A stretch of DNA of 55,595 nt from a virus: the IMG/VR virus record IMGVR_UViG_3300004807_000027, positions 1 through 55,595 of that record; one strand, given 5' to 3'. The first letter of the stretch is position 1; the number at the start of each line of letters is the position of its first letter. The notes under the pieces were generated by a model. It saw nothing but the letters and a program-made list of their open reading frames with translations. It did not search any database and was not told the DNA's origin. The translations under genes and the position numbers were made by a program. Below are positions 1-55,595 of the stretch, in pieces.

Positions 1-2
1 TA

Positions 3-278
3 AGACCGTGGATAACGCTTGTAGGGCATTACGGTTTAACAACTAGAGCTGCCAACTCTACTCAAAATGTTAAAATAAATATAACTTGTGTGTTGTTTGA
101 CAAAAATAATAACAATTCAATAAGAAAAATATATAACTTTACGGGCTGTGCTCCCGTCAGTATGGGTGGTTATGAATACTCTTACGACCAAGACGAGGGC
201 GTAAAAAAATTAAAAGTAAATTTTGTATTTAATAGGTTTAGCATTGACGATGCAAACCCGTCTTCTTTACCTTCCTAA
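3..278 (+). CDS. Tail tube protein, gp19-like (5' partial)
   Basis: The reading frame is open from the left edge of the window, so this is the C-terminal 91 residues of a longer protein whose start lies outside. The visible part ends in a beta-rich stretch containing CAPVSMGGYEYSYDQDEG followed by KVNFVFNRFSI. This is the pattern seen near the C-terminus of T4 gp19-type tail tube subunits (a short loop, then a strand pairing the tube rings). Its position directly before baseplate hub and tape measure genes fits a tail tube gene. The assignment is by pattern and context only; another virion protein with the same fold cannot be excluded. Confidence 0.6.
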   Translation, partial: RPWITLVGHYGLTTRAANSTQNVKINITCVLFDKNNNNSIRKIYNFTGCAPVSMGGYEYSYDQDEGVKKLKVNFVFNRFSIDDANPSSLPS

Positions 279-311
279 AGATTTTTTATAATGCCAGTGT
301 AAGTGTTTAAG

Positions 312-1265
312 ATGGCTTTTATATATGGAGTTAAGCTTACTGGATTTAAGGAAAAGAAATGGATAAATGAGCTACCTTCTAAGCTATATAGAGATCTTGT
401 AAAATCCCTTTATAACGTAGACGATACTGCATTCCTATTACATCTAAATAACGTTATAGAACATATTTGTCCCGGGATATTACATGAAGGCCTTAATGTT
501 ATAGATAAAGTTATACTTCTACTTAATATGCGAGCTATTTGTATTAGTCCGAACCTTGCTTTAGAAGGAGAATGCCCAGTAACCAAAAAAAAATTTAAAA
601 AGGAAATAATGTTAGAAGATATTATTTCTAAAGCGGAAAATGTAACATACGAAAATACTATTAGTCATGAAAACATACTGGTTACACACACTGTTATAAA
701 AGCCCGAGATGAAATAGCCTTTATAGATTTGGCTCCGGATTTAGCGTTTACATATCAGTTGGCATCTTGTATAGATAGTATTGTTATAAATCAAAAGACT
801 CTATACTTTAAAGATTTTAGCTTAGAGGAACGTTTAAAAATTGTAGAAACAATGCCACTGGTTATCACCAAAAAGGTATACGAATCTATACTAGCAACTG
901 AAGAAAGAATAGTGGAGACTAAGCTACTAACAGTCATGTCACCTTATGCTTTAAATGCCCCTGTTGTAGATTTACCTGTCTCAACAAGTCCGGCTGTATC
1001 TTTACAATTTTGTAAATTGTTATTCAACGATGATTTAAATAACTTATACAAAATTAATTTTTGTTTGGTTAATAAAGGTAACTTTTCTGCAGAATATGCA
1101 GATAGCATTACACCTGCAGAGCAAACTGTATACTGGACATATTACATGGAGCAAGCTTCTAAGGAAAAAGAAGCTTACGAGAAAGGAAACAAATCAGGAA
1201 ACGAACCAACATTTGGTGGTCCAAAGCTTGCATCTAACAAGATAACCTCAAGTGAATTCACTTGA
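312..1265 (+). CDS. Putative baseplate hub-related protein
   Basis: Encodes 317 residues. I use the ATG at 312; a GTG three codons upstream (303) is in frame but adds only three residues. Residues about 10-120 contain a helical stretch with a pattern like T4 gp26-family (T4_baseplate) proteins, namely a segment around NVIDKVILLLNMRAICIS followed by a Cys-containing strand pair. The rest is mixed alpha/beta with a low-complexity, Lys/Gly-rich tail. It lies between the tail tube and a clearer gp26-like gene, so a role in hub assembly is likely. I do not recognise it with certainty. Its last codons form part of a perfect 18-bp palindrome. Confidence 0.5.
   Translation: MAFIYGVKLTGFKEKKWINELPSKLYRDLVKSLYNVDDTAFLLHLNNVIEHICPGILHEGLNVIDKVILLLNMRAICISPNLALEGECPVTKKKFKKEIMLEDIISKAENVTYENTISHENILVTHTVIKARDEIAFIDLAPDLAFTYQLASCIDSIVINQKTLYFKDFSLEERLKIVETMPLVITKKVYESILATEERIVETKLLTVMSPYALNAPVVDLPVSTSPAVSLQFCKLLFNDDLNNLYKINFCLVNKGNFSAEYADSITPAEQTVYWTYYMEQASKEKEAYEKGNKSGNEPTFGGPKLASNKITSSEFT
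1248..1265. repeat. Perfect 18-bp palindrome over a stop codon
   Basis: TCAAGTGAATTCACTTGA reads the same on both strands. It covers the last five codons and the TGA stop of the gene ending at 1265. There is no loop and no T-run, so it is a poor terminator; it could be a protein-binding site or chance. Confidence 0.5.
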
Positions 1266-1296
1266 AAATTAAGTTCTCCACGTAAGTCTTTATATA

Positions 1297-2112
1297 ATGA
1301 ATAATAGTAATAATTTTAACGACATACTGTCAGTATTGGATACAATTAACAAAGAAGTTAATGTACCTGTATTCGTTCCGAGCTTAAATAGAGAGGTTAA
1401 ATTTAAAAGCATTAATACCGGACAGCAAAAAACATTACTAAAAGCAGCTGTCGACAACCCAGTATTTCAAACACGCTTTACTATTGCTCTATATAATTTA
1501 ATACTAGAAAATTGTACTGAAAAGAGTATTATGCCTGCTTTAACTACAATTGATAGTGCAGCAATTGCTATACAACTTCGAGTGTTTACAAATGGAGTAG
1601 ATCATGTTTTACAGCAAAATAATCGCAGATTTAAAGTCAACTTACAGGATATTGTAGACAAGATTAAATCAGTATCTCAAACCAAAGATGACACTATTGT
1701 TAGCGATCCTTTCACCATTAACGTGGGTGCCCCTACATTTATGGAGCAGTTTAATCTTGAAAAGCAACTTAGAGAAAAAACTGTAAATGATCAACAAGTA
1801 ATGTCTGCTCAGTTAACTGAGACTATTGGAGATGCATTTATTGGAGAGGTTTCCAAGTTTATTAAAGAAATTACTGTAACCAAAGACGGTGCCGATCAAC
1901 AGTTTAATTATAAGAATTTGCCTTATACAAAACGTCATGCAGTATTAGAAAAAATACCAACAACCTCTATAAAAGGTGTGTTAAAGTACATGGCAGATTA
2001 CGTTAATATACAGAAGGATTTTCTAACAATTACCGGTACAGATGTTGATACTGGAGAAGTAGTAAACGATTTAGTGTTATTAGTGGATACCACTCTGTTT
2101 ATTATTAGCTAA
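1297..2112 (+). CDS. Baseplate hub subunit, gp26-like
   Basis: Encodes 271 residues. The N-terminal part has the arrangement typical of the T4 gp26 (T4_baseplate) family: a short strand pair VFVPSLNREVKFKSINTGQQ, then a helix, then ALYNLILENC and a conserved-looking segment leading to IAIQLRVFTNG. In T4, gp26 is part of the hub assembly set made with gp27, gp29 and gp51. The rest is helical with no recognised motif. The start is preceded by TAAGTCTTTATATA rather than by a Shine-Dalgarno sequence. Family membership is an inference from pattern and from its neighbours (tail tube upstream, tape measure downstream). Confidence 0.6.
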   Translation: MNNSNNFNDILSVLDTINKEVNVPVFVPSLNREVKFKSINTGQQKTLLKAAVDNPVFQTRFTIALYNLILENCTEKSIMPALTTIDSAAIAIQLRVFTNGVDHVLQQNNRRFKVNLQDIVDKIKSVSQTKDDTIVSDPFTINVGAPTFMEQFNLEKQLREKTVNDQQVMSAQLTETIGDAFIGEVSKFIKEITVTKDGADQQFNYKNLPYTKRHAVLEKIPTTSIKGVLKYMADYVNIQKDFLTITGTDVDTGEVVNDLVLLVDTTLFIIS

Positions 2113-2113
2113 T

Positions 2114-2145
2114 AATACTTAAGGTACGTTCTGTACCTAAGTATT
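2114..2145 (+). promoter_or_regulatory. Hairpin 5 nt upstream of the tape measure start
   Basis: AATACTTAAGGTAC and GTACCTAAGTATT pair around a GTTCT loop, with one bulged base. The hairpin fills the gap between two genes and ends at 2145; the next ATG is at 2150. No T-run follows, so it looks more like a translational control or RNA-processing element than a terminator. Confidence 0.45.
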
Positions 2146-2149
2146 TGAT

Positions 2150-5100
2150 ATGGCTAAAGCAACAGGCACAAACAATCCAGATCAAGGATTTCCTACTGAG
2201 CCTACCCGTAAACCTACTGTTTCAAAAGCTAACCCGGATGGTCCTATTCCACAAAAGTGGTTAGATGAGATTTTAAATTCTACTAAGAATCAACCTGCAT
2301 TGTTTGGTAAGGTTGTACAAGCTATTACTAGTTCTTCTACTCAAGTAATATCTCAATTAAAAGCAAACGAAGAAGTACTAAACAATTTAAGTAATGCTAT
2401 TGGAGCAAATTTCGAAGTAACCTTTGTAAATGCGCTTAAAAAATATACAAAAGAATTTCAAGAGAAGGAAGACGATAGAGTATACGATAAGCGTAAGAAA
2501 GAAAAAGACAATCAAAAAGTTAAGGATGATAAAAAGCTTGTTGAAGATTTAGGTAAAACAATTAGTGAATCTGCTACAGGTAAAGCTGCTAAAACAGAAA
2601 TACCACCAGCTACAATTGGTTTACCAGTACATTTACAATCTATTAATGAAGCTGTAATAGTAGCTTTAAAAGGTATATTTGCTCCTCCTGCTCCAAAAGT
2701 GACTGCTCCAGAACCTGGTAAGCCGGGTGGCGGAGCAGAAGTTAATGCTATTACTAGCAAATCACCAGGCTTTTTTGGTAAATTGGGAGAAGGACTAGCA
2801 AAACTAGGTACTCCAGAAGCTCTGAGAGGAGCTGCAACACTTGCTCTATTAGGTGTATCTGTATTGACTGCCGCAAAAGGTTTTCAAGCTTTTGCAACTG
2901 TTACTTGGGAGGGTATGGGTAAAGGGTTTTTAACTCTACTCGGTTTAATAGGTATCACAAAACTACTAGCTTTATCGTCTGTGGAAATGCTAATTGGAGC
3001 TGCAGCAATTACTGCACTAGGTGCAGCTCTATGGCTAGTAGCTAAAGGTTTAGGAGCATTTGCAGCTATTGACTGGTCTTCAATACTTAAAGGTGCGGTT
3101 GCCCTAATAGGCTTAAGTGCATTTGCTGTAGAATTAGGCGCGTTTGCAGAGTTTGCAGTTTTAGGGGCAGCTGCTATAGCTTTATTAGGTATAGCTATGA
3201 TTCCATTTTCCTTAAGTATGATGCTACTTGCTAAAGCACTTGATATGTTTGCTAAAGTAGAATGGGAAAGTATACATAAAGGGGTATTAGCTTTAGCAGG
3301 TTTAGGGGCAGTTGCTACCATGTTATCTCCGTTTGCTGTAATGCTCGGTGTGCTTGGCTTAGCTATGCTACCGTTTAGTTTAGCTATAATGGGCTTAGCT
3401 AAAGGATTGCAAATGTTTGCAGAGGTACAATGGAGCTCTATTTTTAAAGGTATGCTAGCAATAGCTGCTTTAGGAGAAGCTGCTCTATTTTTAGCAGCAG
3501 GCCCACTTGAAGGTTTATTATTATTAGGTCTAGCTTTATTACCGTTTAGTTTAGCTGTAATGGCTCTAGCTAAAGGCTTACAAATGTTTTCTGACGTAGA
3601 GTGGGGTGGTATAATGAAAGGTATATTTGCCTTGACCTTATTTGGTACAGTAGGAGCAGTAATAGGTATACTATCACCGTTATTGCTTGTGTTCGGGCTT
3701 TCATTAATACCTTTTGGTATTGGTATGATGTCTTTGGCTAAAGGTCTACAAATGTTTTCTGACGTAGAGTGGGGTGGTATAATGAAAGGTATATTTGCCT
3801 TAATGCTATTCGGTACGGTGGGGGCGGTTATAGGTATACTATCACCACTACTAGTTATATTTGGTGTCGCTCTAATACCTTTTAGTATTGGAATGATGAC
3901 TTTAGCTAAAAGCCTACAAATGTTTTCTGAAGTTAATATGGCAGGTATTGATCTTGGATTACAAGCATTACGCAAAATAGCCCTTACCGGTTCTTTATTA
4001 GGGGTGTTTGCACCTTTATTAGCTTTATTTGGTGTTGCTTTACTACCGTTTTCACTAGGTTTATATACCCTTGGTAATGCTATTAATTCTCTAGCTAGTG
4101 TAAATTACAAAGGTGTAGATGATGCAATGTTAGCTTTGATTAAACTAGCAGGGATAGGTTCTATACTTGGTATATTATCACCTCTATTAGCCCTATTTGG
4201 TGTTGCTTTACTACCATTTTCATTAGGTTTATATACTTTTGGAATGGCAGTAAACACACTTGCTTCAGTAGGCTTTGAAGGTGTTGATGCCAGTGTAGAT
4301 GCTATAAATAGATTTGCTTCTATAGGTTTAGTAACAATTGCTAAATTAGGTTTGTTAGGTGTAGCGTTAACGCCATTTTCTTTAGGCTTGTATGCTCTTG
4401 GTAAAGCTGCTCAAGCTTTTGGTACAATCAATTTTGGTGCTATAGATAAAGGTATAATATCTTTATTAAGGTTTACTGTTGTAGCAAAACCACTTACTTT
4501 TATTGCTCCGTACTTAATAGCTGCAGCGGCTGGTATGACCATTTTTGGTATAGCAGCGCCGTTATTTGCTTCTGGATTAAATGCAGTTAATGATCCTTTA
4601 GAAAGATTTTCTCGTATCTTACAAGTATTAAATACAGTATCTGCTTTAAACCTTTTTGAACTAAGCGGTGCTGTAGTAGCGTTGGGTGCTTCTTTAATAG
4701 CTCTTAGTGCCCAAAACGCAGTAGCCGGGATCGGTAATTTAGTTAGTGGTTTGTTCTCTAAAGTTAGCGGTTCTAAATCTCCGTTAGATCAACTTATAGC
4801 TATTGGTGAACAAGCAAGCAACATACAACAAGTAGCCGGAAGTATAGGAGCACTAAAAGAAAGCTTAGCTGGGTTTGGAGACATAAAGTTTAGTTTTACT
4901 CCGCTTACTGCTTTTATAGATACTATTAATAAAGTAAGCTTACCTAGAGCAATAGCTCTAGCAACTACATTAAGCGTGGGAGCTGCTGTAACTGCAAGAG
5001 CAACTGAACCAGTACCGGTATCTATTGTATCAACAGAACTAGCTGCAGGTGCAACCAAAGAAGCTAACAATTTAAATAACTTAACTACAGGTGCTTCTAT

Positions 5101-5362
5101 ACCGTACACAGAAAGCCCTATAGACTTTAGAAAGTATAATGATAACTTAGAAAGGGTTGTAGATAGTTTAAACAATTTAGCTAAGGTTATGAAAGCAGAA
5201 AAATCTTCTACAAACCTAGCAGCTAATAATGCAACAACTACTGCTATTAGTAATAATTCAAATATTGTTTTAGGCGGGGGTAGTAATTCAGAAAGAGATA
5301 TACCTTACATTGAGCGTAATAAATATAGGCAAAATATAATGTATACAAGGAGCTTATTATAA
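2150..5362 (+). CDS. Tail tape measure protein with about ten internal repeats
   Basis: At 1070 residues this is the largest protein in the tail cluster, and it sits where T4 gp29 would sit, between gp26-like and tube-cap genes. Residues about 1-190 are polar and charged with coiled-coil character. Residues about 243-790 consist of roughly ten repeats of 55-60 residues, each a hydrophobic membrane-like stretch plus a short amphipathic unit close to LQMFSDVEWGGIMKG. Hydrophobic segments in a long tail protein are typical of tape measure proteins, which set tail length and are ejected into the host membrane. The C-terminus is polar. No peptidase or lysozyme motif was seen. Two of the repeats are almost identical at the DNA level. 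Confidence 0.75.
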   Translation: MAKATGTNNPDQGFPTEPTRKPTVSKANPDGPIPQKWLDEILNSTKNQPALFGKVVQAITSSSTQVISQLKANEEVLNNLSNAIGANFEVTFVNALKKYTKEFQEKEDDRVYDKRKKEKDNQKVKDDKKLVEDLGKTISESATGKAAKTEIPPATIGLPVHLQSINEAVIVALKGIFAPPAPKVTAPEPGKPGGGAEVNAITSKSPGFFGKLGEGLAKLGTPEALRGAATLALLGVSVLTAAKGFQAFATVTWEGMGKGFLTLLGLIGITKLLALSSVEMLIGAAAITALGAALWLVAKGLGAFAAIDWSSILKGAVALIGLSAFAVELGAFAEFAVLGAAAIALLGIAMIPFSLSMMLLAKALDMFAKVEWESIHKGVLALAGLGAVATMLSPFAVMLGVLGLAMLPFSLAIMGLAKGLQMFAEVQWSSIFKGMLAIAALGEAALFLAAGPLEGLLLLGLALLPFSLAVMALAKGLQMFSDVEWGGIMKGIFALTLFGTVGAVIGILSPLLLVFGLSLIPFGIGMMSLAKGLQMFSDVEWGGIMKGIFALMLFGTVGAVIGILSPLLVIFGVALIPFSIGMMTLAKSLQMFSEVNMAGIDLGLQALRKIALTGSLLGVFAPLLALFGVALLPFSLGLYTLGNAINSLASVNYKGVDDAMLALIKLAGIGSILGILSPLLALFGVALLPFSLGLYTFGMAVNTLASVGFEGVDASVDAINRFASIGLVTIAKLGLLGVALTPFSLGLYALGKAAQAFGTINFGAIDKGIISLLRFTVVAKPLTFIAPYLIAAAAGMTIFGIAAPLFASGLNAVNDPLERFSRILQVLNTVSALNLFELSGAVVALGASLIALSAQNAVAGIGNLVSGLFSKVSGSKSPLDQLIAIGEQASNIQQVAGSIGALKESLAGFGDIKFSFTPLTAFIDTINKVSLPRAIALATTLSVGAAVTARATEPVPVSIVSTELAAGATKEANNLNNLTTGASIPYTESPIDFRKYNDNLERVVDSLNNLAKVMKAEKSSTNLAANNATTTAISNNSNIVLGGGSNSERDIPYIERNKYRQNIMYTRSLL
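3579..3801 (+). repeat. Near-identical tandem repeat, 168-bp period, in the tape measure gene
   Basis: The 55 bases at 3579-3633 recur exactly at 3747-3801. The period of 168 bp equals 56 codons, one protein repeat unit. The other units match only at the protein level, so this pair is a recent duplication or has been homogenised. Confidence 0.9.
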
Positions 5363-5363
5363 T

Positions 5364-6707
5364 ATGGCAACAAATCCAAATCCAAATACCGAGCCGGTAG
5401 TACCTTCTTATACTCCATTATTATGGGATTGGAAAGCTCCGCAAAACAATATTGGAGCATTTAAATTAGTGCCTAAAAGTAATGGTGGGTTAATAAACAT
5501 TTTTGATCAGTTTGATTGGACGTTAACACCCCCTGCAGGTCGTTATAATATACCTAAAGTTATTCTTACAGAATACCGTCAAACACAATCAAGTGAATTG
5601 CGTGGTTATTTGTATGATGCTAGAGGTAAAGTTAGTAATTTAGCTTTAGCTGGTGCAGTAGGAGCAGCTCCTTTAGCAGCTTTTACTAGAGAAGCAGGTT
5701 CTTTAACTAAAACAGTTACAAATCAAGCTGCAGCATATACTACTGATTCAGGTAGCTGGTGGTCTAAAACAGCTACAGGCATATCAAATATAGTTAATAC
5801 TGGTATAGATAAAGGGGTGGGGTTAGTTACTGGTGGAGCAGCTGCAGTACAAAATAAAAGCACAGAAGCTATAACAGATTCTTCAGCTGCTACTAAAGAA
5901 GCTTTAGATCCTTATTATGGTTTGTATGCTACTGAGCTTACAGGCTTTACATATGCTTTTCCATATTATTCAGACACTAATATGATGGACATTAGCAATC
6001 AATGGGGAGATAGCTCTGCATTTAAAAATGCAGCTAGAAAAACCGGTGGTGGTATAGCAAGTATGATTGAAGCATTATCTCCAGACAAAGAAGGAAAAGG
6101 TGGTGGAGATGGTGGTGAAAAGGAAGAAGGGGGTGGAGGTATTAATTTTAAGAAAGTATTCGGTTTTGCTAAAGGGATAAAAGACACTGCAGTTGGAGCA
6201 ACAGAATTGGGGTTAGCATCTACAGCAGGTGCTTTAGTAGCTGAAAAACCAAAAGCATTTACAGGCAGTAGCGCTTCAGATTCTGTAAGAATTAGTTTTT
6301 ACTTATATAACACTTTTGATAACGGCGGTGATGTAAGTAGCTTACAGAGAAATTGGGAGTTTTGTTATATGTTTACATATCAAAACTTACCTAACAGGTT
6401 GGGTATAAATTTATTAGATGCTCCTTGTTTATATTCTATAGATATATCTGGATACAAACATATACCTTTAGCTACACTAGAAGACATTAAAATTAAAAAC
6501 GTGGGTAATGTACGCTTAGTAAACATTACTACTGGAGAAACAGTGGAAGACAGTGGCTCTCAAAATCAATATATTAAAATGATGCCAGAAGCTTATAAAG
6601 TAGAATTTACATTAAAAAGTGTATTAACAAACACCCGTAATCTATTTTTACATAACGCAGACCCAGGTAGAAGTATAAACATAACAGTTCAACTTCCAAC
6701 GAAATAA
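5364..6707 (+). CDS. Putative baseplate tail tube cap, gp48-like
   Basis: Encodes 447 residues. It follows the tape measure gene directly, and a clear AGGAG lies 16 bases before the ATG. In T4 the genes after the tape measure gp29 are the tube cap gp48 and tube initiator gp54. The C-terminal third has the pattern FCYMFTYQNLPNR, then LDAPCLYSIDISGYK, and ends in a strand SINITVQLPTK, resembling the conserved core of gp48-type proteins. Residues about 90-310 form an Ala/Gly-rich insertion with a Gly/Glu/Lys tract (around residues 240-260), probably flexible. It could instead be a gp54-like initiator. Confidence 0.5.
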   Translation: MATNPNPNTEPVVPSYTPLLWDWKAPQNNIGAFKLVPKSNGGLINIFDQFDWTLTPPAGRYNIPKVILTEYRQTQSSELRGYLYDARGKVSNLALAGAVGAAPLAAFTREAGSLTKTVTNQAAAYTTDSGSWWSKTATGISNIVNTGIDKGVGLVTGGAAAVQNKSTEAITDSSAATKEALDPYYGLYATELTGFTYAFPYYSDTNMMDISNQWGDSSAFKNAARKTGGGIASMIEALSPDKEGKGGGDGGEKEEGGGGINFKKVFGFAKGIKDTAVGATELGLASTAGALVAEKPKAFTGSSASDSVRISFYLYNTFDNGGDVSSLQRNWEFCYMFTYQNLPNRLGINLLDAPCLYSIDISGYKHIPLATLEDIKIKNVGNVRLVNITTGETVEDSGSQNQYIKMMPEAYKVEFTLKSVLTNTRNLFLHNADPGRSINITVQLPTK

Positions 6708-6713
6708 TAGTAC

Positions 6714-7103
6714 ATGGCAACTACAACTACAACAGTTTTATCTTCTACCCCGCAAAAGCAAAACGATATTTCGGCTTTAGCGCAATTAGATAGCTTTAGG
6801 TATGAAAACCTTTTTAATGTGTATCAAGATGTAAATAGTAGATATTTTTATAACATATTATCTAAAGTAAACTTTCCTGCAGATATTTCTGAAGCATATT
6901 ATGATGTATATGTAATACCAGAAAATAACATGCCATATACATACCTTTCCTACAAACTATATGGTACAATAATGCTTTGGTGGCTGGTGTGCGCGGTGAA
7001 TAATATACAAAACCCTGTATATTATTTAACAGCTGGTACTACTATAAAATACTTAAAACCGGAATATGTTCGGTTAATTATAAGTCAAACAAGTAATTCT
7101 TAA
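6714..7103 (+). CDS. Baseplate wedge subunit, gp53-like
   Basis: Encodes 129 residues. The segment LSYKLYGTIMLWWLVCAVNN followed by NPVYYLTAG and a C-terminal KYLKPEYVR is the hallmark of T4 gp53-type wedge proteins, in which a LysM-like C-terminal part packs against the wedge. It is shorter than T4 gp53, with the N-terminal region reduced. The stop codon overlaps the next start as TAATG at 7101-7105, so translation of the hub gene is probably coupled to it. In T4, gene 53 lies next to gene 5; here both are also close together. Confidence 0.8.
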   Translation: MATTTTTVLSSTPQKQNDISALAQLDSFRYENLFNVYQDVNSRYFYNILSKVNFPADISEAYYDVYVIPENNMPYTYLSYKLYGTIMLWWLVCAVNNIQNPVYYLTAGTTIKYLKPEYVRLIISQTSNS

Positions 7104-8632
7104 TGGCAAATACATCTCCAAGTAGAATTCGTCTAAATGACCAGACGTATGAGTTTGGTTTGACTCTATTTAATTCTCAAGGGGTATCGTTTCCTATTAA
7201 CACAGGTATATTGGTAAATCTTACTATAGAAGAAGACTCTAGAGAGTGGTACAAAAGAGGTACCCTTACAATAAACAATAAAGAAAACATTATTGAGCGT
7301 AGACCTAACGAGTTTACTAATCCTGATGCTTTGTACAAATTTCGTAACGATGGTAGAGATTTATTATTAATTAATATTAAACCTATTATAGATGATAGTA
7401 GTCAACAAGTAGGATTTGATCCGTTTCCTGATCCAGGTTGGCATTTAAGTTATTTGTGTTCTATATATGACGTAGAAGATATACCTGGTGAAAATTTAAC
7501 AGATAAAAATATAAAACTTTATTTTTGGGAATATGATTATCAGCTCTTCTTAGAGTCAACCACTGCTAACTGGAACACTAATAATGTATTATATAATTAT
7601 TTTCCAGAACTAAATGGTCTTTCTAGTACCCTAGACGATGCTACAAGACAGGTACCTACTGGCTATGCAATTAGAAGTTTAATAGAAAACACTTTAAATG
7701 TAAGAAGTAAAGTACAAACTTTTAGTCAGACATGGGACCCAGGGGCTACTACAATATTTTACACCCCGCCTACTAACAATAGCTCTTTAGATGATTTAGA
7801 GTATTTGTTTAACAGACATGTAGCGGGGCAAACATTTGGTTCTATAAAAGGAGATGTACCACTACTATACAGAACACGTTTTGATAAGCAATGGGTGCTG
7901 ACTTCTCTGTCTTCAGAGCTGTCTCTAGCTGTAGACAAAAACGGCGCCGGTCCTTTACAACTAGAACAGTTTTTCATTACTTCTACAACCCCTACCGGAG
8001 TTATAATACCATCTCTTTTTAAGACTCCTCAATCCTCTTCTGGTTCAAGAAACTTAAATCTAGGTGGTACAAGTAATGTGCACAATTATCAGTTTGTTGA
8101 TATGGCAGCTTTAGACAATACGTTTGGTTTAGTTAATGTACCATGTGCAAGCAACACAATAAAAGACAAGTTGTTTAATATTGAAATGGCAGATAATGCC
8201 GTTGATAGTGTTAAGAATTACTTTCAAACAAATTACGTTAATAACTTTAACAACAATAAAAACCCAACGGCTTTATTTTCATTAAATACAAGTAAAACTC
8301 AAAGCTTGGCTTATAAGCATATGTATTCCTATGCTCAATCAAAAGTTGGTAGGTACGCAGATGCAAGAAACATTATTTTAAAAACAGGCTTTTTTTTAAA
8401 TCAGTGTATCAGTTTTAACGTGTCTGGTAGTACTTTACGTAGAGCAAATACCTTTATAGGTATTGATCGTAAGACTGGTTCTGTAGATGCTGATTTCGAT
8501 GAAAAGCTACTCGGTCAATGGTACGTGATTAAAGCAACGCACGTATTCACGCAAGATAGTTATAGAAACTTAGTAACAGCTGTTAAACCACATGCAGATA
8601 AAGATATCCGCATTAATGATAATGTAATATAA
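7103..8632 (+). CDS. Putative baseplate hub protein, gp27-like
   Basis: Encodes 509 residues. The N-terminal part is beta-rich (FGLTLFNSQGVSF, GTLTINNKENI) as in tube-like hub domains. The middle has the SLDDLEYLFNRHVAG element seen in hub proteins of the gp27/VgrG type, and the C-terminus ends with a pattern KLLGQWYVIKATHVF followed by a strand, which is how hub proteins close their second tube-like domain. The gene starts in the TAATG overlap with the gp53-like gene and lies upstream of the spike gene, the expected partner of a gp27 trimer. The assignment is by fold pattern and context. Confidence 0.6.
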   Translation: MANTSPSRIRLNDQTYEFGLTLFNSQGVSFPINTGILVNLTIEEDSREWYKRGTLTINNKENIIERRPNEFTNPDALYKFRNDGRDLLLINIKPIIDDSSQQVGFDPFPDPGWHLSYLCSIYDVEDIPGENLTDKNIKLYFWEYDYQLFLESTTANWNTNNVLYNYFPELNGLSSTLDDATRQVPTGYAIRSLIENTLNVRSKVQTFSQTWDPGATTIFYTPPTNNSSLDDLEYLFNRHVAGQTFGSIKGDVPLLYRTRFDKQWVLTSLSSELSLAVDKNGAGPLQLEQFFITSTTPTGVIIPSLFKTPQSSSGSRNLNLGGTSNVHNYQFVDMAALDNTFGLVNVPCASNTIKDKLFNIEMADNAVDSVKNYFQTNYVNNFNNNKNPTALFSLNTSKTQSLAYKHMYSYAQSKVGRYADARNIILKTGFFLNQCISFNVSGSTLRRANTFIGIDRKTGSVDADFDEKLLGQWYVIKATHVFTQDSYRNLVTAVKPHADKDIRINDNVI

Positions 8633-8649
8633 CAGTGTAAATAATAACA

Positions 8650-9429
8650 ATGGCCAATACAGTAGTAAGAACATTTGACTTGTATAATACCACCTTTTAT
8701 TGGAATGGTTATACTGTGCCTGGCTTTTCAACACAAATTACAGTAGCTTCAGCATTTTATGTTGCACAGTATTCATCTAACCCGGTAGGCTCTCAAATCG
8801 ACTTCTTTACTTCTTTAACAACCGGTACAGATATAAATCCTGCGTTTAAACTTTACGGAATAACTTTCAGCGATTTACCATATCTTTGGAATCGTTACTG
8901 GTATGATCAAGCAGTATATTATTCCAATCCAGCTGTACTAAGTGCTGTGCAGGTTAGTTTGCCTAGTTATTATGGTTCAATAACAGAATCCATTGGTAGT
9001 TTGTATTATATAAATCAAAACATAGCACCATTTAATAGTATTACAAACCCTCTGTTATTACCAGAAGTATCCACTGCAATACAGAATTTCTACCAGGTAG
9101 CGCTTAATTTATTTGAAACAAACATTGCAGCTATTGGGCCGAACGGAACAGATACGTTTACTAACAATAGTAACCTTATACCAGCCACAACAGATTTGCA
9201 ACGTAGGTACAACTCTACAGCTACTCTTACTCAAGTAGTAAACTCTATGTACCCGGTATTATCAAGCTTTCTTTCTTATAATACTCAAGTTATTGGTAAT
9301 CTCATTACACCTTATTATTGGTCCATTACAATGCCATATGAAAGCCCGGTAGGTAGTGTAAATGTTGATCAGACTAATAGTACTACCGGCAATCAAGTAC
9401 AACTTACAACTATATCATTAAGCGCATAA
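8650..9429 (+). CDS. Unknown virion-associated protein between hub and spike
   Basis: Encodes 259 residues that I do not recognise. The sequence is rich in Tyr, Asn, Ser and Thr and poor in Lys and Cys, a composition common in structural phage proteins. It contains aromatic clusters such as DLPYLWNRYWYDQ. It lies 17 nt after the hub gene and ends 1 nt before the central spike gene, so it is probably a baseplate or spike-associated component or an assembly factor. The start is preceded by TGTAAATA ending 6 nt before the ATG, one of the recurring octamers of this genome. Confidence 0.6.
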   Translation: MANTVVRTFDLYNTTFYWNGYTVPGFSTQITVASAFYVAQYSSNPVGSQIDFFTSLTTGTDINPAFKLYGITFSDLPYLWNRYWYDQAVYYSNPAVLSAVQVSLPSYYGSITESIGSLYYINQNIAPFNSITNPLLLPEVSTAIQNFYQVALNLFETNIAAIGPNGTDTFTNNSNLIPATTDLQRRYNSTATLTQVVNSMYPVLSSFLSYNTQVIGNLITPYYWSITMPYESPVGSVNVDQTNSTTGNQVQLTTISLSA

Positions 9430-9430
9430 T

Positions 9431-11482
9431 ATGAAACTTTATAATAGTATATATCTAGGTATAGTAGTACAAAACAATGACCCTGATTATAGAGGCAGAA
9501 TAAAGGTATGGGTACCACATGTTAATGCATCTATATATAATAAGTGGGCAGCTTTAAAGCAAGACCGTACTTTTAAGTTTCCCGGTACTAATATAAATTC
9601 TGATTTAAATTTGGTTTTAGACTCGGTTAAAGACAATTTACCTTGGGCAGAATGTGTGAGTCCAGTGGCTGGTCAAAGTGCTACAGGCTATTATAATGCC
9701 TATGATACCAAAGCAACTGTTTCAGACGCTGCATATCCTTATAGTTTGTCTGGAGCTAATTACTCTAACAACTACCCTCAGTTTAATTTAAATAGCGAAG
9801 GTGTTGGGGAAAAACCTGGCTTTGTATATGAAAAGTACAGTAATAAGTTAACTGATGCTTTTACTAGTACGAGTGTTTACAATACAAATAAAGTCAACCA
9901 AAATGGCGCACAGTACCGTCCTTCCACGTATTCAAATGCCGCAAAGGGTATATTTTCTATACCTAATGTAGGTTCTCATGTGTGGGTGTTTTTTAGAGAT
10001 GGGGTACCGCAATACCCTGTATACATTGGTACATCTTTAGGTCAAGAAGATTTTGCAAGTATTTTTAGTTCGGATGATGGTACATATCAAGACTACCCGC
10101 AAACATTTGAAAACGTTAATAGTAACATAAAGCCAGACAAAGATACTAATACTGTTACCTATCGTAACAAAATGGTATTAAATCAGCGCGGGGCTGCAAT
10201 AGAAATTATTAACACTACTGATAGAGAATCATTTAAAGTTACGCATTTTGCAGGTGGTTTCTTAGAGTTTAATAACAAATATAATTCATTGTTTAGCCCT
10301 AAAAATATACAGTATTTAACTTTAGGTGACAAGTTTGAAACAGTTAACGGTCATAATAACTCTTTTGTGGGTAGAGATTTCGATAATATTATTCAAGGAG
10401 ATTACTTTGTAAAAACCGGTAATTTAAATTCTACTGCAATGAACAATTGGTTAAACGCTTACACGCCAATTGCAGCATTTTTAGCCTTAAATGAAGGCAG
10501 TAAATCAGGAAATCTTACAAGTATAGTGCAAGGACAAGCTCCTTTACTAGCTACAGCAGAAGCTGAACTTGGAGAGGGCGGTAACTATATAGAAACAATT
10601 AGTAAACATAAATTAGTTAATGTTGGATTAGTATTTAATAACTTTGCAAGTACTCGGTACAATTACGTACCCAAAACAGTATCTGAATTTAGAAACGCTA
10701 ATTCTACAGGCACAACAATACTAACTGCTGCAATTCCTGCTATAGAATACACTTATATAGATGATATGCCTGGTGGTAATTATACTGTTACTGCTGGTAA
10801 TCGTTATAGTCTATTAGTAGGTGCAAACGGGGTAGACATTAAAACTACAGGGCCAGTTAATGTTGGTGGTTCTATATTAGCAGTAGCCGGTAAGCAAGTT
10901 AATATTGCTTCTAGTGATGATACTAATATTGATGGTGGTACTAATCTTTCTGTTATAGCTAATATAATAGCAATAAGAACCCGCGCTCAGGAACAAGTGC
11001 TTATAGATGATAATTTAGGTATAAGTAAAAATGTTATTATTGGTGGTGGAGCATATATTAACGGAGAAACTTTCCTACAACATGTAACTGCTCCTTACGA
11101 ATTTCAATCAACTGAAACAACTAAGATACAAGCTACAAATGGTACTTGGTCTACAAGTTCGGGAGATGCCCCAAGTAATATAGTGGGTACAATAACAATT
11201 GACCCTACAGGTTCTGGTAATGCACAGCGTGGCACTTCTTACCAAGTTAAATTGGATATAAATGCTGGTACGCTTACTATTAATCAACCACATAATCACG
11301 TGTTTAAAAACTTACCATTAACATTAGTAGGTAATGCTGGAGCAGTAAGCACTGCTGCTGAAGTACTTAATGGCGGAAGTACGTCACAACCTGCTTCTTC
11401 ACCAGATCAAACTTATACATCTCCAAAATATTATAGTCCAACAGAAGCAGTATTTCCAACTTATAACGGACCTGGTACTTGA
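9431..11482 (+). CDS. Baseplate central spike, gp5-like, without a lysozyme domain
   Basis: Encodes 683 residues. The N-terminus (YLGIVVQNNDPDYRGRIKVW) is the OB-fold start of T4 gp5/VgrG-type spike proteins, and GSHVWVFFRDGVPQYPVYIG around residues 185-205 closes that domain. From about residue 270 the sequence becomes a Gly/Asn/Val-rich beta-helix of the gp5C type. T4 gp5 carries a lysozyme domain between these parts; no such catalytic domain is visible here. Near the C-terminus an HNH triplet (His621 and His623) resembles the metal-binding HxH tips of other phage spikes, followed by a Ser/Pro/Tyr-rich tail. Confidence 0.75.
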   Translation: MKLYNSIYLGIVVQNNDPDYRGRIKVWVPHVNASIYNKWAALKQDRTFKFPGTNINSDLNLVLDSVKDNLPWAECVSPVAGQSATGYYNAYDTKATVSDAAYPYSLSGANYSNNYPQFNLNSEGVGEKPGFVYEKYSNKLTDAFTSTSVYNTNKVNQNGAQYRPSTYSNAAKGIFSIPNVGSHVWVFFRDGVPQYPVYIGTSLGQEDFASIFSSDDGTYQDYPQTFENVNSNIKPDKDTNTVTYRNKMVLNQRGAAIEIINTTDRESFKVTHFAGGFLEFNNKYNSLFSPKNIQYLTLGDKFETVNGHNNSFVGRDFDNIIQGDYFVKTGNLNSTAMNNWLNAYTPIAAFLALNEGSKSGNLTSIVQGQAPLLATAEAELGEGGNYIETISKHKLVNVGLVFNNFASTRYNYVPKTVSEFRNANSTGTTILTAAIPAIEYTYIDDMPGGNYTVTAGNRYSLLVGANGVDIKTTGPVNVGGSILAVAGKQVNIASSDDTNIDGGTNLSVIANIIAIRTRAQEQVLIDDNLGISKNVIIGGGAYINGETFLQHVTAPYEFQSTETTKIQATNGTWSTSSGDAPSNIVGTITIDPTGSGNAQRGTSYQVKLDINAGTLTINQPHNHVFKNLPLTLVGNAGAVSTAAEVLNGGSTSQPASSPDQTYTSPKYYSPTEAVFPTYNGPGT

Positions 11483-11488
11483 GTTAAC

Positions 11489-11516
11489 TTGATTTAACTG
11501 TAAATTCTTCTATAAT
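11489..11516 (+). promoter_or_regulatory. Sigma70-like promoter of the glycan operon
   Basis: TTGATT (11489-11494) and TATAAT (11511-11516) are separated by 16 bases, and the ATG of the first glycan gene is at 11523. A transcript starting the usual 6-7 bases after the -10 box would have almost no leader. AGTTAA (11482-11487) and TTAACT (11494-11499) form a dyad around the -35 box, a possible operator. Confidence 0.5.
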
Positions 11517-11522
11517 ATCATT

Positions 11523-12782
11523 ATGGAAGAAACTATTTTTATCCAGATTGCTGCGTATAGAGATCCAGAACTTATACCCACTGTAAAGGATTGTATTGCA
11601 AAAGCAGCAAAACCTGAACGTTTACATTTCTGTATTGGGTGGCAGCATACAGAAGAAGAACGTATTGACGAGATTAAAGACTTACCAAATATAAAAATAG
11701 TAGATGTACACTATTTAGACACTAAAGGTGCTTGTTGGATAAGAAGAAAAATACAAGACCAATACGACGGAGAAACATATACTTTACAGTTAGATTCTCA
11801 TCATAGGTTTATACAGGATTGGGATGAAGAGTGCATTAAAATGCTTAAAAGTTTAAAGAACAAAAAAGTAAAAAAACCACTCTTGACCGCCTATCTTACC
11901 AGTTATGAACCAAGTAACGATCCAGACGGTAGATTACATGCCCCTTGGCAAATTAATTATGATAGATTTATGCCAGAAGGGCCTGTATTTTTACGCCCAT
12001 CCGAATTAAAGAACTGGGAACAATTAGTAGCTCCTGCACCAGCTCGTGGCTTGTCGGCTCATTTTATTTTTACGTACGGTAAGTGGTGTAAAGAAGTACC
12101 ATATGATCCGGAGTTATATTTTCATGGGGAAGAAATATCATTAGCTGTACGTTCTTACACACACGGTTACGATTTATTTCATCCTCATAAAATATTAATG
12201 TGGCATCAATATACAAGAGCAGGTCAAAAAAAGCACTGGGACGACTCTAAAAATTGGGATGAATTGAATAAAATTAGTTACAAAAGAGTAAAAATACTAT
12301 TCGGGGTTGATGAAGAAGATCCAAAACAAATAGATTTTAAAGAGTGCGGGTTTGGTAAAGTAAGAACCGTTCAAGACTTTGAGCGCTATGCCGGAGTAGA
12401 GTTTAAAACTCGCAGATTTCACAAGAATACTATTGCAGAAATACTGCCACCTATTAATTGCACTACAGAGGAACAGTTTCAAAGTGAACTTTGCAACAGA
12501 TTTAAGTACTGTATTGATGTTTATAAACCAGAATTTGCAGAAAATGATTACGATTTCTGGTGCGTAGTGTTTAAAGATAAGGATAACAAAGACTTATACC
12601 GAAAAGACGCTGACGTAAGTGAAATTCATACAGTTATGAACTCAGATGCTAATGATAAATTCATTCATATATGGAGAGAATTTGATACTGACGTAAAACC
12701 TGCTAAATGGACAATATGGCCTCACAGCAAATCTAAAGAATGGAATACAAAAGTAATAGAAAACACAATAAATTACCTATGA
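11523..12782 (+). CDS. GlcNAc-transferase-like glycosyltransferase (GT60 type), copy 1
   Basis: Encodes 419 residues. It starts with TIFIQIAAYRDPELIPTVKD, the signature of the family related to Skp1 hydroxyproline GlcNAc-transferases (GT60, Pfam GlcNAc family), which use UDP-GlcNAc. The acidic/His motif LQLDSHHRF (about residues 93-101) and FHGEEISLAVRSYTHGYD (about 201-218) are the expected donor- and metal-binding parts. The C-terminal 130 residues form an extra domain shared with the next gene. It is the first gene of a five-gene coupled operon; its stop overlaps the next ATG by 4 nt. The acceptor is unknown and could be a virion protein, host surface or DNA. Confidence 0.8.
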   Translation: MEETIFIQIAAYRDPELIPTVKDCIAKAAKPERLHFCIGWQHTEEERIDEIKDLPNIKIVDVHYLDTKGACWIRRKIQDQYDGETYTLQLDSHHRFIQDWDEECIKMLKSLKNKKVKKPLLTAYLTSYEPSNDPDGRLHAPWQINYDRFMPEGPVFLRPSELKNWEQLVAPAPARGLSAHFIFTYGKWCKEVPYDPELYFHGEEISLAVRSYTHGYDLFHPHKILMWHQYTRAGQKKHWDDSKNWDELNKISYKRVKILFGVDEEDPKQIDFKECGFGKVRTVQDFERYAGVEFKTRRFHKNTIAEILPPINCTTEEQFQSELCNRFKYCIDVYKPEFAENDYDFWCVVFKDKDNKDLYRKDADVSEIHTVMNSDANDKFIHIWREFDTDVKPAKWTIWPHSKSKEWNTKVIENTINYL

Positions 12783-14011
12783 GCGAAACAATTTTTATAC
12801 AAATAGCTTCGTATAGGGACTCTCAATTAGTTCCTACCGTAAAAGACTGCATAGAAAAAGCAAAATACCCAGAAAATTTAGTGTTTTGCATAGCTTGGCA
12901 GCATGATGATGAGGAAAATATCGATGAAATTAAAAAATTACCCAATGTAAAGATAATTGATATACCTTATAAAATGACTTTAGGTACTTGCTGGGCTAGA
13001 AATCAAATACAACAGCATTACAACGGGGAAACCTATACATTTCAACTAGATTCTCACCATCGTTTTGTAGAAAATTGGGATGAAGTATGTATAAAAATGA
13101 TAAAGCAGTTACAAGCTAAGGGACATGCAAAACCTTTACTAACCGGCTATATATCTAGCTTTAATCCAGCTAATGACCCTGCAGAACGTCTTATGGTTCC
13201 TCAAAAAATGAACTTTGACCGGTTTATACCTGAGGGAGCAGTGTTCTTCTCTCAAGCATTTATTGAGAATCCTGAAAAACTAACAGAGCCTATACCGTCT
13301 AGATGGTACTCAGCCCACTTTTGCTTTACCTTAGGTCAGTTCTGTATAGAGGTACAACACGACCCCAACTATTTGTTCCATGGAGAAGAGATTAGCATTG
13401 CAGCTCGTGCATATACTTGGGGGTATGACTTGTTTCACCCGCATGTATTAGTAGCTTGGCACGAATACACGCGTAGTTATAGAAGAAAGTCATGGGATGA
13501 CGACCCTACTTGGTGGAAAAAGAACGAAACCTCTCATAAACGTAACCGTAAGTTGTTTGAAATGGATGGGGAGGTAAAGGATATTGATTTCGGTAAGTAT
13601 GACTTTGGTAAAATACGTACATTACATGATTATGAACAGTATGCTGGTATAAGTTTCAAGTTACGTGGGGTACAACAGTATACTTTAGATGAGAAACTAC
13701 CACCAAACCCACCTGTTGATGATTGGGAAGCATCTATATGCCGTATTTTTAAGCACTGTATTGATATTGGCTTTGATCGTATGCCAGAACCAGATTATGA
13801 CTTCTGGTGTGTAGCGTTTAAAGACAAAGATGGTAAAGATCTATATAGAAAAGACGCGGATAAGGCAGAAATCGATAATTTAAGTAAAGATAAAGATAGA
13901 TACTTTAAAATATGGAGAACTTTTAATACTCCTTCTAAGCCATGTAGCTGGATAGTGTGGCCGCACAGTATAAGTAAGGGATGGTGTGAGCCAATCACCG
14001 GAAATCTATGA
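12779..14011 (+). CDS. GlcNAc-transferase-like glycosyltransferase (GT60 type), copy 2
   Basis: Encodes 410 residues. A longer frame exists from 12740, but the ATG at 12779 forms an ATGA overlap with the previous stop and gives an N-terminus (MSETIFIQIASYRDSQLVPT) that aligns with copy 1, so I use it. The same motifs are present: FQLDSHHRF and FHGEEISIAARAYTWGYD. The shared C-terminal domain, including YDFWCVAFKDKDGKDLYRKD, is also conserved. The two genes are therefore an ancient tandem duplication, now clearly diverged. They may act in sequence on one glycan. The stop overlaps the next start by 4 nt. Confidence 0.8.
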   Translation: MSETIFIQIASYRDSQLVPTVKDCIEKAKYPENLVFCIAWQHDDEENIDEIKKLPNVKIIDIPYKMTLGTCWARNQIQQHYNGETYTFQLDSHHRFVENWDEVCIKMIKQLQAKGHAKPLLTGYISSFNPANDPAERLMVPQKMNFDRFIPEGAVFFSQAFIENPEKLTEPIPSRWYSAHFCFTLGQFCIEVQHDPNYLFHGEEISIAARAYTWGYDLFHPHVLVAWHEYTRSYRRKSWDDDPTWWKKNETSHKRNRKLFEMDGEVKDIDFGKYDFGKIRTLHDYEQYAGISFKLRGVQQYTLDEKLPPNPPVDDWEASICRIFKHCIDIGFDRMPEPDYDFWCVAFKDKDGKDLYRKDADKAEIDNLSKDKDRYFKIWRTFNTPSKPCSWIVWPHSISKGWCEPITGNL

Positions 14012-14883
14012 AAACTCTCTTTGTAACTTGTTATTATGGTAAACTAGCGGGAACCAAGTTTGGTGGTCGCTCTGGTAGAGAAGAAAACTACCTGCAATCG
14101 TTTGTTTCCTTATCTAAAATGCCAGCAGACTTTGTAATATACACTTCTGCTGAAGAAAAACCTAAGTTAGAGAAATTTATTAAGGAGAATATCACTACCA
14201 ACAATAAAATTACTATAATTGAGTATAATTTAGAGAATTTTGAGTTACATAAGAAAATTAACGGTATTTTAGGTGGTTTTAACAACCTTTTAACCGATAG
14301 ATGCTTTGAAATTCAGTACAATAAGCTGTACTGGTTACAAAACCATATTAACGAAGACTATGATACGATTTATTGGATTGATATGGGTCTTTCTCATCTA
14401 GGCTTGTGGCCACAAAAGTTTACCTTTGGTCATGATTGGTATACAAAACAGTTTTATTTTAATATCTTTAATGAAAAGGTACTTAACAATTTAAATGCAG
14501 CAGTAACAAGTAAAAATAAGATATTTATTATTGCTTTAGATATGATTAAGAATAGAGGCTATCAAGTACCGGAGCTTAAGTACTACGGTTCTAATAGTGA
14601 TAAAGCCGGTCAAATACATGTTGTTGGTGGTTGGTTCGGTGGTCCAAAAGCGCAGCTACAAAAGGTAATAGAAGATTTTAAACTTAAAGCTAATACTATC
14701 TTAAACTCAGGTGTATTATATACAGAAGAACAAGTACTTTCTGTTGTAGCAACAGAACATCCTGAAGATTATATGCCTGAATTGTTTGAAAACTGGTACC
14801 ATGAAGATAGTACTGGTTTTGAACATTACTTAAAAGAGTTTAAAGTCTCTTTCTATCATATATTTGAAAAGTATAATGGATAA
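14008..14883 (+). CDS. HtrL/YibB-type putative glycosyltransferase
   Basis: Encodes 291 residues. It begins with a strand TLFVTCYYGKLAG and has YDTIYWIDMGLSHLGLWP around residues 118-135, matching the acidic motif region of the HtrL/YibB protein family often found in lipopolysaccharide and glycan clusters. The segment VVGGWFGGPKAQLQKV is also typical of that family. The enzymatic reaction of this family is not firmly known. The gene starts in an ATGA overlap with copy 2 of the GT60-like gene and its end overlaps the carbamoyltransferase start by 8 nt. A related domain recurs at the N-terminus of the protein encoded at 16477. Confidence 0.6.
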   Translation: MKTLFVTCYYGKLAGTKFGGRSGREENYLQSFVSLSKMPADFVIYTSAEEKPKLEKFIKENITTNNKITIIEYNLENFELHKKINGILGGFNNLLTDRCFEIQYNKLYWLQNHINEDYDTIYWIDMGLSHLGLWPQKFTFGHDWYTKQFYFNIFNEKVLNNLNAAVTSKNKIFIIALDMIKNRGYQVPELKYYGSNSDKAGQIHVVGGWFGGPKAQLQKVIEDFKLKANTILNSGVLYTEEQVLSVVATEHPEDYMPELFENWYHEDSTGFEHYLKEFKVSFYHIFEKYNG

Positions 14884-16477
14884 AAAGTTTATAGTCTCAA
14901 TTTATGGCTCCCACAACGCGGCTATAGCTTTTTACTACGACGGTAAAATAGACGTCTATGAAGTAGAAAGATACCTTAATTACAAGAACTCTGGACTTGC
15001 TCAATACAAGTTCGTGTGGCCTACTGATGTCTATATTGATCTTATTATTAAGGATTACAAACAACGTAATAATATTACAGAGGTACCCGACCTATTAATA
15101 TGGAACAGAACTGATTGCTTACATGATGACGTAAAGCGTATGTTTCATGAAGCAATTGAATCTAAAGAAAAGAAGATGGGGGCATGGCATCACCGGTCTC
15201 ATGCTTCTGGTACCTTCTATCAATCTCCGTTTAATAGTGCTTTAATAGTATCTTTTGACGGTGGCGGGGAAGATGGTTTCTTTAACATTTATACTGCTAC
15301 AAGAGCTGAAGGATGTGTGCCGGTATATGACACAAAAGTAGATCTTGGCTTTGCTTACATGATTATGGGCCAGTACATGAATGACATAAAAATGGAAGGT
15401 TCTTTAAGCGATGGTAATCTTGTGTATTCTGGCAAATTAATGGGGTTAACCGGGTATGGCACTGTTAGACAAGAGTGGATACCTGCTTTTAAAGAGTTTT
15501 ACTACAGTAAACCGGATGGTATTAACTATCAAGAAAAGCTTAAAGAATTGTCAGATAAAACTGGTTTGGCTTTTAATTTGAGTAATCGGTTTAAAGATAA
15601 ACTAGCTTATGATATTGCTGCTACTCATCAGCAAGCTTTTGAAGATATATTCTTTGAAATATTTGATCCTATAGCTAAGCAATACCCGGATTTACCTATT
15701 TGTACAACAGGCGGGTGTGCTCTTAACGTATTACTTAATACTAACATTAAAAAGCGTTATAACCGGGATATGTACGTGGCATCCAACTCTAATGACTGTG
15801 GTCAAGCAATAGGTATGTTGTTTGAGTATATTAAACCAGAATACCAAGTGGATGTATCAAGAAACGGTGTACCTATATTGGATTACGGTTCAATTGGAGA
15901 GTACTTGTATGACCATAGTAATGCATCTGATATTAGTAAGGTTACAATACCTGCTGCAGTGGATTTATTACGTAAAGGAAAAATTATCGGGGTAATGAGA
16001 GGCTTGAGTGAACACGGACCAAGAGCACTAGGCCATAGAAGTATTATATGCGATCCCGGTATAGAGAACATGAAAGACATACTCAATGCTAAAGTAAAAA
16101 ATAGAGAGTGGTATAGACCGTTTGCACCTGTATGTCCAGCAGATACAGCCAACACTTATTTTAATGTTATTGAAAATTCTCCTTATATGTCGTTTGCATT
16201 TGATGTGAGAGAAGAATGGAAAAGTAAGCTAGTATCTGTAACTCATATCGATGGTACAGCTCGAGTGCAAACACTTAAGCAAGAAGAAGATGAGTGGCTA
16301 TATGATCTATTAAAAGCCTTTGGTAAAGAGTCTGGTTATGAAGTACTACTTAATACTAGCTTTAATGTAGCAGGTAAACCTATATTAACTACAGTAAAAG
16401 ATGCCTTTAAAGTATATGACAATACAAAACTTGATTGTCTTATTATTGAAGATAATTTAATTGTAAAACGATTCTAA
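14876..16477 (+). CDS. Carbamoyltransferase (NodU/TobZ family)
   Basis: Encodes 533 residues from the ATG at 14876; an ATG at 14864 would add four residues. The N-terminal Kae1/ASKHA-like domain has HHRSHASGTFY (about residues 105-115), the His-rich metal site of this family, and SFDGGGEDGFF (about 126-136). The C-terminal YrdC-like part has GLSEHGPRALGHRSIICDP and a VKNREWYRPFAP block, both diagnostic. These enzymes use carbamoyl phosphate and ATP to carbamoylate hydroxyl groups of sugars such as Nod factors or aminoglycosides. In this operon the likely substrate is a sugar placed by the neighbouring transferases. The stop overlaps the next start as TAATG. Confidence 0.9.
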   Translation: MDKKFIVSIYGSHNAAIAFYYDGKIDVYEVERYLNYKNSGLAQYKFVWPTDVYIDLIIKDYKQRNNITEVPDLLIWNRTDCLHDDVKRMFHEAIESKEKKMGAWHHRSHASGTFYQSPFNSALIVSFDGGGEDGFFNIYTATRAEGCVPVYDTKVDLGFAYMIMGQYMNDIKMEGSLSDGNLVYSGKLMGLTGYGTVRQEWIPAFKEFYYSKPDGINYQEKLKELSDKTGLAFNLSNRFKDKLAYDIAATHQQAFEDIFFEIFDPIAKQYPDLPICTTGGCALNVLLNTNIKKRYNRDMYVASNSNDCGQAIGMLFEYIKPEYQVDVSRNGVPILDYGSIGEYLYDHSNASDISKVTIPAAVDLLRKGKIIGVMRGLSEHGPRALGHRSIICDPGIENMKDILNAKVKNREWYRPFAPVCPADTANTYFNVIENSPYMSFAFDVREEWKSKLVSVTHIDGTARVQTLKQEEDEWLYDLLKAFGKESGYEVLLNTSFNVAGKPILTTVKDAFKVYDNTKLDCLIIEDNLIVKRF

Positions 16478-18171
16478 TGAGCAATAATTTAACAGTTGTA
16501 ACAGGTATTTGGGACTTAAGAAGAGATCAAGCCGGAGAGGGCTTCAAAAGACCTTTCCAGCATTATATTGATAACTTTGTAAAGTTCTTACAGACCGATG
16601 TTAATATGGTCATTTATATTGAAAAACAGTATGAACATATTGTTTGGGAAAATAGAAGGGACCATAACACAAGAGTGTTCATTAAAGAGGTTGAAGAATT
16701 TAAAACCAAGTTTGACTTCTACGAACAAATACAAAAAATACGTAAAGATGAAAATTGGTTAAAACAAGCTGATTGGTTACGTAATAGTACTCAAGCAACA
16801 TTAGAGATGTATAACCCTATGGTTATGTCTAAAATGTTTATGGTACACGATGCTGTATGTTATAACCCTTTTAATACAGATTACTTTATATGGATAGATG
16901 GTGGTATAACTAACACCGTACATGCCGGTTATTTTACTCACGATAAAATTCTAAATAAAATACAACCGTATTTAAAGAGCTTTTTATTTTTATCCTTTCC
17001 TTATGAAGGCAATAGCGAAATACACGGTTTTGCTCGAGAAGGAATGAACAAGTTTGCAAAAGCTCAGGAAGTAAAATATGTATGTAGAGCTGGATTGTTT
17101 GGTGGGCATAAAGATGTAATTAAACATGCTAATGGTATGTACTATCACTTGTTACGGATGTCTCTTGAGCAAGGGTACATGGGTACAGAAGAAAGCATCT
17201 TTACTATTATGTCTTATCTAGAACCGGAAGTTTTTAATCGGTTTATGATAGAGGGTAATGGTTTAATTAACTACTTTGCAGAGCAACTTAAAAACGATAA
17301 CATTGTATTAGATAAACCCGAGATAACAGTAAAAACAAAAGAGAACAAAATAGTAGATCTTAACAAGACTATTACTGCTCTTTACATTATAACGTTTAAT
17401 GCCCCAGAGCAATTCCAAACCATAGTAGAAAGTTATTTAACTCAACCTGGCTTTATTACTAATACTAAAAACTATTTGTTAGATAATAGTACGGATTTGG
17501 AAACAACCCCTAGATACTTAGAGTTATGCGAAAAGTATAATTTTACACATATTAAGAAGGAAAACCTTGGTATTTGTGGTGGAAGACAGTTTATTGCAGA
17601 GCATTTCAAAGAAACCAATCACGATTTTTATATCTTTTTAGAAGATGATATGCTCTTAAAAGATAATTCTTTTGAACTATGTGATAACGGCTTCCAAGGT
17701 TATGTACCTAATTTATATAATAAAGTACATAAAATTATGATTGCTAACAATTATGACTTTATTAAGTTTAGCTTTACTGAATTTTACGGTAACAACTCAA
17801 AGCAATGGGCATGGTACAATGTACCTCAAAATCTTAGAGAAAAGTTTTGGCCAGAAAAACCAAACTTACCTACAGAAGGCTTAGATCCAGAATCTCCGGA
17901 AACCAAATTTAACAATATACGTAGTCTTGAAGGGCTGCCGTATGCAGATGGAGAGATATATTACTGCAACTGGCCTCAATTAGTTTCAAGAGAGGGCAAC
18001 CAAAAAATGTTCTTAGATACTACTTGGGTACGTCCATTTGAGCAAACATGGATGTCTCATATGTATCAATTAACAGTTAAAGGATTATTAAGGGGAGCGC
18101 TATTACTAGCCTCCCCTATTAATCATAACAGGTTTAAGTTTTACCCCGGGGATTTGAGGAAAGAGAGTTAA
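16477..18171 (+). CDS. HtrL/YibB-like domain fused to a GT2-like glycosyltransferase
   Basis: Encodes 564 residues with two parts. Residues about 1-275 resemble the HtrL/YibB family (TVVTGIWDLRRD, then YFIWIDGGITNTVH near 145-158, and CRAGLFGGHKD). Residues about 300-560 look like a GT-A fold transferase: ALYIITFNAPEQFQTIVES, KKENLGICGGRQFIAEH and the metal-binding FLEDDMLL. It is the last gene of the operon, joined by a TAATG overlap. A hairpin with a T-run follows at the stop codon. The fusion suggests that the HtrL-like and GT2-like activities act on the same acceptor. Neither donor nor acceptor can be told from sequence. Confidence 0.7.
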   Translation: MSNNLTVVTGIWDLRRDQAGEGFKRPFQHYIDNFVKFLQTDVNMVIYIEKQYEHIVWENRRDHNTRVFIKEVEEFKTKFDFYEQIQKIRKDENWLKQADWLRNSTQATLEMYNPMVMSKMFMVHDAVCYNPFNTDYFIWIDGGITNTVHAGYFTHDKILNKIQPYLKSFLFLSFPYEGNSEIHGFAREGMNKFAKAQEVKYVCRAGLFGGHKDVIKHANGMYYHLLRMSLEQGYMGTEESIFTIMSYLEPEVFNRFMIEGNGLINYFAEQLKNDNIVLDKPEITVKTKENKIVDLNKTITALYIITFNAPEQFQTIVESYLTQPGFITNTKNYLLDNSTDLETTPRYLELCEKYNFTHIKKENLGICGGRQFIAEHFKETNHDFYIFLEDDMLLKDNSFELCDNGFQGYVPNLYNKVHKIMIANNYDFIKFSFTEFYGNNSKQWAWYNVPQNLREKFWPEKPNLPTEGLDPESPETKFNNIRSLEGLPYADGEIYYCNWPQLVSREGNQKMFLDTTWVRPFEQTWMSHMYQLTVKGLLRGALLLASPINHNRFKFYPGDLRKES

Positions 18172-18280
18172 CTTTCTTTTCCTTTTTGGGCTTATCCTTT
18201 TTAAAGATATTATCCCAATTATCAGCATATACCTGTTGAGATACTGAATATGGGCGTGGTTTTGAACCTTTACCGGACAT
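18134..18280 (-). CDS. Small phage protein beginning MSGKGSKPRP (48 aa)
   Basis: An ATG at 18280 opens a 48-residue frame ending at the TAA at 18134. The N-terminus MSGKGSKPRPYSVSQQVYAD and the following NWDNIF are the pattern of a small, widespread conserved phage protein of unknown function. It starts 1 nt after the stop of the upstream gene (18282) and overlaps the tail of the opposite-strand glycan operon by 38 nt. The C-terminal half is Lys-rich. No Shine-Dalgarno sequence is visible, so coupling to the upstream gene is likely. Confidence 0.7.
   Translation of the reverse strand: MSGKGSKPRPYSVSQQVYADNWDNIFKKDKPKKEKKVNSLSSNPRGKT
18158..18187 (+). terminator. Terminator-like hairpin at the end of the glycan operon
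   Basis: GGAAAGAGAGTT (18158-18169) pairs with AACTTTCTTTTCC (18170-18182) with G-T wobbles, and TTTTT follows at 18183-18187. The stop codon of the last glycan gene lies in the stem. Confidence 0.5.
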
Positions 18281-18281
18281 A

Positions 18282-18761
18282 TTAGCTTTTTGGTAAAACG
18301 TTATTAGTTGTAACGACTAGTACAGGCTCTTTAGTTTTTACTGATATATTATAAGGCTTAAAGAACTTGTTGCTAACATTTGCTAAAGCTTGACCAATAG
18401 AAGATACAGGATATTTGTTACCTTTCTTAGAAGCATTAAAGTTATATGCACTCTTTTTAATACCATCCATTACAGCAGTCACATCTTCATCTTCTGGTAT
18501 TTGCAAGACCCAGCCAACTAAGTCTTTAGTAATAAGACCGGTGGTATCAGAAACAACAATTACGTATTGCTTTTTTACTTTTGGTGCTTCATCGCCTTCT
18601 GAATCAGTACCGGTATCTTCGGCAACTTCGGATGTTTCATTAAGAGCTACAGTTGCTTCATTTAAAGCAGCAAGCACTTGTTCAATGACTTCTTTATCTT
18701 GAACGATTTGTTCAAGGGCGTGTTTGACCGTATCAAGTTGGACGTATTCTTCTTTGCTCAT
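18282..18761 (-). CDS. Unknown protein with an acidic linker
   Basis: Encodes 159 residues from the ATG at 18761 (MSKEEYVQ). A longer frame to 18833 exists, but it would run over the start of the divergent gene at 18822. The N-terminal 45 residues are helical and coiled-coil-like, followed by an acidic linker rich in Asp, Glu, Thr and Ser, then a beta/alpha domain (QYVIVVSDTTGL, DLVGWVLQIPEDEDV). I do not recognise a family. It is followed after 1 nt by the small MSGKG protein gene, so both are probably one transcript divergent from the gene at 18822. Confidence 0.65.
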   Translation of the reverse strand: MSKEEYVQLDTVKHALEQIVQDKEVIEQVLAALNEATVALNETSEVAEDTGTDSEGDEAPKVKKQYVIVVSDTTGLITKDLVGWVLQIPEDEDVTAVMDGIKKSAYNFNASKKGNKYPVSSIGQALANVSNKFFKPYNISVKTKEPVLVVTTNNVLPKS

Positions 18762-18821
18762 ATTGTTGTATATGTTATATGTTATTTTAAATAAATCAAG
18801 TAAGTATAGTAAACGAATCTT

Positions 18822-19058
18822 ATGAAATTTCAAGCTTTAATGGAAAACTATGGTATGTTAAAACAGGAAAAAAGACTGTTTTATCCACGTAATTTTAACT
18901 TATCCGAAAAGTTCTTAAAAGCTCTTAAAGAAGAACTTCTATTACAAGAACAATCCGGAATCGTACCAGAGAAGTTTGCACAAAAACTAAACAGAGCTTT
19001 ACAGTTTCATATAACTGAGCATAAAAGTCAAGCTTTAAAAAAGAAGACAGTTGCATAA
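18822..19058 (+). CDS. Small unknown protein (78 aa)
   Basis: Encodes a basic, helical protein of 78 residues rich in Lys, Leu and Gln, with no recognised motif. It is transcribed away from the gene at 18282-18761 across a 60-bp AT-rich gap and is followed after 24 nt by an oxygenase gene on the same strand, so the two probably share a transcript that ends at the 19.7-kb terminator. No Shine-Dalgarno sequence precedes it. The call rests on frame, position and composition. Confidence 0.55.
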   Translation: MKFQALMENYGMLKQEKRLFYPRNFNLSEKFLKALKEELLLQEQSGIVPEKFAQKLNRALQFHITEHKSQALKKKTVA

Positions 19059-19082
19059 AGATAAAAGTTTTTAAGTATTTGT

Positions 19083-19700
19083 ATGGCTTTTAAAGACGAC
19101 GGATACGAAACATATCGTAGAATAGTAGATCCTGAAGTACTAGAATTACTATCTAATCAGGTACAGTTGTATCGAGATTGGGTATATGCTACTCAAAAAA
19201 CAGATAAAAACGATAAGTTTGCATTTAAAGATGGTATGGTAGAAAATAGTTTTACTATCAACTCTGACACATCTTTAATAGCAAACGGTACTTTTATATT
19301 TGAAGGTTTATTGCAAATGCTTAAACCTAAGATGGAAAAACTAACAGGCTTAGAGTTATTACCAACTTATGCCTGTTCTCGTATCTATTATCCAGGAGCA
19401 GTAATGGCTAGACATGTTGATAGGCCATCTTGTGAAATATCTGCTACATTATGTGTAGAGCTTAATGGAGATATTTGGCCTATATGGGTACAGAACAAAC
19501 AAAAAACAAACATACCAGTTTACCTTAAAGCTGGTGATATGTTAGTTTATAGAGGCCTGGATATACCTCATTGGCGTAATGCTTATACTGAAGGTACCAA
19601 ACAAATACAGGTCTTTATGCATTATGTAGACAAGAACGGCCCTTATGCTAATTTTGCATACGATGGACGTACACAATTAGGTGTAGCTTACGGTTATTAA
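19083..19700 (+). CDS. 2OG-Fe(II) oxygenase superfamily protein A
   Basis: Encodes 205 residues with a double-stranded beta-helix pattern. The iron ligands appear to be His111 and Asp113 (ARHVDRPSCEISATL) and a distal His163 (GLDIPHWRN), and Lys or Arg residues downstream (GTKQIQVF) could bind 2-oxoglutarate. YACSRIYYPGAVM precedes the metal site, as in small phage and bacterial hydroxylases. Such enzymes hydroxylate protein side chains, nucleic acid bases or small molecules; the substrate here is unknown. It is followed by a strong terminator. The start lies 3 nt after TAAGTATTT, a motif seen at other plus-strand starts. Confidence 0.75.
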   Translation: MAFKDDGYETYRRIVDPEVLELLSNQVQLYRDWVYATQKTDKNDKFAFKDGMVENSFTINSDTSLIANGTFIFEGLLQMLKPKMEKLTGLELLPTYACSRIYYPGAVMARHVDRPSCEISATLCVELNGDIWPIWVQNKQKTNIPVYLKAGDMLVYRGLDIPHWRNAYTEGTKQIQVFMHYVDKNGPYANFAYDGRTQLGVAYGY

Positions 19701-19708
19701 CAATAAAA

Positions 19709-19732
19709 AACCCCTTACCGAAGTAAGGGGTT
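19709..19732. terminator. Bidirectional rho-independent terminator
   Basis: AACCCCTTAC and GTAAGGGGTT form a perfect 10-bp stem with a CGAA tetraloop. A-runs lie on the left and a T-rich tract on the right, so it can stop transcripts of the oxygenase gene (+) and of the beta-barrel gene (-), which converge here. Confidence 0.95.
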
Positions 19733-19755
19733 AATTGTTTAAGTATTTGTATAAC

Positions 19756-20523
19756 TTAGAATTTGTAGGAATAACCTACTGTGTAACCTGTTACTTGAGT
19801 TGCTGAACTTGTAATATCGCCGCGTTGAACGAATAAGTCAGCTTCTAAGCTCTTCCAAGCAAGACCAAGACCTGCATCTGCATACTTCTTGTTTAGCTTA
19901 AGAGCAGCAATTGTTGGTGCGCCTGGATCATTGAAACCAAGACCGAAAGCTGGAACAACTTTTAAGCCATAACCAACACCTAATGGTAGGCGTAGATTTG
20001 CTTCGTAGTTGTTGCTACGATTCTTTGAGTCATTAAGAGCGATGCCATCCCATACAACGGTACCACCAAAGAGCTTACCATCTAATTTAACAAATGGTAA
20101 TGTGTCATTGGATAGTCCACCAACTAAGGTTTCTGTACCTTGAGCGTGACGGAGTTGAGCACCTAATGTAAGGTTAGCAAGACCTGATGTGAAAACGTAA
20201 CCAGCTGTTAAATAAGTACGCTTTAAACCGGAAGCATCTGTGCTTGCAGTTGTAACTGATTTACCAGCTACAGTAGCGGTACTGTATTTCGTTAAACCGT
20301 TATAACGGCTGAACGTTTCAACAGCTAGATCAACGCTATATACATCAAGACCAACACCAGCAGTAATATAATTTGTGCCAGTTACTACGCCTTGTTCAAT
20401 AAGCTTAGAATCAAAACCAGCATTTACGCTAACACCTTTAACAGGTGATAACACTGTCTCTGTTTGAGCAACAGCTGCTGTGGTTAATGATACTAATGCG
20501 AGGAATGTTAATAGTTTCTTCAT
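19756..20523 (-). CDS. Secreted outer-membrane beta-barrel (porin-like) protein
   Basis: Encodes 255 residues. The N-terminus has a clear Sec signal peptide: MKK, a hydrophobic core LLTFLALVSLTTA and a signal peptidase I site AVA before Gln20. The mature part alternates polar and hydrophobic residues with many Gly and aromatic residues, like transmembrane beta-strands (NYITAGVGLDVYSVDLAVETF), and ends in GYTVGYSYKF with a C-terminal Phe, the usual signal for outer-membrane assembly. This looks like a bacterial outer-membrane protein carried by the phage, perhaps for altering the host surface or blocking superinfection. TATAAATA ends 6 nt before the ATG, and a strong terminator follows the gene. 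Confidence 0.8.
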   Translation of the reverse strand: MKKLLTFLALVSLTTAAVAQTETVLSPVKGVSVNAGFDSKLIEQGVVTGTNYITAGVGLDVYSVDLAVETFSRYNGLTKYSTATVAGKSVTTASTDASGLKRTYLTAGYVFTSGLANLTLGAQLRHAQGTETLVGGLSNDTLPFVKLDGKLFGGTVVWDGIALNDSKNRSNNYEANLRLPLGVGYGLKVVPAFGLGFNDPGAPTIAALKLNKKYADAGLGLAWKSLEADLFVQRGDITSSATQVTGYTVGYSYKF

Positions 20524-20529
20524 ACTCTA

Positions 20530-20537
20530 TATTTATA
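20530..20537 (-). promoter_or_regulatory. T4-late-type promoter octamer TATAAATA
   Basis: An exact TATAAATA on the minus strand ends 6 nt before the ATG of the beta-barrel gene. T4-type late promoters have only this -10 element. Confidence 0.5.
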
Positions 20538-20591
20538 TATTATTGCCAAAAAATATATACGTTTATTTGTTTTTTTTTGTAAAACGGATTT

Positions 20592-21227
20592 TTATAAAAA
20601 GCTCGGGCCCTTTTGTCCCTGCTTGATTCCCATAACTTTACGCACTAAAAGTTTAACATAGAAATAAATTGTTAAACCAATTGACGGTAATAAAAGTTTA
20701 TTACAGTCACCGATTACTTTGCTTGATCCAATACGATATACTACATTTAGTTTTCTACCTGTTTCGTGCTTAGCTTGGGTCAAATCAACAGTACTAGAAC
20801 TATAATCCTGATCCGACCAGTTATCTACAAGTATATCTGCATTTAACCTATTGCCAGCGCCTTTTAAAGTGCCTCTAATACTAACACTACAACCACCCTT
20901 TACACTAAAAATTTGATTGCCTACACCGGGGGTAGAGTTACCAAACACTCCTTCAAGTACTGCTGAGACTTTATTATTGGCATCTACTGCGTTTTCGCTA
21001 GCTTGATCTACTACTAAACCTGAAAGATTAATAATAGCGCTATCAGCTAATTTAAGAATACTTGCAAAAGAAGTCGGGTTGGAAGGCAAAAATGCCGTAC
21101 TATTATCTGTAGGGGCAGATACCTGTACGATATCTGGACTACCAGCACTTAATGACCAAGCGCATGTGCCTTGAGTGTTGCATGCATACGAAAGATAATT
21201 GATATCTATTGATGTTGATTTGCTCAT
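20592..21227 (-). CDS. Unknown protein with C-terminal membrane segment
   Basis: Encodes 211 residues from the ATG at 21227 (MSKSTSIDINYL); a longer frame to 21272 would run into the tRNA-Glu gene. The first 165 residues are Ser, Asn and Val rich and beta-like, containing CNTQGTCAWSLSAG and a repeated Val/Ile strand pattern, with four cysteines. Near the C-terminus LLLPSIGLTIYFYVKLLVRK looks like one transmembrane helix followed by a basic end, so it may be anchored in the inner membrane by its tail. No family is recognised. It lies downstream of tRNA-Glu and is probably on the same transcript. Confidence 0.6.
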   Translation of the reverse strand: MSKSTSIDINYLSYACNTQGTCAWSLSAGSPDIVQVSAPTDNSTAFLPSNPTSFASILKLADSAIINLSGLVVDQASENAVDANNKVSAVLEGVFGNSTPGVGNQIFSVKGGCSVSIRGTLKGAGNRLNADILVDNWSDQDYSSSTVDLTQAKHETGRKLNVVYRIGSSKVIGDCNKLLLPSIGLTIYFYVKLLVRKVMGIKQGQKGPSFL

Positions 21228-21260
21228 AATAAGATTATTTACTTTAATATTCAAAAAAAA

Positions 21261-21335
21261 TGGTACCCCCACCCGGATTCGAACCGGGATGCCCGCAGTG
21301 AAAGTGCGGTAGACTAACCGTTATCCTATGAGGGC
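21261..21335 (-). tRNA. tRNA-Glu (anticodon TTC), copy 1
   Basis: A full cloverleaf can be drawn: acceptor GCCCTCA with TGGGGGT, anticodon stem CCGCA/TGCGG with loop CTTTCAC, and T-arm CCCGG-TTCGAAT-CCGGG. CCA is encoded at the 3' end and eight T residues follow it. The 5' end is 3 nt from the stop of the upstream gene. Confidence 0.95.
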
Positions 21336-21338
21336 GTG

Positions 21339-21974
21339 TTAAACTGCATCAGCTAACCTAGCAGGCATATCAAAGCATAGCCAGGTGATTAATATAGTTT
21401 TATCACTAGTAATAGGCATATGTCCTTTGTGTACGTATGGAAAACCAGCTGGGTGTATTACAAGAGTACCCTTTTTAGGTTTAACCTTTAAACCTGCATA
21501 TAAAAATTCAGTTTCTCCGCCTTCCTCTACATCGTTTAAATATACTAGTATGGCAAAAAACCTTTTGCAGGATCTATATCCCATTATTTCATGATGCCAA
21601 GCATTGTAGTGACCTTCTCCTTGTTTGTATCTTTGTACTTGTAAAACATCAAATACAGTAGGAGAATTAAAATTATTCATGCCTGACCATTTGTCTTGAT
21701 CAGGAAAGCTCGTTGCATATTTGTTGATATTTGTGTTGAACATATCACAAATTTTATCATTTAAACTTTTAATAGCTGGGGTGTTACTATAATTTAAAAG
21801 GTTTAAATCTATGGAGTTTTTTACGTTTAAATTGTTTGTACCGCGACCGGAAAAGCCTTGATACGTTTCTCCTTCAAGTGCTGCAGTTTCATAAAGTTGC
21901 AATATAGTGTCGCAAAGATCATCTGGAAAGGCATTAGGTATAACCCCAATTGTATCTTGTAATGTTAAGCTCAT
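21339..21974 (-). CDS. 2OG-Fe(II) oxygenase (prolyl-4-hydroxylase-like) B
   Basis: Encodes 211 residues from the ATG at 21974; an upstream in-frame ATG at 22007 is less likely because TATAAATA ends 5 nt before 21974. The core has LQVQRYKQGEGHYNAWHHEI, with an HxE-type metal pair (His127 and Glu129), then FAILVYLNDVEEGGETEF and GTLVIHPAGFPYVHKG with the distal His182, and Lys192 as the probable 2-oxoglutarate anchor. This is the pattern of P4H-type phage oxygenases. The substrate is unknown. The downstream tRNA-Glu begins 3 nt after its stop, so message and tRNA are probably processed from one transcript. Confidence 0.85.
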   Translation of the reverse strand: MSLTLQDTIGVIPNAFPDDLCDTILQLYETAALEGETYQGFSGRGTNNLNVKNSIDLNLLNYSNTPAIKSLNDKICDMFNTNINKYATSFPDQDKWSGMNNFNSPTVFDVLQVQRYKQGEGHYNAWHHEIMGYRSCKRFFAILVYLNDVEEGGETEFLYAGLKVKPKKGTLVIHPAGFPYVHKGHMPITSDKTILITWLCFDMPARLADAV

Positions 21975-21979
21975 AAATG

Positions 21980-21987
21980 TATTTATA
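21980..21987 (-). promoter_or_regulatory. T4-late-type promoter octamer TATAAATA
   Basis: An exact TATAAATA on the minus strand ends 5 nt before the chosen ATG of the oxygenase gene at 21974 and supports that start. Confidence 0.5.
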
Positions 21988-22013
21988 GCTGCATTAAGAT
22001 TTGTCAATAAAGA

Positions 22014-22039
22014 ACCCAGTATAGTTTTCTATACTGGGT
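22014..22039 (-). terminator. Hairpin terminator
   Basis: ACCCAGTATAG (22014-22024) and CTATACTGGGT (22029-22039) form a perfect 11-bp stem with a 4-nt loop. It lies 24 nt past the end of the small minus-strand gene at 22064 and is followed on that strand by TCTTTATTG, a weak T-tract. Confidence 0.75.
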
Positions 22040-22063
22040 ATTGTTTGCTACTAACTTATAGTA

Positions 22064-22249
22064 TTAAAACAAGTGTTGATGTGGGGCTGAAATAGCGTCT
22101 TTCCACGCTTTTTTAAACCCTACCCAAAACTTTTTAACACTTTTAATGAACTCTGTCTTTGTCTTACTGTTTCCTATCTTATAGTCCTCGTACGCGAGTC
22201 TAACAAGACCACCAACAGCAAGATAACTTGTTACGATTAATACTTGCAT
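22064..22249 (-). CDS. Small membrane-associated protein (61 aa)
   Basis: Encodes 61 residues. The N-terminus VLIVTSYLAVGGLVRLAYED is hydrophobic enough for a membrane segment, and the rest is basic with many Lys and Trp residues (KKFWVGFKKAWKD), which could lie on the inner face of the membrane. No family is recognised. A clear hairpin terminator follows the stop, which supports the gene being real. A weak point is the lack of an obvious ribosome binding site. Confidence 0.5.
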   Translation of the reverse strand: MQVLIVTSYLAVGGLVRLAYEDYKIGNSKTKTEFIKSVKKFWVGFKKAWKDAISAPHQHLF

Positions 22250-22453
22250 ATGTGTTGTTGTTTTGTTTAGAACCGCAGCCCGGGGGCTTTGGTTGTTATG
22301 CTGGATAATGTCACCAGCACAAATACTTACTCGTTATTTTCATATAATAATGAAAATATCCATAGGAATAAACTATCACTTCTATTTGGATTAAAGATAG
22401 TTGTCCGTCCTGGACTCAAACCAAGAGATCTACTAACTGAGCTACACAACAAA
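22250..22453. other. Non-coding stretch with hairpins and a tRNA-like remnant
   Basis: No convincing gene is present. A GC-rich spot at 22277-22288 (AGCCC/GGGCT) stands out in AT-rich DNA. TGCTGG/CCAGCA (22299-22304 and 22314-22319) and TATTTTCAT/ATGAAAATA (22335-22343 and 22350-22358) are perfect stems. The tRNA-like piece at 22401-22450 is listed separately. Confidence 0.6.
22401..22450 (-). pseudogene. tRNA-like remnant lacking one arm
   Basis: On the minus strand the 50-nt piece reads like a tRNA 5' part: GTTGTGTAGCTCAGTTAGTA includes the A-box and D-arm. The next stem-loop CTTGG-TTTGAGT-CCAGG can be read as an anticodon arm (TGA, Ser) or as a T-arm (GGTTTGAGTCC), and ACAAC at the end can pair with the first five bases GTTGT. 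A complete cloverleaf cannot be drawn and no CCA follows. It is probably a deleted tRNA gene; a split or unusual tRNA is less likely. Confidence 0.55.
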
Positions 22454-23050
22454 TTAAAACTTTATCATACTATAAATTAAATTATTAGCCTGTTCTATTG
22501 TTGTAATTCTATTCGTTTTAATTAATTTTCTAATATTTTCAACATAAAGTTTTACATTATTAAAACTCACATTTTTATACATCATTGGTATATGATCTAC
22601 TTTTATACCGTGCTTGTTTAAAATTCTAGTGGTAATCATTTGAGACCACCTGTCAGCAGTATTTTCGATAGAGAGGAGCTTTTTAGCGGCTTCATCGGCT
22701 GATATGTTGTCTAAAAATATATCAGCTGCTATGTCTTCCCCGTACTTTGAATATTGTTTTTGATGAGCTAATTCGTGAAATACAACATACAAAGCATATG
22801 TTATATTCCTATTTAATAAAATTTGAGTATTAATAATACATTTATCATGTTTAGATATACCTAAGGCGCCTCTTAAAGGCTCAAAAGCTATACTGGGACA
22901 TTTAGTGGAAAGTATAACACTTTTTATATCTTCCATAATGTTTTGATATTGCGGAAATGTAATTTGTAAATCAGCAATAAAATTATCTACACCTTCTGTG
23001 GTTTGGTTATCTTGCAGTCTAGCTTCTGTGTAGTATTGCTTAAAATTCAT
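22454..23050 (-). CDS. HExxH putative zinc metallopeptidase
   Basis: Encodes 198 residues from the second of two adjacent ATG codons (23050; the other is 23053). CATAAATA ends 5 nt before 23050. The long open frame upstream runs through tRNA-Glu and is not coding. The motif VVFHELAHQKQY gives His92, Glu93 and His96, the zinc-site pattern of many metallopeptidases; Glu129 in LSIENTADRW could be the third ligand. The rest is helical. The family is not recognised further. The start lies directly behind the CCA end of tRNA-Glu copy 2, so its message is probably released from a tmRNA-tRNA-mRNA transcript. Confidence 0.65.
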   Translation of the reverse strand: MNFKQYYTEARLQDNQTTEGVDNFIADLQITFPQYQNIMEDIKSVILSTKCPSIAFEPLRGALGISKHDKCIINTQILLNRNITYALYVVFHELAHQKQYSKYGEDIAADIFLDNISADEAAKKLLSIENTADRWSQMITTRILNKHGIKVDHIPMMYKNVSFNNVKLYVENIRKLIKTNRITTIEQANNLIYSMIKF

Positions 23051-23061
23051 CATAATATTTA

Positions 23062-23136
23062 TGGTACCCCCACCCGGATTCGAACCGGGATGCCCGCAGT
23101 GAAAGTGCGGTAGACTAACTATTATCCTATGAGGGC
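23062..23136 (-). tRNA. tRNA-Glu (anticodon TTC), copy 2
   Basis: Identical to copy 1 at 21261 except for two bases in the D-loop. All stems, the CTTTCAC anticodon loop and the encoded CCA are kept. It lies 6 nt after the 3' end of the tmRNA gene and just before the metallopeptidase gene. Confidence 0.95.
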
Positions 23137-23142
23137 ATAAAG

Positions 23143-23523
23143 TGGTGGACCTGAGGGGAGTTGCACCCCTGTGTTCCGTAACGTTCTTACCAGTTTCTAC
23201 AAGCTTAGCACTATTAATAAAATGTATAACCATAGTGCTGATATACAAGTTGTTTGGTAGTGTTCCTGCTATTCTACTACCATTGAATAGTCAGTCTCGC
23301 TGAATGACGGTTATAATATATAGCGAGAATCTATACTACAACCGATCGCTGATTAAGCAGCGAGTGCGAAGCTTTCGCTAAAGGAAAGAGATTCTTTCAC
23401 AGAAGCTACTGCGTTCTTGAGGCTTTGAATGATGCCGTTTGTTTTTGTGTTAGTTTATAAAGGATCTAACAATCCTGCTTGCTTCTAGTACATCTGCCAC
23501 AGAGTCGAATCTGGTACAGGCCC
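23143..23523 (-). ncRNA. ssrA: Transfer-messenger RNA (tmRNA)
   Basis: A one-piece tmRNA of 381 nt. The 5' end GGGCCTG pairs with CAGGTCC before an encoded ACCA. CCAGATTCGACTC near the 5' end matches the conserved tmRNA 5' region (TGGATTCGAC in E. coli), and AGGGG-TGCAACT-CCCCT is the T-arm. The tag frame ends at TAA (23355-23353), which sits in a CGCTG/CAGCG hairpin as in other tmRNAs. The frame encodes ...SFSESFALAA, with the degradation signal ALAA at the end. Reading back, 28 codons from AAC at 23439 are open, longer than the usual tag of about ten residues. tmRNA rescues stalled ribosomes with SmpB; no smpB gene is in this window. Confidence 0.93.
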
Positions 23524-23567
23524 AAAAATGTTGTCAAATAACGTAATATTTATTAAAGTTGATAATT

Positions 23568-23599
23568 AAAGGTATTATTTAAATAATATATATACCTTT
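23568..23599. promoter_or_regulatory. Dyad in the tmRNA/oxygenase divergent promoter region
   Basis: AAAGGTAT (23568-23575) and ATACCTTT (23592-23599) are inverted repeats with the AT palindrome TATTTAAATA between them. The right arm touches the ATG at 23600. TATATATA ends 5 nt before that ATG. It lies in the 76-nt gap between tmRNA (-) and an oxygenase gene (+), so it may be an operator or a paired promoter. Confidence 0.45.
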
Positions 23600-24238
23600 A
23601 TGAATATATCAAGAGCAAAACACATGTTAGTTGTAAGCGATTTTATCACTACACTAGAAAGAAATTTTGTTAAAAGCCTTGCTCTTGAAGATAAGTGGTC
23701 AGAAGAAAAAAACAATAGAAATGATGAACAGGGTAGATGGTACCGTTGGAGATCGTTGCAAGATATGTATTTGGGTAAAGAAACGGATTATAGAGCTAAA
23801 TACGTAAAAGAAATACAGGATAGAGCTGTAACGTTAGTACAAGAGCAATTTCCAGAATTAGGTAAGTTAAAGGTCAATTGGTGTGGGGTAAGTGCTCAGA
23901 CTGCACCGTTTGTGTATCACGCAGATTGTGAGTACCCTGAGGTAGAAAGTGAACGAGATTTAGGTATGCCAGAAGCAACAGGTTACAATACGTATAAAAA
24001 ACCAACAAGCAAATGGATACCTAATTATGTACCTACCCGAGTGTATACAAGTGTTATATATTTAAACGACAATTTTAATGGTGGTGAAACCATAATGCCG
24101 GATCATGCTTTTGATGTAAAACCAGTAAACGGTCTTTTATTTGGTTTTCCTTGCGATCGTAACTATATACACGGGGTTAGACCTACTACTAATGGTATTC
24201 GTTATGCTTTTACGTCTTGGTACGAAAAGGACGTTTAA
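23600..24238 (+). CDS. 2OG-Fe(II) oxygenase (prolyl-4-hydroxylase-like) C
   Basis: Encodes 212 residues. The P4H pattern is clear: VYHADCEYP with His107 and Asp109, then TSVIYLNDNFNGGETIMPD, the buried strand VKPVNGLLFGFPCD, the distal His191 in NYIHGVRP and Arg201 (GIRYAFTSWY) as the 2-oxoglutarate anchor. It is the only plus-strand gene between 19.7 kb and the right end, and its stop overlaps the end of the convergent glycosyltransferase gene by 4 nt. The substrate is unknown; phages often carry several such enzymes. Confidence 0.85.
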   Translation: MNISRAKHMLVVSDFITTLERNFVKSLALEDKWSEEKNNRNDEQGRWYRWRSLQDMYLGKETDYRAKYVKEIQDRAVTLVQEQFPELGKLKVNWCGVSAQTAPFVYHADCEYPEVESERDLGMPEATGYNTYKKPTSKWIPNYVPTRVYTSVIYLNDNFNGGETIMPDHAFDVKPVNGLLFGFPCDRNYIHGVRPTTNGIRYAFTSWYEKDV

Positions 24239-24807
24239 ACAGGAAAGATTTCTGTTTGCGCGTTGTAGTAACTAGCTACTACGTATAGTATTATCACGCC
24301 TCTATAGGCTTCTAGTGTTTTTATACGCATCTCTGCTGCAAAGTGACCATCTCCTCTATACACTAACCAGTACCTTAAATTACTTACTGCACTTCTACGT
24401 ACTAAAAATTGAGCTTGATCAATTTTCATTACTGCTATACTTTCTACGTTTTCAATAGTTCTTACACCATTTTTTAACTGTTGACTTACAACAAGCATGT
24501 CGTTACCCGGTACTTGAGTGTGTGGTACCACGAAAGTAAAGTTTTCGTGCATTAAATTATCATCATCTAGGGCATATACCCACTGACCGGTATCTTCTAC
24601 TTTATCATAATAGTGGTTAACACCGGAATGCATTGGCATTCCATCTTCTTTGATTAGCACTGTGGTGTTTTTATAATTCGTTACATCAACGTCTTTTTTA
24701 GTTGTAACAATATACCAATGACACTCTATATTAAGTTTTTCAATAGACTTGTAAATTCTATTCAAAAAAACAGGAGTTCTTGTATAAGCTGTAACAATGT
24801 GAATCAT
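24235..24807 (-). CDS. Putative glycosyltransferase, GT-A type
   Basis: Encodes 190 residues. The N-terminus MIHIVTAYTRTPVFLNRIYK is a nucleotide-binding strand-loop-helix, and WVYALDDDNLMHENF (about residues 75-89) has the DxD metal motif of GT-A enzymes. It is shorter than usual (most are 230-300 residues), so it may be a minimal catalytic domain. Its start is preceded by AATAAATA ending 5 nt before the ATG. It follows a sulfotransferase gene and a methyltransferase gene on the same strand, which together suggest decoration of a glycan. Confidence 0.65.
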   Translation of the reverse strand: MIHIVTAYTRTPVFLNRIYKSIEKLNIECHWYIVTTKKDVDVTNYKNTTVLIKEDGMPMHSGVNHYYDKVEDTGQWVYALDDDNLMHENFTFVVPHTQVPGNDMLVVSQQLKNGVRTIENVESIAVMKIDQAQFLVRRSAVSNLRYWLVYRGDGHFAAEMRIKTLEAYRGVIILYVVASYYNAQTEIFPV

Positions 24808-24828
24808 AAAACTATTTATTTTTATAAA

Positions 24829-25455
24829 TTATAACTTCCAGCTATCTTTATCATAGTCAAACATAGTAAAAGCTTCTTTAAATTCATTATATATCAACTG
24901 GGCAGTTTCTTCAGTGTAAAACAACCTATAATCCGTATCAGCGCTTAAAAATTGATTATTAACAATGTATTTGTTGTAGTTGTTTAATATAGCAGGAGAT
25001 TTTATATCAATAAAGGGTATTTTTAAAATATCCTCTTTTAAGTTTTCTAATTTAACAAAGTTAGCCTTTATTTTCTTCTTTGTGGTTACAGCTTTAAGAA
25101 TTGTTTCGTAATGAGGGTCATCAAGAAACTTGTAGTTGGCTTTACTAACATAATCTGAAAAATTGGTATTAAATGTGTCAAGGCATCGTTTATCAGTCTT
25201 GCTTAACTCTCTATGCCAATGCCAAAATGACAAGACTCTAGAGTAAGGGTTACGTACATTTAAATATAAACTATAACCTTCTATGTTATCTGGGTAGCAA
25301 AGCGTGTGAGTAGGCATCCATTCAGGACCTATAACTTTACCTTGTTTTTCAAACAATAATGTACCTAAAAATAAACCAACTGACCGTGTACCGTTACGAG
25401 TTGGTAACCACCATATAACTTTATGTTGGTGGGAAATGTTTACATCAGGTAGCAC
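24829..25455 (-). CDS. Sulfotransferase family protein (GTG start)
   Basis: Encodes 208 residues from a GTG at 25455. An ATG at 25497 is in frame, but AAGGAG lies 4 nt before the GTG, and the GTG is only 1 nt past the upstream stop, so I prefer it. VIWWLPTRNGTRSVG (residues 13-27) is the 5'-phosphosulfate loop, and LNVRNPYSRVLSFWHWH is the 3'-phosphate motif of PAPS-dependent sulfotransferases. The remaining 120 residues are helical as in Sulfotransfer-type enzymes. It would transfer sulfate from PAPS to a hydroxyl group, probably on a glycan made by the neighbours. Confidence 0.75.
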   Translation of the reverse strand: MLPDVNISHQHKVIWWLPTRNGTRSVGLFLGTLLFEKQGKVIGPEWMPTHTLCYPDNIEGYSLYLNVRNPYSRVLSFWHWHRELSKTDKRCLDTFNTNFSDYVSKANYKFLDDPHYETILKAVTTKKKIKANFVKLENLKEDILKIPFIDIKSPAILNNYNKYIVNNQFLSADTDYRLFYTEETAQLIYNEFKEAFTMFDYDKDSWKL

Positions 25456-25456
25456 G

Positions 25457-26023
25457 TTACTCCTTGAATACACACCAACTCCACTCTCCACAAGCATATC
25501 TATCGTCTTTTACCCCAAAGAAGTCTTTTACTGCTCTACGCACATCGTCATCATTAGCGGTGTAGTCGTGTCCAGCTATATGTCCTCCTTTTTTTATTTT
25601 AGGGTACCAAGCATGTAAATCGTGCATTACAGCTTCGTATACATGATTAGCATCAATAAAAACAAAATTTAACGATTCATCTGGAAAACGTTTAGCAGCC
25701 TCTACAGAACTCATTCTTAGAGACTCTACTAAATGATCTACAGGTTTAATGTTTTCTTTGTATAAATGCCAAACAAAATCAATAGGTACACTATCTGGGT
25801 CTTTAAGAGACAGCCCGTCTATAGTATAACGGTCCCATACATCTACTGTTGTTAGTTTGATATTTTTTTTAGAATTAGCTATTTCTACAGCCATATAAGC
25901 TGTAGAAGCACCTTGAAAAGCCCCTACCTCTACAAAGTGCGCATTATCATACCGCTCTACCATATGTGTATAAAGCTTAGGAAAGGTAAACCAACCAGGT
26001 ATTCGGTAATGAAAATGTTCCAT
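25457..26023 (-). CDS. Class I SAM-dependent methyltransferase
   Basis: Encodes 188 residues of the Methyltransf_24 type. FVEVGAFQGASTAYMAVEI (residues 30-48) is the SAM-binding motif I, LTTVDVWDR carries the acidic residue that binds the ribose, and LNFVFIDANHVYEAVMHDL and KKGGHIAGHDY are the later strands typical of sugar- and peptide-acting members. The gene lies directly downstream of tRNA-Pro and its stop almost touches the sulfotransferase start, with the Shine-Dalgarno of that gene inside its last codons. The substrate is unknown, but genomic partners suggest a sugar. Confidence 0.85.
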   Translation of the reverse strand: MEHFHYRIPGWFTFPKLYTHMVERYDNAHFVEVGAFQGASTAYMAVEIANSKKNIKLTTVDVWDRYTIDGLSLKDPDSVPIDFVWHLYKENIKPVDHLVESLRMSSVEAAKRFPDESLNFVFIDANHVYEAVMHDLHAWYPKIKKGGHIAGHDYTANDDDVRRAVKDFFGVKDDRYACGEWSWCVFKE

Positions 26024-26060
26024 ATACTAATTTACTAATTATTTGTAATATGCAATAAAT

Positions 26061-26137
26061 TGGTCGGAACGGCGGGATTTGAACACGCGTCATCCTGCTC
26101 CCAAAGCAGGCGGTCTACCAGGCTGACCTACATCCCG
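26061..26137 (-). tRNA. tRNA-Pro (anticodon TGG)
   Basis: Acceptor CGGGATG pairs with CGTTCCG, the anticodon stem CCTGC/GCAGG encloses TTTGGGA, and CCA is encoded. The T-stem has one mismatch (GCGTG against CCCGC). The 5' end is 8 nt from the upstream stop codon. Confidence 0.93.
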
Positions 26138-26145
26138 AGTAAACT

Positions 26146-26415
26146 TTAAAGTAACTTGGTCTTTTCTTTCTTTACGCTTTTTTTTGTATTTTCTGTTAAA
26201 AGCTTACCAGTAGGAGCAATTAACCCCATAACTTGTTCTATAGTTTCCTGTACTTCCCATGTACCGTGAGGTGGGCAATGTACAAATGTAACTTCTTCTA
26301 CAGTAGCATCTTCTCTAGTTATAATGTTACGGTGCATACTCACAATAAAATCAGTGTTAATAACCACTATTTTGTTTCTGTGAGACGGATTTGCGTTAGT
26401 TAAAGATATGAGCAT
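26146..26415 (-). CDS. Unknown small protein (89 aa), FlbD-like pattern
   Basis: Encodes 89 residues. The N-terminal 65 residues (MLISLTNANPSHRNKIVVIN, then CPPHGTWEVQETIEQV) have the strand order of short FlbD-like proteins, in which a Leu/Thr/Asn start is followed by a strand, a variable turn and a final helix. The match is weak and no function is claimed. The C-terminus is Lys-rich. AGTAAATA ends 5 nt before the ATG. tRNA-Pro follows the stop after 8 nt on the same strand. Confidence 0.6.
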   Translation of the reverse strand: MLISLTNANPSHRNKIVVINTDFIVSMHRNIITREDATVEEVTFVHCPPHGTWEVQETIEQVMGLIAPTGKLLTENTKKSVKKEKTKLL

Positions 26416-26454
26416 AATAGTATTTACTTGAGTTTAAAGAGCTTCAACCTGTTA

Positions 26455-26712
26455 TTAAATAGGTACTTTTACTTCGCCTATATTAATAACATTACTGTTT
26501 TTTTGAAATAAAAATACCTTTTTATCTAGACCGTCTTCTGCTTTAAGTTTTTTAGCACTATCAATTGCAGCATTAGAATCGGAATACTTAACAGTGTTAT
26601 CAATATTGCGGCTCCAATTATTATCTTTGCAGTAAAACAGAAACTCTTGTAACACATTTGCTGCATTCATATATCTTACAGAGGTATCGGCTATAATGAA
26701 CTCTGTGTTCAT
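26455..26712 (-). CDS. Unknown small protein (85 aa)
   Basis: Encodes 85 residues with mixed alpha/beta character and no recognised motif; it contains FLFYCKDNNWSRNIDN in the middle and ends in a short beta segment. Its ATG overlaps the stop of the upstream 65-residue gene in a TAATG, so translation may be coupled, and AACAAATA ends 5 nt before the ATG. The upstream gene, this gene and the ClpP-like gene appear to be in one minus-strand group. Confidence 0.6.
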   Translation of the reverse strand: MNTEFIIADTSVRYMNAANVLQEFLFYCKDNNWSRNIDNTVKYSDSNAAIDSAKKLKAEDGLDKKVFLFQKNSNVINIGEVKVPI

Positions 26713-26909
26713 TAACGTATTTGTTGACGTTTTTTAAGATCGTAAACTTGAGTGGTGCCGTCTTTGAGCATTATAGTGGCAGTATCACCACTTATAGATA
26801 CTCCGCCTATACCGGCGGATTTAGCACTTATAGTAAACTTTATTTGACCGGTAAGAGCATCGGTAATGTCTACAGCCCCGTCTTTTTTAATTCTTGCTGA
26901 GTATGCCAT
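26712..26909 (-). CDS. Unknown small beta-rich protein (65 aa)
   Basis: Encodes 65 residues with a simple beta-strand pattern: RIKKDGAVDITDALTG, IKFTISAKSAG, GVSISGDTATIMLKDG and TQVYDLKK. It resembles small phage proteins with a beta-sandwich, but no family is named. An exact TATAAATA ends 5 nt before the ATG, which is good support for a late gene. It is followed by a TAATG overlap with the next gene. Confidence 0.65.
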   Translation of the reverse strand: MAYSARIKKDGAVDITDALTGQIKFTISAKSAGIGGVSISGDTATIMLKDGTTQVYDLKKRQQIR

Positions 26910-26914
26910 AATAA

Positions 26915-26922
26915 TATTTATA
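26915..26922 (-). promoter_or_regulatory. T4-late-type promoter octamer TATAAATA
   Basis: An exact TATAAATA on the minus strand ends 5 nt before the ATG at 26909. It overlaps the stop region of the ClpP-like gene. Confidence 0.5.
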
Positions 26923-27481
26923 AGTTAATTACCCTATATAGTTCTTCTAAAGAGTTAATCATTACATCCGCTAAACCAGCTTCAATAATTTCTACATCTA
27001 CGTAGTGGTGGTATTCTGAAGCAAGACTGTGTTCTTTATGTTTATATCCACATTCTACTAATCTTTGTGCTATATAGTTTTCTCGAGTTTCTTGAAAATC
27101 TATATCGCTCTTTTGTACTTTATGAGGTAGTTCAGATATAGCATAAATAGAACCATGCATCATTGCAACAGCTCCTGGCATTATGATACGTTTACCTTTT
27201 GTACCAGTCGCTAATATAAAGGTACCGGTACTTTGAGCATTAGATGGTACTAATATAGCCACATCGCTTTTTAATAGCTTAAAGGTGTTTGCTAAAAAGA
27301 TACCATCTTCAATATTGCCGCCATCAGAGTTTATAATTAAGAGTATATCTTTATTAGATTTTTTATCTAATGCAAATAACTGTTTAGCTATATCTACTGA
27401 ATTAGATTCAGTGACTTCACCACTAAGAAATATTACTCGATCACTTCCAAGCGTTTTAATTGTTTTTCTATTTGTAGGCAT
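26918..27481 (-). CDS. ClpP-like serine protease
   Basis: Encodes 187 residues with the ClpP/crotonase fold. INSDGGNIEDGIFLANTF is the oxyanion-hole segment, Ser84 in NAQSTGTFILATGTKGKR is the nucleophile, and His109 in VAMMHGS is the base. At the position of the third residue (Asp171 of E. coli ClpP) the sequence reads SEYHHYVDVE, so the usual Asp is not obvious; Asp162 may take its place or the enzyme may be weak. It lies among small unknown genes and is not next to capsid genes, so a head-protease role is not supported. The start overlaps the upstream gene by 49 nt. Confidence 0.8.
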   Translation of the reverse strand: MPTNRKTIKTLGSDRVIFLSGEVTESNSVDIAKQLFALDKKSNKDILLIINSDGGNIEDGIFLANTFKLLKSDVAILVPSNAQSTGTFILATGTKGKRIIMPGAVAMMHGSIYAISELPHKVQKSDIDFQETRENYIAQRLVECGYKHKEHSLASEYHHYVDVEIIEAGLADVMINSLEELYRVINL

Positions 27482-27732
27482 TTGATGTTAATTAAGTTCT
27501 TCTCAACATTTTGAGCAGTTTTAAACTTCATGATAAGGGTATCTGTACGCATATTGACATAGTCTTGTATATCTAAAGGCTTAATGTATCTTAACCCTTC
27601 CTTACCATAAAAGTCTATACCTTTATCTTTACATTTATCAGCAATAATATCTACTGCTTCAAGTAAAGCGCCCCAACGAGCAAATTCGTACATAGTTATT
27701 TTAGTGTCTGGCATTTTTTCTTTAGTTTCCAT
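27433..27732 (-). CDS. Unknown protein (99 aa)
   Basis: Encodes 99 residues, mostly helical, with MYEFARWGALLEAVDIIADK near the N-terminus and a Lys/Leu-rich coiled-coil-like end. No family is recognised. It overlaps the start of the ClpP-like gene by 49 nt and the end of the upstream membrane protein gene by 11 nt, so all three are likely translated from one message. The long overlap with the protease is unusual but both frames look coding. Confidence 0.6.
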   Translation of the reverse strand: METKEKMPDTKITMYEFARWGALLEAVDIIADKCKDKGIDFYGKEGLRYIKPLDIQDYVNMRTDTLIMKFKTAQNVEKNLINIKCLQIEKQLKRLEVIE

Positions 27733-28147
27733 TTGTTGTCCGGTAAAGGTTTGGTGCAGGTTGATCGTAAATAGGTTCGGTTACAATAGCGGTCTCTGCA
27801 ATTAAATAAACAGAATTTTTTACTTTACAATGTCCACAAGTAAATCGATTTTCTTGCCCTACGCGTACTACTACGTCGTTTTCTCTTTTACAAGAAGCAC
27901 AACCTACTTTAATAGTGTTGAGAGAAAGTATTTCTGCTTCTTTCACCATTAATAGTCTTGTGTCTCGAGCTGCTTTATATTCAAGAAATACATTGAGCAT
28001 ATAAAATGCAACAAATTGTACAATGAATGCTAAACCAGACCACGCAAGAAATGGTTTGCCTAGAAAGTGCGCTATATAACCTACAATTAGAGAAAACGAT
28101 ACCGTTTTAACTAACGATTTAAATAATCTTATTAGTGTCTGTTTCAT
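27722..28147 (-). CDS. Membrane protein with a zinc-ribbon domain
   Basis: Encodes 141 residues from the ATG at 28147; a TTG one codon earlier is in frame. Two hydrophobic segments (FSLIVGYIAHFLGKPFLAW and GLAFIVQFVAFYMLNVFL) form a likely membrane hairpin in the first 60 residues. A four-cysteine zinc ribbon follows: CASCKRENDV and FTCGHCKVKNSV. The C-terminal tail is Pro and Asn rich. The function is unknown; membrane hairpin plus zinc ribbon suggests a small regulator or anchor acting at the inner membrane. Confidence 0.65.
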   Translation of the reverse strand: MKQTLIRLFKSLVKTVSFSLIVGYIAHFLGKPFLAWSGLAFIVQFVAFYMLNVFLEYKAARDTRLLMVKEAEILSLNTIKVGCASCKRENDVVVRVGQENRFTCGHCKVKNSVYLIAETAIVTEPIYDQPAPNLYRTTNGN

Positions 28148-28165
28148 CAACTCTATTAAATAGAG

Positions 28166-28600
28166 TTAACGTCTAGGTGCAAGAGAAAATTTGCTTAAAT
28201 TGGCAGCTAGCTTTTTACACTCTACCATTACACCGTTCAGCTTTTTGCGAAACTCATCAAGCTCACTTTGTTTGCCTTTAAATAGGGGCAGTTTTGAAGC
28301 TTCTCTAGATTTGTTTCTTAAGTCTTGAGCCATTAAATAAAGATCAGCTAATTGCTTAACTGAATCCTGAAAAGGGTAAGGTAAAGCTTCTGGTGTATTA
28401 TCTCTAGCTTTTTGATCTCTAAGAGCTTCAATTTTATTCAAAGTAGGTACTGAATCTCTAGCAAATTCATAAGCGCTTGCTGTCTCACTAGATCCATTAG
28501 ATCCGTTAGAGTAATATGACGATTCCTTAAGTGGTAACTTCTTCTTACCTGTAGTAGAAGCTACTTCGTCTAAAAGTTTTTTAGTTTTTCTTTGTTTCAC
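28166..28600 (-). CDS. Unknown basic helical protein (144 aa)
   Basis: Encodes 144 residues beginning at a GTG (28600), since no ATG gives a comparable frame. The first 50 residues are Lys, Ser and Gly rich and probably disordered; the rest is helical with Lys/Glu/Leu content (LADLYLMAQDLRNKSREASK), like a coiled coil. No family is recognised. The start overlaps the upstream zinc-ribbon gene by 20 nt. Confidence 0.55.
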   Translation of the reverse strand: MKQRKTKKLLDEVASTTGKKKLPLKESSYYSNGSNGSSETASAYEFARDSVPTLNKIEALRDQKARDNTPEALPYPFQDSVKQLADLYLMAQDLRNKSREASKLPLFKGKQSELDEFRKKLNGVMVECKKLAANLSKFSLAPRR

Positions 28601-28775
28601 TGCTGGTAATATTTACGGTTCCAACTAGAAATCTGTTACTGCATCTTGGACAAATCCAATGTGCTTCTGTAACTATGTCTTTACCTCTATTTACCTGTAC
28701 AATGCGTGGATGCACTGCAGGTGTACCGCATGTAGTGCAAGTAGATGGACGTGGTACTACTGTATTTTGTAACAT
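28581..28775 (-). CDS. Small zinc-ribbon protein (64 aa)
   Basis: Encodes 64 residues with two CxxC pairs, STCTTCGTPA (residues 11-20) and WICPRCSNRF (residues 40-49), the plan of a single zinc ribbon. Such small proteins often bind nucleic acid or RNA polymerase, but no function can be assigned. It is downstream of the exonuclease gene (8-nt gap) and overlaps the next gene by 20 nt. Confidence 0.65.
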   Translation of the reverse strand: MLQNTVVPRPSTCTTCGTPAVHPRIVQVNRGKDIVTEAHWICPRCSNRFLVGTVNITSSETKKN

Positions 28776-28783
28776 GTATATAC

Positions 28784-29725
28784 TTACTCAAACCCTTTAA
28801 AATACCCAGTTAATAAATCATCATTAATATTTTTATTAAAGACTGCTTGCCAATCTTTAATTCTGGTGGTTATTGACGGAAATTCAAGATCTTCACATAT
28901 CTGCTTAAATGTTATAAAATCCGGTTTTAACTCTTTTAGTTTCTGTATTTGTTGTTTGTAAAGGTCAATCTCTTCACTATATTGTTCTAAACCGTAAGAA
29001 AGATCCATAAGTTTAAGATTATTGTTTATAATCTCTTCGTGTTCCTTAATAGTACTTTCCAGTTCTAACACACCTTTGTTTTTGTAGTTATTATATGCTT
29101 TAGCTAGTTTAACACCTTTTACTTTACCGTATCCCTCTATACCAGGTATATTATCAGAAGTGTCCCCTACAATAGCCTTATAATAAAGGTATTCTTTAGG
29201 GGTTAAATTAAACTCTTCTTCAAAATTACTAACATCTATTAGCTGCTTTTTGATAGGGTTATAATAGGATATATCCTCTGCAACTAACTGTATAAAGTCT
29301 CTATCAACACTAATAATGATTTTCTTTCCATCAATATTTTTACTTAACCAGCTTATAACGTCATCCGCTTCTAACTTACCAGGGAAAATGTTCCTCACTC
29401 CAAGTGTTTCGGTTAATTTGACAACTCCTTCTGCACTAGCGTAAACATCTTTGTTTCTATCTTGGTCTCTGGTGCCTTTATAAGAACCCTCTGTTAGAGT
29501 GTTTCTAAAATTAGTTTCATTGGTTAGTTTTTTATCCCAAGCAATGTATACATTGTATGCATTAAAATGTTCCACATAAGACTTAACAGTCTTAATAAAC
29601 GTGAACGTGCTACCAACGTTCTCGCCTTTAGAGTTTATTAATAACCGACCGGTATTATTTGCAACCCAGTGAGTACGGTGAAGGGTATTATTCCCGTCGA
29701 TTAAGAGCGTTATTTTTTTGTTCAT
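28784..29725 (-). CDS. 5'-3' exonuclease / RNase H-like flap nuclease
   Basis: Encodes 313 residues of the FEN/PIN superfamily, as in T4 RNase H. The acidic metal-binding residues are visible: LLIDGNN at residues 7-13, LEADDVISW near 115-123, SVDRDF near 139-144, and the helix-hairpin-helix region VGDTSDNIPGIEGYGKVKG. The enzyme removes RNA primers and flaps from lagging-strand fragments with the SSB encoded nearby. The start overlaps the upstream gene by 38 nt. It is the last core replication gene in the minus-strand block. Confidence 0.88.
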   Translation of the reverse strand: MNKKITLLIDGNNTLHRTHWVANNTGRLLINSKGENVGSTFTFIKTVKSYVEHFNAYNVYIAWDKKLTNETNFRNTLTEGSYKGTRDQDRNKDVYASAEGVVKLTETLGVRNIFPGKLEADDVISWLSKNIDGKKIIISVDRDFIQLVAEDISYYNPIKKQLIDVSNFEEEFNLTPKEYLYYKAIVGDTSDNIPGIEGYGKVKGVKLAKAYNNYKNKGVLELESTIKEHEEIINNNLKLMDLSYGLEQYSEEIDLYKQQIQKLKELKPDFITFKQICEDLEFPSITTRIKDWQAVFNKNINDDLLTGYFKGFE

Positions 29726-30002
29726 CAGTAGCTTTAAGGTTATATTCTGCTATGCACACATTATATACCTTTTTAGGTAATACATCTACTGGTTCTAAGA
29801 TTTTATTTTGAATACCCCAATCGAAATCTTTTGCAGCAATTTCCCGGATAAACTTATCCGGTAAGGAAAAGAACACCAATTTGTCTTTACCCTTTTTTAC
29901 CCTTACTAACCATTCGCCTTTGTACTTTCCTTCAAGTACCACATATATGCGACGTTGTTCAGGTAAAAATTGTAATTTTAACTTTTTAATTATTGTGTCC
30001 AT
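29688..30002 (-). CDS. Unknown protein (104 aa)
   Basis: Encodes 104 residues from the ATG at 30002, preceded by the purine-rich GGGGAAGA; an in-frame start at 30029 would lengthen the overlap with the upstream gene. The N-terminal half is beta-rich (LQFLPEQRRIYVVLEG, EWLVRVKKGKDKLVFFSLP) and resembles a small SH3-like or OB-like barrel, followed by a helical end. No family is recognised. It overlaps both neighbours, so it belongs to the replication operon. Confidence 0.55.
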   Translation of the reverse strand: MDTIIKKLKLQFLPEQRRIYVVLEGKYKGEWLVRVKKGKDKLVFFSLPDKFIREIAAKDFDWGIQNKILEPVDVLPKKVYNVCIAEYNLKATDEQKNNALNRRE

Positions 30003-30462
30003 ACGGGTCTTCCCCGTTAGAATTAGCAACGTTCTGGTTAATCTTATACATTACACGTCTAAAACGTTCTAGTAAAGAATCGTATTCAGCTGTATTGCTT
30101 GCAGATACCATTTCAACAGGATTACCGTTAAGATCGTATCCAATAAGCATAAACTGATTCATATACTCTTTCACTTGAGTTTCTAAGCTTTCAATTTCTT
30201 TTTTCTTTTCTTTAACAAAGGAATTTTTCACTTTTGCAAACTCAAGCTGAGTGTGTCTAATAAGCTCTTCAAACTTCTTTTGATCCATTACTACTGGAGT
30301 CATAGGTGATGGAACGTTTAAGTTTAAAGGACTATTAGGTGCTGGTGCAATAGAGCTACTAGGGGCCGCTGTAGAAGACAAAGAAGAGGTATTAGTTGTA
30401 GAAGAATCTACTTTTTTCTTTTTATTATTCTTACCACCAGTTTTTGTATTTTTAGCGGCCAT
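29986..30462 (-). CDS. Unknown protein with disordered N-terminus and coiled coil (158 aa)
   Basis: Encodes 158 residues. Residues 1-55 are Lys, Ser, Thr, Pro and Ala rich and probably disordered. Residues about 60-105 form a charged coiled coil (LEFAKVKNSFVKEKKKEIES). The end is helical. Such proteins may be scaffolds or adaptors, but the function is unknown. It lies 5 nt downstream of the FolE gene and overlaps the next gene by 17 nt. Confidence 0.6.
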   Translation of the reverse strand: MAAKNTKTGGKNNKKKKVDSSTTNTSSLSSTAAPSSSIAPAPNSPLNLNVPSPMTPVVMDQKKFEELIRHTQLEFAKVKNSFVKEKKKEIESLETQVKEYMNQFMLIGYDLNGNPVEMVSASNTAEYDSLLERFRRVMYKINQNVANSNGEDPYGHNN

Positions 30463-30467
30463 TAATA

Positions 30468-31127
30468 TTACTTAGTATCTCGCTCCGCAGAAGCAACAAA
30501 ATCATAAAATTCTTTACGAGTTTGTGGTTCGTTCATAAAATCCCCAGATAACTTAGAAGTAATCATAGCACAACCGTGATGCTTTACACCGCGATGGCAA
30601 GCGCAAGTATGGGTACATTTAAGAATAACTGCTACACCCTGATTGCCTGTGCATAGTTGATCAATAGCTTTATGTATCTGAACCGTTAATCCTTCTTGTA
30701 TTTGAGGACGACGAGCATAATGTTCTACAATACGATTAAGTTTAGAAAGACCAATAACCTGACCGTTTTTATCAGGTATGTAAGCTACATGAGCAACACC
30801 AGTAAAAGATAGGTGATGGTGCGAACACATAGATACAACAGGTATATTCATCTGACTAACAATACCATCATAACCATCTGATGGAAAAGTAGTAATCTTA
30901 GGCGGGCCTTCATAGCAACCTTTAATAAGGTCACATACATATGCTTTAGCTACACGACGAGGTGTATCAGCACTATTGACGTCATTACGCCAATCAATAC
31001 GTAGAGCATCTAGAAATGTTGAATACGCTTCTGCTGCTTTATCAATAATAGCTTTCCTATCTTCTTCTGTAGTAATCATACTACTATTAGCTGTAGGAAG
31101 TGTTGGGTGTTTTACTTCGTTTGACAT
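30468..31127 (-). CDS. folE: GTP cyclohydrolase I
   Basis: Encodes 219 residues from the ATG at 31127; an upstream ATG at 31193 lies inside the preceding gene, and its extra residues look like overlap. The zinc and catalytic segments are intact: [20 protein letters not shown] and [17 protein letters not shown], with QEGLTVQI between them. FolE converts GTP to dihydroneopterin triphosphate, the first step towards folates and 7-deazaguanines. The QueF, DpdN-like and DpdA-like genes further upstream in the same strand make the 7-deazaguanine role more likely than folate synthesis. QueD, QueE and QueC are not in this window. Confidence 0.92.
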
Positions 31128-31146
31128 ATTAAAAGATTTTACGGAC

Positions 31147-31476
31147 TTAAACTGTTCGCCCGTGGTATAACTCTGATTTGTTGTTGATTCCATATTTTAC
31201 TAAATAGCTTATTATAACCTCAATTGAGTCGGTTTTCAACTTAAAACGTTCAGGAATATATTGTCCTCCGTCATAAAATTCAAAAAAGGTTTCATCAAAT
31301 AATTCTTTGTGATTAACATAACAAGTACAAAATACAGATGCATTGCCTGGGTCAATCATTACTGTCCAGCTACGTGGATCCGCTTCACTATATGCATCAA
31401 AGATCTTATAGACCACGTAACCAGAATCTTTAAGTCTTTTTATGAAATAGCTTTGTGTTGTTATCTTGTTAGCCAT
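31147..31476 (-). CDS. Unknown protein (109 aa)
   Basis: Encodes 109 residues. The sequence has an alternating beta/alpha pattern: [20 protein letters not shown], then a strand [18 protein letters not shown] and a C-terminal helix. No family is recognised. Its ATG overlaps the clamp stop as TAATG, so translation follows that of the sliding clamp. It may be a small partner of the replication proteins. Confidence 0.6.
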
Positions 31477-32210
31477 TATTTTACTAACCCCGATATAATA
31501 AACTTAAACTCTGTTTCTGGTGTAGTTTTAACGTAAAAAGACATGACCTTGAGTTTAAGATTTATACCTACTCTTGCGTTTTCAAACTTAACACCAGACA
31601 ACACTCTAAAAATATCTAGATTAAACGGTATTACTTGAGATAAAGGTTGACCCTCTACTTTATCTACTACTTTAAGAGATATACTATCTGTATTGTCTGT
31701 TTCTTTATCACCTAATTCACAGTACACTCCGTCAGGTTGACCGTAAAGATAAATTTTATTAGTAGTCGTAGCAAAAGCACTAGCTTTAAGAATTTCTTGT
31801 AGTTTTCTGTAATTAATATCAAAAAACGTATCTAGCTCTAATGCTTCTATTTTTTCCTTTTTTAATGCTACTTTAGGTACAGCTGTATCATCTAAGAAAT
31901 GATACTTAAATTGAGTAGTATTAGACTTATATAAAAGATGATTACTATTTATAGTAAAAGTAATATCATCTTCTTCTATACACTCAATAACACGTAAGAG
32001 TTTTTTAATATCCCCTATGTTAAGGGATTGTTCATTATCTATCCCCGTTACATAATTATACTTACCAAGTAATATGATACTGGTGTCAGGTTTATTACAT
32101 ATAGTGTATAAACCATCTTTAGTAACTTTAATAGATGCGACATCAACGGTTTTACTTACAACATTTAAGAAGTTGTCCGCAAAATCTTTTTTAACCAGTT
32201 TGAGTTCCAT
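31476..32210 (-). CDS. Sliding clamp, gp45-like
   Basis: Encodes 244 residues, close to the 228 of T4 gp45. The N-terminal part (LVKKDFADNFLNVVSKTVD) followed by alternating strands, and the second half with a similar strand order ending in EFKFIISGLVK, fit the two-domain plan of gp45-type clamps, which form trimers around DNA and give processivity to polymerase and late transcription. Context supports it: SSB gene upstream and polymerase in the same block. Clamp sequences diverge fast, so the call is not certain. No clamp loader genes (gp44/gp62) were seen here. Confidence 0.65.
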   Translation of the reverse strand: MELKLVKKDFADNFLNVVSKTVDVASIKVTKDGLYTICNKPDTSIILLGKYNYVTGIDNEQSLNIGDIKKLLRVIECIEEDDITFTINSNHLLYKSNTTQFKYHFLDDTAVPKVALKKEKIEALELDTFFDINYRKLQEILKASAFATTTNKIYLYGQPDGVYCELGDKETDNTDSISLKVVDKVEGQPLSQVIPFNLDIFRVLSGVKFENARVGINLKLKVMSFYVKTTPETEFKFIISGLVK

Positions 32211-32787
32211 TTGCTATCTTCGGTTTTTTTTTATTATTAGATTCGATTAGGGTGTTAACTTTATCGTTTAACATTTTAACTGAAGATTGAAGATTATCAA
32301 TAGCATTCATGATATCTTCGTATTGAACTTTTTTGTTTAAATCAAACTCTAATTGATTAGAATCAGAATATGGTTGAACAATTGCTTGTTCCTGCTGCAC
32401 GGGCGGTGCAACAAACTGAAAATTATTATGCTCTACTTGTTGAGGTGCAGGTTGCTGATAAACAGGTTGTTGAGGCGGTCTTTGCTGTGGTGCTTGTGGT
32501 GGTATCTGCATACCAGCTGCTCTCATAACATTTGAAGGCATAACTTTAGACATATCCACATCCGTTACTTTAAGGCTATCCCCAACAGCGTTCTTTTTAA
32601 TACCGCCTATATCATTAGATACCATCTTGCCAAGCATAGCAATAGCAATCATTTGCTCTTTAGTCAAGCCTTGAGTATTACCGGCTATTCTTTCAGCATC
32701 TGCATCTGACATAGCAGGCGCAGCAGGCCGGTTCATGGCCTGCTGGCGAGCTTGCATAATTTGTTGTCTGCGTTGTTCTTCAGTCAT
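32191..32787 (-). CDS. Unknown protein with Pro/Gln-rich linker (198 aa)
   Basis: Encodes 198 residues. A helical N-terminus (residues 1-75) is joined by a Pro/Gln-rich linker (about 92-140) to a C-terminal coiled coil (about 148-185). The layout suggests an adaptor that tethers two partners. It lies between the SSB gene and the clamp gene and overlaps the clamp start by 20 nt, so an interaction with replication or late-transcription proteins is possible. I do not recognise it. Confidence 0.6.
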   Translation of the reverse strand: MTEEQRRQQIMQARQQAMNRPAAPAMSDADAERIAGNTQGLTKEQMIAIAMLGKMVSNDIGGIKKNAVGDSLKVTDVDMSKVMPSNVMRAAGMQIPPQAPQQRPPQQPVYQQPAPQQVEHNNFQFVAPPVQQEQAIVQPYSDSNQLEFDLNKKVQYEDIMNAIDNLQSSVKMLNDKVNTLIESNNKKKPKIANGTQTG

Positions 32788-32792
32788 TTAGC

Positions 32793-33722
32793 TTAGAGGT
32801 TATCTAAACCTTCTAGTATTGCCTTTACCTTATCATCGTTCTCAGTATCTTCAACTGCTACGTGAGCTGGTTTAGCAGTTTGTACTGGTTTAACAGCTGC
32901 TTTAACAGCAATCTTAGGTGCTTCATATGGTACATCATCATCTACATCATTTACTTCTGTAGGGGTAGATGAAGACGTATTGAATTCGTTATTATAAAAG
33001 TGAATATTAAGGAATTCTTGAATTTCATCAGGTGTTTTATGTTCAACCAATGTATTCAGATCATATGTACTATTATAAATTTCAGGAATCTTACTTTCAT
33101 CAAAACCTTCAATAGGTCCTGGAGAAAGGAACTTAGAAGCAGTATATTTTGGATATTTAGGTGCACCTGGCTTATCAGTTACTTGTTCTGCTTTAATACG
33201 GAACGTGCAACCAGTTTCATCTAACTTAAAAATCTTTTCACCGAATTCTTGCGAATCGTCTCCACTAATAGCTGAATTAATAATTTCGTTTAACTGCTTA
33301 CCATAACGAAGAATCTTTACAGTACCGTTATTCTTTGGTTCATTAGGATCTTGAATAACATAAACGTTTACATACCAGTTTTCTTTACGACGAAGACAAG
33401 CTTTAGCTTTTTCTTGATTTTCTTTTGTGCCATCTCTTAAGATCTTAAAATAAGCTTCACTGATTAGGCAGCGTTCATGCCAAGTACTTGGTGATGTAAT
33501 GCTTACATACTTACCATCTCGCTCACTGTTCCAGCCATGATGAAAATAATGTAAAAAGGTCTCTGCAGGGTTGCTAGTGTTAGGTAATAAACGAACTAGG
33601 TAATTACCTGGCTTAGCAATTGAAATGATATTTCTAAAGTTGCTATCTGCATTTTTTGTTTTAGCGCTTTCTAAAGCATTTTTAATGCTTTCGAACATAT
33701 TAGGATTGAATGTAGGTTTCAT
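32793..33722 (-). CDS. Single-stranded DNA-binding protein, gp32-like
   Basis: Encodes 309 residues, very near T4 gp32 (301). The central part has the gp32-type pattern RNIISIAKPGNYLVRLLPN, a His/Cys-containing loop (HHGWNSERDG, WHERCLISEAY, KACLRRKENW) at the place of the gp32 zinc site, then WYVNVYVIQDP and KILRYGKQLNEII. The C-terminus is acidic (NDVDDDVPYE and VEDTENDDK) as in SSBs that recruit partners. The start is preceded by a long AT-rich leader with CTATAATA about 13 nt upstream, compatible with its own strong promoter. Confidence 0.82.
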   Translation of the reverse strand: MKPTFNPNMFESIKNALESAKTKNADSNFRNIISIAKPGNYLVRLLPNTSNPAETFLHYFHHGWNSERDGKYVSITSPSTWHERCLISEAYFKILRDGTKENQEKAKACLRRKENWYVNVYVIQDPNEPKNNGTVKILRYGKQLNEIINSAISGDDSQEFGEKIFKLDETGCTFRIKAEQVTDKPGAPKYPKYTASKFLSPGPIEGFDESKIPEIYNSTYDLNTLVEHKTPDEIQEFLNIHFYNNEFNTSSSTPTEVNDVDDDVPYEAPKIAVKAAVKPVQTAKPAHVAVEDTENDDKVKAILEGLDNL

Positions 33723-33748
33723 AATTTTATTTTATTATAGTATATAAG

Positions 33749-34390
33749 TTAATCAATATTAATTTTATTAGTTAGTAGTTTGAGACCTTCATCAATTAAG
33801 TTCTTTGCTCTAGTAGAAGTAACTATTCGCATTTTATATTTTGAAATGTTAAAAGCTACATCTTTTAAGTATAGTTCTTTATCTTGAAGGTTAAGTGAGT
33901 TTAAGTTATTTTCGAAAAAAGGCAACTTAATTAACACGTATATATTAATTAATTTGTCTGCATAATCCACAAATGGTCTAAACGTATAGCCCTTTTTGGA
34001 ACTAGCATACTGATTTAAAGTAATCTTTTCATTATAACACGTAACAGCTAGGTACTTTAAGGATTTTTTGATATCCTCTATTTGCCCTTCAGTATCAGGC
34101 GATTCTTCTAGCTTTTGCTTTTGCATTATACTCCAAACAGCTATTGCTTTTTGAGTGGTATAAAAATTAAGAGGAAATAAATCCTCGTCTTTATATATAA
34201 CATACGGAGCTTTAAAAAACTCTTTAGGGTCTATTTGCGGAAACTTTTTAAAAAACAATACTAAACGTGCACATAAGATGCCGTCTGGTGTTTTTTCAAA
34301 GCCTTCAAAGTCTTTACGTGGTTTCCAAGGTTTGTTTTTAGAGCCTCTAGAGACTCCAAGAAACGTATTGTAAACTTCGGGTATGTTCAT
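33749..34390 (-). CDS. Unknown protein next to the SSB gene (213 aa)
   Basis: Encodes 213 mostly helical, basic residues without a recognised motif. In T4 the helicase loader gp59 (217 residues) lies beside gp32, and size, helical content and position here are similar, but I see no sequence match, so this is only an idea. It follows the 98-residue gene after 3 nt. The start is an ATG at 34390. Confidence 0.55.
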   Translation of the reverse strand: MNIPEVYNTFLGVSRGSKNKPWKPRKDFEGFEKTPDGILCARLVLFFKKFPQIDPKEFFKAPYVIYKDEDLFPLNFYTTQKAIAVWSIMQKQKLEESPDTEGQIEDIKKSLKYLAVTCYNEKITLNQYASSKKGYTFRPFVDYADKLINIYVLIKLPFFENNLNSLNLQDKELYLKDVAFNISKYKMRIVTSTRAKNLIDEGLKLLTNKINID

Positions 34391-34393
34391 TCA

Positions 34394-34690
34394 CTACGAT
34401 TGTAGTACCTCTCGTACAACTTTGCTACGACAAAGGTTAGAATTATGCTTTAAAAATAGCAATATTGCTTCCTTCTCATTATCAATTTGTACCATGCGCA
34501 TAAAAACTTTCTTGTATATTTTGTTTTTAATGATTAAACTAAATACTGCAACGCTATTAAGTTTTTTATTGTGTATAATTGAGCAAAACGAACAAAATTT
34601 AAGAATTTCGTTTTCTATTTCCTCTTCAATTAAAGCCCCCATTGGGGTTTCAAGTACTGCGCTTTCTAATGCTCCAATTACACCAGACAT
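34394..34690 (-). CDS. Unknown small protein (98 aa)
   Basis: Encodes 98 residues, helical with three cysteines near the middle (FCSFCSII and NLCRS). Its start overlaps the stop of the DHH phosphoesterase gene by 1 nt. It sits between that gene and the 213-residue gene in the replication operon. Size and position recall small late-transcription factors such as T4 gp33, but no sequence support was found. Confidence 0.55.
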   Translation of the reverse strand: MSGVIGALESAVLETPMGALIEEEIENEILKFCSFCSIIHNKKLNSVAVFSLIIKNKIYKKVFMRMVQIDNEKEAILLFLKHNSNLCRSKVVREVLQS

Positions 34691-35610
34691 TATTGTTGAA
34701 TAGGGGTTAATTGTTTAACGAATTCCATAAAGCCTTCGGTAATCTTACCACCGGCTGCATATTCATGACCACCACCGTCACATAGTTTGTTAGCAAGTTT
34801 AGACAAATCAACAGTACATTCTTTCTTTTTTCTGAAAGAGACGTGAGAACTAGAAGCATTAACAAAAAATACAATATCTGCAGGGAATTTCTTGAGAAGA
34901 TAATCGCACACATCATTAACATACTTATTGCCAGTAGTACCTACAATATAAATAGGTTGCTTACTAATGTTAACATTACCTGAGTACACTTCTAAATTCT
35001 TAATGGTGTTATCTCTACCTGTAATGTGATCTTTAATAATATTAACTTCAAACGTGTTAAAACTATCAAACCCGTTATAAAAGCGTTCTATAAACTTATG
35101 CACTCTAGTCATATCTAAAGTGCGTTGAGTGTTAATAAACAAACAGTTAATGTCGTAAGATTCTTTTAATTTAAACTGATAGCTATCATAATCATCAGCA
35201 AGAGCAATAAGGTACTTTTGTGCAGGTGTTAAAGAATCTTTAAGTAGTGATTTAAAGTGAATATATATTTTCTTAGCGCAAGAAGACGTTTCTACTACAT
35301 CTACGGTAGCGTTTTTATAGTTATGTTTATTGTTTACATGTGTGAGGTGATGATCAATAATAATAGCTTTTTTGTTATCGATTAAGTCAACACAACTACT
35401 TGTATCTAAGTCTAGAAACAAAACATTATCATAATTGTCAAAACTATCATCTTCTAGCCACTTTAAGAACTCTTTTCTAAAAGTACTAACAGTGCAGGCT
35501 TTAAATTTAATGTCTCCTAGCTTTGACTTTAATGCCCAATGCAATATTAACAGACTAGTTGCACCGTCTAGGTCAATATCTGTAAAAACATATATGTTGT
35601 TGGGATTCAC
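34690..35610 (-). CDS. DHH-family phosphoesterase (RecJ/NrnA-like)
   Basis: Encodes 306 residues from a GTG at 35610. All signature motifs of the DHH superfamily are present: FTDIDLDGATS (motif I), LFLDLDTSS (motif II), IIIDHHLTHVN (motif III, the DHH), a later Asp in ALADDYDSY, and the DHHA1-type substrate motif GGGHEYAAGG at residues about 280-289. Family members are RecJ exonucleases or nanoRNases and cyclic-dinucleotide phosphodiesterases; at 306 residues it is closer to the NrnA size. In this operon a role in recycling short oligonucleotides or cutting signalling nucleotides is possible. Confidence 0.85.
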   Translation of the reverse strand: MNPNNIYVFTDIDLDGATSLLILHWALKSKLGDIKFKACTVSTFRKEFLKWLEDDSFDNYDNVLFLDLDTSSCVDLIDNKKAIIIDHHLTHVNNKHNYKNATVDVVETSSCAKKIYIHFKSLLKDSLTPAQKYLIALADDYDSYQFKLKESYDINCLFINTQRTLDMTRVHKFIERFYNGFDSFNTFEVNIIKDHITGRDNTIKNLEVYSGNVNISKQPIYIVGTTGNKYVNDVCDYLLKKFPADIVFFVNASSSHVSFRKKKECTVDLSKLANKLCDGGGHEYAAGGKITEGFMEFVKQLTPIQQ

Positions 35611-35615
35611 AATGG

Positions 35616-36968
35616 TTATTTAACTATCTTAGTAATATTTTCCAGCTTTCTTTCTAAATTCATCATTTCATCTTCATTTGAATTGTTATTGGCATCTTTA
35701 CTGTATTCTTTTTCTACCTTTAAAGATAAAGTGCTATAGTCAATTCTCATTGTTTCTGGTGTGTGTTTAGGTCCAACACGGTTCTTAATACATCCCAAAC
35801 GAATAAGTCCGAGATCTTGATCGCCTTGTTCTTGATGAATAGACCAAACAACATCAGCAGTAAATGCAACACCTAGAGATTCGGATACGTTTTCTAACCC
35901 AGGCTTTTCCATACCATCACGGTTTGTTTGAATTGCACTAACTATAGGCACATTAAAGAAATAAGACAGTGCTCTTAGTTCTTCTGCTGTGTTCTTACCC
36001 TGTTCATAAGAGTTATCACCGCTACTAGCTTTAATTAAACCAAGGTAATCTATTACAAGAATATCCGGTTTAATACCTTTTTTAACTAAAGATTCAAGGT
36101 AAGATTTAATGCCACCGATTGTAATACTCTTTGGTGGGAATTCTTTAATAAGTAGTTTCTGTTTATGAGTATCTGTAACACTCATAAAGAAATTCTCTAA
36201 CGGTTTAATTTGTTGTTGTATTTCCCCAATTGGAATTTTAGATAAATGACTACTAATTCTCTTTGCATACATCATTTCAGGCATTTCAAGAGAAATAAGA
36301 ACAGTGGTAAGACCTCTAGCAGCCATATTAGCTGCAATATTACCTAAAAATATAGACTTACCTACATTAGTCGGTCCTAAGAACAAATACAATGCTCTAC
36401 CACGTTTAGCTAAACCACCACCGATTTTATTATCAATAAAATCCCAGCCTATTGGTATAGTTTCATTAGGTGCACCTAACTCATCAATAATCTTTTGATA
36501 CTGACCGTAAAAGTCTAAACCTACATCACTAACAAGCGATATATTACAAGCTTTTTCAAAAACTTGTAAAAATTTACCGTAATCAGATTTATCGTTAGTT
36601 ACATCTTCTACTATCTTTAATATAGCATTATGTACAGCTTTTTCTTTGAAGTAAACTTCTGTATTATTAATTAACTCTTCAATATTACCTTTATTATCAA
36701 ATTGTTTGTAACTTAATAAGGTATCTTTAAAAAGCTTAACATCTTCCTCTTTAGGAATATATGTTCTGATTTCTGTAACTGTAGGTAAACATTTACGTTT
36801 AGAGTAAAAGTCTTTAATAATATTAATAACAAGTTTATTACCAGGAGATTTAAAGTTCTCTGGTAACAAATGATCAAATATTAAAGAAGTGTAATAAGAG
36901 TTAGTAAGAGCATTGTATGCAATGACGTTCTCAAAAAAATCTGTATTGACTGGTAGTTTACTCTTCAC
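35616..36968 (-). CDS. Replicative DNA helicase, gp41/DnaB-like
   Basis: Encodes 450 residues from a GTG at 36968; no ATG is near. Walker A is GPTNVGKS (residues 198-205), the DnaB-type helix follows (FLGNIAANMAARGLTTVLIS), Walker B is LVIDYLGLI (about residues 309-317), and VSAIQTNRDG is the sensor motif. The N-terminal 150 residues are helical as in hexameric helicases. It unwinds DNA at the fork with a primase that is not in this window. The gene starts after a terminator and has TTATAATA ending 5 nt before the GTG, so it likely has its own promoter. Confidence 0.92.
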   Translation of the reverse strand: MKSKLPVNTDFFENVIAYNALTNSYYTSLIFDHLLPENFKSPGNKLVINIIKDFYSKRKCLPTVTEIRTYIPKEEDVKLFKDTLLSYKQFDNKGNIEELINNTEVYFKEKAVHNAILKIVEDVTNDKSDYGKFLQVFEKACNISLVSDVGLDFYGQYQKIIDELGAPNETIPIGWDFIDNKIGGGLAKRGRALYLFLGPTNVGKSIFLGNIAANMAARGLTTVLISLEMPEMMYAKRISSHLSKIPIGEIQQQIKPLENFFMSVTDTHKQKLLIKEFPPKSITIGGIKSYLESLVKKGIKPDILVIDYLGLIKASSGDNSYEQGKNTAEELRALSYFFNVPIVSAIQTNRDGMEKPGLENVSESLGVAFTADVVWSIHQEQGDQDLGLIRLGCIKNRVGPKHTPETMRIDYSTLSLKVEKEYSKDANNNSNEDEMMNLERKLENITKIVK

Positions 36969-36973
36969 GTAGT

Positions 36974-36981
36974 TATTATAA
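36974..36981 (-). promoter_or_regulatory. Promoter -10 element TTATAATA of the helicase gene
   Basis: TTATAATA on the minus strand ends 5 nt before the GTG at 36968 and lies just downstream of the terminator at 36993-37022. It restarts transcription after that terminator; a -35 box is not clear. Confidence 0.45.
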
Positions 36982-36992
36982 CCTATTTCATT

Positions 36993-37022
36993 AAAAAAGC
37001 TAAGGTTTCCCTTAGCTTTTTT
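36993..37022 (-). terminator. Rho-independent terminator after uvsX
   Basis: AAAAAAGCTAAGG (36993-37005) and CCTTAGCTTTTTT (37010-37022) form a 13-bp stem with a 4-nt loop. On the minus strand the stem ends in a T-run. It lies 3 nt beyond the UvsX stop codon and separates it from the helicase gene. Confidence 0.93.
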
Positions 37023-37025
37023 TAA

Positions 37026-38174
37026 TTATTCTGTAGTTTCTTCTATTTTAGGCTCATCAATTGTAGGAGCATCTAATGCTCCTCCATAGCGAACCTTTTC
37101 TTTGAGAGTTTCTTCTAACTTTGGAATTACTTTTTCATCCCAAAACTTAGTATCATTCTCCCAAGTTTTAGCATAACCGATTTTCTCTCCGTTAAACTGA
37201 AAGGTTGAACCCGTCTGTTGAATAACACCAAATGCTACAGCCATGTCTTTTAAGCCTGCATAACGACTCAATCCAGTACGGAAGTTGTTATACAATTCAG
37301 CTTTTAAAAACGGTGGTGCAAAACGATTTTTCACTGTCATTGCTGATAGTGTAACGCCGCTTACATTGTGAGCTACTGCAATTGATTCTTCTTCTTCGTT
37401 TTTATCAATTTTTTCGTTTCTAGTCGCAAGCTGAACCAACAAAGAAGCAAGATAAACAGGGCCAGAGCCACCGGACTGTTTTTTAACCAATTCAGGGTAG
37501 AGTGAAGTTGGGTTATCATAAATGTGATTAGTGAAAAGAATAGGTACCCGAGCTTTAGCTGCTTTAAACGTTAAAGCTCGCATCATAGACTTCATTGCTT
37601 TAGCCTTTGTACCCATATCTGCTGCATCCTTACCTTCTGTAACGTCGCGAAGCTCTTTAGCGCTTGCTAAGTTACCAAGACTATCAATAGCTATAATAAC
37701 CTTTAAGTTTGGATCATTAGCTGCAATAATCTTGTCTAAAAATGTAGCGATTTGGTTACGGCAATCCTCTACTGTTTCTACTGGATAGTATTTTAAGCGT
37801 TTAGGGTCAATACCTACACCTTCAGCTGATTGTTTGTCTACAGCTGCTTCAGTATCCCATACCGCAGCAAAATAACCCTTTTTCTGGGCATTAGCAATAA
37901 TCTTATTAACAATAAGAGTCTTGCCTGCTCCCGAAGGACCAGAAAAACCAGTTATTCTACCGACAGGTATACCTTTATAAAGAGAACCGGAAAATATTGC
38001 ATTTAAAGCATAAGAACCGGTATCAATCCAGTCTCCTACAATAGAAAGAGAGTTATCTTCTGATAGCATAGACGCATCTGCATTCAGTGCGTCTACTGCT
38101 TCAAAAATATCTTTTAAAGAAGAAGTCTTGGTTTCTGAAACCTTAGACTCTGCTGTTGATTGTTTACGGGACAT
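37026..38174 (-). CDS. uvsX: RecA-like recombinase, UvsX-type
   Basis: Encodes 382 residues, close to T4 UvsX (391). Walker A is GPSGAGKT at residues 79-86, the segment AAVWDTEAAVD holds the catalytic Glu, VIIAIDSLGNLAS is Walker B, and ARVPILFTNHIYDN followed by KQSGGSGPVYLAS is the L2/strand-exchange region. The C-terminus is acidic (PKIEETTE). UvsX drives recombination-dependent replication together with the SSB and the gp46/gp47 nuclease, all in this window. A terminator follows directly. Confidence 0.92.
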   Translation of the reverse strand: MSRKQSTAESKVSETKTSSLKDIFEAVDALNADASMLSEDNSLSIVGDWIDTGSYALNAIFSGSLYKGIPVGRITGFSGPSGAGKTLIVNKIIANAQKKGYFAAVWDTEAAVDKQSAEGVGIDPKRLKYYPVETVEDCRNQIATFLDKIIAANDPNLKVIIAIDSLGNLASAKELRDVTEGKDAADMGTKAKAMKSMMRALTFKAAKARVPILFTNHIYDNPTSLYPELVKKQSGGSGPVYLASLLVQLATRNEKIDKNEEEESIAVAHNVSGVTLSAMTVKNRFAPPFLKAELYNNFRTGLSRYAGLKDMAVAFGVIQQTGSTFQFNGEKIGYAKTWENDTKFWDEKVIPKLEETLKEKVRYGGALDAPTIDEPKIEETTE

Positions 38175-38177
38175 ATA

Positions 38178-38525
38178 TTAGTTACCGTCTGCGTCAAAAA
38201 GCTTAATGGTAGGAGCTGGTTGAGCGTTAGATGGTTTAAACATTTCTGTGTATTGACCAATAAGATTTGGCTCAAGCTCTAAATTAGAAGCAAGAGTAAT
38301 CTGTGTTTTACTAAGTGTCCAAGTTGGAAATGCATCCCTGTCTTTAAAAAACTCTCTAAACATTAAAGGATATAATTGTACTTGTAGTTTCTTTTCTTGT
38401 GTAGGAGCTACGTTAAGAATAGCTGGCTTAGTAATAGTAACACTACTATCATCTTGGCTTACAAATGTAGCAACAATAGTACGTTGAATACTGTCTAGGT
38501 AAACGATAATTTGATCTGGGTTCAT
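38178..38525 (-). CDS. Unknown protein upstream of uvsX (115 aa)
   Basis: Encodes 115 residues with an N-terminal beta-rich part (QIIVYLDSIQRTIVATFVSQ, SVTITKPAILNVAP) and a helical second half. No family is recognised. It lies 3 nt upstream of uvsX on the same strand and 36 nt after the QueF gene, so it belongs to this operon. Small beta-rich proteins of similar size are common near phage recombination genes, but no role can be claimed. Confidence 0.6.
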   Translation of the reverse strand: MNPDQIIVYLDSIQRTIVATFVSQDDSSVTITKPAILNVAPTQEKKLQVQLYPLMFREFFKDRDAFPTWTLSKTQITLASNLELEPNLIGQYTEMFKPSNAQPAPTIKLFDADGN

Positions 38526-38561
38526 ATAGTTATATTAATATAGTTTTTAATTTAATCAAGG

Positions 38562-39482
38562 TTATTGACGAGGAAACTTAAAGTAAGGTGCTTTTGCGTT
38601 AATAAGATACCTGTTAAGTAGTTTTTTATGGGATGCCCGTGTAGGAACAATATCCCATCCACCACGTCTTGCATAGTAGCAAGTTACCATAAGTTCTTCT
38701 GGTTGTAATAAGTCCCAAAGGCGTTTATAAGCAGCTTCACAAATTTCTTCATGGAAGTGACATTCATTACGGAATGAAACGATCCACTCTAATAAAGATT
38801 GCTCTGTAACTGCTTTATTACCTTTATAATAAATAAAAATATCCCCCGAATCTGGTTGCTTTGTAATCTTACAGTTAGAACGTAATAGAGTACTCATATA
38901 AAAGTGTTGCTCTGTTGATTCAGTTTCGTTAGCTACTAACAGATCAGCATTCTCGTTAAATACGGTAAACTTAATTTTCTCTGCACTTTTAATTTGTTCT
39001 AATGGACGCCAAATATTAGCACTATGATCTGAAAACCAGACTTTTCTATCTGTTTCAGTTTCAGGATCTGTAATTTGAGAATACAATTCTACTTTAACGT
39101 CAGTCTCTAATAATAAAGATAAGTCTTTAGAAGCTGTTTGCTTAATATTTTTAAGTACTTCTTTGGTATTCTTACCCATCTTCTGCATATTAAATGAGTT
39201 CCAGTATAGTTTCATTGACTTAGATTCTACAATGAAATCATTTTCAGCAGAATAAACTACTTTAGCCACGCAAGTAACAGGTAGACCACTATCTGTTAAT
39301 GCACTACATTCATAACCATTCCAAATGTCGTAACCTACAAAGGGTAAGAAACCATTCTTAAGATCAAGGTAAGTACGGTTACGTTGGCGCTCTTCTCGCA
39401 CCAAAATCTCTGGTGTATACGTGGTAGGAGAATCTACTCTCTGTCCAAGTACTTTGTCAATGTTATTAGTATTATAGCTCAT
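38562..39482 (-). CDS. queF: preQ0 reductase, long (bimodular) QueF
   Basis: Encodes 306 residues, the size of the two-module E. coli-type QueF. The motif ESKSMKLYWNSFN (86-98) is the family signature. The catalytic Cys204 lies in RSNCKITKQPDSGD with Asp211, and SFRNECHFHEE provides His244 and Glu245 for substrate binding. QueF reduces 7-cyano-7-deazaguanine (preQ0) to 7-aminomethyl-7-deazaguanine (preQ1) with NADPH. All key residues appear intact, so the enzyme is likely active. It overlaps the next upstream gene by 11 nt and is the last member of a coupled set with DpdN-like and DpdA-like genes. Confidence 0.92.
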   Translation of the reverse strand: MSYNTNNIDKVLGQRVDSPTTYTPEILVREERQRNRTYLDLKNGFLPFVGYDIWNGYECSALTDSGLPVTCVAKVVYSAENDFIVESKSMKLYWNSFNMQKMGKNTKEVLKNIKQTASKDLSLLLETDVKVELYSQITDPETETDRKVWFSDHSANIWRPLEQIKSAEKIKFTVFNENADLLVANETESTEQHFYMSTLLRSNCKITKQPDSGDIFIYYKGNKAVTEQSLLEWIVSFRNECHFHEEICEAAYKRLWDLLQPEELMVTCYYARRGGWDIVPTRASHKKLLNRYLINAKAPYFKFPRQ

Positions 39483-40047
39483 TAGTAAAATCTTTTGTTA
39501 TTGTATTAGTTATAATTTTAGTTCTTTCTTCAACTGTTCCCATAACGTAAACGAGTTTATTAGCAGGCATTGAATGATGCTTTAAATAAAAGTCAAACTG
39601 CTTTACAACCCCATCAAAAAACTCTTTACCTGTGCTTCTTTCACCGTCATCTTTAATATCAAGTTCAGGTACAACGTAAAATATTCTATCATAAACCTTT
39701 AGTAATTCTTCGTATACAGATAAAGCAGCTTGATATACTTCTTTATTAACTTGTCCTTTTTCATAAAAATAAGTCGTATATGCAATACCATCTAAAGCAC
39801 CTCTATCTAAAACCCAGTTACCTGGAGTCAATCCATACTCTAAATGTCTAGCCATTACCAAGTATTGAGTTAGAGAAGTACCACCCTCATTAATAGGTAC
39901 ATTCAAGTCTTTTAACCCTCTAGTTAAATTAGTTCTAAAAGAGAAATGATTGTCGTTTAAAAACAAATCTCCCTTTAGAGTTTTTACTAAAGTAGTTTTA
40001 CCTTGTGAATGAGCGCCACAAATTGTAGCTTTATAGTTTGTTCTCAT
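39472..40047 (-). CDS. P-loop nucleotide kinase-like ATPase
   Basis: Encodes 191 residues. Walker A is CGAHSQGKTTLVKTL (residues 10-24), and the segment WVLDRGALDGIAY resembles the DR-containing motif of nucleoside and nucleotide kinases, including NadR-type ATPases. RIFYVVPELDIKDD is the later strand. The fold is that of the AAA_28/NadR-kinase group. It is overlapped on both sides (QueF start and DpdN-like stop), so a role tied to the 7-deazaguanine pathway or to nucleotide supply is possible. The substrate is unknown. Confidence 0.75.
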   Translation of the reverse strand: MRTNYKATICGAHSQGKTTLVKTLKGDLFLNDNHFSFRTNLTRGLKDLNVPINEGGTSLTQYLVMARHLEYGLTPGNWVLDRGALDGIAYTTYFYEKGQVNKEVYQAALSVYEELLKVYDRIFYVVPELDIKDDGERSTGKEFFDGVVKQFDFYLKHHSMPANKLVYVMGTVEERTKIITNTITKDFTNEL

Positions 40048-40628
40048 AGTTTATTATTTAATAGGCTTTTGCCCATAAAGCCAACCCAATTATCAATTGA
40101 CAGTTTATGTAAATGCTCAATATATAAATCCACGCTTTTAAAATCCGTATAAAGATCTCCAGTACTAAAACGCATTTCAGATACAACTCTACCTGCATCT
40201 ACTTCAGGTATAACTTCATGAATAACATGACCATGTGTGTTATACTTTTTAATGGGATATGTTTGCCATACTTTAGCTTGTGGGTCTTTACCTTTTAATT
40301 CTGGAAATTTAGTTATAAGTCCTGGATGACCGTTATATATCTTAAACTTACCGCAAATTTCCTGTGGTACAATACGAAGAAAACCGTGTAGTGTAATAAC
40401 ATCTGCATGTCTTATAGCTTCTCTATACTCTTCTACAGTCGGCTTATTTGGTAAAAAAATAAACCGATCAAAACATCTCTCAAGAAGGTTAGGGTTAATT
40501 TTATCTAAATCATTAAAACTTTTATTAGTAATAATTGCATCCGGAAAACGACCTATCTTTGTAGATATTTCGTAAATTTCAGATCCACTCTGAGAGAAAA
40601 AGGTTTTCCAGATTAAAGTGCGTTTCAT
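40044..40628 (-). CDS. dpdN: PurN-type formyltransferase, probable DpdN (preQ1 formyltransferase)
   Basis: Encodes 194 residues of the formyltransferase fold. The catalytic triad of PurN is visible: Asn99 and His101 in YNGHPGLI and Asp144 in HEVIPEVDAGR, with LHGFLRIVP and FPELKGKDPQ as the loops around the folate pocket. A purine-synthesis GAR transformylase would not be expected alone here. Published work on phage 7-deazaguanines predicted a dPreQ1 formyltransferase (DpdN) that makes 7-(formylamino)methyl-7-deazaguanine. Lying between QueF and a DpdA-type gene, with 4-nt overlaps, this gene fits that role well. Substrate assignment is inferred from context. Confidence 0.8.
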   Translation of the reverse strand: MKRTLIWKTFFSQSGSEIYEISTKIGRFPDAIITNKSFNDLDKINPNLLERCFDRFIFLPNKPTVEEYREAIRHADVITLHGFLRIVPQEICGKFKIYNGHPGLITKFPELKGKDPQAKVWQTYPIKKYNTHGHVIHEVIPEVDAGRVVSEMRFSTGDLYTDFKSVDLYIEHLHKLSIDNWVGFMGKSLLNNKL

Positions 40629-40855
40629 AGGTTAAGACGGAACCCTATTGTATTATCACTAAAGAAAATAACAAGTGTAAAATCAACAATACCGTGTTTT
40701 ATTAGGTAAGGTTTGACATCAGATAGCTCTCTTACCGGCAACTCTTGATTCTTAATACAATCCCAAAAATAATAATCCCTAATAGTAATATTATCTGCCA
40801 GGAGATGGGGATAGTTAGCATAAACGGAGTTGGTTATAGCTTCTAATGTAGTCAT
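40625..40855 (-). CDS. Unknown small protein within the 7-deazaguanine set (76 aa)
   Basis: Encodes 76 residues with an alpha/beta pattern (SVYANYPHLLADNITIRDYY, then DFTLVIFFSDNTIGFRLNL). No family is recognised. It overlaps both the DpdA-like and DpdN-like genes by 4 nt, so it is translated with them and could be a subunit or specificity factor of the modification machinery. This is inference from position only. Confidence 0.6.
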   Translation of the reverse strand: MTTLEAITNSVYANYPHLLADNITIRDYYFWDCIKNQELPVRELSDVKPYLIKHGIVDFTLVIFFSDNTIGFRLNL

Positions 40856-41658
40856 CCATTAACGTAGTTTCTAAACTGTATCAGATTACTTGCAATAATT
40901 CTCTCCTGTATTTCATCTGGTACTACATCTAAAAGATCTACAAGTTTAGTGGATTCTTTCTTCCAATTACCTATTACATCAGAATATCTTACTCTCTTAA
41001 TACCGTGTACAATAGGAGAAGAAGTATCTAGGGTTTCTATCCAATAGTATTGCGGGCTTTGATAAAAGCTAAACTCTCTCGGATGAGCACAACCTAATAA
41101 ATGATGGGGTTTATCTTTATTAATAATACCGTCGTTCATTAACTGTGTTAAAGTCATTACTCTACCCATCATATAAGATACCCACTTGTTAGGGTGAGGG
41201 AATGCTTTAAGATAATAAGAATAGTCAAATGAAATAGCTAATTTGTCTACACCTATTTCTTGATCTAAAGCTACATAACACTTAACTAGTTCCCCATATG
41301 TCTTGCCTTGTACAACTCCAATAGTCTTAGAACTACTAACAAAGTCCCAATCTTTCCATAAGCACTTCTTAGCTGAATCAATAGTACCTTGACAGTCTTC
41401 TAATACATCTGGTATAATGTATTCTGTAGGATTAAGCTTTTGTATCCAGTGAGCATAACGTTTAGGGTCAAAAGATGTACCTAGTTCAAAGATAGAGTTA
41501 TCTAATAAAACGTGTCTACCACCTTTAACACTATCCTCAAAAAACTTGTAATATTGCGGGTGAGTTTCAAAGAGGTGCACGAGTGCATAGCAGTAATCGT
41601 TGTATGTACGAGATATCTCTAACATACTTAAAGGAGATTCGTGTGATATCTTAATCAT
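40852..41658 (-). CDS. dpdA: DNA 7-deazaguanine transglycosylase, DpdA-like
   Basis: Encodes 268 residues of the tRNA-guanine transglycosylase superfamily in the compact phage form. LLDNSIFELG (51-60) holds Asp53, the likely base-contact residue; YIIPDVLED (80-88), GVVQGKTYGEL (114-124), HLLGCAHPREF (186-196) and IETLDTSSPI (207-216) with Asp211 follow the strand order of TGT barrels. DpdA enzymes exchange guanine in DNA for preQ0, preQ1 or related bases after replication. The zinc-binding cysteines of tRNA enzymes are not visible, as expected for phage types. It overlaps the DNA polymerase stop and the next gene by 4 nt each. Confidence 0.82.
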   Translation of the reverse strand: MIKISHESPLSMLEISRTYNDYCYALVHLFETHPQYYKFFEDSVKGGRHVLLDNSIFELGTSFDPKRYAHWIQKLNPTEYIIPDVLEDCQGTIDSAKKCLWKDWDFVSSSKTIGVVQGKTYGELVKCYVALDQEIGVDKLAISFDYSYYLKAFPHPNKWVSYMMGRVMTLTQLMNDGIINKDKPHHLLGCAHPREFSFYQSPQYYWIETLDTSSPIVHGIKRVRYSDVIGNWKKESTKLVDLLDVVPDEIQERIIASNLIQFRNYVNG

Positions 41659-44222
41659 GTGAATAAATCAAATAAGTCGGTTTGTGCTTGATTGTTAAGT
41701 TGAGGTAAATGCCAGTTAAGTGCATTATATACAGCTTTTACTGGTGTGACGATGATTGTATTGAACATTTCTTCATAATCAACATGAAAATCGTTTAATT
41801 CTGGTGGAAAGCTTACTGGAAAGCAAAGAGTGTCAATATTGTACTTGTTAGGGGCAATATATATCTTTTTTACCTTACCACCAGACGTAATACGTTCATA
41901 TTTTGTATCCAAATTACGGTGTTTGAGTAATTGATTGTACCAAATAGCGCCTTTTACGTGGTTAGGAGTTCCTTTTGCAATTTTAAACCCTTCCGCTCTT
42001 ACTTCGTGTTTTTCTATATCACTCAACCCACCTCTAATAGCTACATCGTCAATAGAAAGACTTTTAAAGTTTTCGTATACTTCTCTATAAAGAGCATTTG
42101 CTTTGTTTTGATCCTGTATTAGTAGACTGTTCTCAATAACCTTTTTAATTAACTCTTTAGCTTTTTTAGGTGTGGTAGAACGAGCAATTTCAACGCCAAC
42201 ATACTTGAATTTGTTTACATTAGCACCTTCATCATTTAAAACGTGTATAATGTACCGTTTCTTTTCTAGGTATACTCCTACATCACAAATAGATTCTCTC
42301 TTAAAATAGTAACGAGGGTCTGTAGAGTTAAGAGCATCTTTAGCCCACTGTTCAATGTTTTTATTAAGGTATACCCCTAATTCGTCGTCAATAAACTTTA
42401 ACCCCTCTTTATTAACTTTATTGTTAGTTAATATGTCTAGCTTCATTATATCTAATAACGGTTGAATAGTGACGTGAGTACTATCCGTATCGTTATAGAT
42501 TGTTAATGACTTACCAGTATAGCCTAGTTTTTCTTTAGCGTATTGATCAATAATATCAGATGCTTGCTTAACCACCGACTGACCAGTAAGAGTGATGCTA
42601 CCAGCATGATCACTATCACAAATAGGGCTAAACTTATTAGCAAAAACACCGTAGATAGAGTTGAGAAGAATTTTGATGACATGCTGTATGGTGTCAGCTC
42701 GTTCCATATTAAACTTACACGTTTTGTATTCATCTGTATCAGGGGTTAGGTCGCTTAATTTTTTCTTTAAACTAACATATTGGTTTTTGTTTACAATTCG
42801 CTCTTTGTATAAACTATCAATTAAAGAAGGCACTACACCTCTTTTCTTTTGAGTGTAAAGTACATTTGCTTTGGATATAGCGAGCTTCTCTACTTGTACA
42901 AATTGTACAAATTGCTCGTTAGACATTTTAAAGTCTTTTTTATTTGAAGCTAGACGTACTGTAACCCCATTATCATCTTTATTAACTATCTTACCGACCT
43001 TTGTCTCCGGGGATATATTCAGGGTAATGATAGTGCTAGGGTATAGTGAGTTAGCGTCATAACTTACAATTGACTTCTGCAAACCTCTTTCAGGGTCTTT
43101 AACAAATCCACCTGGTACTTCTTCTCTAATTGGTCCTTCAACGAAAGTAGGTATAATCATACCGTGTTTATATGCTTCTAAAGCAACACACCCGGTAACA
43201 ATAGATACTTTACCTAAAGCAGCTTCAAACGACGTTAAACCTTTATAAGCTAACATACGAATGATTTTAAAGAACTGTAATTTCTTTTCCATTCGTACTA
43301 ACAGATCAACGTCTTGTATGTTATAATCAACAAAGTTATTCCAATCGTTAGTAGAAAGAGAGGCTAGGTTGGTAGCATTGATAGCTAGTTTACCTTCTCC
43401 CAGTTCATGTTGTGCTACAAAGTTAAGAGCATAAGACTCTAACAAACCACGCGCAAAACCTCTATATACTTCAAGGTAATCCATTGCTGATACACCATGT
43501 ATGTACCAGCGATCTAATTCTTGACCCTTAACGAAGATACCTTTACGGCACCATAAACTCTTTACAGGAGACAAACGCTTTGATTGCTCTTCACCAAGAA
43601 TATTGTTAATACGATTAATAAGGTAAGGAAAATCGAAAAAGTCCGTGTTCCAACCAGATAATATGTCAGGAAAGTAATCGTTTTCCCAGAACTCTAAAAA
43701 CTTCTCTAACAAATCATACTCGCTAGTGCATTCAGTGTAAACAACGTTCGTACGAGAAGGAGTATAAGGCTTACAACCCCAAGTGTAAAAAGTCTCCGAA
43801 AGATTATCATAAATGGTAATAAGGTTGATAGGGTGTTTTGCATCTTTAGCTTCAGGAAACTCATCTGGTGAATATACTTCGATATCTAAAAAGCATACCT
43901 TTAATGGGTTTATAGAGAATTCAGGCTTCTCATAATCGTTCTTATATGTATCAATAAGAAACTGCTGCTCTACTTGTATGTTATGATAAAGTCTTTTTAT
44001 TGCTCCATCTTGAGCGGCTTTATTGCGTTCAAAGTTACTTTCAAAGACTTTCTTCTTTAACTTTGTATTAAAGATAGAAAGTCCGTCAACAGTATCTGAA
44101 TTAGTTTCTATGTAGAAATAAGGAAGGTGTCGTTGTTTCTTAACAATACGATTACCTTGCTCATCCCACGTAAAAAGATAGCAGTTACTTTCTCTTTGAT
44201 TATAATAAACGTTTCTATACAC
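41655..44222 (-). CDS. Family B DNA polymerase, gp43-like
   Basis: Encodes 855 residues, near T4 gp43 (898). The exonuclease motifs are CFLDIEVYSP (Exo I), SGWNTDFFDFPYL (Exo II) and YNIQDVDLL (Exo III). The polymerase motifs are SYDANSLYPS (A), KILLNSIYGVFAN (B) and YNDTDSTHV (C). Proofreading and synthesis sites therefore both look intact. The C-terminus NNQAQTDLFDLF may be the clamp-binding peptide. The stop overlaps the DpdA-like start by 4 nt, linking base modification to replication. No intron or intein was seen. Confidence 0.96.
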   Translation of the reverse strand: MYRNVYYNQRESNCYLFTWDEQGNRIVKKQRHLPYFYIETNSDTVDGLSIFNTKLKKKVFESNFERNKAAQDGAIKRLYHNIQVEQQFLIDTYKNDYEKPEFSINPLKVCFLDIEVYSPDEFPEAKDAKHPINLITIYDNLSETFYTWGCKPYTPSRTNVVYTECTSEYDLLEKFLEFWENDYFPDILSGWNTDFFDFPYLINRINNILGEEQSKRLSPVKSLWCRKGIFVKGQELDRWYIHGVSAMDYLEVYRGFARGLLESYALNFVAQHELGEGKLAINATNLASLSTNDWNNFVDYNIQDVDLLVRMEKKLQFFKIIRMLAYKGLTSFEAALGKVSIVTGCVALEAYKHGMIIPTFVEGPIREEVPGGFVKDPERGLQKSIVSYDANSLYPSTIITLNISPETKVGKIVNKDDNGVTVRLASNKKDFKMSNEQFVQFVQVEKLAISKANVLYTQKKRGVVPSLIDSLYKERIVNKNQYVSLKKKLSDLTPDTDEYKTCKFNMERADTIQHVIKILLNSIYGVFANKFSPICDSDHAGSITLTGQSVVKQASDIIDQYAKEKLGYTGKSLTIYNDTDSTHVTIQPLLDIMKLDILTNNKVNKEGLKFIDDELGVYLNKNIEQWAKDALNSTDPRYYFKRESICDVGVYLEKKRYIIHVLNDEGANVNKFKYVGVEIARSTTPKKAKELIKKVIENSLLIQDQNKANALYREVYENFKSLSIDDVAIRGGLSDIEKHEVRAEGFKIAKGTPNHVKGAIWYNQLLKHRNLDTKYERITSGGKVKKIYIAPNKYNIDTLCFPVSFPPELNDFHVDYEEMFNTIIVTPVKAVYNALNWHLPQLNNQAQTDLFDLFT

Positions 44223-44254
44223 AGCCCATTATTATGGGACCATTTACGAACTTA

Positions 44255-45427
44255 TCAAGAGAAATATAGACTACAATACTCATTAATATGGTCTTCTAAC
44301 CAATACTTGCATGCGTTTTTACGGGCAAGATCTGATTCAGTAAGATAGCGCTTACGATCAGACATAACTTTCTTAATAATTTCAATCATTTCTTCACCGG
44401 TATTAAACTTTAACGGTGCATCCTTATAAGGTTCTAAGTTTTGACATACACAAGGTAAGCCTAAAGCCCCGGCTTCAATATGTTTAATATTAGCTTTAGC
44501 AAGATTAAATTTATTATTTTGCAAAGGTGCAATAACAATATTGACGTTTAAAGCATTAAATGTAGAAGGGTAATCCCATATGCGAGTCCAACCTACATAT
44601 TCGATTTCTCCACTTCTGACGTGTTCAGCAAGTTCAGCAGGACATCCGCCCATTAGCACCCATTTAAACTGTTTAAGAGTCTTTTTAATAACATTAACAA
44701 TATCACCAAAGTCGTCTTTTACATCTTTCAAGCCAGCTATATTAAAATGCGTAGGGCTTCCAATATAACCTACTCGTGGTCGACGTTTGTTATCTTCGTA
44801 ATTATCCGAAATCTTACTCTTTACATAGAAACGGTCCATCCAGAACTTAGGCATGTAATTAGGCAATGTAATGCCCCTTACTCCAGACCTTTCTTCGTAG
44901 TATTTTGACATATAATCTGTAGGGGCAGTAATACCATCACAAAGCTGCATAATTTGTATTGCGGTTTTAGCAATGTTAGGATCTGTAAAGGCTTCACGTG
45001 CTTTGTTATAAACTGGAATGTCTTCAGCAAATATAACGTCATCAATTTCGTAATATATCTTAAAGTTATTAGTCTTATTAGATATATTTCTTAAAAACTG
45101 TACAAACTGTAACTGAGTAGGTGTAACTTGTCTTTGTATTCTTACACTTCTTACATCTTGATAGAAGTTTTCCTGCAAAATCATGAAGTTATTGTTATTA
45201 ATAATACCTAATTGATTACCATTAATAATAGCTTCAGGCCAGTGCATTCTCCAGAATCCGCAGCCTTGATGATCTGCAGCATAACTTACTGCACGTTTCA
45301 TATCTTGAGGTATACCTGTAGGCATGCTTACAGGTGTTGGTTGGCTGTTTGCTAACGGGCTACCTATTGTAGGTGCACCGAAAGGTAATTGAGGGGCTCC
45401 GAAGACTCCACCGTTATTAGACATCAT
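44255..45427 (-). CDS. GT-B fold glycosyltransferase (GT4-like)
   Basis: Encodes 390 residues. After a Pro/Gly-rich N-terminus (about 40 residues) comes CGFWRMHWPEAIING, a start seen in phage GT-B enzymes. RVGYIGSPTHFNIAGLKD begins the C-terminal Rossmann domain, and NIVIAPLQNNKFNLAKANIKHIEAGALGLPCVC is the donor-binding E-x7-E-type region in pieces. It lies between the polymerase and gp46 genes, a place where T4-like phages keep DNA-related genes, so DNA could be its acceptor. A virion glycan is an alternative. The start is one of two adjacent ATG codons inside the gp46 end. Confidence 0.7.
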   Translation of the reverse strand: MMSNNGGVFGAPQLPFGAPTIGSPLANSQPTPVSMPTGIPQDMKRAVSYAADHQGCGFWRMHWPEAIINGNQLGIINNNNFMILQENFYQDVRSVRIQRQVTPTQLQFVQFLRNISNKTNNFKIYYEIDDVIFAEDIPVYNKAREAFTDPNIAKTAIQIMQLCDGITAPTDYMSKYYEERSGVRGITLPNYMPKFWMDRFYVKSKISDNYEDNKRRPRVGYIGSPTHFNIAGLKDVKDDFGDIVNVIKKTLKQFKWVLMGGCPAELAEHVRSGEIEYVGWTRIWDYPSTFNALNVNIVIAPLQNNKFNLAKANIKHIEAGALGLPCVCQNLEPYKDAPLKFNTGEEMIEIIKKVMSDRKRYLTESDLARKNACKYWLEDHINEYCSLYFS

Positions 45428-47225
45428 AATTGGTTGTTCTAGTTGTTATACCGTTTCTTTTTTCAAGATAAACGATTTCCCCGCCAATACAATACTTTTT
45501 ACTTTCTTTGCGGTGTGAAATAATGTAAATTGATTCATTATAATTATCTACTCGATCTTTAAGAATATCAAGTACTAACTCAATGCCTTTCTCGTCTAAA
45601 GATGAGTCGAGAAGTTCGTCAAACATACTTAAATTAATCCAAACATCTGCTTGTGCTCTACGTATATCTTGAAATGTAAATAGCATTGCAAGGTCAATTG
45701 CTTTACGTTCAGCTCCAGAAAAATTAAAGTAGCTACACTCGCTACCTCTTTCATTAGTAATAGTTTCTTCAAAGTATTCATTAAATGTAACGATACTATT
45801 ACTTTCAAGCTTACGCAAATAAAAGGCTAGTCTTGTATTAAGAACCTGAAGTATTTTCTTTACGATAAACGACTTTACACCTTCTTCTGAAGCAATATAC
45901 TTAGCGGACTCAATAATATCGAGTTTTTCTTGAAAAGCCGTAATGTTCTTTTTTATTTCCTCTTGTCTTGCAGTAATGCCATCGATAATTTCTTGAAAAT
46001 TATTAGAATCATTATTAAGTTGATCTATATCTACAACAAGGGATTGTAACCACTCGTTTAATTGCTTTATACGGTTATTGTTAGATTCTACATCTTTACG
46101 ACGTATTAAAAAGTCGTTTAACTTAGTTTGAGTATCAGTAATAGACTTTTCTATCTTTAAAATACTGTCTCGAGCTTTATCTAAACGTGGGGCTTCCTTA
46201 GCTAGTGTTTCGTTAGCATCTGAAATGTACTTTTCGTACTCAGCTTTGTCTTTTTCGTATTCAATGTTAAGGTTACCACCACAGTGAGGACACTTACTGT
46301 CTGTTTTTTGTAATTTCTTAAGACGTTCTGTATAGAACTTAAGGTTAGCATTTGCTTCTGCAACACTCTTATTAATAGCATCAACTTTCTTATTAAAAGC
46401 TACTTTAGCGTCTTTCCAGTTCTTTAATTCTGTTTCAACCGCTTTTTGAGCTTCTACATCTACAGACTCTAAACTATTGAGTTTTTCTTTTATTACAACT
46501 AGCTCTTGTTCGTTATTCTTTTGACGTTGTAACAGTACTGCTAATCTCTTTTTCTTAGATTCTTCATGTGTATCTTTCTGTTTATTTGCTTCTAATAAAG
46601 AACGAGCTGTTTCATTTAGTTTTGAGTCTTCAATATCTAAACTCTTTTTTACTTCATTGAATTCGGTACGCGCTAACAAAAGCATATTACCAAACACCTC
46701 TAAACCTAAAATACCTTCAATAAATTTACGCTTTTCTACTTTCTTTTGAGCCATAAACGGTATAGTACTGTTTAAGGTCATAATAACAGTATTCTGAAAT
46801 ATTTCAGAAGTAGTACCTATTGTCTTTACAATAAGCTCCGTAGTTTGAGGTATACCAGAACGAGACATATCTACTCCGTTCTCGAAAAAGTAACACTTAG
46901 TAGGATTTATAGTTCTAATTATTTTGTAATTATTAACTGCATCTCCTGTATGAATATCAAAGTCTAGCTCTACTTCACATAAAGCTTCTGGGGCTTGATC
47001 ATTAACAATGTTTTCCTTCTTAAGCTCTCGTATAGAGTTACCGAACAACGCAAAATGCATTGCATCAGCAATAGTAGATTTACCTACTCCATTAGCTCTA
47101 TCAGCTTTATCATAGTTCTTACCGGTAATAATATTTAAACCGGGTTTATAATCAATCTCTACAGGCTTCTTGCCTATAGATAAGAAGTTAAAAGCCTTTA
47201 AGTGCTTAAAGTGTACATAACGCAT
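45417..47225 (-). CDS. Recombination nuclease ATPase subunit, gp46/SbcC-like
   Basis: Encodes 602 residues (T4 gp46: 560). The Walker A region is NIITGKNYDK...GVGKST with a short insertion (residues 31-51). Two long coiled-coil arms flank the zinc hook CPHCGG at about residue 310. The C-terminal part holds the ABC signature region FNFSGAERKAIDLAML and Walker B SMFDELLDSSLD. With gp47 it forms the end-resection nuclease that prepares recombination ends. It is separated from gp47 here by 7.2 kb of sugar genes, unlike in T4. Confidence 0.92.
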   Translation of the reverse strand: MRYVHFKHLKAFNFLSIGKKPVEIDYKPGLNIITGKNYDKADRANGVGKSTIADAMHFALFGNSIRELKKENIVNDQAPEALCEVELDFDIHTGDAVNNYKIIRTINPTKCYFFENGVDMSRSGIPQTTELIVKTIGTTSEIFQNTVIMTLNSTIPFMAQKKVEKRKFIEGILGLEVFGNMLLLARTEFNEVKKSLDIEDSKLNETARSLLEANKQKDTHEESKKKRLAVLLQRQKNNEQELVVIKEKLNSLESVDVEAQKAVETELKNWKDAKVAFNKKVDAINKSVAEANANLKFYTERLKKLQKTDSKCPHCGGNLNIEYEKDKAEYEKYISDANETLAKEAPRLDKARDSILKIEKSITDTQTKLNDFLIRRKDVESNNNRIKQLNEWLQSLVVDIDQLNNDSNNFQEIIDGITARQEEIKKNITAFQEKLDIIESAKYIASEEGVKSFIVKKILQVLNTRLAFYLRKLESNSIVTFNEYFEETITNERGSECSYFNFSGAERKAIDLAMLFTFQDIRRAQADVWINLSMFDELLDSSLDEKGIELVLDILKDRVDNYNESIYIISHRKESKKYCIGGEIVYLEKRNGITTRTTNYDV

Positions 47226-47245
47226 CAGTTATGATTATAGTCTCT

Positions 47246-48004
47246 CTATACGGAAAGCCAGGACCAAGTACTGATATGTTGCATTAATTCCTCTTTGGAC
47301 ATATCAACTATCCTGTTAAATTCCGCTACATTCTTTGTGTAGTTAGGATTGGATTCGTTGCTATTAATGCTTCTACTATGATTTATATGATATAATGGAC
47401 CTTTTACTCTACCTACATTATAACCGAGTTTAACAAAACGACGAAACCTTTCCCAATCTTCTGCACCCCAGGAAATAAAGTTTTCATTTTCCATACCACC
47501 TTTAATAAACACTTTTTTGTTCCATAAAATAGCGCCACCCACAGAATTACTACCAAAATTAGGGTAATTTGCAGGATCTAATTCATCTACATTAAATGTA
47601 TTGTTTAAAGCTTCTCTTGGTATGTTAACAAACAAGCCGCCATAAGGATAAACAAAATCTACATCATTAGATCTTAAGATCTTTACCGCTTTTACTACTT
47701 GTTTAATAGGGAACAAAACATCACAATCATAATTGACTATGTAGTCTGTTCTAGATAAACGCGCCATTTCATTTAAGTAGCGAGTACGATGAAATAGCCC
47801 GTTACCTTCTTCATATATGTGAATAATGCTACTATCCTTAAAGTCTACTAACTTTTTAGGTCCGTTCTCGTAAATGATAATATTAGTATCAAAGTTAGTC
47901 TGTAAATATGATACAATATATTTTAAATTAAACGCTCTATCTTCACTATCAATTCTGATAGGTATATTAAATGTAACGTTTTTTAAATCTATTTTAGTTT
48001 GCAT
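47246..48004 (-). CDS. GT2-type glycosyltransferase (galactosyltransferase-like)
   Basis: Encodes 252 residues of the GT-A fold. FNIPIRIDSEDRAFNL opens the nucleotide-binding region, YIVNYDCDVLFP gives the DxD motif (Asp93 and Asp95), and FISWGAEDWERFRRF is the acceptor-side motif of the galactosyltransferase-type GT2 enzymes. The C-terminus is helical. It is the last gene of the sugar module before gp46, from which it is separated by 20 nt, and its start overlaps the upstream gene by 11 nt. Confidence 0.8.
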   Translation of the reverse strand: MQTKIDLKNVTFNIPIRIDSEDRAFNLKYIVSYLQTNFDTNIIIYENGPKKLVDFKDSSIIHIYEEGNGLFHRTRYLNEMARLSRTDYIVNYDCDVLFPIKQVVKAVKILRSNDVDFVYPYGGLFVNIPREALNNTFNVDELDPANYPNFGSNSVGGAILWNKKVFIKGGMENENFISWGAEDWERFRRFVKLGYNVGRVKGPLYHINHSRSINSNESNPNYTKNVAEFNRIVDMSKEELMQHISTWSWLSV

Positions 48005-48650
48005 ATTTCCAGTAAGTTGAAAGGGTGTGGTGTATGTTTCTATCTCTTAATAGAAACAAATCGCAAGGTATTTTTTTAATTGGTATACGTTTAGTTTTAA
48101 GCATATGAGTTATTAACTCTTCTCCAGATGTTATTTTAACACCAACTTTAAAATAATTAGTAATATTATCGTAAATCTCTCCGTATAACTTCATATTATT
48201 AGAAGTAGAAAAGTTTAACCAATCAGATATAACTAAAGGATTAGCACATACATTAGGTGAAAACACCCCTTCTGTAAGATTGTACGAAGCAGGATCAAGT
48301 CTAGATTCAAGACCGATATCAAACCGAGTACGTATAACTACATCATATTTGAAGTTATTAGCTAATTCATATTCTGCTAAAAGTCTTAAACTATCTTTAA
48401 TAGAATAAAACATACTAAAATGTATAAAAGCAGCTGGAGAGCATTCTTGTACTTCAGGTGGTACTACTTCTTTTTGAGGTTCTACAAGTATAGCTTTAGG
48501 TTCATACAAGTAACAATCCTTATTGAGAGGTCCTTCCCAAGTATGTATGAATATATCGTAATTGTTAAAGTCTACAAGATTTCTGCGAAGTGTTTCTAAA
48601 CCTTCAACCACAAAACGACTTTGACCTGAAAATGATATAGCTTTTCTCAT
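47994..48650 (-). CDS. Putative glycosyltransferase-like protein (218 aa)
   Basis: Encodes 218 residues. AISFSGQSRFVVEGLETLRRN at the N-terminus and YDVVIRTRFDIGLES (about residues 103-117) resemble small proteins found in capsule and glycan clusters with a GT-A-like core, where RTRxD takes the place of the metal motif. The call is by pattern and by location between a cupin gene and a GT2 gene. It overlaps both neighbours by 4 and 11 nt. Confidence 0.5.
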   Translation of the reverse strand: MRKAISFSGQSRFVVEGLETLRRNLVDFNNYDIFIHTWEGPLNKDCYLYEPKAILVEPQKEVVPPEVQECSPAAFIHFSMFYSIKDSLRLLAEYELANNFKYDVVIRTRFDIGLESRLDPASYNLTEGVFSPNVCANPLVISDWLNFSTSNNMKLYGEIYDNITNYFKVGVKITSGEELITHMLKTKRIPIKKIPCDLFLLRDRNIHHTLSTYWKYAN

Positions 48651-48967
48651 AAAAGTACTTTATCACTTGGTACTGAAGGCCATTTTACTACGATTAAATC
48701 TACATCGTTTATAATATAAACATCAGATACTTCATTAGGATGATATACAAACATATCTCCTGCTTTTAATATCTTATTATCAATCTTTAAAGCCCCGTTT
48801 ACAATGTATGTTAATTCCGTTACTATTTTATGAGTGTGTAACGGACCTTTATAACCAGCTACATGATGGTGATGAGCCACTTCAAAGAAAGGGTTTTTAA
48901 ATACAGCTGGATTAAAATCTCCAATAAACCAACCGTTGTTGAAATCTTTTATGTTATAAGTGTCCAT
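48647..48967 (-). CDS. Cupin-domain protein
   Basis: Encodes 106 residues that are one cupin barrel. GPLHTHKIVTELTYIVNG provides the first cupin motif with two His and one Glu as metal ligands, and LKAGDMFVYHPNEVSDV the second. HHHHV just before may also bind metal. Small single cupins in glycan clusters can be sugar epimerases, isomerases or regulators. It overlaps the fusion-enzyme gene by 14 nt and the next gene by 4 nt, so it belongs to the sugar module. Confidence 0.8.
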   Translation of the reverse strand: MDTYNIKDFNNGWFIGDFNPAVFKNPFFEVAHHHHVAGYKGPLHTHKIVTELTYIVNGALKIDNKILKAGDMFVYHPNEVSDVYIINDVDLIVVKWPSVPSDKVLL

Positions 48968-50126
48968 AGCTACTTTCTATCTTTTGTATACGAGCACAAT
49001 GTCTACCGCCTTCAAACGTAGTGCGTTTAAATATACTAATATATTCTACAAGTTTATCTACATTAGTAATACGTGTGGGTATAGAGAAAAAGTTACAGCA
49101 ATTATGTTTAATTGAGTTTTCAGCACTTATTTCATCGTATATTAATGCAGACCTTATACCATCTGTTTTATTAGCTGCAATATTAACAGCTTGCCCGGTA
49201 TAACAAAAGCCAATACCATGAGTACAAGTACCGTTTTTAATAAACGTTATTGCTTGAGATATATAATCAAACTGATCACAGTCTTTATTTGTAAAGCACC
49301 CTAAATCAATGTATTCATAATTAAAAGCACTAAGAATGGTCTTACACCTTTCCTTAAGTTCAAAACCGCTGTGATCACTAGCAAGTGCTATTTTACCTTT
49401 ACCAAAATGGTTTAGCACTCGAGTAGTAAAGAATTTATATTCTTCAGGTGTACCCATAATAAACATCTCGTCAACGTCTTTTATAGTAACCTTTAAACCG
49501 TCTTCTATCATTAAATTGTAAAGAGGAGTAATATAGAACTCATTACGGGTACGCAGATTCTTTTTTATCATTTTTTCTGCATACTTTACAAATACCTTAC
49601 CTGTTTTAAACCCGTATACCCCAACGCATGCATTATTGCTGACTACTTCTTTTTCTGCAGTTAATAATGCATAGTTGTTTGAAGTACCGTCAGTTTTTAC
49701 GTAACTGTAAGCAGGGTTATTGCTTTTAAATGTTAATACATTACCGTCTTCACTAAGATCAAAAGGCTTAAAAATAGGTTTAAAGTGTACGTCTACAGTA
49801 TATATAAAAAGCGGTAAATTATTATTAATGTGCTGCTTAGCTAATAAACAAGTAGAAACACTACCGTCTGTTACTCTATCAATAACTACTATTTGTATAT
49901 CTCTACCGAATTTCTTTCGAAATATTTCATCTACTCCAAAATTATTAATATGATCTTGTCGTAAACAAAATATTAAGTTACATTCAGATGTATCAATAGA
50001 ACTCAATGCCCAGTCAATTAAGTGCTTATCATAAGCAGTAATCATGTACTTTGGTACAACAAATCCTTCATCAACAAAGCGTTGACCACGACCAGCAAGA
50101 GGTACTAAAAGGTTATACTTTTTCAT
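48954..50126 (-). CDS. Fusion: sugar-phosphate nucleotidyltransferase + RpiB/LacAB-type isomerase
   Basis: Encodes 390 residues in two domains. Residues 1-240 are a nucleotidyltransferase: LLVPLAGRGQRFVDEG (5-20), VPKYMI with the conserved Pro-Lys, and IYTVDVHFKP for the metal site. Residues 245-370 are an RpiB/LacAB-type sugar-phosphate isomerase: IALASDHSGFELKE (246-259), then GIGFCYTGQAVNIAANK with Cys308 at the place of the catalytic cysteine of RpiB, and SIKHNCCNFFSIPTRI. I know of no standard enzyme with this order. It could isomerise a sugar phosphate and later activate it as a nucleotide sugar, with the kinase and phosphatase encoded just upstream doing the middle steps. Confidence 0.82.
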   Translation of the reverse strand: MKKYNLLVPLAGRGQRFVDEGFVVPKYMITAYDKHLIDWALSSIDTSECNLIFCLRQDHINNFGVDEIFRKKFGRDIQIVVIDRVTDGSVSTCLLAKQHINNNLPLFIYTVDVHFKPIFKPFDLSEDGNVLTFKSNNPAYSYVKTDGTSNNYALLTAEKEVVSNNACVGVYGFKTGKVFVKYAEKMIKKNLRTRNEFYITPLYNLMIEDGLKVTIKDVDEMFIMGTPEEYKFFTTRVLNHFGKGKIALASDHSGFELKERCKTILSAFNYEYIDLGCFTNKDCDQFDYISQAITFIKNGTCTHGIGFCYTGQAVNIAANKTDGIRSALIYDEISAENSIKHNCCNFFSIPTRITNVDKLVEYISIFKRTTFEGGRHCARIQKIESSYGHL

Positions 50127-50796
50127 TTTTGAAGTGTTTGGTTAACTCATTATGAGCGTTTTGTATTACCTTAGGAAGGTCTCTTGTACTATCAAGTAAT
50201 CCTGCTAATATATATGCGGCAAATTTGTCTCCAGCTCCAAGTACATTAATGTCTGGAACAAGCTCTGCTTCAAAGTAGTATTTCGTACCGCTTTTACTGT
50301 ATAAAATGCTGCCACTTGAGCTGTGTTGCAGTACATTACCTCTTACTGACTTGCAAAGGCTTGATATATTAAGATGATGTGAATCCTCATCTGATATTAG
50401 TAGAAGATCTATATAATCTAAGCTAGAATCATATACATTTAAAGGTGTACCGTTGCAAGTATCAGCTACATTAATGCCGTCTAGTTTTGAAATAAAACTT
50501 CTATCGTGCAACTCATTTAAATACATTATATGATTAATCTTACTAGAATGTATAAAGGGTGATTGAGTTTTTAAAGACAAACGGGATATACTCGTGCGTT
50601 TACATTGTTTAACATCAACCATTATCAATGACTCTCCTATATCAGTAGGTTCTACTTTAACCTTAAAATGAGGATTGATTGTTTTAAGCTGATTCCAAAC
50701 ATTACCTATACATCCCGCAGAAAATCTGTTTTTAAAATCTTCGTATATGTTGTCATAGCTTAGATGCCCGTAAAGTGTTATATCAAAATTTTTCAT
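50113..50796 (-). CDS. PfkB-family sugar kinase
   Basis: Encodes 227 residues, short for the family (usually about 300). The C-terminal signature INVLGAGDKFAAYILAG has the GAGD anion hole with the catalytic Asp190, and the N-terminal part (TLYGHLSYDNIYEDF, SAGCIGNVWNQL) follows ribokinase-type order. It phosphorylates a sugar or sugar phosphate using ATP. Next to an isomerase/nucleotidyltransferase fusion and a phosphatase, the likely product is a sugar bisphosphate, as HldE makes in the ADP-heptose pathway. It overlaps both neighbours by 14 nt. Confidence 0.78.
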   Translation of the reverse strand: MKNFDITLYGHLSYDNIYEDFKNRFSAGCIGNVWNQLKTINPHFKVKVEPTDIGESLIMVDVKQCKRTSISRLSLKTQSPFIHSSKINHIMYLNELHDRSFISKLDGINVADTCNGTPLNVYDSSLDYIDLLLISDEDSHHLNISSLCKSVRGNVLQHSSSGSILYSKSGTKYYFEAELVPDINVLGAGDKFAAYILAGLLDSTRDLPKVIQNAHNELTKHFKNEKV

Positions 50797-51304
50797 TACG
50801 GTCCCATTTAATTAAAACATCCACGGTTGGCTCAAAAACCATACCTTTTAATAAAAAATACTCAAATAGTTTAACAATTACTCCTTCTCCGCCTTTAACT
50901 TCGAGGTCAATTGCAACTTTCTTAACGCTATTGGGAGAATCTGAAGGGCAAAAACTATACCCTACTTGATTCATTATGTTAATATCAAAGACATCATCTC
51001 CAACATATACCATGTCTAAGCTTTCTACATTATAACGAGTCTCAAATTTTGGTATGTAGGTTGCTTTGTCTACCATACCGCCACTATCTCTATTGTTAAA
51101 GAAATCTATGTTTCTGTTATTTGCTACTGCTTCATTAACGTTAGTATCTCCAGAAAGAAACACTATATCCCAGCCATTAGCTTTAAATTGCTTAATAGCT
51201 GTAAAATCCTTATCATTAAAGGTTTTGTATATGCCTTTACCGGTATTATCGTAATACTTTTTACCGTCAGTTAGTACACCATCAACGTCTAAGACTATTA
51301 ACAT
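50783..51304 (-). CDS. HAD phosphatase, KdsC-like
   Basis: Encodes 173 residues from the ATG at 51304 (MLIVLDVDGVLTDGKKYY); the frame is open further upstream but only with hydrophobic overlap sequence. Asp6 and Asp8 in LDVDGVLTDG are the HAD nucleophile and acid, VFLSGDTN is motif II, and MVYVGDDVFDINIM holds the metal-binding acids. Size and order match KdsC-type C0 HAD phosphatases, which free KDO or similar sugars from phosphate. Here the substrate is probably the bisphosphate made by the PfkB-type kinase. It overlaps the GDPD-like gene by 23 nt. Confidence 0.85.
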   Translation of the reverse strand: MLIVLDVDGVLTDGKKYYDNTGKGIYKTFNDKDFTAIKQFKANGWDIVFLSGDTNVNEAVANNRNIDFFNNRDSGGMVDKATYIPKFETRYNVESLDMVYVGDDVFDINIMNQVGYSFCPSDSPNSVKKVAIDLEVKGGEGVIVKLFEYFLLKGMVFEPTVDVLIKWDRNEKF

Positions 51305-51746
51305 AATCTTTATAATAATATATATTATCAGAACAAATTCCAGCAAAATCTAATAAATGTTCAGATGCAAATGTCCATCTCGGATCCTCTGGCATTACAC
51401 AGATAGCATCTTTATAAGCTTTTTTATATGTCGGGCTTAACCATATAAAACCAGCGGTTGTTACTACAAAATCGTCTTTATCTATACTAAAACAGTTAAC
51501 CGCATAATGCTTAATTTGATTTAAAGCTTCTATATTTTTACAATGTAGCCAAAGGTTATCTTGTGCAATAAACTCAAACTCTACATTATACTGAGGGGCA
51601 TCATGCCCAAGATAAAAATCTTCATCTATGTACCACAAATCTATTTCCACATTAAACCCATGATCTAAACAGTATTTTATTTGATCGGGGTGGTTCTCTT
51701 TATCGGATTTACCATTAAGATTACCTCTATGTGAAATATAACGCAT
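51282..51746 (-). CDS. GDPD-like (glycerophosphodiester phosphodiesterase-like) protein
   Basis: Encodes 154 residues. ISHRGNLNG (residues 4-12), ENHPDQIKYCLDHGFNVEID and LGHDAPQY match the first three blocks of the GDPD TIM-barrel family: the HRG motif, the ExD-type pair and the GHD motif. It is much shorter than a normal GDPD (about 250-300 residues), but similar short forms occur in sugar clusters. It may hydrolyse a phosphodiester or have lost this activity. Its start overlaps the upstream stop by 1 nt. Confidence 0.65.
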   Translation of the reverse strand: MRYISHRGNLNGKSDKENHPDQIKYCLDHGFNVEIDLWYIDEDFYLGHDAPQYNVEFEFIAQDNLWLHCKNIEALNQIKHYAVNCFSIDKDDFVVTTAGFIWLSPTYKKAYKDAICVMPEDPRWTFASEHLLDFAGICSDNIYYYKDYVNSLRR

Positions 51747-52060
51747 TATTTAAAGTTTTTTCTGTCATCTAATTCTGGTTTGTTCTTTTGCGTCCACATA
51801 GCACCCATAATATTCCATACTACAGCTGATAAATGGTCTTCGTCTTCTTCTCCTGCCCACCATTTAAGTAGATGGCGTTGTGCACTATCATAAAATACAG
51901 AAGTAGTCATGCCGTGCTTCCAGTTATCAAACCCGTACTTTTCACCACCTTTACGGTAATGATCCATCACCTTAATAAGTTCTTGTGTAGGTATTAAACT
52001 CATTCTTGGTTTACCTACATCTGTATCTCTTTGGGCTCCTGTATCAAACTGTCTTTTCAT
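51746..52060 (-). CDS. dATP/dGTP diphosphohydrolase-like protein (DUF5664 type)
   Basis: Encodes 104 residues. FDTGAQRDTDVGKPRMSLIP followed by GGEKYGFDNWKHG, SAQRHLLKWWAGEEDEDH and LSAVVWNIMGAM is the pattern of the phage dATP/dGTP diphosphohydrolase N-terminal family, related to MazZ-type enzymes with an all-alpha NTP pyrophosphatase fold. It could trim the dGTP or dATP pool or act on another nucleotide. It sits within the sugar module and overlaps its neighbours by 17 and 1 nt. The exact substrate is unknown. Confidence 0.75.
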   Translation of the reverse strand: MKRQFDTGAQRDTDVGKPRMSLIPTQELIKVMDHYRKGGEKYGFDNWKHGMTTSVFYDSAQRHLLKWWAGEEDEDHLSAVVWNIMGAMWTQKNKPELDDRKNFK

Positions 52061-52871
52061 TTTTATTTAAAATATTGTTAAAGATCCAATCTTCGGATAA
52101 AATATAGTTTTGTGCAAGTTTAAAATTCTCTTCTATAGCAGCTTTTTTGCTATTATAAAAGTCTGGTGTACAAGTTTTAAGTTTATCCTTTAAATCATAC
52201 ATATCATTAAATATAACAAAACCATCAATATTAAAAAACTTCTCTATAGATGGGCACCCCCAATAAATCGGAATTGTGCCAGTCATTAAACAATCTATAA
52301 GCTTTTCTGTAAAATAAAAATCCTTCTTACAGTTTTCAATAGCAAAATGAAACCTATAATCTTTAAGTCCCTCAATTTTATTCATTGAGTGTATTATAAA
52401 TTGTTTGTAACTCGGACCAAAAGCATCAATATTCTTACCGGATGCATGTATAATTTGATGTCTTAATTGATGTCCAGGTAATTGATTTTTATTAGATGCA
52501 ATAATAGAAAACATTTTACTTTTTTCATATATTTGCCTTAATTCTACTGGAATCCAGCATCCACCTACAGGATACCATTTAGCATTAGGTAAACTTAAAT
52601 ACTCTTTATCGTGAGTCCATATCTGTTTGTACCTATGGGGGTTATTCTTTACATATTCATAAGCAAACGGGTGTATACCTTGAGGTTCTAATAACCATGC
52701 TATATTACCGTTTTCTAATTGGTAGTCTGTACATATTACGTCTACACCAGGAGGGGCGTCTGACCGATTCCAAATAACATGTTTTGCAATACTAACCGGT
52801 GGTGTAGGGTTATTACTGAATATACAATGTGCAAAATTACTATCTTTAATATAGAGTTCTATTTTATTCAT
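52044..52871 (-). CDS. GT10-type (alpha-1,3-fucosyltransferase-like) glycosyltransferase
   Basis: Encodes 275 residues from the ATG at 52871, which overlaps the upstream stop as ATGA; an ATG at 52883 is in frame but less fitting. The diagnostic GT10 block is FAIENCKKDFYFTEKLID followed by CLMTGTIPIYWGCP. FSIIASNKNQLPGHQLRH fits the region before it. GT10 enzymes transfer fucose from GDP-fucose to GlcNAc-type acceptors. The gene is next to a GT11-type gene, so two fucose-type transfers may be made on the same glycan. Confidence 0.82.
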   Translation of the reverse strand: MNKIELYIKDSNFAHCIFSNNPTPPVSIAKHVIWNRSDAPPGVDVICTDYQLENGNIAWLLEPQGIHPFAYEYVKNNPHRYKQIWTHDKEYLSLPNAKWYPVGGCWIPVELRQIYEKSKMFSIIASNKNQLPGHQLRHQIIHASGKNIDAFGPSYKQFIIHSMNKIEGLKDYRFHFAIENCKKDFYFTEKLIDCLMTGTIPIYWGCPSIEKFFNIDGFVIFNDMYDLKDKLKTCTPDFYNSKKAAIEENFKLAQNYILSEDWIFNNILNKNEKTV

Positions 52872-53650
52872 TTTTGTATCCATCCTTCTACTACTAAGTC
52901 TTTACCATCAGAGGGACCTTTTGAACCAAACCAAAGCTTAGGCATAACAATTACTTTATCAGAATTGTTATTAAGCCAGGCTGCCCACCAAGAAAATGTA
53001 GAATTTGTAATAATATTATTTTTACAAAGTGATATACCTATAAAGTCGTCTATTTGAGTTCTACCTTGTAGAAATAAAACCTTTTTACCGGTACGATTAA
53101 ATAAATCTTTATTTTGTTTACACCAAGGTATATCATCAGAGAATACAATGTAGGTTTTTACTTCTGCGCGTTCTTCTATTTCTTTTTGTGCAGAAAACCA
53201 ATAATCTTGTGGTTGTTGAGGGTGAATATTGGGATAGTTTAAATAATCTCCGCGCCGCACATGTATAGAGCAAGTAGTAGATAAATCTATTTGATTTAAT
53301 ACGTTTTTTACTTCATCTACTAAAGTAGAATTAAATTGAAATACGTCTCTTATTTTATCTTCTACTTTATTAAAGTACTTATCACTCTGAAAATACCCAT
53401 CTAAATAAACAAATGTATTGACCGGTAACTCTACAGGGTTATAATCAAAGCTCTTTTCTTTAACTATAACAGACGGTCCCGGTGCTAAACCTGGTAATTT
53501 ATTAGCAAAATACGTATTGTTCTTCCAGTTAGAAAACCCGTAACGCAAATTATGATCCATTGCTATACCAATAGTGCTAGCAATTAAAAATAGCTGATTA
53601 CCTAAACCATGTCCCTGAGATTTTAATAGACCTATGTGAGATACTTGCAT
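52868..53650 (-). CDS. GT11-type (alpha-1,2-fucosyltransferase-like) glycosyltransferase
   Basis: Encodes 260 residues. The three GT11 motifs are all visible: GHGLGNQLFLIAST near the N-terminus, CSIHVRRGDYLNYP in the middle (the HxRRGD donor motif) and TNSTFSWWAAWLN near the C-terminus. GT11 enzymes add fucose in alpha-1,2 linkage from GDP-fucose. No GDP-fucose synthesis genes are in this window, so the donor would come from the host, from other phage genes, or be another sugar. The stop overlaps the GT10-type start; the GT2 gene lies 1 nt upstream. Confidence 0.88.
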   Translation of the reverse strand: MQVSHIGLLKSQGHGLGNQLFLIASTIGIAMDHNLRYGFSNWKNNTYFANKLPGLAPGPSVIVKEKSFDYNPVELPVNTFVYLDGYFQSDKYFNKVEDKIRDVFQFNSTLVDEVKNVLNQIDLSTTCSIHVRRGDYLNYPNIHPQQPQDYWFSAQKEIEERAEVKTYIVFSDDIPWCKQNKDLFNRTGKKVLFLQGRTQIDDFIGISLCKNNIITNSTFSWWAAWLNNNSDKVIVMPKLWFGSKGPSDGKDLVVEGWIQK

Positions 53651-53651
53651 G

Positions 53652-54467
53652 TTATTTGTTTAGGTTAATTACATTTTTAGTATATATTGTTTTCAAGGCA
53701 CTTAACACCTTTTCTAAAGGAGTATCAGTATTTTCTACAGCAGATTTGCCGTGTACCTTTCTGTAGTAATTAGCCCCGTCTATCATGTTCTTAGTCCATT
53801 TCTCAGTATGTGTTATAGAACTGTTTTGTATTGAACCGGGTATCTCTTTAAGCATTTCATCACTGCCTTCTACGTCTGGAAACCACCAAAAAGCTGGCAT
53901 ATAACCACCTTTAATAATTCTTTGACATAATTCTACATGTTCCCATGCATTTTTAAAATACGGATCGTGATAACCAACACTCTCTATAACACTCGGGTGA
54001 AAATAAGAGAATGCCCCAACGCAATGCTGGTTAAGAGCAACCTTTATACCTTTTGGATATTCTACTATATATCTTGGTCTAGGTGATTTATAATCTGGTG
54101 TTCTATTAGCAGGTCCGTGATAACCAAAGTTTAAATGAAATACACCAGAACCTAAAGCTGTATCAATGTATTTTTGCCAAACATCTGGAGTCTGAACTAA
54201 AATGTCATTTTCAATAAGAAATATATGGTCACATTTCCTATTCATAAGAACATTCATTGCTCTATTTTTAGCAACACCAACCGTTTGATAGGGTGGTCTA
54301 TTATTCATTATTTCAATACCTTCTGGTAATGTACCGTCAGGAATCTTAATACCATCATTAATAAGAATAATATCTGTTAATGGGCCTTTGTTTGCAAGTA
54401 AACTCTGTACACATTGTTTTGTGTATTCTAATCTATCGCATGCTATAACGGCTACTCCTATTTTCAT
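53652..54467 (-). CDS. GT2-family glycosyltransferase
   Basis: Encodes 271 residues of the GT-A fold. KIGVAVIACDRLEYTKQCVQ opens the nucleotide-binding domain, HIFLIENDILVQ has the DxD-like END motif (about residues 82-93), and the acceptor region includes FKNAWEHVELCQRI. The C-terminus is helical. It is the first gene of the sugar module downstream of gp47, with a 4-nt overlap with the gp47-like stop. Confidence 0.8.
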   Translation of the reverse strand: MKIGVAVIACDRLEYTKQCVQSLLANKGPLTDIILINDGIKIPDGTLPEGIEIMNNRPPYQTVGVAKNRAMNVLMNRKCDHIFLIENDILVQTPDVWQKYIDTALGSGVFHLNFGYHGPANRTPDYKSPRPRYIVEYPKGIKVALNQHCVGAFSYFHPSVIESVGYHDPYFKNAWEHVELCQRIIKGGYMPAFWWFPDVEGSDEMLKEIPGSIQNSSITHTEKWTKNMIDGANYYRKVHGKSAVENTDTPLEKVLSALKTIYTKNVINLNK

Positions 54468-55519
54468 GTTAAAGAATGGGCTTTATGATATAAATCGTTA
54501 ATGTAAGACTTTACTTTATCTTTATGCTTAATTTCAAGTAAATCAATGAATTCTGATATAGAATTTTCTACACTTATATTAAAGTCTTTTGTGTTTGCTT
54601 CTTCTATATTGAGTTTAGAGTTTTCATTATAATCATATTCAATAGCAAATTCAACCGGCTTGATAGAATTGAGCTTTTTTACCATCTTATCTACGACTTC
54701 CGGTTCTAATGGTGTATCGATGTAGAACTTAATTATATTTCCTTTAATAAGAGTCTTAAGTTCCTCTACAGTGTACTTACCACCTGCAATCTCTTTGTAC
54801 GTTATCTTATTATGTTGTGGGGATATAGTATTTTCAATAAAATCATACCCTAACGTATCAAGATCTAGTATGTATAGTCCCTTTTTAGTATTGTAATCTC
54901 CCCAGTCTTGTTGATATGGTGAACCAGCATAAAGAATAGTACGGTCTTCATATTTGCGTTCTTCTCTATGATGAAAATGACCTGAAACAGTGAGTTTTGC
55001 TCTACTAGTAAGATCGGTTGTTTTTAAACCGTTAGTACACACTTTGAAAGCATTCATCTTAAAACTATTAATTTCAAAATGCCCTACGATTAAATCGCAT
55101 ACGGGTACTTCTTCTATTTCTTGCCCCCACGGACAGAAAGCTATTTTCGTTTTCTTATAATCAAATACAAACAACCTATCAATAACAGTAATATTAGTCC
55201 ATCCTTTGAGAATAGAAACAGAATTAACATTAGAATTATCTTTATAATAAGCATCATGATTGCCAACAGTAATGATAATATTAAAGTCGATAAACTCCCT
55301 AAAAATATCATTAACAATATGAAGAGTATTAACAGCAATATCATTTCTATCATGGAATATATCTCCTGGTATAATTATATCTTTTATATTACGTTGTCTA
55401 AATTGATCTGCAGCCCACTTAGCATGATCCATCGCAATCTTATGCCATGTCTCGCTATTACGATGTACACCATAATGCGGGTCAGAAAAAATACCTACTT
55501 TAGAATTATGAATTTTCAT
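54464..55519 (-). CDS. Recombination nuclease subunit, gp47/SbcD/Mre11-like
   Basis: Encodes 351 residues from the ATG at 55519, close to T4 gp47 (339); an in-frame start at 55549 is less likely as it lies within the upstream gene. The metallophosphoesterase motifs are in order: GIFSDPHYG, IIIPGDIFHDR, ITVGNHDAYY, DLIVGHFEINS and VSGHFHHREE. The nuclease works with gp46 to resect DNA ends for recombination-dependent replication. Seven kilobases of sugar genes follow before gp46. Confidence 0.92.
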   Translation of the reverse strand: MKIHNSKVGIFSDPHYGVHRNSETWHKIAMDHAKWAADQFRQRNIKDIIIPGDIFHDRNDIAVNTLHIVNDIFREFIDFNIIITVGNHDAYYKDNSNVNSVSILKGWTNITVIDRLFVFDYKKTKIAFCPWGQEIEEVPVCDLIVGHFEINSFKMNAFKVCTNGLKTTDLTSRAKLTVSGHFHHREERKYEDRTILYAGSPYQQDWGDYNTKKGLYILDLDTLGYDFIENTISPQHNKITYKEIAGGKYTVEELKTLIKGNIIKFYIDTPLEPEVVDKMVKKLNSIKPVEFAIEYDYNENSKLNIEEANTKDFNISVENSISEFIDLLEIKHKDKVKSYINDLYHKAHSLT

Positions 55520-55595
55520 TATTACGTTTATTTGGATTAACAGGGTCATCTACACCTACCTGTGGTCCAATTACACTATAAACTTCTTCTTGATA
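55506..55595 (-). CDS. C-terminal end of an unknown protein (partial)
   Basis: The minus strand is open from the right edge of the window to a TAA at 55508-55506. The 29 visible residues (YQEEVYSVIGPQVGVDDP, then NPNKRNNENS) do not identify a family. The stop overlaps the gp47-like start by 14 nt, in the style of the operon. In T4, gp55 lies near gp47, but nothing here proves that identity. Confidence 0.55.
   Translation of the reverse strand, partial: YQEEVYSVIGPQVGVDDPVNPNKRNNENS

Follow-up and report, generated by a model that had tools for sequence, protein, structure and literature searches.

A phage cassette with a nucleotidyltransferase–RpiB fusion that probably makes a nucleotide-activated sugar

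The window, the whole stretch of DNA analysed, comprises all 55,595 bases of a virus record; its replication genes are T4-like (UvsX, gp32-like and a DnaB-like helicase), and its DNA polymerase shares only ~31% identity with known phages. Three adjacent genes run from 51304 to 48954 on its minus strand in the order HAD phosphatase, kinase, and nucleotidyltransferase (NTase)–RpiB fusion, each overlapping the next by 14 nt (Table 1); the coordinates given for these overlapping genes in a preliminary description are exact. The trio lies in a glycan island (47246–54467) of putative glycosyltransferases, the cassette and a dATP/dGTP diphosphohydrolase-like gene, flanked by an SbcC/gp46-like gene (45417–47225) and, by eye, a gp47/SbcD-like gene (54464–55549). 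A dGTP_diPhyd_N protein (E = 3e-23; MazZ-like family) is encoded within the island at 51746–52060.

Table 1 Genes and domains of the cassette in the window, with related loci in other viral records
Feature	Record	Positions	Strand	Length	Remark
GDPD-like (glycerophosphodiesterase-like) protein	window	51282-51746	-	154 aa	
KdsC-type (HAD, no cap) phosphatase, P0003	window	50783-51304	-	173 aa	
Short PfkB-fold sugar kinase, P0002	window	50113-50796	-	227 aa	
NTase-RpiB fusion, entire gene	window	48954-50126	-	390 aa	
NTase domain, P0001	window	49398-50126	-		fusion residues 1-243; 4evw match, sequence and fold
RpiB/LacAB isomerase domain	window	48957-49397	-		fusion residues 244-390; PF02502
Cupin-like protein	window	48647-48967	-	106 aa	downstream of fusion, 14-nt overlap
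DUF7796/WavE-like putative glycosyltransferase	window	47994-48650	-	218 aa	DUF7796 E = 3e-6, slightly below cut-off
Split transketolase adjoining fusion	L114	6388-7498			
Split transketolase adjoining fusion	L166	6131-7259			
NTase-family fusion locus	L024 (S-SKS1)	5998-7425			
NTase-family fusion locus	L022 (S-CAM9)	5347-6732			
NTase-family fusion locus	L018 (Bellamy)	12223-13797			
NTase-family fusion locus	L023 (S-SM2)	7995-9563			

The C-terminal half of the fusion (residues 246–383) matches Pfam LacAB_rpiB with E = 5.6e-34 (117.5 bits against a cut-off of 24.7) and exceeds the TIGR00689 cut-off (109.1 versus 88.3 bits), which places it among the RpiB/LacAB isomerases, as first proposed, and not in a non-isomerase family. 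RpiB matches score higher than those to LacA or LacB, and the score against the ribose-5-phosphate-specific RpiB equivalog, TIGR01120, falls below its cut-off (95.5 versus 138.65 bits). The proposed two-domain architecture is borne out by an AlphaFold model (pLDDT 92.3, pTM 0.86), in which Foldseek matches the NTase half to 4evw and the RpiB half to 3he8, the latter with a TM-score of 0.95 by target. Cys308, His341, Arg375 and Arg379, which we take to be the catalytic Cys and His and the phosphate-binding Arg residues, are unchanged in an alignment of 32 relatives. The domain thus has fold and catalytic residues in common with known RpiB/LacAB isomerases, from which it differs in its fused NTase, its sub-equivalog score and a C-R/C/Y-TG-Q loop in place of the canonical CGTG; the ANK motif is gone in some members. 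The loop was dropped as a unique feature, as one RpiB of Bacteroidota also has an Asn near the loop site.

Family-profile matches to the NTase half are weak and generic. Its closest structure is 4evw, an uncharacterised Vibrio cholerae protein (E = 2.8e-18 by sequence and 4.6e-19 by fold), and the domain adopts the RmlA fold. Lys26, Asp112 and the Glu158–Lys159 pair, unchanged in 32 aligned relatives, are presumably the sugar-1-phosphate residues of RmlA-type NTases, Glu158–Lys159 being their sugar-1-phosphate 'EK' pair. The second metal-binding Asp (RmlA D226) is replaced by Ile, Val or Leu within an xGTPxE motif in every aligned row; 4evw also lacks it. Arg16 is Asn in two members. Over residues 3–381, the fusion matches PHROG_3980 (E = 1.7e-73), which is the same family, carries no function or pathway, and is unlinked to the kinase and phosphatase.

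The kinase is unusually short and lacks one segment of normal PfkB proteins. It scores below the gathering threshold of PF00294 (15.7 versus 25.8 bits; PfkB E = 0.0097); a longer homologue in contig L166 lies above the PfkB cut-off at 53.4 bits. In Foldseek, the AlphaFold model (pLDDT 91.7) matches PfkB kinases (best E = 8e-12). Asp15, Gly28/Asn32 and the GxGD motif (Gly187, Gly189 and Asp190) are unchanged in 31 aligned relatives, and we take Asp15 to be the PfkB substrate Asp and Asp190 the catalytic Asp of GxGD. The phosphatase is, by sequence, a relative of KdsC/YrbI short of certified membership (TIGR01670, E = 4e-24, 85.3 bits against a curated cut-off of 106.95). It also matches the KDN-9-phosphatase family NF058599 (E = 3e-23), its PDB matches are KdsC and KDN-9-P phosphatases, and its score against the GmhB-type profile PRK08942 is well under the cut-off (16.6 versus 178 bits). 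Its catalytic motifs (Asp6, Asp8, Lys80, Asp103, Asp104 and Asp107) are unchanged among the aligned HAD relatives. For RpiB, HAD, PfkB and NTase alike, we assume the residue roles to be those of the respective families. Catalytic residues are largely kept in all four parts, as expected of the active enzymes proposed earlier; the RmlA D226 equivalent and some ANK motifs are missing.

Scans of IMG/VR reveal relatives of the fusion in 230 contigs, of the HAD phosphatase in 223 and of the kinase in 118. The complete trio is present at 71 of the 75 best fusion loci, 72 of the 80 best HAD loci and 75 of the 80 best kinase loci, and the loci without it are mostly cut at a contig end. Two cultured Synechococcus phages carry it as well (Bellamy gp204–206 and SynMITS9220M01 190–192). 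Gene order is kept in nearly every relative found. Where dS is unsaturated, dN/dS is 0.03–0.06 for the fusion, 0.13–0.19 for the kinase and 0.06–0.16 for the phosphatase, so that all three genes are under purifying selection. This ordered recurrence, together with dN/dS ratios of 0.03–0.19, indicates that the trio is more than a chance arrangement. Gene structure, folds, conserved residues, co-inheritance and selection are all direct results of computation. There are also genuine exceptions: L267 and L295 encode the phosphatase, kinase and NTase, with no RpiB in the locus or elsewhere in the examined records, L198 lacks the phosphatase, and L268 has the phosphatase alone. At L013 (8001–9166), the fusion is broken near residue 188 into ORFs of 186 and 202 aa, by a frameshift or an assembly error.

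The cassette exceeds three genes. Among 82 trio loci, a cupin-like protein recurs in 66, a GDPD-like protein in 65 and a DUF7796/WavE-like transferase in 51, so that there are usually six genes. The GDPD-like protein is homologous to a 'glycerophosphoryl diester phosphodiesterase' of DSL-LC03 (E = 5e-64). Sulfotransferase-family genes occur near the cassette in three contigs (L198:6310–6939, L104:4370–4996 and L154:5926–6537), which suggests a sulfated glycan.

Beyond phages, the 106-aa cupin matches bacterial cupins of NTase clusters (E = 1e-23 to 1e-30), and a profile of the 218-aa protein hits, with E = 2.6e-28, the protein that occupies the WavE position in a cluster from Bacteroidota. These bacterial NTase–cupin–WavE–HAD–GDPD surface-polysaccharide clusters, found on plasmids and in Bacteroidota, share related NTase, cupin and WavE-type proteins with the phage cassette and a weakly related GDPD-like protein. 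They differ in that PfkB, KdsC-type HAD and fused RpiB were undetected in them by phage-derived profiles, and some have two NTases. In the plasmid collection, NTase relatives were found and the kinase had no match; of 396 Bacteroidota genomes, its profile matched a single one, a MAG that the scan for the fusion had also returned. That scan, for a bacterial source, covered 84,980 genomes with two exact peptide patterns, which distant bacterial versions could escape, and returned two MAG contigs only, one of them with the length and gene coordinates of an IMG/VR record (L041/L112, 15,998 bp). The domain pair, whose occurrence elsewhere had been raised at the outset, is widespread among viral contigs and, by these two patterns, rare in the genomes scanned. 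The comparison with the polysaccharide clusters suggests that phages may have rebuilt such an NTase–cupin–GDPD–WavE cluster.

In the ADP- and GDP-manno-heptose routes, an isomerase, an anomeric kinase, a terminal phosphatase and an NTase act in turn (PMC10948575; PMC10680097). The phage trio would share these four activities and their logical order (GmhA, HldE or HddA, GmhB, HldE or HddC), with RpiB instead of the SIS-fold GmhA, a KdsC-type instead of a GmhB-type HAD, a short divergent kinase, and an NTase fused to the isomerase. Folds, residues and co-inheritance support this parallel, which the preliminary description had drawn; we infer each activity, the step order, substrate, nucleotide and acceptor. 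The further claim that the phage route is built from different protein families is not supported in that form, as the kinase and NTase share superfamilies with the heptose routes (we take the PfkB fold to be that of the HldE kinase domain and the RmlA fold that of HddC); only the isomerase has another fold, and the phosphatase belongs to another HAD subfamily.

A literature search for the combination of RpiB, NTase, PfkB and KdsC found no paper describing it, in keeping with the novelty first claimed. The claim is narrowed by the existing PHROG family and by type II phosphomannose isomerase/GDP-mannose pyrophosphorylase, which has an NTase and an isomerase on one chain (PMC9602691). As is proposed for the phage fusion, this enzyme unites on one polypeptide the steps that open and close a nucleotide-sugar route, and it differs in lacking RpiB. 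Its isomerase is a cupin-type phosphomannose isomerase, and the middle step of its route is a phosphomannomutase rather than a kinase and phosphatase.

Taken together, the trio is probably an operon of putative enzymes that makes a nucleotide-activated sugar from a sugar phosphate of central metabolism, most likely ribulose-5-phosphate. The RpiB domain would convert the ketose phosphate to an aldose phosphate, the short PfkB kinase would phosphorylate the anomeric carbon to give a 1,5- (or 1,n-) bisphosphate, the KdsC-type phosphatase would take off the terminal phosphate, and the N-terminal NTase would couple the resulting sugar-1-phosphate to a nucleotide, so that the fusion may hold the first and last steps. 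To relocate a phosphate from the sugar end to the anomeric carbon, a kinase and a phosphatase are required, as the heptose routes illustrate, and with an isomerase before them and an NTase after them an NDP-sugar is the parsimonious product. The DUF7796/WavE-like transferase may use this product on a phage or host-surface glycan. The earlier idea that the phage makes its own nucleotide sugar for the transferases around it fits the glycosyltransferase surroundings, and its substrate and product are predictions. The missing D226 equivalent, the odd RpiB loop, the members without the ANK motif or with Asn for NTase Arg16, a kinase that is perhaps too short and the loci without phosphatase or RpiB count against the route. 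If it is real, T4-like aquatic phages own a multi-step path to an activated sugar that is unlike the heptose and mannose builds.

Several clues favour a pentose-phosphate sugar, possibly ribose, as the substrate. One is RpiB. Another is a transketolase split into two genes, one for the thiamine-binding and one for the pyrimidine-binding half, which directly follow the fusion in most loci of one subclade. S-SKS1 encodes a fusion of a related NTase with RibB (E = 5e-65), an enzyme that consumes ribulose-5-phosphate, and SynMITS9220M01 encodes zwf and gnd ~6–9 kb upstream of the trio. The loss of RpiB in two contigs is expected if a host ribose-5-phosphate isomerase can cover the step. On these grounds, we favour a pentose over a hexose or a heptose. 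Tentatively, the product could be an NDP-pentose (e.g., NDP-ribose) formed from ribulose-5-phosphate by a route undescribed in cells, with the transketolase and RibB variants leading to other activated C4–C7 sugars. The same NTase family is fused in other cyanophages to RibB, an HAD_2 phosphatase or a second NTase, and these fusions form a mix-and-match set of sugar-activation proteins.

The same four-step logic could instead serve a hexose or heptose (of the allose or galactose type, or a C7 sugar made by transketolase) and yield an NDP-hexose or NDP-heptose. RpiB/LacAB enzymes also isomerise allose-6-phosphate/allulose-6-phosphate and galactose-6-phosphate/tagatose-6-phosphate, and both the split transketolase and the differences in kinase and RpiB loop between subclades would fit such substrates. 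This is nevertheless doubtful, given that RpiB matches outscore LacA/LacB and that host rescue of the isomerase step suits ribose-5-phosphate better.

It is unlikely that the NTase acts away from the anomeric carbon and attaches its nucleotide at the terminal phosphate of ketose or alditol phosphates, the chemistry seen in CDP-6-fructose and CDP-ribitol, while the kinase and phosphatase tune pools or serve another branch. Direct activation of a non-anomeric phosphate is possible for NTases of this broad type, and Campylobacter jejuni HS5.18 forms CDP-6-fructose straight from fructose-6-phosphate (PMC10918830). The related NTase–RibB fusion, in which the RibB product has a terminal phosphate only, and the absent second Asp, which suggests an atypical NTase site, are consistent with this chemistry. 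However, almost all loci keep the kinase and phosphatase that relocation of a phosphate to C1 requires, the module contains no conserved reductase across the 82 trio loci, and Glu158–Lys159 is retained.

An earlier study took viral rpiB from cyanophage scaffolds to boost the synthesis of nucleotides (PMC4022391). That these are ordinary pentose-phosphate auxiliary genes, with RpiB feeding ribose-5-phosphate to nucleotide synthesis beside unrelated neighbours, is very improbable here: the RpiB sits in a glycosyltransferase island with the kinase and phosphatase kept alongside, and among the 80 best viral RpiB loci of one motif-based scan, which was biased toward the loop sequence of the phages, 70 encode fusions to a sugar NTase and 9 are stand-alone. 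The nucleotide-synthesis reading of viral rpiB thus merits a retest, and if the NDP-pentose reading is true, many viral 'rpiB' auxiliary genes are glycan genes rather than genes of nucleotide metabolism. Not every cyanophage RpiB is part of a fusion, since the RpiB matches in Ssp-JY38 and Yong-L2-223 are accompanied by no match to an NTase. A Kdo- or sialic-like route, in which a 3-deoxy-ulosonic acid would be the substrate of the KdsC-type phosphatase and the NTase, agrees with the best HAD family matches (KdsC and KDN-9-phosphatase) but is hardly credible, since the cassette has no conserved KdsA/NeuB-type synthase or KdsB/NeuA-type NTase and leaves the kinase and RpiB with no obvious role; it was dropped along with a tagatose (LacABCD) reading, as the cassette has neither a synthase nor an aldolase that is conserved among the 82 trio loci.

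Elsewhere in the window, positions 14864–18171 encode a Nol-like carbamoyltransferase followed by a 564-aa protein that is 42% identical to a protein of Xanthomonas phage XacN1. A GTP cyclohydrolase I gene lies at 30468–31193 (Pfam E = 9e-48) and a second, matching a GTP cyclohydrolase-like PHROG, at 38562–39482; with these two genes, 7-deazaguanine modification of the DNA is possible.
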